From an uncultured Opitutia bacterium (GTDB taxonomy: Bacteria > Verrucomicrobiota > Verrucomicrobiia > Opitutales > Opitutaceae), in assembly GCA_903820035.1 (NCBI GenBank), contig CAIJFT010000204.1, positions 1 to 41,118 on the forward strand: a stretch of 41,118 bases of DNA, written 5' to 3'. Of this stretch, positions 1-41,118 are shown in pieces. Position numbers and translations under genes: made by a program. The notes under the pieces are model-generated. The model searched no databases, was not told the DNA's origin, and saw nothing but the letters and a program-made list of their open reading frames with translations. Positions within the stretch are counted from its first letter, which is position 1; each line of letters begins with the position of its first letter.

Positions 1-2
1 CC

Positions 3-2813
3 GGCCTCCAACCCGTGCAGCAGATCACCTCGGCGGTGGTCCGCGACGGCGCCCTCGAAATCAAAACCCCGGCGAACGCCGACGATCCGTATTTTCACTT
101 CACGTTTGCACCGCCGCTCGTGGTGCGGACCACCCTCGCGGGCAATGTCCGCGCTGCACTTCGGATCGTACTCCCGCGGTTGACCGGGCTCGCGCTGCTG
201 CTGTTCCTCGCCGACCGCCTGACCTCGCTTCGCGCGAAACTCGCCGCCGCGCTGACCGCGCTCGCGCGCCATCCGGGGCGGTGCGTGGCGCTCGTCGCCG
301 CGATTGCGGTCGGAGCGAGCACGTATCCGGTGCTGTTTCTCGGCCAGAGTCTCGTTTCGCCGAATTTCGGGACCGTCCTGCTTTATGACCAGTACCCGAC
401 CCTGCCGGGTTACCAGGACGCGCACACGGGCGACGCCAACGGCGCGGACGTCGGCGCGATCATGTGGTCGCACATTCCACTCGCGGTGATCCAGGCGCGC
501 GCGGTCGGCCACGACCATGAACTGCCGCTGTGGAACCGCTACAACTCCGGCGGCACCCCACTGCTCGGCCAAGGCCAGTCGATGTTCGGCGACCCGCTGC
601 ACTGCCTCGTCCTCCTTGCCAACGGCGCCGCGTGGGCCTGGGACCTGAAATACGTGATCGCGAAGTGGCTGTTCGCGACCGGGCTGGGATGGATGGTGCT
701 GGCGATCGGAAAGGACCACGGACGAGACCAAAGGACGAGGGACCAAAAGACCAAGGGACCTTCAGAAGACTCCAAATCCCCTTCGAACGGCCACGCATCC
801 CAAGTCTATTGGTCCCTTGGTCCCTGGTTGATCAGCGCCCTCCTCGTCACCCTCTCCGCCCCCTTCTTCGGCTTCTTCATCTATCGCCTGAGTCACCCGG
901 CGTTTTTCAGCGTCTGCTACGCGCCGTGGCCGTTGTACTGCTGGCTGCGTCTCGCGGCGGCCGATACGCGCCGGGCGCGCGGCGGCTGGGCGGCCGGGTT
1001 GCTGCTCGCCAACTTCGCGTTGATGAACAGCGGCACCGCCAAGGAAGCCTACATGCTGCTGCTCACGCTGAATTTCGCCGGCGCCTGCGTCGTCCTCACC
1101 GCCGCCGCGCCGTGGCGAGAACGGTTCGCGCGCATCGCGTTTGCGGCGTGGGCGGGCGTGATCTTCGTCCTGATTTCCGCGCCGGTCTGGGGCACCTTCC
1201 TCGACGCGCTGCAGCAATCCTACACCGGCTACAACGCCGTCAGCGCATACCAGATCCAGCCGAGCTTGCTGCTCGGGGCGTTCGACGAAGCATTCTACCG
1301 ACCGCTCATGCCCTTCCTGTGGGCATTCAATCCCTCGGCCAATTTCCTCCTGCTGCTCGGGCTCCTGTACTTCCTCGCCACGCTGCGCACGCACTTCACG
1401 CACCGCGCGGCCATCACGCTCGCCGCCACCTCGCTCCTGCCGCTGGCGCTCGCGTTCGGCCTGATCCCCGCGACGTGGATCGTGAAGATTCCGTTCCTCG
1501 CCAACGTCGCGCACCTCGACAACACGTTCACCTGCGCGCTGCTGATTCTTTGGAGCGGCTTGGCCGGCGTCGGTTTCGCGCACGCGACCACGCGGCTCGG
1601 CACGAAGGAAGGCCGCGACGACCTCATCGTCGGCGGCCTGCTGCTCGGCGCGCTGGTTTTTGGATGGATCGCCTTCCGCCAGGTTTCGCACCGGCCGATC
1701 TTCGGGCCGACGTTCACCGTCAATCAGCCCGGCCAGATGCTCGCGGTCCCGCCCTTCCTCTGGGGCTACCTCGTCAGCCTGCTCCTCGCCGCCGTGGTCT
1801 TTGCGCTCGCGGCCCGTACCGCCCTGCGCCGCGGGACGCTGACGCCCGCCCTCGCACTCCTGCTCGTCGCCGCCGCCTTCGCGCTGTGCTGGCGGCAGGG
1901 CCTGCACACGAACGCAATCGGCTTTGAAACCTACACCGCGCGACCGCCGGTGCGCGTGAACTTTCACGCCAAGTCCGACGCGATCGAGTTCGTCCGCGCC
2001 GCCCAACGCCAAGAGCCCGCCCGCGGTTTCGGTCTGCACGGCAATTATTTCCCCGGCTGGACCGGCGTGTACGGGCTCGAGTCCGTCCACGGGCCCGATG
2101 CCCTCGTGAACCCGTGGATGCGCGAACTCACCGGCGCCTCGGGCGTCGAGCGACTCTGGGACTGGCGCCTCTACGCCGACGCCACGAGTCTCGCCGCCGC
2201 CAAGCCGTTCCTCGATGTGCTCAACGTCCGCTACTATTTCGACCTGTTGAGCGACCAGCCGGCACTGGGCAAATCACTGACGATGCTGAAGGGCTCGGAC
2301 CTCGACGTCTACGAGAGTAAAACCGCGTGGCCGCGCGCGTTCTTCACCGACCGCCTCGCCTCGTACACCACCGCCGCGGAATTCGTCGCGCTGGCGAAGG
2401 CCGCCAACGGCAAGCCGCTTGCCGCCGTGTACCGGCCGGACCTGCCCGTGACGCCGGCCCTCGTCACGCTGCCGACCGACCTTGCCGCGCGCACCTCGAC
2501 CGCGGCGACGAATTACCACCTCACGACCAACACCACGGCCTTCACCGTCCGCGCGAGCGGCCCGGGCGTGATCGTGTTGAACGAAGTTTTTTGGCCGAAA
2601 GATTTCCGCGTCGAGCTCAACGGCGCGAAGGCGCGGATGCTCCGGCTGAACCACGCGTTCAAAGGCGTCGTGGTCGAAGCCGCGGGCGAGTACCGCGTCT
2701 CGTTCAGCTACTGGCCGCACCACCTCACGCGCAACCTCCTCCTCGCCGGCCTCGGCGCCGTCCTGCTCGCCGCCTCGCTCTTCCTCGCGCTCCGCCCGGC
2801 GCGGACCGCATGA
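3..2813 (+). CDS. YfhO-like polytopic membrane protein, 5' end outside window
   Basis: The reading frame is open to the left edge, and the first visible residues are soluble and beta-rich before the first membrane helix, so the true start is probably upstream. GTG at 15 is only the first start codon in view. The rest is a large polytopic protein. An extracytoplasmic segment near residues 120-190 has acidic DQYP, then LPLWN, SGGTPLLGQ and a GQSMFGDP stretch, the pattern of YfhO-family (PF09586) proteins, which are associated with envelope glycan modification and have a GT-C-like layout. The C-terminal third is a periplasmic domain (LNVRYYFDLL, then a beta-rich tail) followed by a final helix, also YfhO-like. 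A hydrophilic insert at 713-805 is described separately. The stop overlaps the next start (ATGA), indicating co-translation with the methyltransferase. The family call is good. The substrate is unknown. Confidence 0.75.
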   Translation, partial: GLQPVQQITSAVVRDGALEIKTPANADDPYFHFTFAPPLVVRTTLAGNVRAALRIVLPRLTGLALLLFLADRLTSLRAKLAAALTALARHPGRCVALVAAIAVGASTYPVLFLGQSLVSPNFGTVLLYDQYPTLPGYQDAHTGDANGADVGAIMWSHIPLAVIQARAVGHDHELPLWNRYNSGGTPLLGQGQSMFGDPLHCLVLLANGAAWAWDLKYVIAKWLFATGLGWMVLAIGKDHGRDQRTRDQKTKGPSEDSKSPSNGHASQVYWSLGPWLISALLVTLSAPFFGFFIYRLSHPAFFSVCYAPWPLYCWLRLAAADTRRARGGWAAGLLLANFALMNSGTAKEAYMLLLTLNFAGACVVLTAAAPWRERFARIAFAAWAGVIFVLISAPVWGTFLDALQQSYTGYNAVSAYQIQPSLLLGAFDEAFYRPLMPFLWAFNPSANFLLLLGLLYFLATLRTHFTHRAAITLAATSLLPLALAFGLIPATWIVKIPFLANVAHLDNTFTCALLILWSGLAGVGFAHATTRLGTKEGRDDLIVGGLLLGALVFGWIAFRQVSHRPIFGPTFTVNQPGQMLAVPPFLWGYLVSLLLAAVVFALAARTALRRGTLTPALALLLVAAAFALCWRQGLHTNAIGFETYTARPPVRVNFHAKSDAIEFVRAAQRQEPARGFGLHGNYFPGWTGVYGLESVHGPDALVNPWMRELTGASGVERLWDWRLYADATSLAAAKPFLDVLNVRYYFDLLSDQPALGKSLTMLKGSDLDVYESKTAWPRAFFTDRLASYTTAAEFVALAKAANGKPLAAVYRPDLPVTPALVTLPTDLAARTSTAATNYHLTTNTTAFTVRASGPGVIVLNEVFWPKDFRVELNGAKARMLRLNHAFKGVVVEAAGEYRVSFSYWPHHLTRNLLLAGLGAVLLAASLFLALRPARTA
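743..827. repeat. Inverted array of 8-base units inside the YfhO-like gene
   Basis: Bases 749-760 (GACCAAGGGACC) are the exact reverse complement of 811-822, separated by 50 bases. Upstream, 713-760 is a degenerate array of GACCAAAG/GACGAGGG-like units. The right arm shows the unit GGTCCCTT repeating with period 8. The segment is AT-richer than the gene around it and stays in frame. It encodes a charged stretch (RDQRTRDQKTKG) lying between two membrane helices. It looks like an inserted small palindromic element tolerated in a loop. Similar inverted short-unit arrays occur at 18363-18414 and 27061-27156. Confidence 0.65.
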
Positions 2814-3721
2814 GCGCCCCGGTGTGCCGCATCTGCGGCGCCGGCCAAGTCGCAGAGCGCGGTCGCAAGCGCGGTGCATTCATCCGCGAGGAATTCACGT
2901 TCCACCGCTGCGGCGCCTGCGGATTTCAGTTCGTCGAACCCTTCTCCGGCTTCGCGATCTACGACGATCGTTACTACCGCGGAGAAGGCCCCGACCCGTA
3001 CGTCGACTACGAAGCCGAATACCGCGACTACCGCCAGACGCACCGCCGCCACGAGTTCGCCGACATGGTGCGCCTCGCGGAGAATTTCCTGCGCCACCGC
3101 GAATCGGCGCCGGCCGGTACGACGCTTCGCTGGCTCGACTTCGGCTGCGGCGCCGGCGGGTTTTTGAAATTCTTGCGCGAGCGGGCGACCGTCGGCGGAC
3201 GCACCCTCGAACTCTCCGGCCACGACGTCGGGTCGTATGCCGACCTTTTGAAGCAAAAGGACGATTTCCGGATTCTCGACCTCGACGAGATTGGCCGCGA
3301 GCCCGCGGGAACCTACGACGTCATCAGCATGATCGAAGTCGTCGAGCACCTGCCCGACCCCGTGGCGGCCCTGACGCAGGTCGCGCGGCTGCTGAAGCCC
3401 GGCGGCCTGCTCCTGCTCACCACCGGCAACCTCGACAGCCCGGTCGCACGGCGCCGAGGCATCCATTATCGTTATTGCTCGCCGGAAATCCACGTCAGCC
3501 TTTTCGGGCCCCGCAGCCTCGCGCAGCTTTACGCCCGCGTCGGTCTGGTGCCTCATGGCGTCCGCTACGCCGGCGCCGTACAGTTTAAGGTCCTGAAAAC
3601 CCTGCGGCACCGTCCGTTCGCCGGCGCGCTGGCCAGCCTCGCCCTCCACCTCCCGCCCGTCGTATGGCTGATCGACCGGATGTACGGCGTGTCGGCGATG
3701 CCGTGCGCGGTGAAGGTGTAG
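2810..3721 (+). CDS. Class I SAM-dependent methyltransferase with N-terminal zinc ribbon
   Basis: This is a 303-residue protein. Two Cys pairs at the N-terminus (C6/C9 and C34/C37) make a zinc-ribbon-like domain seen in sugar and small-molecule methyltransferases of the Methyltransf_23 type. SAM-binding motif I is DFGCGAGG at 110-117. Later motifs are EVVEHLPDP and LLKPGGLLLLTT. The ATG at 2810 overlaps the previous TGA (ATGA), which fixes the start and implies translational coupling. The position among glycosyltransferases and sugar-nucleotide genes suggests methylation of a sugar or glycan, which is an inference; the substrate cannot be read from sequence. Confidence 0.85.
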   Translation: MSAPVCRICGAGQVAERGRKRGAFIREEFTFHRCGACGFQFVEPFSGFAIYDDRYYRGEGPDPYVDYEAEYRDYRQTHRRHEFADMVRLAENFLRHRESAPAGTTLRWLDFGCGAGGFLKFLRERATVGGRTLELSGHDVGSYADLLKQKDDFRILDLDEIGREPAGTYDVISMIEVVEHLPDPVAALTQVARLLKPGGLLLLTTGNLDSPVARRRGIHYRYCSPEIHVSLFGPRSLAQLYARVGLVPHGVRYAGAVQFKVLKTLRHRPFAGALASLALHLPPVVWLIDRMYGVSAMPCAVKV

Positions 3722-3764
3722 GGAGCGGAGTCCGCCTTTCCGCCGTCTTATTGTTCGTAGGAAA

Positions 3765-3847
3765 GTGCGCGCGCGCGCGCGGCTACCTCAGGAGCGGCGG
3801 TTTCCAACCGCCGCATGCGGTTGGAAGTGCTTGGGAAAGCGCCGCTC
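3765..3847. repeat. Alternating GC run plus cruciform palindromic repeat
   Basis: The spacer after the first methyltransferase holds an alternating purine/pyrimidine run at 3765-3780 (seven GC dinucleotides) and then a nested palindrome. The outer arms 3792-3805 and 3834-3847 match as inverted repeats in 13 of 14 positions. Inside is a 6-bp hairpin, 3806-3811 with 3817-3822 (AACCGC/GCGGTT). The form is that of a dispersed intergenic palindromic repeat. It is open in the frame of the downstream methyltransferase, which can mislead start calling. Confidence 0.6.
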
Positions 3848-3933
3848 TGGGAGCGCGCAAGCGCACTGGCCTATCCAACGGACCATCCACCCGCCCCCCT
3901 ACATTTTGCGCGACAACCTCCCCGCCCGGGCTT

Positions 3934-4869
3934 TTGCTCGACGGCTTGTCGCACCCGACCGCCAGCTCCACCCAACGTCTGCGCCTTCCGGCCTGCCCGC
4001 TGTGCGGCGGCAGCACGTTCCGCCCGGTGGTCACGGTCGAGTCGCATCCGGTCGTACGCTGCCGTAGCTGTGACCTGCAGTTGACGAATCCGCAGCCGAG
4101 CGACGCCGAACTCGCCGCCATCTACGGCCCCGATTATGTTTTGGCGGCCGACGACTCGCCGGCGCACGCGGTGATCGTCCGCTCGAAGCGCGCCACCGCC
4201 GACCATTACCTTGACCTGCTCGTGCACGCCGGCGCGCCCCAGGGCGCCAAGCTCCTGGAGATCGGCTGCGGCGCGGGCAACTTTCTGCTGCAGGCCACCC
4301 AGCGCGGCTACGACGTCACCGGCGTCGAATACTCACCCTACGCCTGCGCCCGCGCGCGGCAGACCCTCGGCGGCGTCGGCCGGGTCTTGCAGGGCGAGAT
4401 CGAAGTCGTCGCGGCCGAAATCGGCACCTACGACATCGTGGTCCTGTGCGACGTGATCGAACACGTACGTCAACCCGCCGACTTTCTGCGCAAGGTCCTT
4501 ACCGCCCTGCGCCCCGGCGGACTCCTCCTCGTCGTCACCCCGAGCACCGCCTCGTGGTCGGCGCAGGTCATGGGCCGGCGTTGGATGGAGCTGAAGCCCG
4601 AGCACCTGTTCTATTTTTCGCCCGCGACGCTTACCCGTCAGCTCAACCAAACGGGTTTTCAAGCCGTGGCCCTGCACCGCGGCACGAAGCTCCTCAGCCT
4701 CGATTACGTCACCGCTCACTTTGAGAAATATCCGGTCGCCGGTATCCGCGCGACGTTGCGCCTGCTGCGCGCGATCGTGCCGGCGGCATGGAGCCAGCGC
4801 CCCGTGCGCATCGTGGCGAGCGGCATCATCGCCCTCGCTCGCAAACCGGCCAACGCGGCCCGCCCATGA
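3934..4869 (+). CDS. Class I SAM-dependent methyltransferase, zinc-ribbon type
   Basis: From the chosen TTG the protein has 311 residues. It has Cys pairs at 21/24 and 43/46 (CPLC, CRSC), SAM motif I EIGCGAGN near 109-116, CDVIEHVRQP and LRPGGLLLVVTP, the same layout as the methyltransferase upstream. The frame stays open to an ATG at 3664, but that start would overlap the previous gene and translate the palindromic repeat, so it is unlikely. TTG at 3934 or 3946 lies just before the conserved region, although neither has a convincing ribosome binding site. The stop overlaps the ATG of the next gene. The role is probably methylation of a glycan or lipid-linked sugar. Confidence 0.8.
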   Translation: MLDGLSHPTASSTQRLRLPACPLCGGSTFRPVVTVESHPVVRCRSCDLQLTNPQPSDAELAAIYGPDYVLAADDSPAHAVIVRSKRATADHYLDLLVHAGAPQGAKLLEIGCGAGNFLLQATQRGYDVTGVEYSPYACARARQTLGGVGRVLQGEIEVVAAEIGTYDIVVLCDVIEHVRQPADFLRKVLTALRPGGLLLVVTPSTASWSAQVMGRRWMELKPEHLFYFSPATLTRQLNQTGFQAVALHRGTKLLSLDYVTAHFEKYPVAGIRATLRLLRAIVPAAWSQRPVRIVASGIIALARKPANAARP

Positions 4870-5615
4870 GCGCCACCGCCCCCGCGCCCGACCGCGTGCT
4901 CTCCGTGGTGGTGCCGATCTACAACGAACGGCAAACGGTCAAGGAAGCGCTCGACGCCATCCTCGCGAAGTCGATTCCCGGTTGGCACCTTGAGATCATC
5001 ATGGTCGAGAGCAACTCGACCGACGGCACCCGCGACATCGTCCGGACCTTCGCGTCACATCCGCGGGTAAAGCTCGTGCTCGAGGACCGGGCACGCGGCA
5101 AGGGGCACGCGGTCCGCGCCGGTTTCACCCATGCGACCGGCGAGGTCATCCTCATTCAGGACGCCGATCTCGAGTACGATCTCAACGACTACGACGTCCT
5201 CCTCGAGCCGATCGCGGCGGGCCGACAGACGTTCGTACTCGGCTCGCGCCACAGCGGCGGCAGCTGGGCCATCCGGAAGTTTTCCGATCAACCGCTGCAG
5301 GCGCTCATCCTCAACCTCGCGCACTGGGGCTTCACCCTCCTGATCAATGTATCGCTCGGCGTGTGGCTGCGTGACCCGTTCACCATGTACAAGGTGTTCC
5401 GGCGCGACTGCATCAAGGACCTGACCTTCGAGTGCAACCGCTTCGACTTCGACTGGGAGCTCCTGATCAAACTCATCCGTAAGGGCCACCGCCCGATCGA
5501 GATTCCGATCAGCTACGAGTCGCGCTCGTTCAAGCAGGGGAAGAAAATTTCCATGTTCCGCGACCCCGTGACCTGGATCTGGGCGCTGGTGAAGTTTCGG
5601 TTCAAGCGTCTCTAA
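4866..5615 (+). CDS. Family 2 glycosyltransferase, DPM1/polyprenyl-phosphate type
   Basis: This 249-residue GT-A protein starts at an ATG overlapping the preceding stop. It shows VVVPIYNE (14-21), ESNSTDGT, a GKGHAVRAGF segment, and the nucleotide-sugar/metal site QDADLEYD (98-105), followed by LGSRH. This is the pattern of dolichyl- or polyprenyl-phosphate sugar synthases (DPM1-like), which move a sugar from NDP or GDP onto a polyprenyl phosphate at the inner face of the membrane. There are no C-terminal membrane helices, unlike GtrB/ArnC proteins. It lies 7 bases before the large membrane proteins, so it may make their lipid-linked donor (inference). Confidence 0.85.
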   Translation: MSATAPAPDRVLSVVVPIYNERQTVKEALDAILAKSIPGWHLEIIMVESNSTDGTRDIVRTFASHPRVKLVLEDRARGKGHAVRAGFTHATGEVILIQDADLEYDLNDYDVLLEPIAAGRQTFVLGSRHSGGSWAIRKFSDQPLQALILNLAHWGFTLLINVSLGVWLRDPFTMYKVFRRDCIKDLTFECNRFDFDWELLIKLIRKGHRPIEIPISYESRSFKQGKKISMFRDPVTWIWALVKFRFKRL

Positions 5616-5622
5616 CGGCGCC

Positions 5623-8600
5623 GTGTTCCCGACCAAACGCCAGTTGCTGCTCGGGCTCGCGGTCTGTGCGGTCCTCCTGCTGGCCAGTCTCGGCTCCCAC
5701 CGTCTCACCCCCGCGCACACCGGTGTCGCCGTCTCGATCGAAGGCTCCTTCACTCGCGACGGCCAGTTCCCCGGCGAACCCTACCCCGATGCCGTCGGCG
5801 TCCGCGCCTGGGGTTCGTGGTCGGGCTCCGACGACAATCTGGGCAAGCTGACGATCGGGCCGTTCCCCGCCCCGCGGCTGCTGCGCTTTGGCCTCGGCGG
5901 TTACCCCGACCACGCGGGCAACACGCTGCACGTCGAACTCGTCGGCACGAAGGAACAGCGGGAAATCAAATGGGCCGCGGTCGGCGAACGCTGGCAAACC
6001 GTCGACGTCACCCTCGACCCCGCGTGGATCGGCCGCCCGGTCCAACTCGTCGCCGTCGACCAGGCGAAGGGCGGCGGCGGCTGGCTTTCGCTCACCGAGC
6101 CGATCCGCGGCGGCCGCGGCGACGGCAACCACGCCCTGCTCGCGTCGCTCACCGCCTGGGCCGTCAACGGCCTCCTCCTCGCCCTGATCTACGGCGCCGC
6201 GCTGCGCTGGCTGCGCGAAAGGCCCACGCTCGCACCGCCCTGGGTCCCGCTCGGCGCCGGCGCGATCGTCGCCCTCGCCGGCTACGCCGTCTTCTGGATC
6301 TATTTTCTAAATTCCCTCGCCGGCGTCATCGCGTCGTGGGCCGTCCTCGGCGTAGCCGCTGCGGTCATTTGGCGCGCCCCGGGCCGGCACGACGATACGC
6401 GCCCCGCGGATCGCGAGACCCGCACGGTCCTCACGCTGACCGCGATCATCGGCGCATTCTACCTCGCGGTGCTGCACCTCTTCCCGTCGTCACATGATTT
6501 CTACACGATCGCCGGGAACCGCTTCCGCGAGAGTCTGCCGGGCGACAACTACCTCTCGCATGTCTTCGCCGAGCGACTGTTCTCCGCCCAGCCGCTGAAA
6601 AATCCGGTCGACGAGTGGTTGTCGAGCGATCGGCCGCCCCTGCAGACCGGCTGGCAGCTGTTGACCTGGTCGCCGGGCAAGGTGCTGCAACTCGACCGTC
6701 GCAGCGTCGGCGGCACCGCCGCCATGTGGTTCCAGCTCCTCTGGGTCGCGGGCGCGTACGGCCTGCTGCGGACGTTTCAAATCGCCCCGCGCCGGGCCGC
6801 CGGCTGGGTCGCGACGTTGGCCCTTACCGGTTTTTTCCTGCAAAATACGACCTTCACGTGGCCCAAGCTCGCGTCGGGTTCGTTCGGCCTCGGCGCCTTC
6901 GCGCTGCTCTTTCTCGCCGGCGCCCGCGGACAACCACGCACCCATGCCATCTGGGCCGCGGTCTTCGGCGCCCTCGCCTGGCTGGCGCACGGCGGCGTGG
7001 CGTTTTCGTTCCTCGGCCTCCTGCCGCTCCTCGCCTGGCGCTGGTTCCGCGGCGAACTGCGCGCCTGGCCGCTCGCCGCCGCGGCCTTCGCGCTGCTCGC
7101 GGCCCCGTGGCTCGCGTATCAAAAGTTCTACGACCCGCCCGGCACCAAGCTGCTCAAGTGGCACCTTGCCGGCGTAACGCAGACCGATCCGCGCGGCACG
7201 TGGGAAACCATCCGCGACAGTTACGCCCAGGTCGGCGCGAAAACCGCGTGGGCCAACAAGGTCTCCAATTTGCACGGCCAGACCCTCGGCGAGTGGCGCC
7301 AGCTGGTTGACCTCTCCTCCGCGACCGCCACGGAGCGGCGCACCGAGGAATTTTTCCGGACCGGCCGGGCGCTGACCTGGTGGCTGCCCGTCGCCGCCCT
7401 CGCCCTCGTCGTGGTGCGTCGCCGCGCGCCGAAGCCCGTCCACGACCTCGCCCTGCTCGGCGGCTGGCTCGCCCTCACCGTCGTGATCTGGTGCCTGCTG
7501 CTGTTTGGTACGTACCAGGCCGTCATCCACCACGGTTCGTACGCGATGATGCTCGGGTTGTTTGTCTTCTTCACGGTGCTGATCGAACGCAGCGGGCGCG
7601 GCTGGCTCCCGGTCGTCGCGCTGCTGCAGGCGGTCACCCTCGGCACCACGTGGATCGTCGGCAACGGCACGCTCAACGGCGAACCCGCCGGCTGGTCCGC
7701 GGTTGCCGCGGGCGGCGTCGCCCTCGCGTGGTACCTCGGCCGCGCGCTGCGTGCCGCGCCCGCGGCGGCGTCGGAAGCCCAGGGCATAGCTGCCTCCGGA
7801 CCGGTCGATCGCTGGCGGGACGCCTTCCTCGGCTGGTGGCGCGAACCGCGCCTCAACCTCTGGGTGTGGCTGGCGATCGCCGGGTGCTTTGTGCTGCGCA
7901 AGCCGCACGCGCTGCACACGCCGCAGCTCTGGGCGGAGGACGGCAGCATTTTTCTCATGCAGGCCGACATGCACGGCCTCGAGGCGTTCACGCTCCCGTA
8001 CATGGGCTACCTGCACACGCTGCCGCGCCTGATTGCATGGACCGGATCCAACTTGCTCGACCCGGCTTGGTGGCCGGCGTTCTACAACGGGGTCGCCGTC
8101 CTGATCTGGATCGCGGCGGCCGCGCGCTTCGTCTCCCCCCGCTTCGACTTCCCCGGTAAACCGTGGCTCGCCCTCTCGTTGGTCGCCGTCCCGCACATGG
8201 GCGAGGTCTTCTTCAACGTGACCAACCTCCAGTGGGTCACCGCGCTGGTCCTTGTCCAACAGGCGATGATCGCGCCGCCAACCAACGCCCGTGAACGTTG
8301 GGGCGATTTCGCGATCGTCGTGCTCATTACGCTCACCGGTCCCTTCGGCATCGCGTTCCTCCCGCTCTTCGCCTGGCGCTGGTGGCGAAGCCGCGACCGC
8401 GACCCGACAATTCTCCTGCTCGCAATGGGCGCCTGCGCCGCGTTGCAGGCCTGGTTCGTCGTGCGCACCGGTCCGCGGTTTGAATTCCAAGGCGCGCCCT
8501 GGCATGTCGCGCCGATCATCGAGGTCCTCGGTCGCCGTCTAGTGCTCTGGCCCCTGCTCGGCCGCGAAATCGCCTACAGCCTTTCGCCGCTGGTTGTGAT

Positions 8601-9036
8601 GCTCGCCGGCGGCACGTTCTTGGCCGCCGCTTTCGGCTGGATGTTACGGCCGCATCCGCGGCGCCTCCTCCGGGCGCAGGTGGTCGCAGCGCTGGTCCTC
8701 ATCACACTCGCCGGCGTGTATCGGACGCGACCCGACGCCTGGGCCGGCGACAACCTCGATTTTGCGGACCGTTACTTCTACATTCCCCGCGTGCTCCTCG
8801 CCTGGCTGCTGATCTGGGAGTTCGACACCGTGCCGCGCGCCATCGCCAACCTCGCCCGTGTCTTCTGCCTCGCCGTGCTCCTCGTCCATATTCGCGAGTA
8901 CACGTTGCCCGCGCCCCAAGACTACGCCTGGGCCACGCATGTGGAACCGATCCGGCGGGGCGTGCCGGCGAAGATTCCAACGCTGCCTGAAGGCTGGACC
9001 ATGGAGTACAGCGGCCGGCCCGAAGGACGCCGATGA
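5623..9036 (+). CDS. 1137-residue two-module polytopic membrane protein, possible GT-C type
   Basis: The start is GTG, 7 bases after the previous stop. Residues 7-24 form a membrane helix. Residues ~40-165 are an extracytoplasmic beta-rich domain (GSFTRDG, WGSWSG, GPFPAP, GGYP). A multi-helix block with LPGDN, LSSDRPPLQ (333-341) and FTWPK (411-415) runs to ~710, then a Pro/Ala linker. A second block (740-1137) carries WAEDGSIF (770-777), GYLHTLPRLIAW and NVTNLQWVTA. Block 1 matches the C-terminal half of the 1495-residue protein downstream. Block 2 matches the whole of the next protein. Acidic residues in loops after early helices resemble GT-C glycosyltransferases that use polyprenyl-phosphate sugars, but I cannot assign a named family. 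The gene overlaps the next by 4 bases. Confidence 0.7.
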   Translation: MFPTKRQLLLGLAVCAVLLLASLGSHRLTPAHTGVAVSIEGSFTRDGQFPGEPYPDAVGVRAWGSWSGSDDNLGKLTIGPFPAPRLLRFGLGGYPDHAGNTLHVELVGTKEQREIKWAAVGERWQTVDVTLDPAWIGRPVQLVAVDQAKGGGGWLSLTEPIRGGRGDGNHALLASLTAWAVNGLLLALIYGAALRWLRERPTLAPPWVPLGAGAIVALAGYAVFWIYFLNSLAGVIASWAVLGVAAAVIWRAPGRHDDTRPADRETRTVLTLTAIIGAFYLAVLHLFPSSHDFYTIAGNRFRESLPGDNYLSHVFAERLFSAQPLKNPVDEWLSSDRPPLQTGWQLLTWSPGKVLQLDRRSVGGTAAMWFQLLWVAGAYGLLRTFQIAPRRAAGWVATLALTGFFLQNTTFTWPKLASGSFGLGAFALLFLAGARGQPRTHAIWAAVFGALAWLAHGGVAFSFLGLLPLLAWRWFRGELRAWPLAAAAFALLAAPWLAYQKFYDPPGTKLLKWHLAGVTQTDPRGTWETIRDSYAQVGAKTAWANKVSNLHGQTLGEWRQLVDLSSATATERRTEEFFRTGRALTWWLPVAALALVVVRRRAPKPVHDLALLGGWLALTVVIWCLLLFGTYQAVIHHGSYAMMLGLFVFFTVLIERSGRGWLPVVALLQAVTLGTTWIVGNGTLNGEPAGWSAVAAGGVALAWYLGRALRAAPAAASEAQGIAASGPVDRWRDAFLGWWREPRLNLWVWLAIAGCFVLRKPHALHTPQLWAEDGSIFLMQADMHGLEAFTLPYMGYLHTLPRLIAWTGSNLLDPAWWPAFYNGVAVLIWIAAAARFVSPRFDFPGKPWLALSLVAVPHMGEVFFNVTNLQWVTALVLVQQAMIAPPTNARERWGDFAIVVLITLTGPFGIAFLPLFAWRWWRSRDRDPTILLLAMGACAALQAWFVVRTGPRFEFQGAPWHVAPIIEVLGRRLVLWPLLGREIAYSLSPLVVMLAGGTFLAAAFGWMLRPHPRRLLRAQVVAALVLITLAGVYRTRPDAWAGDNLDFADRYFYIPRVLLAWLLIWEFDTVPRAIANLARVFCLAVLLVHIREYTLPAPQDYAWATHVEPIRRGVPAKIPTLPEGWTMEYSGRPEGRR

Positions 9037-10226
9037 ACCGCAAGGCCTGGCTGCTCGTGCTGGTCGGCGCCGCGCTGCTCGTGCTGCGCAAACCGTGGGC
9101 GCTGCACACGCCGCAACTCTGGGCGGAGGACGGCAGCATCTTTCTCACCCAGGACGAGCAGATGGGCGTGCACGCCTGGCTCGAGCCTTACAACGGTTAC
9201 CTGCACCTCCTGCCACGCCTGATCGCTTGGACCGCGAGTCATACCGCGGATCCCGCGTGGTGGCCGGCAATCTACAACGGCCTCGCCTTCGCCCTCACCG
9301 TCGGCGTGTTCATCCGGATCGCGTCTGCGCGCGTCGAATTGCCCGCGAAACCCGGCCTCGCCCTCGCGCTCGTGCTGGTCGTCGGCTCGGGCGAGACGCT
9401 GCTCAACGTGACCAACCTCCAGTGGGTCACCGCGTTCTTCCTCGTCGTCCACCTCTTCACCCGCCGGCCGGAAAATACCCGCGAGCGTCTCGGTGACCTC
9501 GCGGTGCTCACCGTCGTCGGCCTCAACGGTCCCTTCGCCGTGCTGTTGCTGCCGTTCTTCGCCTGGCGCGCGTGGCGGGAGAAACACCTCGACGCCTGGC
9601 TCGCGCTCGCGGCGGTTGGCGCGTGTGCGTTGACGCAGGCCACCTTCCTTTCGCGCACCAGCGGGCTCACCTTGCACGAAGCCGCGGAACCGTTTCACCC
9701 GCTCGGGCTGCTCGCTACGCTCGGCAGTCGGCTCGTGGTCTGGCCGTTCTTCGGTCCCGCCGCGGTCCGCAACTGGCCGGCGTGGGCCGACGCCCTCGTC
9801 GGGGCGGTCGTCATCGGCGGATTGCTCGCCCGCGCGTGGCGGGCAGACACCGATCGTCCGGCCCGCACCACGATCGCAACGCTCTTCGTGCTCATCACGC
9901 TCGCCAGCGTGTACCGCGCCCGGGCCGACACGTGGAATCACACCGACATGGCGAACGGCGACCGCTACTTCTTCATTCCGCGGGTACTGCTGACCTGGCT
10001 CGTGATTTGGGAGTGCCGCGCCCAGCCGCGGGCCGCCACCTGGCTCGCCCGCCTCGCGGTCGGCGCCGCGCTGGCGTGGCACGCACCGCACTTCCGCTTG
10101 CCCGCGCCGCCCGACTACCACTGGGCGCAGCACTGCGACCCGATCCGCCGCGGCACGCCGGCGAACATCTCCACGTTGCCCGAGGGCTGGTGGATCGAAT
10201 ATCCCGGCCGCGCCGCCCCGCCGTGA
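7890..10226 (+). repeat. Degenerate ~1.19-kb tandem duplication
   Basis: The 3' part of the 1137-residue gene (about 7890-9036) and the whole next gene (about 9080-10226) align at a constant offset of 1190 bases. The GTGCTGCGCA and GCTGCACACG segments near 7891-7920 recur at 9081-9110. A 32-base identical block at 8213-8244 recurs at 9403-9434. Protein similarity runs end to end (LRKP.ALHTPQLWAEDG through IRRG.PA.I.TLPEGW). This is a gene-internal tandem duplication in which only the first copy is fused to the upstream module. Confidence 0.8.
9033..10226 (+). CDS. 397-residue polytopic membrane protein, stand-alone WAEDGSIF module
   Basis: This is the stand-alone version of the C-terminal block of the previous protein. 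It shows LVLRKPWALHTPQ, WAEDGSIF near residue 32, GYLHLLPRLIAW, NVTNLQWVTA and the ending TLPEGWWIEYPGR, with many hydrophobic helices between. The ED pair in the loop after the first helix is where GT-C glycosyltransferases keep catalytic acids, so a lipid-linked sugar transferase is possible. This is inference, and it could also be a flippase-like or scaffold protein. The ATG overlaps the previous stop (ATGA), and its own TGA overlaps the next GTG start, so the three membrane genes are probably translated together. Confidence 0.7.
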   Translation: MNRKAWLLVLVGAALLVLRKPWALHTPQLWAEDGSIFLTQDEQMGVHAWLEPYNGYLHLLPRLIAWTASHTADPAWWPAIYNGLAFALTVGVFIRIASARVELPAKPGLALALVLVVGSGETLLNVTNLQWVTAFFLVVHLFTRRPENTRERLGDLAVLTVVGLNGPFAVLLLPFFAWRAWREKHLDAWLALAAVGACALTQATFLSRTSGLTLHEAAEPFHPLGLLATLGSRLVVWPFFGPAAVRNWPAWADALVGAVVIGGLLARAWRADTDRPARTTIATLFVLITLASVYRARADTWNHTDMANGDRYFFIPRVLLTWLVIWECRAQPRAATWLARLAVGAALAWHAPHFRLPAPPDYHWAQHCDPIRRGTPANISTLPEGWWIEYPGRAAPP

Positions 10227-13200
10227 AGCCGTCGATCCTCTTCCGCACGCTCTGGCTGCTCGGCGGTCTCGCCCTGCTCCTCGGGTTCGGCCGCGAACGG
10301 ATTCTGGGTTGGATTCCCGCGGCCCGCGAACTGCCGCGTTTCGACGGTGCCACGGGTCGCGCCTGGATCAGCGGCGGCTTTGACCTCGGTGGCCGGGAAC
10401 ACAAACCCGAGGCAGGCCTGCTGCCGGCGGGTATCCAAAACTCCACTTCCTGGGTTGGCGGCGACGAGTGGCAGGGTCGCGCCGAGTCCGCGTGGTTCAA
10501 GGCCAACCGCCGCGTGATCAGCGTCGGCGTGAAAGGTTACCCGCAGGATCACGATTGCCGGCTGTGGGCCGAGTTCCGGGCCGCCGACGGTGCGATCACG
10601 CGCATCACTTGCCCGCTCCTGAATCCGCGCGAGGCCTGGGCCGTTTGGGAAATCACCACCCCTGGCGGCGCGGTCGCACTGCGCGTGGTCGGCGAGGATC
10701 ACTCGACTAAGCATGCGGGCTGGATCGCGTTCTCCCACCCGTTCCGCGCCTGGCCGGCCAGCCTCGCCGCGGTGTTCCAAAGCCTGCAACTGCTCACGGC
10801 GGCGGCGCTGGTGCTCACCCTCGTGTGGGGTCCGGGGTTGCTGTGGCACGATCGCGTCGTTTCGCCGTCCGGGCGGGCCGTGCTGCTGGTCGGGCTCGGA
10901 CCGCTCCTGCTCTCGGCCCTGGGCGTCAGTCTCTGGGGCGCGGGATTTTTCGTCTCACCGCAGGCGGCCGGTTTTGTCTTGGTCGGCGCGTGGTGGTTGA
11001 CGCTCGGCGCGACGGCCCAACGCCGCGGTTTCGATTTCGAGGTCAGCCGGGCGTTTCGCCGCGTCCTCGGCATCAGCGCGCTGATCGTCGCCGCCGTCGT
11101 CGCAAAATCGGCATACTCCGTCGGTCCGCAGGGCGAACTCTTCCGCGGCACGGTGTCGCGCAACTTCGAGATGTCGGACCGCATCGACAGCCGCTTCAGC
11201 TTCTACACCGTGCAGGCCGCCGCCCACCAATGGGGCCCGGGGTCACCGAAAACCGAACGCTTCTTCGCGCCGTGGACCTTCTTCAGCCGCGGGCCGCTGG
11301 CCGGGCTCGCGAGCATTCCCGTGGTGCTGGCGACGAACGGCCGGCCCTCGACGGAGCTGCCGGAAAACCCGTGGAGCCCGTACGACCCCACCGGCTTCGC
11401 CGCCTACCGCGTGACGATGATCGTCCTCGCAAGCACGGTGATCGTCGCGCTGTTCCTGATCCTCCTGCCACTGGTCGGGGAAGGCTGGGCCGCTCTCGCC
11501 GCCGGCTTGCTCGCCTTGACCCCGTTCGGCGTGCACGAGGTGATGTTCACGTGGCCGAAATGGGTGGCGACGACCTGGATTGTGCTCGGCTTCGGGCTCG
11601 CGCACGCGCGCCGGCCGCTCGGTGCCGGTCTCGCCCTCGGCATCGGGTTCCTGTTTCACCCGCTCGCGTTGCTCTGGGCACCGTGGATCGGCCTCTGGTC
11701 GGCCGGCCGCAGCGAAACGCGGACCGTGAAGCCGCTCGTGACGACACTCGTGCGTTTCGGCGCAGGCGCACTCGCGCTCGTCTTACCGTGGATGGTCATC
11801 GGCGCGCTCATGCCGCACCTGCCGACCACCGTCCTCGCCGGGCAAGGCGGCTTCTTGCGCTACTGGACGATGGCCGACTGGCACTACGCCACATGGACAA
11901 CCTGGTGGCACACCCGGTGGCTGAATTTCGCGAACACGTTTCTGCCGCTGCACCTGTATTTTTCCACCGACAGCTTCAATCATCCCAAATTCGGCTCCGC
12001 CTACGAGGAGTCCGGCCGGCTGGTGAAGTTCGCCGAGGTCTGGTGGAACACGCTGCCGTTCGCCGCGGGCCTCGGTCTCTGGGCGCTCAGTGGCCTCACC
12101 CTCGTGCGGGCGGCGCGCGGCTTCGCAGGGGCCGCGCTGCTCCTCGTGATCGGGCCCGCCCTTTTCATCGTCGCGTACTGGGGCATGGATCCGCTCGGCC
12201 TCATGCGCGAATGCGGTCATCCGCTGCTCGTCACGTTGATCGGCCTGACCGTGGTCGTCGCCGCGCACCACGGCGGCCGGCTCGAGCGCCTCCTTCGTCA
12301 CCGCGCCACGCCCTGGCTGCAACTGCCGGAAACCTGGCTGATGCTTTGGCTGACCACGCTGCTCAATCCCGTCCCGTGGGCCGGTCTCTCCGCGCACCTC
12401 GATCCGGTCTACCTGACGTTGAATACCACCGCCCTGCTCGCCGCGGCTTGGGTGATCGCACGCAACCGCACCCTGCTGCCTCCCTCTCCCGCTTCGCAGG
12501 CTCCAGTTGAGTCCAGCTGGCACCATGTCACGCAACGGTGGCCGGGCCTCTGCAACCGACGCGCCGGCTTGGTCGGCGGCGCGGTTTGCCTCTGCCTCGC
12601 GTTGCAGATCGCCGTGGTGATTACACGGCAGCTCACTCCCGCATTCGCCGACCTGCCGGCTAAAACCGCGGGATCGTTTCAACGCGACGGCGAGTTTCCC
12701 GGCGAACCACTGGCCGGCGCCCACGGGCTGCGCACCTGGGGCTCGTGGGGCGGCGATGACCTCCACATGGGACGCCTCGAACTCGGTCCCTTCCCCGCGC
12801 CATCGACCTTGCGCTTCGCCGCCGGCGGTTACCCGGCGCGCGCCGGCAACCAGCTCTACGTTGAACGCACCGACCCAAAGGCCCGCCTCCCCGTCGCAAC
12901 CGGCCCCGACATCGGGGAGCGGTGGCGCATGCTGGAATTTGTTCCACCCGCGGATTGGATCGGCCGGCCCGTCGTGCTCGTCGCCGACGACGCGGCCACG
13001 CAAATCGGCGGCTGGCTCGCGGTCTCGGAACCCGTGCGCAGCGGCCCCGGCGGCGGCAATGCGGAACTCTGCTCCACGCTCGCCGGCTGGGCGCTGAACG
13101 GCCTGCTCTACGGCCTGCTGTGGTTCGCCGCCCTGCGCTGGCTGCATCGCCGGCGTCTCGTCACGGATCCGTGGTTACCGCTCGCGGCCCTCGCGGCGGT

Positions 13201-14710
13201 GGCCGCGGCCGGCTACCTCACGTTCTTCGCCTTCTTCGCCAGCGCACTCCTTGGGAAACTCACCGCCAGCGTCCTGCTCCTGTTGGGTTTCGCCGGCACG
13301 CTTCGCCCCGGATCGACCGACGAAGCCTTGCCCGCCGACGCCCTCGCCGCGCCCCGACTACTTGTGGTGGTCGGCATCTTCTACCTCGCGCTGCTGCACC
13401 TTTTCCCTTCGTCGCTGGAGTTTCACGCCCTCGCGGCGAACCGCTTCAATCCGCTCCCCGGCGACAACTCGCTCCCGCACAATACGGCCCGCGAGCTGTT
13501 TCGCGGGGCACCGCTGCGCACTCCGGGGGCCGACTGGTTGTCGAGCGACCGTCCGCCGTTGCAGGCGGGTTGGCTGCTGCTCGCGAAGCCAGTGACGATG
13601 ACGACCGGCCTCGACGAACGCACGACCGACGGCACGGCCGCGGTCTGGTTGCAGTTGGGCTGGATTTTCGCCGCCTACGGTCTGCTCCGGCAACTCGGCT
13701 TGCCGAGACCGCGTGCGCTCGCGTGGACCACGTTGCTCGCGGCCTCCGGCTTCTTCCTGCTAAACTCGGTCTACACCTGGCCGAAACTCAGCGCCGCCGC
13801 CTTCGTGATCGGCGCCTACGCCGTGTGGTTCGGCGGTACTTCCGCCCCGCTGAGCCGGCGTCACGCGCTCCTCGGCGCCGCCCTTGCCGCCCTCGCCTGG
13901 CTATCGCACGGCGGGGTGGCGTTCTCGTTCCTCGCGCTGGCGCCGTGGGTTGTCTGGCGCGCCCTTCGCGGCGAAGGCCGCCACTGGCTCGCCGCGGCGG
14001 GCGTGTTCCTCTTGTTCGCCGTTCCCTGGCTGGCTTACCAAAAGTACTACGACCCGCCGGCCAACCGGCTGCTCAAGTGGCACCTCGGCGGACAGATCGA
14101 GAAGGACGCCCGCGGAACCTGGGAAACCATCCGGGACGGCTACCGCGCGCTGCCCGCCGGCGAGATCGTCGCGCGGCGCGTCACCAACCTCAGGTATCAG
14201 GTCGGCGGTGACTGGAGCGCCTGGCGTGACTTTGCCGTGGATCGCGCGCCGTTCCGGCGATCGGAGGAATTCTTCCGCTCCGGCCGCGCCCTGACCTGGT
14301 GGCTGCTCGGCGCCATCGCACTGCCGCTCGCCCTCCTCCGCCGCCGACCCGCCGTGCCCTGGGTGGAGCACCGCTGCCTCGCGGCGTGGGTCGTCGCCAC
14401 CACGCTCGTTTGGTGCCTGCTCATGTTTCTGCCCGAAGCAGCGCTCATTCACCAGGGTTCATACGCGGCGCTGCTCGGTGCCTTCGTGTTGCTCGCCGCC
14501 TGGAGCGAACTCGCCGGTAGCTGGACCTTGGCGGTGGTCGCAGCCGTGCAACTCGCCGCCTTCGTCACGACCTGGCTCTCCGCGACCCCGGTGCTGCGCG
14601 ACCCACTCAATCCCGTCGCCGCCGGCGTGATGGTGGCGGCGGCGATCGGGGCATTTGCCCTCGCCTTTCGTGAGCAGCAAGTGGTCGCCACCGAAAAAAA
14701 CCCATCGTAG
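10223..14710 (+). CDS. 1495-residue internally duplicated polytopic membrane protein
   Basis: The GTG at 10223 overlaps the previous TGA and fixes the start; a longer open frame upstream is a shadow of the preceding gene. The protein is two divergent copies of one module. In copy 1 (1 to ~790) a helix is followed by a beta-rich region (40-175, GGFDLGG, GYPQDHDCRLWAEF) and then a membrane block with FTWPK near 442. In copy 2 (~795-1495) helix, beta domain (GSFQRDG, WGSWGG, GPFPAP, GGYP from ~816), LSSDRPPLQ, and a membrane block with YTWPK near 1184. Copy 2 closely matches residues 1-710 of the 1137-residue protein. The function is unknown. A GT-C-like role in building a surface glycan is the best guess from architecture and neighbours. 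Confidence 0.7.
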   Translation: MKPSILFRTLWLLGGLALLLGFGRERILGWIPAARELPRFDGATGRAWISGGFDLGGREHKPEAGLLPAGIQNSTSWVGGDEWQGRAESAWFKANRRVISVGVKGYPQDHDCRLWAEFRAADGAITRITCPLLNPREAWAVWEITTPGGAVALRVVGEDHSTKHAGWIAFSHPFRAWPASLAAVFQSLQLLTAAALVLTLVWGPGLLWHDRVVSPSGRAVLLVGLGPLLLSALGVSLWGAGFFVSPQAAGFVLVGAWWLTLGATAQRRGFDFEVSRAFRRVLGISALIVAAVVAKSAYSVGPQGELFRGTVSRNFEMSDRIDSRFSFYTVQAAAHQWGPGSPKTERFFAPWTFFSRGPLAGLASIPVVLATNGRPSTELPENPWSPYDPTGFAAYRVTMIVLASTVIVALFLILLPLVGEGWAALAAGLLALTPFGVHEVMFTWPKWVATTWIVLGFGLAHARRPLGAGLALGIGFLFHPLALLWAPWIGLWSAGRSETRTVKPLVTTLVRFGAGALALVLPWMVIGALMPHLPTTVLAGQGGFLRYWTMADWHYATWTTWWHTRWLNFANTFLPLHLYFSTDSFNHPKFGSAYEESGRLVKFAEVWWNTLPFAAGLGLWALSGLTLVRAARGFAGAALLLVIGPALFIVAYWGMDPLGLMRECGHPLLVTLIGLTVVVAAHHGGRLERLLRHRATPWLQLPETWLMLWLTTLLNPVPWAGLSAHLDPVYLTLNTTALLAAAWVIARNRTLLPPSPASQAPVESSWHHVTQRWPGLCNRRAGLVGGAVCLCLALQIAVVITRQLTPAFADLPAKTAGSFQRDGEFPGEPLAGAHGLRTWGSWGGDDLHMGRLELGPFPAPSTLRFAAGGYPARAGNQLYVERTDPKARLPVATGPDIGERWRMLEFVPPADWIGRPVVLVADDAATQIGGWLAVSEPVRSGPGGGNAELCSTLAGWALNGLLYGLLWFAALRWLHRRRLVTDPWLPLAALAAVAAAGYLTFFAFFASALLGKLTASVLLLLGFAGTLRPGSTDEALPADALAAPRLLVVVGIFYLALLHLFPSSLEFHALAANRFNPLPGDNSLPHNTARELFRGAPLRTPGADWLSSDRPPLQAGWLLLAKPVTMTTGLDERTTDGTAAVWLQLGWIFAAYGLLRQLGLPRPRALAWTTLLAASGFFLLNSVYTWPKLSAAAFVIGAYAVWFGGTSAPLSRRHALLGAALAALAWLSHGGVAFSFLALAPWVVWRALRGEGRHWLAAAGVFLLFAVPWLAYQKYYDPPANRLLKWHLGGQIEKDARGTWETIRDGYRALPAGEIVARRVTNLRYQVGGDWSAWRDFAVDRAPFRRSEEFFRSGRALTWWLLGAIALPLALLRRRPAVPWVEHRCLAAWVVATTLVWCLLMFLPEAALIHQGSYAALLGAFVLLAAWSELAGSWTLAVVAAVQLAAFVTTWLSATPVLRDPLNPVAAGVMVAAAIGAFALAFREQQVVATEKNPS

Positions 14711-14713
14711 GTC

Positions 14714-14729
14714 CGCCCGCTTGCGGGCG
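14714..14729. terminator. GC-rich hairpin after the membrane-protein operon
   Basis: Arms CGCCCGC (14714-14720) and GCGGGCG (14723-14729) form a 7-bp stem with a 2-base gap, 3 bases after the stop of the 1495-residue gene. No T-run follows, so it may be a terminator-like or REP-like palindrome. The rest of the 142-base spacer to the epimerase gene holds another GCCGGC pair but no clear promoter. Confidence 0.4.
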
Positions 14730-14852
14730 CCGTTTGGCCGGATCCGACAACCGCCGCGCGCGAGCGCGCCGGCCGACGCCGGCTGAAGCCCCAACGGAGA
14801 AAAGCTGGCCACCCTTCGCCTCGGTCGCACACTGCCCCGGTCCTCTTCCACC

Positions 14853-15914
14853 ATGTCCAAAACGCTTCTCGTCACCGGTTCGTCGGGCCTGATCGGCTCC
14901 GAAGTTTGCACGTATTTCGCGCGCGAACTCGGCTACACCGTCCACGGCGTCGACAACAACCAGCGCGCCGTGTTCTTCGGCCCGCAGGGTGATACGCGCT
15001 GGAACCAGCAGCGGCTGGCCGCCGAGCTGAAGGGCTTCGTCCACCACGAGGTCGACATCCGCGACCGCGCCGGCGTCCTGGCCCTCGTGAAGCAGGTGAA
15101 GCCGCACGTCATCGTGCACACCGCGGCGCAACCGAGCCACGACCGCGCGGCGGCGATCCCGTTCGACGATTTCGACACCAACGCCGTCGGCACGCTCAAC
15201 CTCCTCGAGGCCGCGCGCCAGGCGACACCGGAGTCGCCGTTCGTGCACATGAGCACGAATAAAGTTTACGGCGATGCGCCCAACCGCATCCCGCTGCAGG
15301 AGCTGGCGACCCGCTGGGACTACGCCGACCCGGCGTACGCCCATGGCATCGCGGAGACGTTCACGATCGACCAGTCGAAACACTCGCTGTTCGGTGCCTC
15401 CAAGGTGGCGGCCGACGTGATGGTCCAGGAGTACGGCCGCTACTTCAACCTGCCGACCTGCGCCCTGCGCGGCGGCTGCCTGACCGGCCCGAACCACACC
15501 GGCGTCGAGTTGCACGGTTTCCTCAGCTACCTCGTGAAATGCAACCTCGAGGGTCGCGAGTACAAGATTTTCGGGTACAAGGGAAAACAGGTCCGCGACA
15601 ACATCCACTCGCTCGACGTCGCCCGCTTCATGGCGGCGTTTGTCGCCAGCCCGCGCGCCGGCGAAGTGTACAACCTCGGCGGCGGCAAGGCCAACTCCTG
15701 CTCCGTGCTGGAGGCCTTCAAGATCGCCGAGCAGTTCTCCGGCAAACCGCAGGTCTACACCTATGTCGACCAGGCGCGGGCCGGCGACCACATGTGCTAC
15801 TACAGCGACCTGCGGAAGATGCGGGCGCACTTCCCGGGCTGGGATCTCACCCAGTCGCTGGAGGAAACCATCCGCCAGATCGTCGAATCCTGGCGGAAGC
15901 GAAATAATTCCTGA
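14853..15914 (+). CDS. NAD-dependent SDR epimerase, CDP-paratose 2-epimerase-like
   Basis: This 353-residue extended SDR protein has the NAD-binding motif TGSSGLIG at the N-terminus, then [34 protein letters not shown] and GGCLTGPNH. The NNQRAVFFG segment is shared with CDP-paratose/tyvelose 2-epimerase-like proteins of surface polysaccharide loci. The usual catalytic YxxxK reads FGASK: residue 180 is Phe (TTC at 15390-15392), with Lys at 184. I recall this Phe being common in this subgroup, so it is probably not a sequencing error, but it means the reaction should not be assumed to be the classical one. The likely role is modification of a nucleotide-linked deoxysugar in the cytoplasm. Confidence 0.75.
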
Positions 15915-15987
15915 AACACCGCGCGGAACCACGCGTCGAATGCGGATGGCACCTTGCGGCCTCGGGCCTCCCGCATCCGCTTCCACC

Positions 15988-16587
15988 ATGCTGCTCCGCC
16001 TCGTTCTCCTCCTCGCCGTCGCCGCCCCCGTCCTGCGGGCGACCTCCGTGGTGGCGCCGACGTTCCCCGAACTCGTGGCCGAGGCGGAAACGATCTTCCG
16101 GGGCCGCGTGACGGCAGTGACCGCCCGTCGGGTCGAGCGCCCCGACGCCCCGGGCGCCCTGATCAAGACCTACGTTACGTTTGCCGTTGAACGGGTCCTC
16201 AAAGGCCGGGCCGGGCCGACTCTCACGCTCGAATTCCTCGGCGGCACCGTCGGGGAAGACCGCCTGGAAGTCAGCGGTATGCCGGTCTTCGGGCGCGGCG
16301 GACACGATCTGGTGTTCGTTCAAAAGAACGGCGTGCAGTTCTGCCCGCTCGTCGCGATGGGCCACGGCCGCTACCGCGTTGAACGCGATGCGACCGGCTC
16401 GCGCGACATCATCGCGCGGGACAACGGCGCGCCGCTCACCGATCCCGGGGAGATCGCGCTGCCCCTCACCGCCGTGCCGGCACCCTTGCGGGCCGCCGCC
16501 GCCACGCGCGCCCTCTCGGTCGATGCCTTCGAAACGCACATCGTGGCCGCGCTGGACAAACTCGGGCTCAAGCCCGTCCAGGATTGA
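15988..16587 (+). CDS. Exported hypothetical protein coupled to the matrixin
   Basis: This 199-residue protein starts with a signal peptide (LLRLVLLLAVAAPVLRA). The chosen ATG places that peptide at the very N-terminus. The mature part is beta-rich: FPELVAEAETIFRGRV, TYVTFAVERVLKG, then GHDLVFVQKNG and GHGRYRVERD, ending in a hydrophilic helix. I do not recognise a named family. The stop TGA overlaps the TTG start of the metalloprotease gene (TTGA), so the two are probably made in fixed ratio. A role as partner, inhibitor or chaperone of that protease is an inference from coupling alone. Confidence 0.65.
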   Translation: MLLRLVLLLAVAAPVLRATSVVAPTFPELVAEAETIFRGRVTAVTARRVERPDAPGALIKTYVTFAVERVLKGRAGPTLTLEFLGGTVGEDRLEVSGMPVFGRGGHDLVFVQKNGVQFCPLVAMGHGRYRVERDATGSRDIIARDNGAPLTDPGEIALPLTAVPAPLRAAAATRALSVDAFETHIVAALDKLGLKPVQD

Positions 16588-18350
16588 AAATACCGCGCCT
16601 GAAATTTCCGGGGGCGCTGGCCGGCGTGGTGGCCGCGATCATCGGCCTCGCGGCCCCTCTCCCCGCGTACGACCTGATCGGTTCGTCGTGGCCCGACGGC
16701 AACATCGTGATGCAGCTCCAACTCGGCCAGCCGTCCTCCGCGCTCGTCGACGGCGACCCGGATTGGGCGACCGTCGCCGAGTCCGCGCTCAACGAGTGGA
16801 ACGGGCAGATCGCTCGCTCGAAATTCACCGTGGTCCGCGACTCGACGGCGGCGGTCGCCCGCGGCAACCGGATCAACAACGTCGTTTTCCGCAGCGACAT
16901 CTACGGCCAGGCCTTCGACTCGCGCACGCTCGCCGTGACGCTTGGTTTCACGAGCACCACCACGGCCCGGGCGACGGAGAAGGACGTCATCTTCAATTCA
17001 AACCGCACCTGGAATTCCTACCGCGGGGCCCTGCGGAGCACATCCACCGATTTCCGCCGCGTCGCCCTGCATGAGTTCGGCCACGTCCTCGGTCTCGACC
17101 ACCCCGATCAGGCCACGCCCGTCCAGTTCGTCGATGCGGTGATGAACAGCACCGTCAGCAATGTGGAAACGCTGCGACCGGACGACATCGCCGGCGCCCA
17201 CGCGCTCTACGACACCGGCGGAGTTGCCGCCTCCCCCGTCATCTTAGCCCAACCCCAGAGCCGCACCGTGCGCGTCGGCGAAAGCTACACGTTCAGCGTC
17301 ACCGTCAACGGCAACGGCCCCTTCACCTACGCGTGGGCCTTCCGCGCCGCCGGCTCGACCACCTTGGAATCCTTCCCGCTCGCCACCGGCCCGAGCTACA
17401 CGATCGGGGCCGTCGAAACGGCGGACGCCGGAACGTACACGGTCACGGTGCGCAGCGCCCTCGGCAATCTCGTCAGCAATGCAGCCACGCTCACGGTGAC
17501 GCCCGTGACCTCGAGCCCCGAGACCAGATTGGCCAACATCTCGACCCGCGGGATCGTGGGCGGCGGCAACAGCGTCCTGATTGCCGGTATCGTCGTGGGC
17601 GGTACAACGCCCAAGAATGTCTTCGTGCGCGCGGCCGGTCCGGCCCTCGCCGCCTTCGGGGTCACCGGTGCCCTCGCCGATCCGACGTTGTCGATCGTCG
17701 ACCAAACCGGCGTGACCGTCGCCCAAAACGACAACTGGGAAAGCGACGGCCGCGCGGCCGCGAACTCCGCGGCGGCGACTCGACTCGGTGCATTTCAATT
17801 TCGCGCCGGCAGCCGTGATGCGGCCGTCCTCCTCACGTTGCCTCCCGGCAGCTATACGGCCGTCGTCAGCGGCGTCGGCGCCGCCACGGGCGTCGCTTTG
17901 GTGGAAGTGTACGACGCGGATCCCGACGCCGCGGTCGCCCGCACCCGCCGCCTCGTGAACATCGCCACCCGCGGCCAGGTGAGCGGCGGTGACAACGACC
18001 TCATCGCCGGCCTCGTCGTCTCCGGGCCCGGCCCGCACACCTACCTGATCCGCGCGGTGGGACCCACGCTGGCGACCGCGCCGTTCAACCTGACGGGCGT
18101 ATTGAACGATCCCTTCCTGCAACTCTACCAAGGCGAAACGCTGCTGCGGGAAAACGACGACTGGGACACCACCCGCGCCGCCCAACCGGCCCTCCGCGAC
18201 GCCGCGACGAAGGTCGGCGCCTTCCCGCTGCAGGTGCGGCGCGACTCCGCGATGATCGTCACGCTTGATCCCGGCAACTACACGGCGAAGGTGAGCGGAT
18301 TCGAGGGTTCCACGGGCGTCGCCCTGGTGGAGATCTACGAGCTTCCCTAG
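16584..18350 (+). CDS. Secreted matrixin (M10) metalloprotease with Ig-like domain and two C-terminal repeats
   Basis: This is a 588-residue protein with an N-terminal signal segment. The zinc site HEFGHVLGLDH at 163-173 is the M10 HExxHxxGxxH motif, and the Met-turn is MNS at 187-189. Residues ~216-308 form an Ig-like domain (PQSRTVRVGESYTFSV, GTYTVTV). Two copies of a ~130-residue repeat follow from ~315 and ~456 (RLxNIxTRG, RAxGPxLA, NDxWxx, GxFxL, PGxYTAxVSG, TGVALVExY), a repeat typical of secreted verrucomicrobial proteins. The TTG start overlaps the stop of the preceding gene, and no better start is seen before the signal segment. It probably hydrolyses protein outside the cell or in the periplasm. 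Confidence 0.85.
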   Translation: MKIPRLKFPGALAGVVAAIIGLAAPLPAYDLIGSSWPDGNIVMQLQLGQPSSALVDGDPDWATVAESALNEWNGQIARSKFTVVRDSTAAVARGNRINNVVFRSDIYGQAFDSRTLAVTLGFTSTTTARATEKDVIFNSNRTWNSYRGALRSTSTDFRRVALHEFGHVLGLDHPDQATPVQFVDAVMNSTVSNVETLRPDDIAGAHALYDTGGVAASPVILAQPQSRTVRVGESYTFSVTVNGNGPFTYAWAFRAAGSTTLESFPLATGPSYTIGAVETADAGTYTVTVRSALGNLVSNAATLTVTPVTSSPETRLANISTRGIVGGGNSVLIAGIVVGGTTPKNVFVRAAGPALAAFGVTGALADPTLSIVDQTGVTVAQNDNWESDGRAAANSAAATRLGAFQFRAGSRDAAVLLTLPPGSYTAVVSGVGAATGVALVEVYDADPDAAVARTRRLVNIATRGQVSGGDNDLIAGLVVSGPGPHTYLIRAVGPTLATAPFNLTGVLNDPFLQLYQGETLLRENDDWDTTRAAQPALRDAATKVGAFPLQVRRDSAMIVTLDPGNYTAKVSGFEGSTGVALVEIYELP

Positions 18351-18362
18351 GCGGAGCTACCG

Positions 18363-18414
18363 GTTGAGCGTTGGGAGTCCTCTCGCTCGGATCTTTCAAC
18401 TTTCAACTTTCAAC
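18363..18414. repeat. Inverted heptamer array
   Basis: Three exact TTTCAAC units lie at 18394-18400, 18401-18407 and 18408-18414. Two degenerate reverse-complement units (GTTGAGC, GTTGGGA at 18363-18376; 10 of 14 positions match) lie 17 bases upstream, so the whole can fold back. It sits 12 bases after the metalloprotease stop. The form matches the elements at 743-827 and 27061-27156 although the unit sequence differs. Confidence 0.6.
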
Positions 18415-18497
18415 GGCCCGCCTCCGGCTGCGCGTTGCGCGGGCGGCCAACTTCTAGATTCCTTTCATCCGTCCCGTGTGTTTCGTGGGGCCTCACC

Positions 18498-19289
18498 ATG
18501 CCCGACTTCAAACACTTCTTCGGCGTCGCCCCGTCCGATCAGAACGCCCTCGATCTGTTCGCGGGCGAGTGGTCGTCGCAGCCGCCGGCGAGCCGGCCCG
18601 AGTTGAAGGCCGGAGTGACGCCCCTGTTTGACGATCCTCGGATCGCGTGGGCGAATCACCGGCTGACGGAAATGGGCTTGGCCGGCGGCGTGACCAACCG
18701 CGAGGTGCTGGAGCTCGGGCCGCTGGAGGGTGGACACTCCTATCTTCTCGATCGCCTGGAGGTGAAGTCGGTCACCGCCGTGGAGGCCAACGCCCGCGCT
18801 TACCTGAAGTGCCTGATCGCAAAGGAAACCTTCGGCATGCCCCGCGCTCGGTTCGTGCTCGGGGATTGCCTCGAGTTCCTTAAGCAGACCGACCGTCACT
18901 TCGACGTCGGGATCGCCTGCGGCATCCTGTATCACCTCACCAACCCGGTCGAACTACTCGAACTGCTTTCGCGGCGGTGCGACTCGATCTACCTCTGGAC
19001 GGTTTTCTACGATCCCGAGTTTGTCGCGAAGAACCCCGTGCCGGGCGCGAAGTTCTCCGAGGCGCTCAGCATGGAGACGGCCGGCTTCAAGCACACGGTG
19101 CATCGTTTCAACTACGGGCCTTCCCTCGACTGGAAGGGCTTCTGCGGCGGGGGCGATGTCTACAGTTACTGGATGGAAAAACCCGAAATTCTCGGGGCGC
19201 TGCGGCAGTTCGGTTTCACCGACTTCCGCACCGAGGAACATCCTAATGTCCACGGCAGCGCCCTGATGGTTGCGGCCCGCAAGGCCTGA
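18498..19289 (+). CDS. Class I SAM-dependent methyltransferase
   Basis: This is a 263-residue protein. The fold is seen in LELGPLEGGHSYLL (71-84; motif I in the variant GPLEGG), VEANARAYLKC, DCLEFLK, and the CGILYHLTNP motif typical of FkbM/UbiE-like methyltransferases. The ATG at 18498 was chosen because residues encoded before it are low-complexity and come from the repeat-containing spacer. It stands alone between the metalloprotease and a GspC-like gene, with more than 60 bases on each side, so it may have its own promoter, though none is clear. The substrate is unknown; the surrounding locus makes a glycan target plausible. Confidence 0.75.
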   Translation: MPDFKHFFGVAPSDQNALDLFAGEWSSQPPASRPELKAGVTPLFDDPRIAWANHRLTEMGLAGGVTNREVLELGPLEGGHSYLLDRLEVKSVTAVEANARAYLKCLIAKETFGMPRARFVLGDCLEFLKQTDRHFDVGIACGILYHLTNPVELLELLSRRCDSIYLWTVFYDPEFVAKNPVPGAKFSEALSMETAGFKHTVHRFNYGPSLDWKGFCGGGDVYSYWMEKPEILGALRQFGFTDFRTEEHPNVHGSALMVAARKA

Positions 19290-19356
19290 GCCGCGCCCAA
19301 TCCGACCCTAATTTGACGTCGCGCCACCGGCAGGCACCCTGTAGGTCTCAAACCCG

Positions 19357-20034
19357 ATGAAGGGCCCGTTTTCCAGTCTCGCGTTACTCCTCCCGCTCGC
19401 CGTGGCGACGGCCACGGGTGCGGTCGCGGAAAGGCCCAAAGGTTTGTCGGTGGACTCCCCGTTTGCCCCCGCCGGCGCGCCGGCTGCGGCGGGGGTGACC
19501 ATGTCGAGCGAGACCATCGAGTTGGCCGGCGTCACCACGATCGGCAAAGACACGAACCTCGTTTTTTTCGACAAGCTCGCGAAGAAAAGCCACTGGCTAA
19601 AGAAGGGCGAAACCGCGGCCGGTATCACACTGGTGAATTACGACGCCGAGCAGGAAAAGGCCGTCGTCCGCCTGAACGGCGCCGAGAAAGTGCTGCAGCT
19701 GCGCAAGGGTAAAGGCACCACCGGCCCGGGTCACGTCGTCGCCGCGGTGCCGACTGGATTCAACACGCCGGAGCCCGTGACCTCGACCGGGCTTCCTGCC
19801 GCCCCTCCGCCGCCGGTTCAGGCGGTGCCGAGCGGTCCACCGACTCCCGAGACGCAGGCCAAGCAGGAGACGGAGGCGCGCATGCTGGTGAGCGATTTGC
19901 TGGAGATCGGTATGGCGCAACGCCGAGCCTACGAAGAAGCGCAGCGCAGGGCGGCAGAGGCCGGCGGCGGCAACAGCGCAGCCCCCACGCCGGCGGCTCC
20001 GAGTCCGGAAGCACCGCCACCGCGGCAGCCATAG
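19357..20034 (+). CDS. Exported protein with GspC/PilP-like domain and Pro-rich tail
   Basis: This is a 225-residue protein with an N-terminal signal peptide (LALLLPLAVATATGAVA). Residues ~50-117 read IELAGVTTIGKDTNLVFFD, then HWLKKGETAAGITLVNYD and AVVRLNGAEKVLQLRKG. This is the pattern of the GspC homology region or PilP beta domain, where a short protein binds a secretin in type II secretion or type IV pilus systems. The rest is a Pro/Ala-rich linker, a charged helix (ETEARMLVSDLLEIG) and a Pro-rich end. No secretion genes are adjacent, so a function in secretion is only suggested by the domain. A TTGACG hexamer at 19313-19318 may be a -35 box, but the -10 is poor. Confidence 0.6.
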   Translation: MKGPFSSLALLLPLAVATATGAVAERPKGLSVDSPFAPAGAPAAAGVTMSSETIELAGVTTIGKDTNLVFFDKLAKKSHWLKKGETAAGITLVNYDAEQEKAVVRLNGAEKVLQLRKGKGTTGPGHVVAAVPTGFNTPEPVTSTGLPAAPPPPVQAVPSGPPTPETQAKQETEARMLVSDLLEIGMAQRRAYEEAQRRAAEAGGGNSAAPTPAAPSPEAPPPRQP

Positions 20035-20068
20035 GACGAGCGCCACGTAAGCTCCCGTCGCTGCGAGC

Positions 20069-20155
20069 GCCCGCGAGGGCTTGCCCCGTTGAGCGAAACA
20101 TTTCCAGCCACTCGCGGGAGATCGCCGCTCCCCCGGAAGTCCGATTCCTTCGGAC
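20069..20155. terminator. Cluster of inverted repeats between convergent genes
   Basis: The spacer between the convergent genes ending at 20034 (+) and 20170 (-) contains CCCGCGAG at 20070-20077 with its reverse complement at 20111-20118, GGGAG/CTCCC at 20116-20132, and a hairpin GTCCGA-TTCCT-TCGGAC at 20139-20155. It is placed where a bidirectional terminator is expected. There is no strong T-run, so factor-independent termination is not certain. Confidence 0.45.
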
Positions 20156-20169
20156 GATGGGCAACGCGC

Positions 20170-20850
20170 CTACGCCCCCGGCTTCGTTCCCCAGCCGTAA
20201 ACCCAGAAATTCAGCCGACCGGCGACGTGCACCTCCGCAAAGCCGGCGTGGGTGAGGAACGCCTGAATCTCCGGCTGCGACGAGCACTTTGAAATCTGCG
20301 CGGGCCGCTCCTGCGGCTTAAACCCAAGTCGGCTTTCCTCGAAAACCGCCCAACCGGCCGGCGAAGCGATGTCGACATTATCGCAGTAAAACCGCCCGCC
20401 CGGCTTCAGCACGCGTTTCGCCTCGAGGATGTAATTGTAGCGATCCCACTCCTCGAGGTGCATGAACACGACCGTGGTGTAGACGACATCCACCGACGCA
20501 TCGGCGATCGGCTGCAGATCGTAACCGGAAACCTCCTGCAGCCGAATATTAGGCAGCCCCAGCAGCCGGCGACCGGCAAGGCGGAGCATGTTGGCCGACA
20601 CGTCGCAGCCAATCCACTGTTTCACGAAGGGCGAAAGGACGCGTCCGACGCGGCCCACCCCGCAGCCGATTTCAAGAAAAATGTCGTCGGGCCTGACCCC
20701 GACCGTCTCGCGCAAAATGTCGATCGTATCTTCAGCGTCGGCATGAAACTTCTCCTCGTCCGTGTAGCCCGACACAACAAGGTACGCGTCCCTCTTGGAC
20801 CCCGAGAGGGAGTTCCAAACTGATTTGTAGTCGCCGCGCAGCTTGCTCAT
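20170..20850 (-). CDS. Class I SAM-dependent methyltransferase
   Basis: This is a 226-residue protein with SAM motif I LEIGCGVGRVG (59-69), GCDVSANML, VVYTTVVFMHLEEWD and RVLKPGGRFYCDN, a standard Methyltransf_11/25 protein. It runs against the surrounding operons and lies 90 bases downstream of a minus-strand membrane-protein gene with which it may be co-transcribed. Base composition is noticeably AT-richer than regions 1 and 2, which suggests a separate origin for this pair. The target is unknown; a sugar or lipid in the surface-glycan pathway is possible. Confidence 0.8.
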   Translation of the reverse strand: MSKLRGDYKSVWNSLSGSKRDAYLVVSGYTDEEKFHADAEDTIDILRETVGVRPDDIFLEIGCGVGRVGRVLSPFVKQWIGCDVSANMLRLAGRRLLGLPNIRLQEVSGYDLQPIADASVDVVYTTVVFMHLEEWDRYNYILEAKRVLKPGGRFYCDNVDIASPAGWAVFEESRLGFKPQERPAQISKCSSQPEIQAFLTHAGFAEVHVAGRLNFWVYGWGTKPGA

Positions 20851-20940
20851 GCCGGGCGAGACAACGGACCACGGCCGACATCGTCAAAGCGCAATTAGTC
20901 TGTCGCGACGGCTCCTCAACGCACTGCCCGCGACAAAGCT

Positions 20941-22881
20941 TTACTCGAAATTCAGCGTGTAGAATCGAAGCCGGACTTTCGGGATATAAGCCTCAACCAG
21001 CGGCCATTCGGTCCGGATCCGAATCACGGAAACCCGGTGGGAGGCGGGGAAAGTGCCCCCATGCGCGAGCCTCACAAAGTCCTCCGCTGCTCTTGCAGAC
21101 TGAATACCGACTCCGACCGTTCCTCCGATCAAAGGGCTCACCAATAAGCCGCCTGCAGCGACTGCCGGCAAAAGCCGATAATCGGCTTGAGCCCCACTCG
21201 CGAGATCGACGTTCACGGTAAGCGCGGGCAGCTTGAAAGCTGCGGCTAACAATGCGCCCAACAGGGTCCGCTCGATTTCGATCTCAGCCCAAAGCTGCCC
21301 GGAATGGGCGGGGAGTTCCAGAGGCTCCCCGAAGCGCAGCTGAATCTCCGGCAGGTCCAACCGTCGGATTGTCCGCGGGCGTTCCGAGCGAACCAAGTGC
21401 ACCAACGGACCAGTCGCTTCCCTTACGTCGTAATTAGCCAGGATAAAAGGCCATGATTGGCCGTCGTCCGTTGACGGGTATCGGTTGTCGATACAAACCG
21501 CCTCCATCAGAAGATTGGGAGGCCAGATCCGGCCATCCCGGTCCCCGGCGTTGAGACGAGCAAGGGACTTCGAATAGGCGCTGTAACTCTGAATCACCGG
21601 ACGCGGAGAATACGGGATGCCATGAGCATACAGGATAGCCTGACGGTAGGAATAGATGTCACAGGGCCCCGCTATTCCTGGCAGCGGATAATCCGCCCTG
21701 ATTTTCGCTTGGGCGCCGAGTCGATCGCGATCAAGCGCCGACTTCGCTGCCGACGGATCCGAAAGATTCCAAAGCCTTCTGAAGGCGCCGCCATAAAATT
21801 CCTGAAAATGCGCAGCGGGCGTCTGTCCTGAGAAATACTGCCGCAAGGAGTAGGCGTACCCAGCAAAGCAGACCGGCAGCACCACGGCCGCCATAAAAAT
21901 CAGCCGACGCCGATCCGCATCTCTAGCACTTGCCAACAACACCAATAATCCCATCGCCGGCAGGACGAACATCGCCGTCGGAGCATGAGCAAAATCGTGT
22001 CGCACAAAACCGGCCTTGAAATGGAGGAAAAGTATAAAGCAAAGACCGCACCAAGGGATGAGGTGAGAGGAAAGCGGTCTGCGTCCTCGGCTGGGCAGAG
22101 ACAAGGGCACAGCGAAAACCAAAACCAGCGCCACCACCCCGAAGGCCCCGATTTCCCGCAACGGATGGAGGCAGGCCTCGGCCGCCATCGCCTCGGTGTA
22201 GCCACCAGAAATCGCGATACTGGAGGTAATCCACGTCGAAAAATCCCCCCACTTTTGACCGCTGAGCATCCACCACGGAACCAGCGCGAGCAGGAAAATT
22301 AGCGCCGCTGTCGGAAAGCGACGACGAATCAGGACCTCTCGCCACACCAAGATAGCCACGAGGCCGCCGGCGAGGACGAAGTGCGTAAACTTGGTGAGCG
22401 CGATACCGGCGGCGACCACGGCAAAAACAGAAACCTCCCATCGCTTGCGGTCGGGCTCCTCAAACAAGCCAAGGTAAAACCAAACGACCAGCGGCAGCGA
22501 AAATGCCGAATTGTCAGACGAAAGCGCCGGCGGAAGCACCAAAACGAGGGAAAGCAGCCCGAGCCAAGGAGCGAATCCGGCTCGCCGGAGCAGAAGCCAA
22601 AAACCCCATCCGGTCGTCGCGCCCACGACCGCCCGAAACGCCAAAACGAAGGCGAACGTCCTCGGCTCGTACAACGGCGTGGTAACAAATCCCCAAGGCC
22701 CGTACGTAAAGACAATATCCCGGCCGAATCTCCACGGTTGGAAAAAAGCGTCGTGGAGCACCTCCATCCAAGACGGATCCAAATTATCACTGGCGGTCAC
22801 AAACTCACGAGTCGCCCAAAGAACCGCTCCTAAGCCCATAAAAACCAAGGGTCGCCCCACGGCTGCGAAACTCAGTGGCAT
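20941..22881 (-). CDS. Large polytopic membrane protein of unknown function, AT-richer than its surroundings
   Basis: From the ATG at 22881 the protein has 646 residues; the frame is open to 23031, but the extra N-terminus is low-complexity and charged, so the internal ATG directly before a membrane helix is preferred. There are many helices in the first ~370 residues. An early loop has ASDNLDPSWM, then GRDIVFTYGPWGF, recalling acidic loops of GT-C-like glycosyltransferases. The C-terminal ~270 residues form a soluble domain with a beta-rich end. I cannot name the family. Base composition is clearly different from the neighbouring + strand genes (for example 22021-22080 is about 48% GC by hand count). 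It is probably an envelope glycan enzyme or polymerase-like protein, by context only. Confidence 0.6.
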   Translation of the reverse strand: MPLSFAAVGRPLVFMGLGAVLWATREFVTASDNLDPSWMEVLHDAFFQPWRFGRDIVFTYGPWGFVTTPLYEPRTFAFVLAFRAVVGATTGWGFWLLLRRAGFAPWLGLLSLVLVLPPALSSDNSAFSLPLVVWFYLGLFEEPDRKRWEVSVFAVVAAGIALTKFTHFVLAGGLVAILVWREVLIRRRFPTAALIFLLALVPWWMLSGQKWGDFSTWITSSIAISGGYTEAMAAEACLHPLREIGAFGVVALVLVFAVPLSLPSRGRRPLSSHLIPWCGLCFILFLHFKAGFVRHDFAHAPTAMFVLPAMGLLVLLASARDADRRRLIFMAAVVLPVCFAGYAYSLRQYFSGQTPAAHFQEFYGGAFRRLWNLSDPSAAKSALDRDRLGAQAKIRADYPLPGIAGPCDIYSYRQAILYAHGIPYSPRPVIQSYSAYSKSLARLNAGDRDGRIWPPNLLMEAVCIDNRYPSTDDGQSWPFILANYDVREATGPLVHLVRSERPRTIRRLDLPEIQLRFGEPLELPAHSGQLWAEIEIERTLLGALLAAAFKLPALTVNVDLASGAQADYRLLPAVAAGGLLVSPLIGGTVGVGIQSARAAEDFVRLAHGGTFPASHRVSVIRIRTEWPLVEAYIPKVRLRFYTLNFE

Positions 22882-23144
22882 CACACGCCGTTTGGGAGCA
22901 GTCTTATCGCTCGTTGGTAATCGTGGAGTCACGACAACGCGCTCCGTGCGGGGGACTGCGTCGTAATGCCTGTCGAAGTACAGATCGTAACAGAGAGGCA
23001 ACGCACACGGCAACGTACGGCTCCCGGCCAAGGAAATGCAAGGCCCTCGCCGCCCGCTCTTGCGAAGCGACGCAAACCAAGAGCATCGCTCGAAAAGTTG
23101 AAAACAACTTCCAATGCCAGTGGCTTTCGCTATCTATCCGCCCG
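22882..23144. promoter_or_regulatory. Divergent intergenic region with small hairpins
   Basis: This 263-base spacer separates the minus-strand membrane gene from the plus-strand epimerase gene and must hold promoters for both. Visible structure is a perfect hairpin AAGTTG-AAAA-CAACTT at 23095-23110, 34 bases before the epimerase ATG, and GCTCTTG/CAAGAGC arms at 23056-23062 and 23078-23084. A TATCTA at 23131-23136 could be a -10, but no well-spaced -35 is seen. The hairpin could be an operator or an RNA structure. Confidence 0.35.
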
Positions 23145-24221
23145 ATGCGTATCCTCATCTCCGGTGTCTGCGGCTTCGTCGGGAGCACGCTGGCGCACGC
23201 CTTCGCCCAAGCGGGCGCCGGACATGAGATCGTGGGTTTCGACAACTTCATCCGGCCCGGCAGCGAGTCGAACCGAGCCGACCTCAAACGTATCGGCGTG
23301 AAGCTGTTTCACGGCGACCTTCGCGCCGCAAGTGACCTCGAGACGCTGCCGGCGGTCGACTGGGTGATCGATGCCGCCGCGAACCCGAGCGTGCTGGCCG
23401 GCGTCGACGGCCGGACCAGTTCCCGCCAACTCATCGAGCACAATCTCGGCGGCACGGTGAACCTGCTCGAGTTCTGCAAGCAGCACCGCGCGGGCTTCAT
23501 TTTACTCAGTACGAGCCGCGTGTATGCCATCGCCCCGCTCGCCGCCCTGCCCGTCGTGGTCGAGGCGAACGCGTTCCGGATTCCGGCCAACACAGCAAAC
23601 CTGCCGCACGGCATTTCGGCCGCCGGGGTGACCGAAGACTTTTCCACGCAGGCGCCGGTGTCGCTCTACGGCGCGACGAAGCTGGCGAGCGAGGCGCTGG
23701 CCCTCGAATACGGCGAAACCTTCGGCCTGCCGGTCTGGATCAACCGCTGCGGCGTCCTGGCGGGCGCGGGTCAATTCGGCCGCGCGGACCAAGGCATCTT
23801 CGCGTACTGGATCAACGCCTGGCTCGCCCGCCGCTCCCTGAAGTACATCGGCTTTGGCGGACACGGCCATCAGGTGCGCGACTGCCTGCACCCCCGCGAC
23901 CTGCTCCCGGTGTTGGAACGACAACTGGCCGCGCCCAAACTGAACGCGGTGGACCGCGTCGCCAACTTCGCCGGCGGCACACGTTCCGCCATGTCGCTGC
24001 GCCAACTCAGTGATTGGTGCGCGGCCAACCTGGGGCCCCACAGTGTGGCGGCGGACTCGAAGCCGCGTCCTTTCGACATTCCCTGGATGGTCCTCGACTC
24101 GGCCAAGGCGGAACGACTGTGGCAATGGCGGCCGACGACCGGCCCGCAGGAGATCTTGGAGGAAATCGCGGCGCATGCGCGGACCCATCCGCAGTGGCTC
24201 GATCTTTCCGCGCCGTTTTGA
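23145..24221 (+). CDS. SDR epimerase, CDP-paratose/tyvelose 2-epimerase-like
   Basis: This 358-residue extended SDR has SGVCGFVGS as NAD site, DNFIRPGSE and DAAANPSVLAGVD. The catalytic set LSTSRVYA and YGATK is complete (Tyr175, Lys179), unlike the paralogue at 14853. RNRCGVLAGAGQ-like (INRCGVLAGAGQFG) and GHQVRDCLHPRDL match RfbE-type epimerases, which act at C2 of CDP-3,6-dideoxyhexoses. The ATG at 23145 was chosen because the frame upstream overlaps the divergent promoter region and encodes low-complexity sequence. It lies 15 bases before a glycosyltransferase gene. No CDP-glucose pathway genes (rfbF, rfbG) are in the window, so the true nucleotide sugar is uncertain. Confidence 0.75.
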   Translation: MRILISGVCGFVGSTLAHAFAQAGAGHEIVGFDNFIRPGSESNRADLKRIGVKLFHGDLRAASDLETLPAVDWVIDAAANPSVLAGVDGRTSSRQLIEHNLGGTVNLLEFCKQHRAGFILLSTSRVYAIAPLAALPVVVEANAFRIPANTANLPHGISAAGVTEDFSTQAPVSLYGATKLASEALALEYGETFGLPVWINRCGVLAGAGQFGRADQGIFAYWINAWLARRSLKYIGFGGHGHQVRDCLHPRDLLPVLERQLAAPKLNAVDRVANFAGGTRSAMSLRQLSDWCAANLGPHSVAADSKPRPFDIPWMVLDSAKAERLWQWRPTTGPQEILEEIAAHARTHPQWLDLSAPF

Positions 24222-24236
24222 TTCTTCGTCTGCCCC

Positions 24237-24992
24237 ATGACCCCGTCCGCGCCCCTCACCCTTTTCTCCGTCGTCATTCCCGCCCGTGACGAGGAGGAGT
24301 CGCTGCCTTCGACGATCGAAGACATCTTCACGATATTCACCGCGGCGGGCATCCCCCACGAGATCGTCGTGATCGACGACGGCAGCCGCGACGGCACGTG
24401 GGCGGTGCTGCAGGAGCTGAAGCGGAAATTCCCGACCTTGGTGCCGACGCAAAACGCGAGCGGCGCGAACGGCTTCGGCCGCGCCATCATCTGGGGCCTC
24501 GATCACAGCCGGGGCGACGCGGTGGTGATCATGATGGCGGACGCCTCGGACTCACCGCACGATGCGGCGAAGTATTGGCGGATGTTGAACGAGGGACACG
24601 ACTGCGCGTTTGGCAGCCGCTTCGTCTCGGGCGGCGAAGTGATCGACTACCCGCGGGTGAAGTTATTCGTGAACCGTATCGCCAATTTCCTCGTGCGGAT
24701 CGGCTTCAACATCCCGCTCAACGACACGACGAACGCGTTCAAGGCCTACCGCCGCACCGTGCTCGACGGGTGCCGGCCGTTCCTCGCCCCGCACTTTAAT
24801 CTCACGGTCGAGCTTCCCCTCAAGGCGATCGTCCGCGGCTACACGTTTGCCATCACCCCGATCTCGTGGCGCAACCGGAAATTCGGCGTCGCCAAACTGA
24901 AGATCAAGGAAATGGGCAGCCGGTATTTCTTCATCTGCGCGTACGTGTGGCTGGAAAAGTATTTCAGCCGCGGCGACTACCGGCGCAAGTAG
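24237..24992 (+). CDS. Family 2 glycosyltransferase, DPM1-like
   Basis: This is a 251-residue GT-A protein. Motifs are VVIPARDEEESL, VIDDGSRDGT, GFGRAIIWGLDHS, the metal/nucleotide-sugar site MADASDSP and FGSRFVSGG, then NDTTNAFKAYRR and a conserved C-terminal region (WRNRKFGVAKLKIKEMG) typical of polyprenyl-phosphate sugar synthases. There are no C-terminal membrane helices. It starts 15 bases after the epimerase gene and is probably in the same transcript, so its donor may be the epimerase product (inference). It would act at the cytoplasmic face of the membrane. Confidence 0.85.
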   Translation: MTPSAPLTLFSVVIPARDEEESLPSTIEDIFTIFTAAGIPHEIVVIDDGSRDGTWAVLQELKRKFPTLVPTQNASGANGFGRAIIWGLDHSRGDAVVIMMADASDSPHDAAKYWRMLNEGHDCAFGSRFVSGGEVIDYPRVKLFVNRIANFLVRIGFNIPLNDTTNAFKAYRRTVLDGCRPFLAPHFNLTVELPLKAIVRGYTFAITPISWRNRKFGVAKLKIKEMGSRYFFICAYVWLEKYFSRGDYRRK

Positions 24993-25086
24993 TCGAAGGG
25001 TGTTTCCTGCGCGACGTGCGCGCGTTTCTACGACCTGAATAAGCGCTTGTTTCAAATCCACCGGTGAGGTTTTCTCCCCAGCTCTC

Positions 25087-25956
25087 ATGATCTACTTGCT
25101 CGGAGGTTCCGGTTACGTCGGCCACGCCTATCAGGCCCTGCTTACGCGCAAGGGCATTCCCTTCCGCAATCTGCGCCGCGCCGAACTCGACTACACCAAC
25201 GTCGACGTCTTGCGGACCGCGCTCCTGCGCGACAAGCCGCAATTTGTCATCAACGCCGCCGGCTACACCGGCAAGCCCAACGTCGACGCCTGTGAACTGC
25301 ACCGGCACGAGTGCCTCTTCGGCAACGGCGTCCTCCCCGGCATCCTCGCCGAGGCCTGCACCGCCGCCCAAGTGCCGTGGGGCCACGTTTCCTCGGGCTG
25401 CATCTACACCGGATCGCGCGCGGACGGACGGGGTTTCACCGAAACCGACACCCCGAACTTCACCTTCCGCACCAACAACTGCTCGTTCTACAGCGGCACC
25501 AAGGCCCTCGGCGAAGAGGTCCTCGCCGGCAAGCCCGACGTCTACATCTGGCGCCTGCGAATCCCCTTCGACAACATCGACAACCCGCGCAACTACCTGA
25601 CGAAGTTGCTCCGCTACAACCGGCTGCTCGAGGCCACGAACTCGATTTCACAGCTCGAGGAATTCTGCGCCGCCACCTTCGCCTGCTGGGAAAAGCGCGT
25701 GCCGTTCGGCATCTACAACGTCACCAATCCCGGACAGGTCACCACCCGCGAGGTCGTCGACCTGATCAAGCAGAGCGGAGTGTCGAACAAGGACTTTTCG
25801 TTCTTCAACGACGAAGGCGAATTCATGCAGATCGCGGCCAAGACCCCCCGCTCCAACTGCACCATGGACTCCAGCAAGCTCGCGAGCGTCGGCATCCAGA
25901 TGACCGAAGTCCGCGAAGCCGTCAGCCGCGACCTGCGCCGCTGGCAGAAGGCCTGA
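25087..25956 (+). CDS. NRS/ER-like dTDP-4-keto-6-deoxyglucose epimerase/reductase (RmlD-like)
   Basis: This 289-residue SDR has GGSGYVG at the N-terminus, INAAGYTGKPNVDACE, SSGCIYTG, ETDTPNFTF and FYSGTK (Tyr135, Lys139), with RLRIPFDNIDNPRNYLTKL and NVTNPGQVTTREV. This closely follows plant NRS/ER, the enzyme that carries out both 3,5-epimerisation and 4-reduction of the 4-keto-6-deoxyhexose to give rhamnose. Bacterial RmlD performs only the reduction. The gene lies 36 bases before rmlB with rmlA next, and no rmlC is in the window, so it may complete dTDP-L-rhamnose synthesis by itself. Whether both activities are present needs assay; a plain reductase is the alternative. Confidence 0.75.
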   Translation: MIYLLGGSGYVGHAYQALLTRKGIPFRNLRRAELDYTNVDVLRTALLRDKPQFVINAAGYTGKPNVDACELHRHECLFGNGVLPGILAEACTAAQVPWGHVSSGCIYTGSRADGRGFTETDTPNFTFRTNNCSFYSGTKALGEEVLAGKPDVYIWRLRIPFDNIDNPRNYLTKLLRYNRLLEATNSISQLEEFCAATFACWEKRVPFGIYNVTNPGQVTTREVVDLIKQSGVSNKDFSFFNDEGEFMQIAAKTPRSNCTMDSSKLASVGIQMTEVREAVSRDLRRWQKA

Positions 25957-25992
25957 TTCCCCGCACAACACCCGTCACGACCTTCTCCCCGC

Positions 25993-27057
25993 ATGAACAT
26001 CCTCGTCACCGGCGGCTGCGGCTTCATCGGCAGCAACTTCATCCGTCAGCGCCTTCTCGAGAAGAACTCCCCGCTGCAGAAGCTGGTGAACCTCGACGCC
26101 CTCACCTATGCCGGCAACCCCGCGAACCTCGCCGACCTCGCCGGCGATCCGCGTTACGTTTTCGCCCACGGCAGCATCGGTGACGCCGCCCTCGTCGCGC
26201 AACTCTTCGCCGATCACGCGATCGACGCCGTCGTAAATTTTGCCGCCGAGTCGCACGTCGACCGCTCCATCGATTCACCGGAACCGTTCATTCAGACCAA
26301 CGTCGTCGGCACCCTGCGTCTGCTCAACGCCGCCCGCCTCCACTGGGCCAAGTTGCCCGAACCGAAGAAGTCCGCCTTCCGCTTCCTGCACGTCTCGACC
26401 GACGAAGTCTACGGCACGCTCTCGGCCGCGGATCCGGCGTTCACCGAAGAGACGCCGTTCGCCCCGAACTCCCCCTACGCCGCCTCCAAGGCCTCGAGCG
26501 ACCACCTCGTCCGCAGCTACCAGCACACCTTCAAACTGCCGACGCTGACGACAAACTGCTCGAACAACTACGGGCCGTTTCACTTCCCGGAAAAACTCAT
26601 CCCCCTCGTCATCCTCAACGCTCTCGAAGGCAAGCCGCTCCCGGTCTACGGCGACGGCATGCAAATCCGCGACTGGCTCTACGTCGAAGACCACGCGGCG
26701 GCGATCTGGCTCGTGTTGCAGCAGGGCCGCGTTGGCGAGACCTACAATATCGGCGGACTGAACGAGAAGCCGAACATCGAGATCGTCCAGACGATCTGCG
26801 GGCTGCTCGACGCCAAGTCGCCGCGCGCCGACGGCAAACGCTACATCGAACAAATCACCTACGTCGCCGACCGCCCCGGCCACGACCGCCGCTACGCGAT
26901 CGACTGCACCAAACTCCAGCGCGAGCTCGGCTGGAACCCACGCGAGTCGTTCACCACGGGCATCGCGAAGACGGTCGACTGGTACCTCACCCACCGCACC
27001 TGGGCCGCCGATATCACCGCGAAAAAGTACGCCCGCGAGCGGCTCGGCACCGGCTGA
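25993..27057 (+). CDS. rfbB: dTDP-glucose 4,6-dehydratase
   Basis: This is a 354-residue extended SDR. It has [11 protein letters not shown] (6-16), the [13 protein letters not shown] segment typical of Rml[20 protein letters not shown], and YAASK (Tyr162, Lys166). [34 protein letters not shown] and [12 protein letters not shown] are diagnostic of this enzyme. It converts dTDP-glucose to dTDP-4-keto-6-deoxyglucose with bound NAD, the second step of dTDP-rhamnose synthesis. It is followed by rmlA across a 65-base spacer containing an inverted heptamer array. Length and motifs are complete. Confidence 0.95.
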
Positions 27058-27060
27058 GCC

Positions 27061-27156
27061 CATTGCAAATTGCGGATTATTCAAACCTTCCACCCCCAAC
27101 CGCGCTTAACTTCTTCGCCGCCGTGTCCTCCCATCCGCAAACCGCAATTCGCAATT
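27061..27156. repeat. Inverted heptamer array between rmlB and rmlA
   Basis: The right arm 27133-27156 reads as heptamers ATCCGCA, AACCGCA, ATTCGCA and ATT. The left arm 27061-27077, reverse-complemented, reads ATCCGCA, ATTTGCA and ATG. With one extra unit removed from the right arm the arms match at 15 of 17 positions, as if one heptamer had been gained or lost by slippage. The right arm falls inside the likely rmlA coding start. Same form as 743-827 and 18363-18414. Confidence 0.65.
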
Positions 27157-28043
27157 CACCATCCCGGAAGGGCATCATTCTGGCCGGCGGCTCCGGCACC
27201 CGGCTCTACCCGCTGACCATCGCGGTCTCGAAGCAGCTGATGCCGGTGTACGACAAGCCGATGGTGTACTACCCGCTGTCGGTGCTGATGCTGGCCGGCA
27301 TCCGCGAGGTGCTCGTCATCTCCACGCCGACGGACCTGCCGCTTTTCCGCAAACTCCTCGGTGACGGCGCCAATTTCGGGCTAACTCTCTCCTACGCCGA
27401 GCAACCCAGCCCGGATGGTTTGGCCCAGGCGTTCCACATCGCGGCCGACACCGGCTTCCTGAAGGACGAGCCGGCGGCCCTCGTCCTCGGCGACAACCTT
27501 TTCTACGGACACGACCTCGTGCGTTCACTCGAGCGCGCCGGGGGCCGCGAAAGCGGCGCTACGATTTTCGGTTATCACGTCGCCGATCCCAAAAGCTACG
27601 GCGTCGTGGAGTTCGCCGCCGACGGCCGCGTGCTTTCACTGGAGGAAAAGCCCGCGCAGCCGAAATCCAACTTCGCCATCCCCGGCATCTATTTTTACGA
27701 TGCCGACGTGGTCGCATTCTCCCGCCGCCTGAAGCCGTCGAAGCGCGGCGAACTGGAGATCACCGACCTGAACCGACTCTACCTCGAAGCCGGCAAGCTC
27801 CACGTTGAGCTGCTCGGCCGCGGCACGGCCTGGCTCGACACCGGCACGCACGACTCCCTGCTCGAAGCCGCGCAGTTCGTCTCCGTCATTGAGAACCGGC
27901 AGGGTTTGAAGATCGCCTGCCTCGAGGAAATCGCCTGGCGCAAGGGCTGGATCGATCGCGCCGGCCTCGACGCGAACATCGCGAAACTCGGCAAGTCCTC
28001 GTACGGCGCGTACCTCCGCCGGATCGCGGACGAAAAGTTGTAG
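27123..28043 (+). CDS. rfbA: Glucose-1-phosphate thymidylyltransferase
   Basis: This 306-residue nucleotidyltransferase has [16 protein letters not shown] (17-32), [40 protein letters not shown], and [13 protein letters not shown], all diagnostic of RmlA. It makes dTDP-glucose from dTTP and glucose-1-phosphate and is usually inhibited by dTDP-rhamnose. The start is uncertain. GTG at 27123 gives the usual family length with a ~15-residue leader. TTG at 27063 would add 20 residues encoded by the repeat element. With GTG, residues ~4-12 are still encoded by the heptamer array. It ends the rhamnose group NRS/ER-like, rfbB, rfbA. Confidence 0.93.
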
Positions 28044-28088
28044 GCGCGGCTTTACAGCCACCGCCGACGCGGGCCACGCTGCTCCCGC

Positions 28089-29021
28089 GTGCTGGTTAGT
28101 TTTGTCATCCCCCTTTTCAACTGCCTGCCCCTCACGCAGGCCATGCTCGCGAGCCTTCGTGCGACCCTGCCCGCCGGCCTGAGCCACGAAATCATCTTCG
28201 TAGAGGACGGCGGCACCGACGGCACGCGCGCGTGGCTCTCAACGCTGCAGGGCGAACCTTTCCGGGTTTTGCTGAACGAACGCAACCTGGGCTACGCCGC
28301 CGCCAACAACCGCGCGGCCACCACCGCCCGCGGCGACTATCTCGCCCTCCTCAACAACGACCTCATCCTGCAACCAGGTTGGTTGGAGCCGATGCTCGCC
28401 GCCCAACAACGGCTGGGGCCGCGCGCCGGCTTGGTCGGCAACCTCCAACGCGACGCCAAGTCCGGCATCATCGATCACGCCGGTCTCGCCATCTCCACCG
28501 CCGGCAAGCCCGTGCACGTGCGCGCCGCCCCCCACCGCCTGATCCGCTGGTTGCAGCCCGAGCCGGTCGTACCGGCCGTAACCGGGGCCTGCGTGGTGAT
28601 TCGCCGCGATCTCTGGCAGGAACTCGGCGGGTTCGACGAAGGCTACATGAACGGCGGTGAGGACATTGACCTCTGCTACCGGGCCCGCGCCGCGGGACGC
28701 GTCAACGTCGTCGCAACCCGCAGCGTCGTGCGCCACCACGTCAGCTCCTCGCCCGGCCGCAAGGCGCGTGACGAAGAAAACTCCCGTCGGCTCGCCCGGC
28801 GCTGGCAACGCGAGTTCGCCGCCGACGCCATCCGGCCTTGGTGCCGCGACTATCTTGCGCAGGCCGTCGCCTGTCCGCGTTCCCGTGAATACCGGCTGGC
28901 GCTCGCCGCCAGCGCGTTTCTGGCCGGACTGCGCCGCAACCCGCCGGCCGAGGCAGTCACCGGGGTGGCACACGGCATGGCGCGGGAGCTTGCCCGCTGG
29001 GACCAAATGTTTCCCCGGTAA
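28089..29021 (+). CDS. Family 2 glycosyltransferase, rhamnosyltransferase-like
   Basis: This is a 310-residue protein from a GTG start. Motifs are FVIPLFNCLPLT, FVEDGGTDGT, NERNLGYAAANN, LLNNDLILQPGWL (metal-binding NND/DxD region), then VTGACVVIRRDLW, GGFDEGYMNGGEDIDLCYR and HHVSSSPGR. This follows the WbbL/rhamnosyltransferase type of GT2, a cytoplasmic enzyme that adds a sugar from an NDP donor to a lipid-linked or protein acceptor. The position 45 bases after rfbA suggests dTDP-rhamnose as donor (inference). The C-terminal ~60 residues are helical and form no membrane anchor. Confidence 0.85.
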   Translation: MLVSFVIPLFNCLPLTQAMLASLRATLPAGLSHEIIFVEDGGTDGTRAWLSTLQGEPFRVLLNERNLGYAAANNRAATTARGDYLALLNNDLILQPGWLEPMLAAQQRLGPRAGLVGNLQRDAKSGIIDHAGLAISTAGKPVHVRAAPHRLIRWLQPEPVVPAVTGACVVIRRDLWQELGGFDEGYMNGGEDIDLCYRARAAGRVNVVATRSVVRHHVSSSPGRKARDEENSRRLARRWQREFAADAIRPWCRDYLAQAVACPRSREYRLALAASAFLAGLRRNPPAEAVTGVAHGMARELARWDQMFPR

Positions 29022-29038
29022 TTTCCGGAATAGAACGG

Positions 29039-29055
29039 TCGGCCAACTGGGCCGA
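29039..29055. terminator. Hairpin between convergent glycosyltransferase genes
   Basis: TCGGCC (29039-29044) pairs with GGCCGA (29050-29055) across a 5-base loop, 18 bases after the + strand glycosyltransferase stop and about 105 bases from the end of the minus-strand gene. No T-run is visible. Probable transcription end for the rhamnose group. Confidence 0.4.
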
Positions 29056-29160
29056 ACGCTCCTACGCCTAGCGACGTTTGAGCGCAGCCAGAACGTAAGC
29101 CCAAGGCGCCCTCGCCCTCGCCATCGGCAAAAATGCGGCAATCACCGCGCCAGTCCCAGT

Positions 29161-30096
29161 CTACGGACCACTCTGCACGATCTGCCGCACGACGGACTGC
29201 GGCCGCTGGTTGATCGTCAGGAACATACGGCCGATGTACTCGCCCATCAGTCCGAGCATCACGAGCTGCGTGCCGGAAAAAATCAGGACCACCGACATCG
29301 ACCAGCCCCAGCCGTATTCGGGGCCGATGCCCCGCATCCATAGCCACGCCACCACACAGATCGCGATAAACCCGCAGGTGGCGACCACCAAGCCCAGGAT
29401 CGTTGCGACGCGCAAAGGGAGCACCGAAAAGTTAATCCAGGCGCTCAGCCACAAGCGCAGCAACCGGCCGAACGTGTAAGTGCTCGTGCCCGCCTTGCGC
29501 GGCTCATGATGCACCGGGAGCGAACCAATGCGTTGCGTGACCTGCAGAATAAGCCCGTCGATGTAAGGATAGGGACCCGCATAACCAACCACCTGCTGCG
29601 CGACGAATGCGCTCACACAGCGAAAGCTCGAGAGGTAGAACCCGTGCGGTTTGTCGAGGGCCCAGTCGGTCATCCGGTTGGTAAACCAACTGCCGAAATT
29701 CCGCCAAGCCGAGTGCTGTTTCTCCTCGTAGTGGCCAAACACCACATCGAGCCCGTGCTCCTTTGCCTGGCGCCAGAGCCGCACCGCCTCCGCCGGAGGA
29801 TTTTGTCCGTCGTCGTCGAGATTGACGATGTGCGCTCCACGCGCGTGGCGCCACCCGGTGAGCACGGCGTTGTGTTCGCCAAAATTCCGCGCGTGCTCGA
29901 TCAACGTGATCGGCACCCGCGCGTGACGAACCAACTCGCGCGCCACCGCACTGGTCGGCTCCCCGCTGCCGTCGTGCACCAAGATGATCTCGTGTCCGCC
30001 TTCAATCGCGAAGCCTTCGATTTCACGGACCACCCCGGCAATGGTTTCCGCGCTGTGGTAGAGGGGTATGACGAAACTCAACGCGAGATCTGGCAT
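29161..30096 (-). CDS. GtrB/ArnC-type polyprenyl-phosphate glycosyltransferase
   Basis: This 311-residue GT2 protein has FVIPLYHSAETI, ILVHDGSGEPT, EHARNFGEHNAVLTGW, the NLDDDGQNPP catalytic/metal segment, GSWFTNRMTDW and SSFRC. Two C-terminal membrane helices (LRVATILGLVVATCGFIAIC and MSVVLIFSGTQLVMLGLMG) end in GEYIGR, which is the signature layout of GtrB, ArnC and related enzymes. These move a sugar from an NDP donor onto undecaprenyl phosphate for use outside the membrane. It is convergent with the rhamnosyltransferase gene and divergent from the oxidoreductase gene, so it has its own promoter in 30097-30210, where I see no clear boxes. Confidence 0.88.
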   Translation of the reverse strand: MPDLALSFVIPLYHSAETIAGVVREIEGFAIEGGHEIILVHDGSGEPTSAVARELVRHARVPITLIEHARNFGEHNAVLTGWRHARGAHIVNLDDDGQNPPAEAVRLWRQAKEHGLDVVFGHYEEKQHSAWRNFGSWFTNRMTDWALDKPHGFYLSSFRCVSAFVAQQVVGYAGPYPYIDGLILQVTQRIGSLPVHHEPRKAGTSTYTFGRLLRLWLSAWINFSVLPLRVATILGLVVATCGFIAICVVAWLWMRGIGPEYGWGWSMSVVLIFSGTQLVMLGLMGEYIGRMFLTINQRPQSVVRQIVQSGP

Positions 30097-30210
30097 CGCG
30101 AGCGATTACCCCCGAACCGGCCGCCGAGCGCAAGAATTCACTCGGCAGGCGCCGCTCGTCGGATTGGAAGCTTTCCATCCCCGACGCCGTCCCCTAACGT
30201 GCCCGCCGCC

Positions 30211-31563
30211 ATGCCCCTCGCCCCCTCCACCCGTCGTCGTTTCCTCCAAAACTCCGCCCTGTTGCTCAGCGCGCCGTTGATTCTCCCGAGTCGCGTCTGG
30301 TCGCAAACGTCCGCTCCGAGCAAGCGCCTGACGCTGGGCTGCATCGGCATGGGCAAGCAGATGAAAGGTCACCTGGGTGCATTCATCGGCCGCGATGACG
30401 TCGAGGTGCTCGCGGTGTGCGACGTCGACACCACGCGGCGCGAAGCCGCGAAGCAGCGGGTCAACGAAGCGTACACCAAGAAGGCCGGCGGCACCTACAA
30501 GAGCTGCACCTCCTACAATGATTTCCGCGAGGTTCTCGCCCGCAAAGACATCGATGCCGTCGTCATCGCCACGCCCGACCACTGGCACGCCTACATCGCC
30601 ATCGCGGCCGTGCGGGCCGGCAAGGATGTCTATTGCGAGAAGCCGCTCACACACAACGTCAACGAAGCCGTCGAACTCCTGAAGGCCGTGCGCAAGGCCA
30701 ACCGCGTTTTTCAAACCGGCTCGCAGCAACGCTCGTCCAAGGAATTTCGGGTCGCCGCCGAACTCGTCCGCAACGGCGTTATCGGCCGCGTCCACTCGGT
30801 CAACGTCTCCTTCGGCGATCCGGCCAAGCCGTGCAATTTGCCGGTCGAACAAATGGAGCCGGGCCTCGACTGGAACCTCTGGTGCGGCGGCGCTCCGCTC
30901 GTGGGGTACAGCTCCGTCCTCAGCCCGCGCGGCATCCACGACCATTTCCCGAAATGGCGCGACACGTGGGAATTTGGCGGCGGCATGATCACCGACTGGG
31001 GCGCCCACCACATCGACATCGCCCAGTGGGCGCTCAATGTCGACGGCAGCGGCCCCGTCGAAATTCGCGCCCCCCAGAATTGGGAAACGGCCAAGCGCGG
31101 CGCCCAACTCGTCTACGCCGACGGCACCGTCCTCACCCACGTCAAGGGCAAGGGCGTTTCATTTTACGGCACCGAGGGCGAGATCCACGTCAACCGCGGC
31201 AAGTTTGAGTTCATCCTCGACGGCAAGACGCTGCACAAATTCTGGGAAAAGGAGGTCGATAAGACGACCTCGATGGAGCGCGAGGTCACGCTCACCGAGC
31301 GCGAGCACTTGGCTAACGCCAAGGTGAAGCTCTACAACAGCAAGAGCCACTTCCAGGACTTCCTCGACTGCGTCCAGTCGCGCAAGCAACCGATCTGCGA
31401 CGTCGCCATCGGCGCCAGCTCGGCGATCGCCTGTCACCTCCTGAACTTCGCCTACCACTACGGCGCGAACGTGCAGTGGAATCCACAGCGCAACAAATTC
31501 GCCAGCGGCGGCAGCAGCAAATGGCTCACGCGCGACCGCTACCGCGACGGATGGAAGGTCTAA
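30211..31563 (+). CDS. Tat-exported Gfo/Idh/MocA-family oxidoreductase
   Basis: This is a 450-residue protein. The N-terminus TRRRFLQNSALLLSAPLIL is a twin-arginine signal. The Rossmann part has LGCIGMGKQMKGH, VCDVDTTRREA, IATPDHWHAYIA and YCEKPLTHN, with the family's catalytic Lys at 144 (EKP). The C-terminal part has GGMITDWGAHHIDIAQWAL, as in the secreted Gfo/Idh/MocA proteins abundant in Planctomycetes and Verrucomicrobia. These proteins bind NAD(P) and act on sugars, often as part of polysaccharide breakdown. The ATG at 30211 puts the Tat signal at the N-terminus; the longer open frame upstream is on the opposite strand of the glycosyltransferase gene and is spurious. The substrate is unknown. 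The stop is overlapped by the next gene. Confidence 0.9.
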   Translation: MPLAPSTRRRFLQNSALLLSAPLILPSRVWSQTSAPSKRLTLGCIGMGKQMKGHLGAFIGRDDVEVLAVCDVDTTRREAAKQRVNEAYTKKAGGTYKSCTSYNDFREVLARKDIDAVVIATPDHWHAYIAIAAVRAGKDVYCEKPLTHNVNEAVELLKAVRKANRVFQTGSQQRSSKEFRVAAELVRNGVIGRVHSVNVSFGDPAKPCNLPVEQMEPGLDWNLWCGGAPLVGYSSVLSPRGIHDHFPKWRDTWEFGGGMITDWGAHHIDIAQWALNVDGSGPVEIRAPQNWETAKRGAQLVYADGTVLTHVKGKGVSFYGTEGEIHVNRGKFEFILDGKTLHKFWEKEVDKTTSMEREVTLTEREHLANAKVKLYNSKSHFQDFLDCVQSRKQPICDVAIGASSAIACHLLNFAYHYGANVQWNPQRNKFASGGSSKWLTRDRYRDGWKV

Positions 31564-32909
31564 GGCGAGCCGTCTCCACCGGCGCCGCGGTTCTACTCGG
31601 GTTCGCCGGCGTATCCTCGATCGGCCGCGGCGCGGAGCCGCACCAGATCGGCGACGGCGCGGTCCACGCCGTGCAGTTCGCACCGTCACAGGCCGCGGGC
31701 GAACTCATCTACGGCGTCACGTATCGACTCTGGTTGCCGCCGGGAGTGAAGACCATCCGCGGGATCATCGTGCACCAACACGGCTGCGGCGAAGGCGCCT
31801 GCAAGGGAGGAGAAACCGCGGCCGACGACTGGCATTGGCAGGCCCTCGCCCGGAAATGGGACTGCGCCCTCCTCGGTCCTTCCTACCAACAACCCGAAGG
31901 CGCCAACTGCGCGCTCTGGTGCGACCCGCGGCACGGCTCCGGCCAAACCTTCGAACGGGCCCTCAGCGAACTCGCCGTCACGACCTCCCACCCGGAATTG
32001 AACCGCGTCCCCTGGGCCCTGTGGGGCCACTCGGGCGGCGCGCAGTGGGTCGGTACGATGCTGCTACTCCACCCGGAGCGCGTCGTGGCCGTCTGGTTAC
32101 GCTCCGGGGCGCCCGCGCTTGTCGCCTCACCCTCAACCGAATGGCCCGGGCTGGAAACGCCAGACGCCGCGCTCGCCGTGCCCGTGATCTGCAATCCCGG
32201 CCTCAAGGAGAAGACCCACGAGCGTTTTCAGCGCGCTTGGAACAGTGGCCTCTCGTTTTTCCAGAGGACCCGGGCCCGGGGCGGCTTGGTCGCCTTTGCG
32301 CCGGATCCGCGCACGACCCACGAGTGCGGCGACTCACGTTACCTCGCGATTCCGTTCTTCGACGCGTGCCTCGCGCAACGTCTGCCCCGGATCGCCGGCA
32401 CCGCCGGACCATTGGGCGCAATGGACGCCACCACCTCGTGGCTCGCCCCGCTGCAGGGCGACCAGGCCAAACCCGCGGCCGCATTCACCGGCCAACCACT
32501 CGTGGCCAACTGGCTCCCGAACGCCGCCGTCGCCCGCGCGTGGCAGGACTACGTCACCACCGGCACCGTCGCCGATCTGACGCCACCTCTGCCGCCCACC
32601 CATCTCAGCGTGACGGCCGGCGGCGAAATCACCTGGACCGCCACGATCGATTTCGAAAGCGGTCTCGGCGGATTCATCATCGAGCGCGACGGCCGTGAAG
32701 TCGGCCGGCTGCCAGAAAAGCCCTCGACCCAATTCGGCCGACCCCTGCTGCAGAAAATGTCGTACCACGACACCCCCACGCCCCCGTGGCCGCAGCTGCG
32801 CTGGACCGACCAGACCGCCGATATCGCCACCCAGCCGGAGTACCGCGTGATCGCCGTCAACAGCGCGGGTTTGAAATCTCCGCCCAGTAGTCCCGCCCGA
32901 CGGCCCTGA
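31551..32909 (+). CDS. Exported alpha/beta-hydrolase with C-terminal fibronectin-like domain
   Basis: From ATG at 31551, which overlaps the end of the oxidoreductase gene by 13 bases, the protein has 452 residues. A signal peptide (VSTGAAVLLGFAGVSSIGRGA) is followed by an alpha/beta-hydrolase core: IIVHQHGCGEG (oxyanion region), GPSYQQPEG, and the nucleophile elbow GHSGGAQW with Ser161. The final ~90 residues (PPLPPTHLSVTAGGEITWT through YRVIAVNSAGLKSPP) look like a fibronectin type III domain. It is probably an extracytoplasmic esterase acting on a plant or algal polysaccharide side group, by analogy with neighbours. The substrate is not known. Confidence 0.75.
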   Translation: MEGLRRAVSTGAAVLLGFAGVSSIGRGAEPHQIGDGAVHAVQFAPSQAAGELIYGVTYRLWLPPGVKTIRGIIVHQHGCGEGACKGGETAADDWHWQALARKWDCALLGPSYQQPEGANCALWCDPRHGSGQTFERALSELAVTTSHPELNRVPWALWGHSGGAQWVGTMLLLHPERVVAVWLRSGAPALVASPSTEWPGLETPDAALAVPVICNPGLKEKTHERFQRAWNSGLSFFQRTRARGGLVAFAPDPRTTHECGDSRYLAIPFFDACLAQRLPRIAGTAGPLGAMDATTSWLAPLQGDQAKPAAAFTGQPLVANWLPNAAVARAWQDYVTTGTVADLTPPLPPTHLSVTAGGEITWTATIDFESGLGGFIIERDGREVGRLPEKPSTQFGRPLLQKMSYHDTPTPPWPQLRWTDQTADIATQPEYRVIAVNSAGLKSPPSSPARRP

Positions 32910-32928
32910 GTTCCTAATTACCCTATCC

Positions 32929-33798
32929 ATGCACCGCCTTGCCCTGATCCTTCTCACGCTGCTCAGTACGCTTCCGCGCGCCAGCGCCGCGCCGCAACCC
33001 GCCAATCCCTTTTTCGCCATGGACAACATCGCCCGTGGCGGGCCCGACGTCGCGCCGGCCATGCTGCGCGATCTCGGTTACGACGGCTTCGGCGGTCGCG
33101 TGCCCGACGAGACCATGGCCCCGGCAATCGCAGCGAAGGGCCTGACGTTTTTTAACGGTTACCACGTAATCAATTTCGATCCCGCAAAACCCGCGCTGGA
33201 TGAAAGCCTGCGCGGGTGGCTCACCGCCATGCGGCCGCACCATACCGTGCTTTGGCTGGCCATCAACAAAGTGGCCGGCCCCGACGGAAAGCCGCGCGCC
33301 GTATCGTCGGCTGAAGCCGATGCCTTTGTGCTCACGCAGGTCCGCGCCATCGCCGATGCCGCCCGGGCCAATGGCGTAAAGGTCGCGCTGTATCCGCATA
33401 CCGGTTTCTGGCTCGCCCGCGTCGAAGATGCGTTGCGGGTCGCCGACCAGCTCAACCGCGCCGATGTCGGCGTGACCTTCAATCTTTGCCATTGGCTGAA
33501 GGTCGAAGGCGGCGAGCGCGACCCTGCCCCCGTACTGCGGGCGGCCCTGCCGCGGTTGATGTTTGTCACCATCAGCGGCGCCGACGCGGGCGACTCCCGT
33601 ACGATGGGCTGGGACCGGCTGATCCAGCCGCTCGACGCGGGCAGCTACGATGTGGGCGCCTTTGTCCGTACCGTGCGCAAAATCGGCTACCAGGGTCCCG
33701 TGGGCTTTCAGGGTTTCAACATCAAGGCCGACCCACGCGAAGTACTGACGCGTACGATCGGCGCGTGGCGTCGCTTTCTCGGCGAGGAATCGAGGTAG
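32929..33798 (+). CDS. Exported sugar phosphate isomerase/epimerase-like TIM barrel
   Basis: This is a 289-residue protein with a signal peptide (LALILLTLLSTLPRASA). It has the xylose-isomerase-like barrel pattern (AP_endonuc_2 superfamily): DNIARGG, LRDLGYDGFGG, KVALYPHTGFW, VTFNLCHWLKVEGG, TISGADAG and GYQGPVGFQGFNI. Metal-ligand positions (His in YPHTGF and CHW, Glu/Gln late in the barrel) look partly conserved. An exported isomerase next to an exported Gfo/Idh/MocA protein is a recurrent arrangement in Verrucomicrobiota and Planctomycetes. It may work on the same sugar as the two genes upstream, 19 bases away. Confidence 0.8.
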   Translation: MHRLALILLTLLSTLPRASAAPQPANPFFAMDNIARGGPDVAPAMLRDLGYDGFGGRVPDETMAPAIAAKGLTFFNGYHVINFDPAKPALDESLRGWLTAMRPHHTVLWLAINKVAGPDGKPRAVSSAEADAFVLTQVRAIADAARANGVKVALYPHTGFWLARVEDALRVADQLNRADVGVTFNLCHWLKVEGGERDPAPVLRAALPRLMFVTISGADAGDSRTMGWDRLIQPLDAGSYDVGAFVRTVRKIGYQGPVGFQGFNIKADPREVLTRTIGAWRRFLGEESR

Positions 33799-33813
33799 CC
33801 TGCAGCCCGCCGC

Positions 33814-33855
33814 GTGAGCGGAGGGACGCAAAGCGCCGGATATCCCTGCGCTCAC
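33814..33855. repeat. Palindromic intergenic element
   Basis: Arms at 33814-33826 (GTGAGCGGAGGGA) and 33843-33855 (TCCCTGCGCTCAC) pair in 12 of 13 positions around a 16-base loop. It occupies the 223-base spacer after the isomerase-like gene. The remainder of the spacer to 34021 shows no gene and no convincing promoter. It could end transcription or be a dispersed repeat of the same general kind as 3792-3847. Confidence 0.5.
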
Positions 33856-34021
33856 TCGCCGCGCTTCGCCACGGGAGCGGACGAGCGGTCCGGATTTATG
33901 TGCGCCATCTCGCGGATACCAGACCCTAGAGCCTCACGCGTCTCCGCCACGCCCGGCTTAGTCCCGACCCGCGCCGCCGCCCGCTTGACCCCGCCGGCAT
34001 CCCCGGAGCACCTTCAGGCGC

Positions 34022-35248
34022 GTGCAAAAGGTCGTCATCGCGAAACCCTACCGCTTCGTTCCACCGCACCGGGGAAAGTTCTGGTGGTATGCCTTGCGCC
34101 CGATGCTTCGCTCGTACCTCCGGCGCAACTCTGGCATCGTCAACGTGGAGTGCCGTGGTACCGAACGACTCGCAGCATCGATCACTGCCGGGCATGGCAT
34201 CATGCTCACGCCAAATCACTGCCGTCCCTGTGATCCGTTTGTCCTGGGTAATCTGTCGCTCGCGGTAAACCGTCCGTTTCACATCGTGGCGAGCTGGCAC
34301 CTATTCATGCAAAATCGCATGAACTCCTTCCTCCTGCCTCGGCTTGGTGTGTTCAGCATTTATCGTGAAGGCACGGACCGTGAGGCCCTGAAGGTGGCAA
34401 TGCAGGTTACGGCCGAGGCTGCACGGCCGCTCGTGATTTTCCCCGAAGGCGTGATTTCACGGCACAACGACAAGCTCAACAACCTGATGGAGGGCACCGC
34501 GCTGATGGCGCGGGGGGCGGCGAAGCAACGCGCGGCGCTTAACCCGCCCGGCAAGGTCGTGGTGCATCCCGTGGCAATTCGCTATTTTTTCGACGGAGAT
34601 ATCGCTCAGACCGCGCCGCCAGTCCTCCGGGCCATCGAGCGTCGGCTCACGTGGCATCCGCAGGACAATCTTCCGATCAAGGATCGCATCGCGAAGATCG
34701 GCGAAGCCTTGTTGGCGCTGAAAGAAGTCGAGTACTTCGGTGAACCGCAGCCGGGCCCGATCGCCCCCCGGTTGCAAAGCTTGATCGACCGGATCCTCGT
34801 GCCCTTGGAGGCCGAGTGGGTTAAGGGCCGGCGGGAAAGAGAAATCGTCGCCCGTGTTAAGCTTCTGCGTATTGCCATCGTCCCGGACCTAGCGAACGGG
34901 AATCTCGGCGAAGCCGAGGTGCAGCGACGGTGGCGGCACCTGGCCGACCTGTACCTCGCGCAACAATTGTCCCTCTACCCGCCGGACTACCTCGCCGCAG
35001 ATCCAACGCCCGAGCGTTTTCTGGAGACCATTGAGCGCTTTGAAGAAGATCTCACCGACGTCGCGCGGATTCACACCCCGATGCGGGCGGTCGTCGAGGT
35101 CGGTCAAGCGATCGAAGTCTCGCCCGAGCGGACCCGGAGTATTGAAGGCGACCCGTTGATGCTATCCATTCGCGAGCAACTTGAGGCCATGTTGGCGGGC
35201 TCGCTCGCCCGCGACAACCGGACACACTCCCGCCCTATATCCCCATGA
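34022..35248 (+). CDS. PlsC-type 1-acyl-glycerol-3-phosphate acyltransferase family protein
   Basis: This is a 408-residue protein. The acyltransferase motifs are NHCRPCD (65-71; the H-x4-D catalytic pair is His66 and Asp71), SWHLFMQNRM, IYREGTDREA and FPEGVISRHND (from 140). It belongs to the PlsC/LPLAT family that acylates glycerophospholipids or other acceptors at the membrane. The C-terminal ~200 residues are a long charged helical extension beyond the usual ~240-residue PlsC length, with no recognised domain. GTG at 34022 is the first start in frame after the repeat-bearing spacer. The stop overlaps the next ATG (ATGA). Base composition from here on is somewhat less GC-rich. Confidence 0.8.
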   Translation: MQKVVIAKPYRFVPPHRGKFWWYALRPMLRSYLRRNSGIVNVECRGTERLAASITAGHGIMLTPNHCRPCDPFVLGNLSLAVNRPFHIVASWHLFMQNRMNSFLLPRLGVFSIYREGTDREALKVAMQVTAEAARPLVIFPEGVISRHNDKLNNLMEGTALMARGAAKQRAALNPPGKVVVHPVAIRYFFDGDIAQTAPPVLRAIERRLTWHPQDNLPIKDRIAKIGEALLALKEVEYFGEPQPGPIAPRLQSLIDRILVPLEAEWVKGRREREIVARVKLLRIAIVPDLANGNLGEAEVQRRWRHLADLYLAQQLSLYPPDYLAADPTPERFLETIERFEEDLTDVARIHTPMRAVVEVGQAIEVSPERTRSIEGDPLMLSIREQLEAMLAGSLARDNRTHSRPISP

Positions 35249-36003
35249 AATCCCCGCTCCTGCTGTGCTGCTGCGCGCTCGTCGCCCTCAGCTGCGCGCT
35301 CACCTCTGCGTTCGCCGCCGAAACCCGAAAGAAACTCGTGATGCTAATCGCCGAGCCCGAATACGACACGGCGCGCACCCTTCCCGAATTTGCCGCGGCC
35401 CAACTGGCCGCGGATTTCCGCGTGGTAATCGTCACCGGCTCCAGCGCTGCGGGAGAAACCGCCTTCTCGAACCTGCAGGAAATCGCGGACGCGGATGTCC
35501 TGCTCGTGAGCGTACGACGCCGGACGCCGCCTGAAGCGCAACTCGCAGCCATCCGACGCTACGTGCTCGCCGGCAAACCGGTCGTCGGCATCCGCACCGC
35601 GTCGCATGCCTTCGCCCTTGCCAAGGGCCAGAAACCGACCATCGGCAACGCCGACTGGCCGGAGTGGGACGCCACCGTAATCGGCGGCAATTATGCCAAT
35701 CATCATGGCAAGGGGCCTCCCGTCGTAATAACCCAAAGCGGGGCGAATCACCCGATTCTCGACGGCGTGACACTCCCGTTCAGTTCCGAATCAACCCTCT
35801 ACCGCAATACCCCGCTGCGCGCCGGAGCGGTTGCGCTGATCACGGGTACGATTCCAAACCAACCGGCCGAGCCGCTCGCCTGGACATTTACCCGCGCCGA
35901 CGGCGGCAAGACGTTCTCCACCTCGCTCGGCGGGCCGTCGGATTTCAAGAACCCAGCCTTCGTCCGGCTCCTCCGCAACGGCCTACTTTGGGCCGCTCGC
36001 TGA
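35245..36003 (+). CDS. Exported ThuA-like protein
   Basis: This 252-residue protein has a signal peptide (LLLCCCALVALSCALTSAFA). The mature part has a glutamine-amidotransferase-like fold: LVMLIAEPEYDTARTL, DADVLLVSVRRR, VLAGKPVVGIRTASHAFAL, VIGGNYANHHGKG, HPILDGV and GGKTFSTSLGG. This matches ThuA-like proteins (PF06283), many of which are exported in Planctomycetes and Verrucomicrobia and are linked to sugar use. The classical Cys nucleophile of amidotransferases is not present (IRTASH). It is translationally coupled to the acyltransferase gene by overlap, an unexpected pairing that may be accidental. Confidence 0.82.
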   Translation: MKSPLLLCCCALVALSCALTSAFAAETRKKLVMLIAEPEYDTARTLPEFAAAQLAADFRVVIVTGSSAAGETAFSNLQEIADADVLLVSVRRRTPPEAQLAAIRRYVLAGKPVVGIRTASHAFALAKGQKPTIGNADWPEWDATVIGGNYANHHGKGPPVVITQSGANHPILDGVTLPFSSESTLYRNTPLRAGAVALITGTIPNQPAEPLAWTFTRADGGKTFSTSLGGPSDFKNPAFVRLLRNGLLWAAR

Positions 36004-36014
36004 GCCGCGGGCCC

Positions 36015-36410
36015 TCAGGTCTTGACCACGGGCGGTGCCGCGGTCGCCTCTTCGATTGCCTGGCGTAAATCCGCCCAGCGAAACGGCTTCAAGACCACTG
36101 CCACCGCCCCTAGGCCTTTCGCCAAATCGAGATAGTCTCGCCCGTCGATGTATCGGCCGCCACCGGACATCGCCAGAACGCGTGCGCCGGGATTCGTTTT
36201 CCGCAATTCGGTGATCACATCAATCCCGTCACCGTCCGGCATCAACATATCAGTAATTGCGAGGTCGAATGACTGCCGCTGAATCGCCGCACATGCTTCG
36301 GCGCCGCTGCCGACCAACACCACGGTATGCCCCGCCATCGTCAGCCACTCGCGCAACAGGAACCGGATCTCCTTTTCGTCGTCGGCAACTAAGATGGACA
36401 GGGAGTTCAT
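36015..36410 (-). CDS. Single-domain CheY-like response regulator
   Basis: This is a 131-residue receiver domain. The acidic pair is Asp10-Asp11 (VADDE), phospho-acceptor Asp54 (AITDMLMPDGDG), Ser82 (LAMSGGG) and Lys108 (VVLKPF), so all key receiver residues are present. There is no output domain and no histidine kinase nearby, making it an orphan stand-alone receiver. The frame is open 13 codons further upstream; the ATG at 36410 was chosen because it lies directly before the first beta strand. It is divergent from the dehydrogenase gene, with about 128 bases between. Confidence 0.88.
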   Translation of the reverse strand: MNSLSILVADDEKEIRFLLREWLTMAGHTVVLVGSGAEACAAIQRQSFDLAITDMLMPDGDGIDVITELRKTNPGARVLAMSGGGRYIDGRDYLDLAKGLGAVAVVLKPFRWADLRQAIEEATAAPPVVKT

Positions 36411-36538
36411 GCGCTGGGCCCATTGAGAGGACGCTCCCCGGGCTTTCAAGCGCGGTCAGCGGACTCGATCCGAATAGTCGGTTACAAACCAAGCCCCGCC
36501 CCAAATCGGGTTTGAATCGCACCCTCCGCCTGACTTCG

Positions 36539-38020
36539 ATGCGGCTTCCCATGCCCCTACCCTTCCGCTGCGGCGCCGGCATTGCCGCCCTGCTCCTGCT
36601 TTTGCCTGCACCCGTGCGATCCGCCGAGCCCCGGGGCGCCTCCGCCCTGACCCAGGAATTTTGCGTTAGCTGCCACAACCAGAATCTCGTTGGTAGTCCG
36701 GCGCCCAATTTGCTCGACCCACTGTGGACCAACGGCGGCAGTGACGACGCGATTTTGCGCAATATCCGCCAAGGTTTTCCGGCCTCGGGTATGCCAGCCT
36801 TTGCCGGCGTGCTCACCGAGCCGGAGATGCGCTCGATCATCGGCTATCTGCGGAGCCTCGCGGTTGACTATGCCGCCGGCCGGATCACGCATCCGACACA
36901 GCCCAAGTCGCTGCAGCTGGCGACCGAACTCGCCGGCATGCGGATCGAAACCTACGTGGCCGACTTGGAAACGCCGTGGGGCATCGCATTCCTGCCCGAT
37001 GGCGGAATGCTGGTCTCCGAACGCGAGGGCCGGCTCCGCCTGATCCGTGCCGGAAAACTCGAACGCGAGCCCGTTCGAGACTTGCCGCGCGCTTTCGTCA
37101 AACAGGACGGTGGCCTGCTGGACGTTGCGATTCACCCGGACTTCTCACGCAACCGCTGGATTTATCTCGCCTACGTTGAGGCCGGTATTCGGGCCGATAC
37201 GTCAATGACCGTCGTGATCCGCGGGCGGATCAGGGAAGGTCATTGGGTGGACCAGCAGGAAATTTTCCGTGCTCCGCCGGAACGTTATTACTCCGGGCAT
37301 ATTCACTACGGATGCCGCTTCTTGTTCGACCGCGCCGGACACCTTTTCTTCACTATCGGCGATCGGGGCCACTCCGAAGACGCACAGGACCTCGCCAGCC
37401 CGTGCGGTAAAATCCATCGCGTCATGGACGATGGCAGAATCCCACCCGACAATCCCTTCGTGAATCAAACCGGCGCCTGGCCCTCCATCTGGACGCTGGG
37501 TAACCGACACCCGCAGGGGCTGATGTTTCACCCGTTGACCGGCAAGCTCTGGGAATCCGAACACGGGCCGTCCGGAGGTGACGAAGTCAACCGCATCGAA
37601 GGCGGACGCAACTACGGCTGGCCCGTCGTGTCGAGCGGCACGGATCGCCGCATGCAGTTCCTTCCGGAAAAGTCCGGGATGGAGTCACCGCTCGCCGCCT
37701 GGACGCCGTCAGTCGCTCCCGCCGGGATCGAGTTCTACACCGGAGACAAGGTTCCGGCTTGGAAAAACAACCTTTTCGTCGCGTGTCTCGGCGGAGAGCA
37801 ACTCAAGCGCCTGGAAACAAACGGCGACCGCGTCACGCACGAGGAAATCGTATTCAAAGGTCTGGGGCGGGTGCGCGATGTCGTAACCGGCCCCGACGGG
37901 CTGCTCTATCTTGCAATGAACACACCGGGCCGGATCGCACGGCTGGTACCCGACGAATCCGTCGCCAAAGCGAGCAACGCGAACCCCAAGTCGGCGGGCA
38001 CCGTTTTACTCAAACCGTAG
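36539..38020 (+). CDS. Cytochrome c fused to PQQ-dependent sugar dehydrogenase
   Basis: This 493-residue protein has a signal peptide (IAALLLLLPAPVRSA). Residues ~35-112 form a small cytochrome c domain with heme site CVSCH (42-46) and probable axial Met85 (GMPAF). The rest is a GSDH/YliI-type beta-propeller (PF07995): TPWGIAFLPDGGMLVSEREGRLR, GGLLDVAIHPDF, GHIHYGCRFLFD, TIGDRG, NRHPQGLMFHP, GGDEVN and GRNYGWP. It oxidises an aldose in the periplasm with PQQ, and the heme passes electrons onward. ATG at 36551 is an alternative start. A TTGAAT/17/TTCGAT pair at 36512-36540 would favour it if real. The end overlaps the convergent dioxygenase gene by 11 bases. Confidence 0.88.
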   Translation: MRLPMPLPFRCGAGIAALLLLLPAPVRSAEPRGASALTQEFCVSCHNQNLVGSPAPNLLDPLWTNGGSDDAILRNIRQGFPASGMPAFAGVLTEPEMRSIIGYLRSLAVDYAAGRITHPTQPKSLQLATELAGMRIETYVADLETPWGIAFLPDGGMLVSEREGRLRLIRAGKLEREPVRDLPRAFVKQDGGLLDVAIHPDFSRNRWIYLAYVEAGIRADTSMTVVIRGRIREGHWVDQQEIFRAPPERYYSGHIHYGCRFLFDRAGHLFFTIGDRGHSEDAQDLASPCGKIHRVMDDGRIPPDNPFVNQTGAWPSIWTLGNRHPQGLMFHPLTGKLWESEHGPSGGDEVNRIEGGRNYGWPVVSSGTDRRMQFLPEKSGMESPLAAWTPSVAPAGIEFYTGDKVPAWKNNLFVACLGGEQLKRLETNGDRVTHEEIVFKGLGRVRDVVTGPDGLLYLAMNTPGRIARLVPDESVAKASNANPKSAGTVLLKP

Positions 38021-38978
38021 TTAGCGGCTTCAAGCCCTGCTCGATCGCGGCCCGCCGCGGCTCCAGGAACGGCGGCAGGGCCAGGCTCTCGCCGAGTTTC
38101 GCCATCGGCTCGTCCGCGGCGAAGCCAGGACCGTCGGTCGCAATTTCGAAAAGAATGCCGTTGGGCTCGCGGAAATACAGGCTCCGAAAATAGAAGCGAT
38201 CGACAGGACCACTGGAAGGAACGCCCAGAGCCGCCAGCCGTTTTCCCCACGCGTCGTACGCGTCGCTGTCGGGCGTGCGGAACGCCACGTGATGAACACC
38301 GCCCGCACCCGACCGGGCCGCCGCGACACCGGGTTCATGCAGTACGTGCAGTTCCGCCTGCGGGCCTTCCGCACCCATATGATAGACACGGAATTCACTA
38401 CCCGACCCAGAACCGTCAGTCTTTCGCTGCGCAAACTCACGCCCGCGCCGCATATTCATCACCTGCGTCAGTAATACGTCGGTGGCGCGCCAATCTGGGA
38501 CGCTCAGGGTGATAGGCCCCAAGCCGACAATTTGATACTCGGGCGGCACGGAACTCTTTTCCCACGGATTGGCCCGCGGCTTCGATTCATCAACGACCAA
38601 GCTCAACCGCTGCCCTTCCGAGTCCTCAAACTCGAGCGTCAGTCGCCCGGCTCGATCAACGGGCGGAAGGTATTTCACGCCCAAATCGGAAAACCTTCTC
38701 GCCCACCACGCGAGCGCCGCCACGGAGGCAACCCGCAAGCCGGTTCGAGCTATGCTGCGGGTACCGCGACGCTCCGGGCCAACCGGCCAATCGAAAAACG
38801 TGATATCGGTGCCCGGCGACGCAAGACCGTCGGCATAGAAAAGATGATACGCCGAGACGTCATCCTGATTGACCGTTTTTTTGACAAGCCTAAGTCCGAG
38901 CGTAACCGTGTAGAAGGCGTGATTGCCCGGCGCGTCGGCCGTCACCGCCGTGAGATGATGGAAGCCGGTGAGTTGCAT
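38010..38978 (-). CDS. VOC-family ring-cleaving dioxygenase, MhqO-like
   Basis: This 322-residue protein has two vicinal-oxygen-chelate domains. The first has FHHLTAVTADAPGNHAFYT and LVKKTVNQDD, the second GVHHVAFRTPD and REPNGILFEIATDGPGF. Metal ligands are probably His8, His230 and Glu278. This is the MhqO/LinE-like family that acts on hydroquinones or protects against them. The ATG at 38978 was chosen because conserved sequence begins there; the longer open frame upstream runs through the divergent promoter. It sits between a sugar dehydrogenase and a transporter with no obvious shared pathway. Confidence 0.88.
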   Translation of the reverse strand: MQLTGFHHLTAVTADAPGNHAFYTVTLGLRLVKKTVNQDDVSAYHLFYADGLASPGTDITFFDWPVGPERRGTRSIARTGLRVASVAALAWWARRFSDLGVKYLPPVDRAGRLTLEFEDSEGQRLSLVVDESKPRANPWEKSSVPPEYQIVGLGPITLSVPDWRATDVLLTQVMNMRRGREFAQRKTDGSGSGSEFRVYHMGAEGPQAELHVLHEPGVAAARSGAGGVHHVAFRTPDSDAYDAWGKRLAALGVPSSGPVDRFYFRSLYFREPNGILFEIATDGPGFAADEPMAKLGESLALPPFLEPRRAAIEQGLKPLTTV

Positions 38979-39186
38979 GCAATCACCGTGCACAACCGCG
39001 CCGTTTCGTCCAGCAGGTGGCGCTCGGTCCCCGCCGGTCGCCGGCCGGCCTGGGCAGTGCATGGACGATACAGTGCAGACCAGAGAAACCGCGCGCCATT
39101 GCACCGCGCGCGCGGGTTGGCCAATCATAGGCGAACACCGCCATTGCAACCGGAATGGCCACCTTGTTCCGTGGGTGCCAGCAACT

Positions 39187-40074
39187 GTGACCGGATTTTC
39201 CAGAACCGCCGCCATTCTTTCCGCCATTGTATTGGGCGGTCTGCTGCCGCAGGCCCATCACTTTGCGTGGACGATCCGGTGGCTGATCATGGCCATGCTC
39301 TTTTTGGTTTTTCTTCAAACCCGTTTCTCGCGGTCCGCGCTCAGTCGCAGCCACCTCTGGCTGCTGACCGCTAACCTCGTGATCGGATTTGTATCGTTTG
39401 GCCTAGGCTGGGCGCTGGGCGGACGCGAAATCGCGCTGGCTGCGTTTTTCTGCGGCATAACCCCGACCGCAACTGCGGCACCCGTGATTATTAGCTTTCT
39501 ACGTGGGCGAGTCGATTATGTGGTCGCGGCCTTTCTACTGACGAACTTGTCCATCGCCGCGCTCATGCCACTGATGCTACCCCTCGTGCTTGGCCACGCG
39601 ACGCCCGAGGCCTTTGCCCAAGTGGTGGGAAGCGTAGGTCTGGTGGTCTTCGTTCCGATGGGACTCGCCCACCTGGTCAGGGCCGTGCACAAACCGGCGT
39701 GCGCGTGGCCGGCCAAGCTGCGGAATGTCTCCTTCGGAATCTGGATCACCATGATGCTGTTGATTACGGCGAACGCCTCGGCGTATATCCGCGATCACGC
39801 GAACACGCCGCTCCCACTCCTGCTAAAAGTGGCGGGGATATCGCTTGTCATTTGCGCGGCCAACTTCGCGGTGGGCCGACTCGTCGGCGGCCGCGAATTT
39901 CAACGTGAAGCGAGCCAAGCCCTCGGTCAAAAGAACACCACGCTCACTATTTATTTGGCGATGTCCTATGCGAGCCCACTGATCGCCCTCGGTCCGACCT
40001 TTTACGTCGTTTGGCACAATCTATGGAACTCCTGGCAACTTCATCGCGCCGGGCGGAGCGAACCGACTCATTAA
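39187..40074 (+). CDS. BASS-type (bile acid:sodium symporter family) membrane transporter
   Basis: This is a ~295-residue protein with about nine or ten hydrophobic helices. It has WLIMAMLFLVFLQTRFS, FGLGWALGGREIALAAFF and GITPTATAAPVIISFLRG, the family's conserved central segment, then LLLKVAGISLVICAANFAVG and a late QKNTTLTIYLAMSY helix. BASS members carry organic anions with sodium; the substrate here is not predictable. The start is uncertain: GTG at 39187 or 39175. Both are closer to the first helix than any upstream codon. It is divergent from the dioxygenase gene with about 208 bases between. Confidence 0.8.
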   Translation: MTGFSRTAAILSAIVLGGLLPQAHHFAWTIRWLIMAMLFLVFLQTRFSRSALSRSHLWLLTANLVIGFVSFGLGWALGGREIALAAFFCGITPTATAAPVIISFLRGRVDYVVAAFLLTNLSIAALMPLMLPLVLGHATPEAFAQVVGSVGLVVFVPMGLAHLVRAVHKPACAWPAKLRNVSFGIWITMMLLITANASAYIRDHANTPLPLLLKVAGISLVICAANFAVGRLVGGREFQREASQALGQKNTTLTIYLAMSYASPLIALGPTFYVVWHNLWNSWQLHRAGRSEPTH

Positions 40075-40138
40075 TTCCCGGGAAAGCGGGAATCTTTCTT
40101 TTGCCACGACGCCTCTTTCTCGTTCACTCCGGCCCCCA

Positions 40139-41118
40139 ATGATTGAAGTCAAACAGCTCACCCGCGTCTTCCGAACCTATAAGAAGAAGCCGGGTTTTTG
40201 GGGTGGAATCACCGGACTTTTCCACCGCAAATTCGAGGAGACCGCCGCCGCGAACAATATTTCGTTCACCATCAAGGAGGGCGAATTTGTCGGCTTCCTC
40301 GGACCAAACGGGGCCGGTAAGACGACGACCCTTAAAATGCTGTCGGGACTCATTTTTCCGACCAGCGGAACTGCCCGGGTCGCGGGCTTTGATCCGACTA
40401 AGCGGGAAAACGCCTATCGCCGACTCTTTGCGCTGGTGCTCGGCCAAAAGAACCAACTTTGGTGGGACCTGCCGGCAATTGAGTCATTCAATCTGCTTCG
40501 CGCCATCTACGCCATTCCGCCCGAAGAGTTTTCGGCAACCTTGGCGGAATTGGTCAAGCTACTGGATGTGGGAAGCAAACTCAACGTGATGGTACGGGAG
40601 TTGTCGCTCGGCGAGCGGATGAAAATGGAACTCATCGCCGCCCTCTTGCACCGTCCCCGCGTACTTTTCTTGGATGAGCCCACCATCGGTTTGGACGTGG
40701 TTTCACAGAAAGCGGTCCGGCACTTTTTACGTGACTACAATCGGCGCTATCGGGTGACTATCTTACTTACGAGCCACTATATGGCGGACATCCAAGAGCT
40801 CTGTGAACGGGTCATTGTCATCCACAAAGGGCGAAAGATCTATGATGGCGCGCTGGACCTTCTGGAATCCAGCGGAGGCGCCCGGAAGAAAATCATCACT
40901 TTTCTACCGGCAGTCGCGGCCCACAGGAAGTTCCCCGAAACCTGGCAATCCCAGCATGCGACGACGACGACCCGCACGCCGGACGGCAAGTTCACGCTTT
41001 GCGTATCCGGGGAAGACGTGGTGGCCGTTTCCCAGGAAATCCTCGGCACCGGCCCAGTCGCCGACATCACGATTGAGGATGTGCCGCTGGAAGACGTGAT
41101 CGCGGAACTCTTTACCGC
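40139..41118 (+). CDS. ABC transporter ATP-binding protein, 3' end outside window
   Basis: The frame runs off the right edge after 326 codons. It has Walker A GPNGAGKT, Q-loop GQKNQLWWD, signature LSLGERMKME, Walker B VLFLDEP, and switch His in TSHYM. The long N-terminal strand (KKKPGFWGGITGLFHRK) and the WWDLPA segment are typical of the COG4586 subgroup of ABC-2 type exporters, which pair with six-helix permeases expected just beyond the window. It exports an unknown compound using ATP. The start ATG lies 64 bases after the transporter stop. Confidence 0.9.
   Translation, partial: MIEVKQLTRVFRTYKKKPGFWGGITGLFHRKFEETAAANNISFTIKEGEFVGFLGPNGAGKTTTLKMLSGLIFPTSGTARVAGFDPTKRENAYRRLFALVLGQKNQLWWDLPAIESFNLLRAIYAIPPEEFSATLAELVKLLDVGSKLNVMVRELSLGERMKMELIAALLHRPRVLFLDEPTIGLDVVSQKAVRHFLRDYNRRYRVTILLTSHYMADIQELCERVIVIHKGRKIYDGALDLLESSGGARKKIITFLPAVAAHRKFPETWQSQHATTTTRTPDGKFTLCVSGEDVVAVSQEILGTGPVADITIEDVPLEDVIAELFT

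Follow-up and report, generated by a model that had tools for sequence, protein, structure and literature searches.

What do three adjacent genes for large membrane proteins do between a sugar transferase gene and an epimerase gene in an uncultured Opitutaceae bacterium, and of what parts are their products made? The window analyzed here is a complete contig of 41,118 bases from a 6.05 Mb draft genome in 469 contigs, and all three genes are situated on its plus strand: A (5623-9036; 1137 aa), in which a module M1 is fused to an alpha-type module M2, B (9033-10226; 397 aa), a single beta-type M2 module, and C (10223-14710; 1495 aa), in which a module M1b is fused to a second M1. A and B, as well as B and C, overlap by 4 bp; C starts with the GTG at 10223, the mechanically delimited ORF beginning upstream at 9572. 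On the left, the stop of a GT2 glycosyltransferase gene (4866-5615, plus strand; PF00535, E 4e-28) lies 7 bp before the start of A, and on the right the border is formed by an NAD-dependent epimerase/dehydratase gene (14853-15914, plus strand; PF01370, E 8e-43). The space between these two genes is here referred to as the slot.

Upstream of GT2, also on the plus strand, are two genes for SAM-dependent methyltransferases, one (2810-3721; Methyltransf_23, E 1e-28) overlapping the preceding gene by ATGA and the other (3664-4869; Methyltransf_23, E 4e-27) with an uncertain real start. A large polytopic membrane protein (15-2813, plus strand) is cut by the contig edge; its counterparts are about 1000-1080 aa long in many relatives. 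Genes for rmlA and rmlB, above their cut-offs, were found further along from A, B and C, and together with the neighboring methyltransferases they agree with a surface-glycan locus. Adjoining the glycan genes is a Matrixin (Peptidase_M10) with an Ig-like domain (16584-18350, plus strand), and a 696-aa membrane-type protein with no Pfam match (20941-23031, minus strand) is homologous to an 803-aa protein found near M2 in another locus (L046, E 6e-43).

A first-pass annotation had proposed that A, B and C are built from two shuffled and duplicated module families, and pairwise and profile comparisons confirmed both families. M1 in A (residues 4-658) aligns with the C-terminal half of C (778-1432) at 48% identity (E 1e-167), and M2 in A (759-1132) recurs alone as B at 49% identity (E 2e-109). 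By pairwise BLAST the N-terminal half of C is related to M1 weakly (ectodomain, E 6e-5); that C carries M1 twice, as had been claimed, follows from the profile-profile match of M1 with the family of this half, i.e. M1b, at probability 99.1 (E 4.8e-19, 682 columns). The proposed order along the DNA (M1-M2, M2', M1''-M1') is borne out by the located modules, with M2-alpha of A at 7837-9033, M1b, a separate gene in relatives, at 10223-12472, and M1' of C at 12590-14692, all on the plus strand, and the F/Y-TWPK motif is present as FTWPK in A and as FTWPK and YTWPK in C. No sequence kinship between M1 and M2 was detectable by profile-profile comparison (probability 1.5), and no further copies of the modules were found in the source genome.

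No family in Pfam or NCBIfam matched A, B or C above its cut-off. The relatives named in the family alignment of A are Opitutaceae, Opitutae or Verrucomicrobia assemblies, and 0 of its 40 rows matched a Pfam family at E<=0.01; nine other module, partner or neighbor proteins likewise had no Pfam match above cut-off, and sequence searches of solved structures (PDB) gave no match at E<=1. Rows below the Pfam thresholds include, in the case of B, Gaa1 (E 0.1) along with TMEM220 (E 0.34) and, in the case of the M1 of locus L045, DUF6057 (E 0.0065). Of two more distant M1 relatives, one (L084, E 4.8e-9) matches PMT_2 under the cut-off (E 2e-4), over a span roughly covering its own RPPL and WTK motifs, and the other, L087, which scores lower against the M1 profile (E 3.5e-4), is above the PMT_2 cut-off.

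Structure prediction added another layer to this. The AlphaFold2 model of A, from the 40-row alignment, had a mean pLDDT of 88 and a pTM of 0.78, and that of M1b, from nine rows, is of middling confidence (pLDDT 67, pTM 0.69). With Foldseek alone, no match for A reached E<=1e-3, and of the three rows at the top of its list two were spurious whole-length matches; the folds were called by VIA-align over Foldseek's own list, and families absent from the VIA-align lists do not count as excluded. The predicted membrane part of M1 (6127-7758, plus strand; residues 256-684 of A were compared) matched ArnT (5f15; Z 16.7, rmsd 4.3, 307 residues aligned), ALG12 (9s6t; Z 16.6), PglB (Z 13.4), EmbA-EmbB (Z 8.9) and PimE (Z 8.7). 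For the M1b model, GT-C enzymes or complexes take all of the best 13 rows (Z 12.7-15.1), with ALG12 at Z 15.1 and the archaeal oligosaccharyltransferase 3waj at Z 15.0, and ArnT reaches Z 12.5. VIA-align warns that a Z below about 13 between helical bundles may reflect no more than a similar layout, which concerns the lower rows for both models. The stretch of A that precedes the M1 membrane part (residues 26-168; 5698-6126, plus strand) is predicted to form a beta-sandwich ectodomain, of which residues 26-165 resemble the C-terminal, carbohydrate-binding domain of EmbC (3pty; Z 11.2, rmsd 3.0, 137 residues aligned, 21% identity) more than they do many carbohydrate-binding modules; the M1b ectodomain matches the same domain at Z 12.6. 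The models thus support a GT-C glycosyltransferase fold with a preceding EmbC-like beta-sandwich for M1 and M1b. The M2 part (residues 740-1137 of the A model) was barely covered by the structure comparison rows returned, and M2 is a separate, smaller module that would most likely be a GT-C enzyme too.

Conserved residues are consistent with these assignments. Invariant in all 33 M1 rows are D308, W332, S335-D336-R337-P338-P339-L340, W413-P414-K415, H456, H514, W623 and H636; in A, the D308 codon is at 6544, SSDRPPL (334-340) at 6622-6642 and WPK (413-415) at 6859-6867, on the plus strand. By the predicted fold, which also gives the side of the membrane, D308 and D336 would lie in the first extracytoplasmic loop. 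The corresponding invariant set in 52 out of 52 M2 rows is A771-E772-D773 (7933-7941), G795-Y796, R802, N868 and Y1051, and the A-E-D, which comes near the module start behind the first predicted helices, would supply the acidic residues of a first loop on a presumed outer side. If the M1-M2 linker is cytoplasmic and this acidic loop outside, an excess of basic residues is expected in the linker, and K+R indeed exceeded D+E in 16 of the 18 M1-M2 rows of the 40-row alignment, several of them near-copies. M1b keeps the D308, R337, P339, L340, WPK and H456 columns (four out of four M1b rows in a 16-row alignment), and likewise that of H636. Its counterpart of SDRPPL is SRGPL, and because the second acidic residue, D336, is missing, M1b may, judged from its sequence, be altered or inactive.

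The gene bordering A on the left is likely to encode a polyprenyl-phosphate sugar synthase, going by its sequence matches. Its best NCBIfam matches, none of which reaches its cut-off, include dolichyl- and undecaprenyl-phosphate sugar transferases, with AglJ (E 5e-25), a dolichyl-phosphate hexose transferase (E 5e-14) and ArnC-type models within the best four rows. For the DPM1-like synthase that the earlier description put alongside the three proteins, support extends as far as membership in the GT2 family (PF00535), the closer NCBIfam assignments remaining below cut-off. The 'YfhO-like' label of the gene that had been placed there as well (15-2813) has no backing in Pfam or NCBIfam, of which no family exceeded its cut-off for this gene; hmmscan returned no YfhO, and PF09586 had no match in the source genome at E<=10, the same model matching six out of 14 control genomes, three of them above cut-off. 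Homologs of this large membrane protein, with 36-61% identity, occur in many loci. No GtrA flippase gene is linked to the locus, the only GtrA-family match of the genome being on another contig; in some known systems the flippase is, by gene number, distant from its GT2 (Table 1 of PMC8035078). Fusions were also observed on the donor side, i.e. a methyltransferase and GT2 in one ORF (L036, 13534-15243, in G043; L110, 5706-7364, in G017, the latter by eye) and the large membrane protein and GT2 in one ORF (L104, 1-2931, in G086).

Several known enzymes share parts of this organization. ArnT, which tops the fold matches for the membrane part of M1 at 11% identity, has acidic residues in its first loop, as is predicted for M1, but it is a single module whose N-terminus lacks the EmbC-like ectodomain. 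The mycobacterial arabinosyltransferases EmbA, EmbB, EmbC and AftA combine a GT-C membrane part with the same beta-sandwich as M1 and M1b (3pty, Z 11.2-12.6; 7bvf, Z 8.9; 8if8, Z 12.5, against the predicted models). The sandwich is a C-terminal domain in EmbC, whereas it is N-terminal of the GT-C part in M1 and M1b, and here M2 can carry it too, as can a further membrane family at its C-terminal end; the Emb and AftA sequence models (GT53/GT85) matched none of the 40 alignment rows (Pfam, E<=0.01). The eukaryotic lumenal ALG12 and ALG9 and the archaeal and bacterial oligosaccharyltransferases AglB and PglB, which use polyprenyl-linked donors, have a GT-C fold like that predicted for M1 and M1b (Z 13.4-16.6), and they are separate single-module enzymes. 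GT-C enzymes are not known to comprise more than a single module, and in the titles and abstract beginnings of the papers listed by literature searches neither a chain with two GT-C modules nor these Opitutaceae genes are described. Multi-component transmembrane glycosylation systems such as CsbB-GtcA-YfhO, GtrABC and Scc consist of a GT2, a flippase and a GT-C; some of the GT-Cs bear carbohydrate-binding modules, and their mutual sequence similarity is low (PMC8035078). Like these, the A/B/C locus has a GT2 synthase adjoining predicted GT-C modules; unlike these, it has several modules in one chain, a set that varies in one slot, and no linked GtrA flippase as in the three-component systems.

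The variation in module sets was examined as ORFs over the scanned loci, counts in which some contigs are duplicated and fragments are included. M2 alone was the most common form (42 ORFs), followed by M1-M2 (22, of which 18 distinct), M1 alone (15) and M1b alone (13), and less common forms were M1-tail (3), M1b-M1 (2), M1b-ectodomain-M2 (2) and tail alone (1). In the M2 tree, the alpha type comprises 24 rows including A (support 91) and the beta type 17 rows including B (99, starred), some more divergent rows falling into neither, and the two types are old paralogs maintained side by side. M2-alpha is fused to M1 of two separate M1 clades, one of which (ten rows; 99, starred) lacks the ectodomain. 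Constraining the M2 partners of these ten short M1 rows to a single clade was rejected (AU p 0.006), as was forcing together the six M1 sequences whose M2 partners form one clade (AU p 3e-65), the groups in both cases having been chosen after the trees were seen; the M1 and M2 trees are thus in conflict, and module partners were exchanged. With two contig-end rows excluded from the labels (L067_4523 and L074_3), the fused or unfused state requires five changes on the M2 tree and four on the M1 tree. The architectures, the conflicting trees and the occurrence of the ectodomain on several membrane families bear out the earlier idea of shuffled modules. Free shuffling of all parts is rejected, as the alpha (support 91) and beta (starred) types of M2 remain apart.

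The ectodomain profile also matches L070 and L075 at their M2-beta fusions, that of L070 being among its ten seeds. The same ectodomain further makes up the C-terminal end of one more membrane family, characterized by WDQWDAE and HNEHR and situated near the same locus, the members of which are homologous to one another: L032 (14720-16606; iE 9e-11), L041 (12200-14101; 2.7e-5) and, weakly, L043 (10455-12308; 0.002). A fourth membrane module, the 'tail' of about 450 aa in which GDDWDL and PFAENFVPLFK occur, follows M1 in the same chain in L054 (6074-9871), L070 (7612-11073) and L075 (4382-7843); profile comparison detected no relation of the tail to either M1 or M2, and the two tails scanned against Pfam matched no family. 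There are signs of decay or sequencing error in module genes split into several frames (L041, 9405-10398; L044, 5460-6918; L077, 6056-8429).

A survey of 100 family genomes, the source genome included, found the epimerase in 73 (E<=1e-100), mostly at 82-91% identity, and GT2 in 31 (E<=1e-60). Modules lie between the two genes in 11 of these 31 (G000, G023, G025, G026, G030, G031, G054, G066, G067, G081 and G092), and M2 alone occupies the slot in G025, G031 and G092. In one more genome the modules run from GT2 to the contig end (G043), and in another M2 is beside GT2 with the epimerase on a different contig (G038). The slot is empty, with the flanks 19-78 bp apart, in eight (G016, G017, G022, G028, G060, G062, G069 and G086); a homolog of the large membrane protein is near GT2 in six of these eight loci, and G028 has an M2 gene ~1.2 kb upstream of GT2 on the opposite strand. 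Two genomes have 1.7-2.0 kb of other sequence without a module (G074 and G094), four have a rearranged order or strand (G006, G015, G040 and G071), and in the last four the epimerase is 11 kb off (G003), 1 Mb off (G055) or on another contig (G029 and G093). GT2 is enriched in module-bearing genomes (14/25 as against 17/75 without modules; Fisher p 0.003), although 11 of the 25 have no GT2 match at E<=1e-60. On a GT2 tree of 43 rows the filled state needs six changes, at least three of them forced by starred branches; loci collected by their modules are filled by construction. Across 288 genomes of the phylum, with the best three or six candidates per genome scored, at least ten match M1 (the same family accounts for eight, several of them weak) and at least seven match M2 (three in the same family).

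Taken together, we consider it probable that A, B and C amount to five membrane glycosyltransferase modules that transfer a lipid sugar loaded by GT2 to a shared extracytoplasmic acceptor. GT2 would load sugar from a nucleotide sugar onto polyprenyl phosphate at the cytoplasmic side, and an unlinked flippase, perhaps the lone GtrA-family gene elsewhere in the genome, would turn the lipid-sugar over. Outside, M1, M1b and probably M2 would transfer the lipid-borne sugar to a shared glycan acceptor held by the EmbC-like ectodomains, so that different module sets in the slot might give different glycans. The scheme follows that of multi-component transmembrane glycosylation (PMC8035078). Catalysis by each module, the sugar, the donor lipid, the flippase, the acceptor, the order and the M2 fold are what we infer in this scheme. 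The suggestion of lipid-linked-sugar transferases in the first-pass annotation is thereby upheld for M1 and M1b, by predicted fold and GT2 linkage, and extended to M2 by inference only; the multi-enzyme glycan assembly line that it also raised would be compatible with the data.

How the modules would divide the work can be read in more than one way. A sequential assembly line, in which modules add one sugar each in turn to what the preceding module made, in the manner of the lumenal ALG mannosyltransferases, so that the length and sequence of the glycan would depend on how many modules there are and how they are ordered, may be tentatively entertained, as the order M1-M2alpha, M2beta, M1b is common to L053, L054, L068, L072 and the window, L070 and L075 share M1-tail, M2alpha, ecto-M2beta, M1b, the old M2 paralogs are kept adjacent, and the sequential enzymes ALG12 and ALG9 are among the nearest folds. 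The order differs, however, in L036 (beta before alpha), L038 (M2, M2, M1) and L076 (M1b, M1), and since the number of modules varies from one to six (tail counted) and the slot is empty in eight out of 31 genomes, a fixed chain is unnecessary. That same variation between conserved flanks, and the exchanged partners, would fit independent decorations, each module adding a side-branch to a polymer made elsewhere from a serotype-like slot, much as in gtr-type or teichoic-acid systems. One GT2 may serve two GT-Cs, as described for GttA with GtlB and GttB (PMC8035078), and the SccN product of S. mutans is proposed to be used by SccM and an unknown transferase (PMC11754754). We hold this to be a serious possibility, slightly short of an even chance, although it does not require the fusion of modules into one chain.

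Alternatively, M2 could be no transferase at all and instead act as a flippase, a polymerase, a ligase or a partner of M1 that holds the acceptor, an option suggested by the lack of a linked GtrA flippase at the locus, the lack of detectable sequence kinship to M1, the structure rows that barely cover M2, and the speculation in a review that small GT-Cs may need an acceptor partner protein (PMC8035078). We find it rather unlikely, given the A-E-D near the module start in 52 out of 52 rows and the three genomes in which M2 is alone in the slot. Nor is it credible, save at a very small chance, that the fusions are assembly or frameshift artifacts of separate genes. M1b-M1 fusion does occur only in C and L055, and in the latter the M1b part is interrupted by a frame break; M1-tail fusions (three) and ecto-M2 fusions (two) nevertheless exist, and for M1-M2 a frameshift artifact is ruled out by the 18 distinct fusion sequences from several assemblies.

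There are hints that the modules form an exchangeable kit for surface-sugar decoration. A bolder and distinctly doubtful reading is that Opitutaceae possess modular GT-C megasynthases with several membrane active sites and exchangeable acceptor-binding ectodomains, the list of modules in the slot being a sugar code; if true, the megasynthase modules would be a cassette flanked by a donor synthase on one side and an epimerase on the other, and the list would read out the number and kind of added sugars. Acceptor choice by GT-Cs has been attributed, as speculation in a review, to extracellular binding domains or partner proteins (PMC8035078). The same ectodomain on three membrane families and the swapped M1 partners of one M2 clade offer natural chimeras for tests of acceptor choice, and the slot, empty in some relatives, would allow the modules present to be related to the glycans made.

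Lastly, modules and other membrane proteins were also observed in related positions. A divergent M1 (L045, 8844-10658, in G090) and a divergent M2 (L050, 8485-9729, in G072) each adjoin a gene for CtaG, involved in caa3 oxidase assembly, and L045 additionally has COX1, COX3 and COX4 genes; this cytochrome oxidase neighborhood, which speaks against the scheme proposed above, is perhaps a second insertion place for modules. The slot of G074 is filled by a different membrane protein family (L112, 7085-8764), which has no Pfam match above cut-off and a homolog of which is found in G086 directly past the epimerase (L104, 4034-6631).
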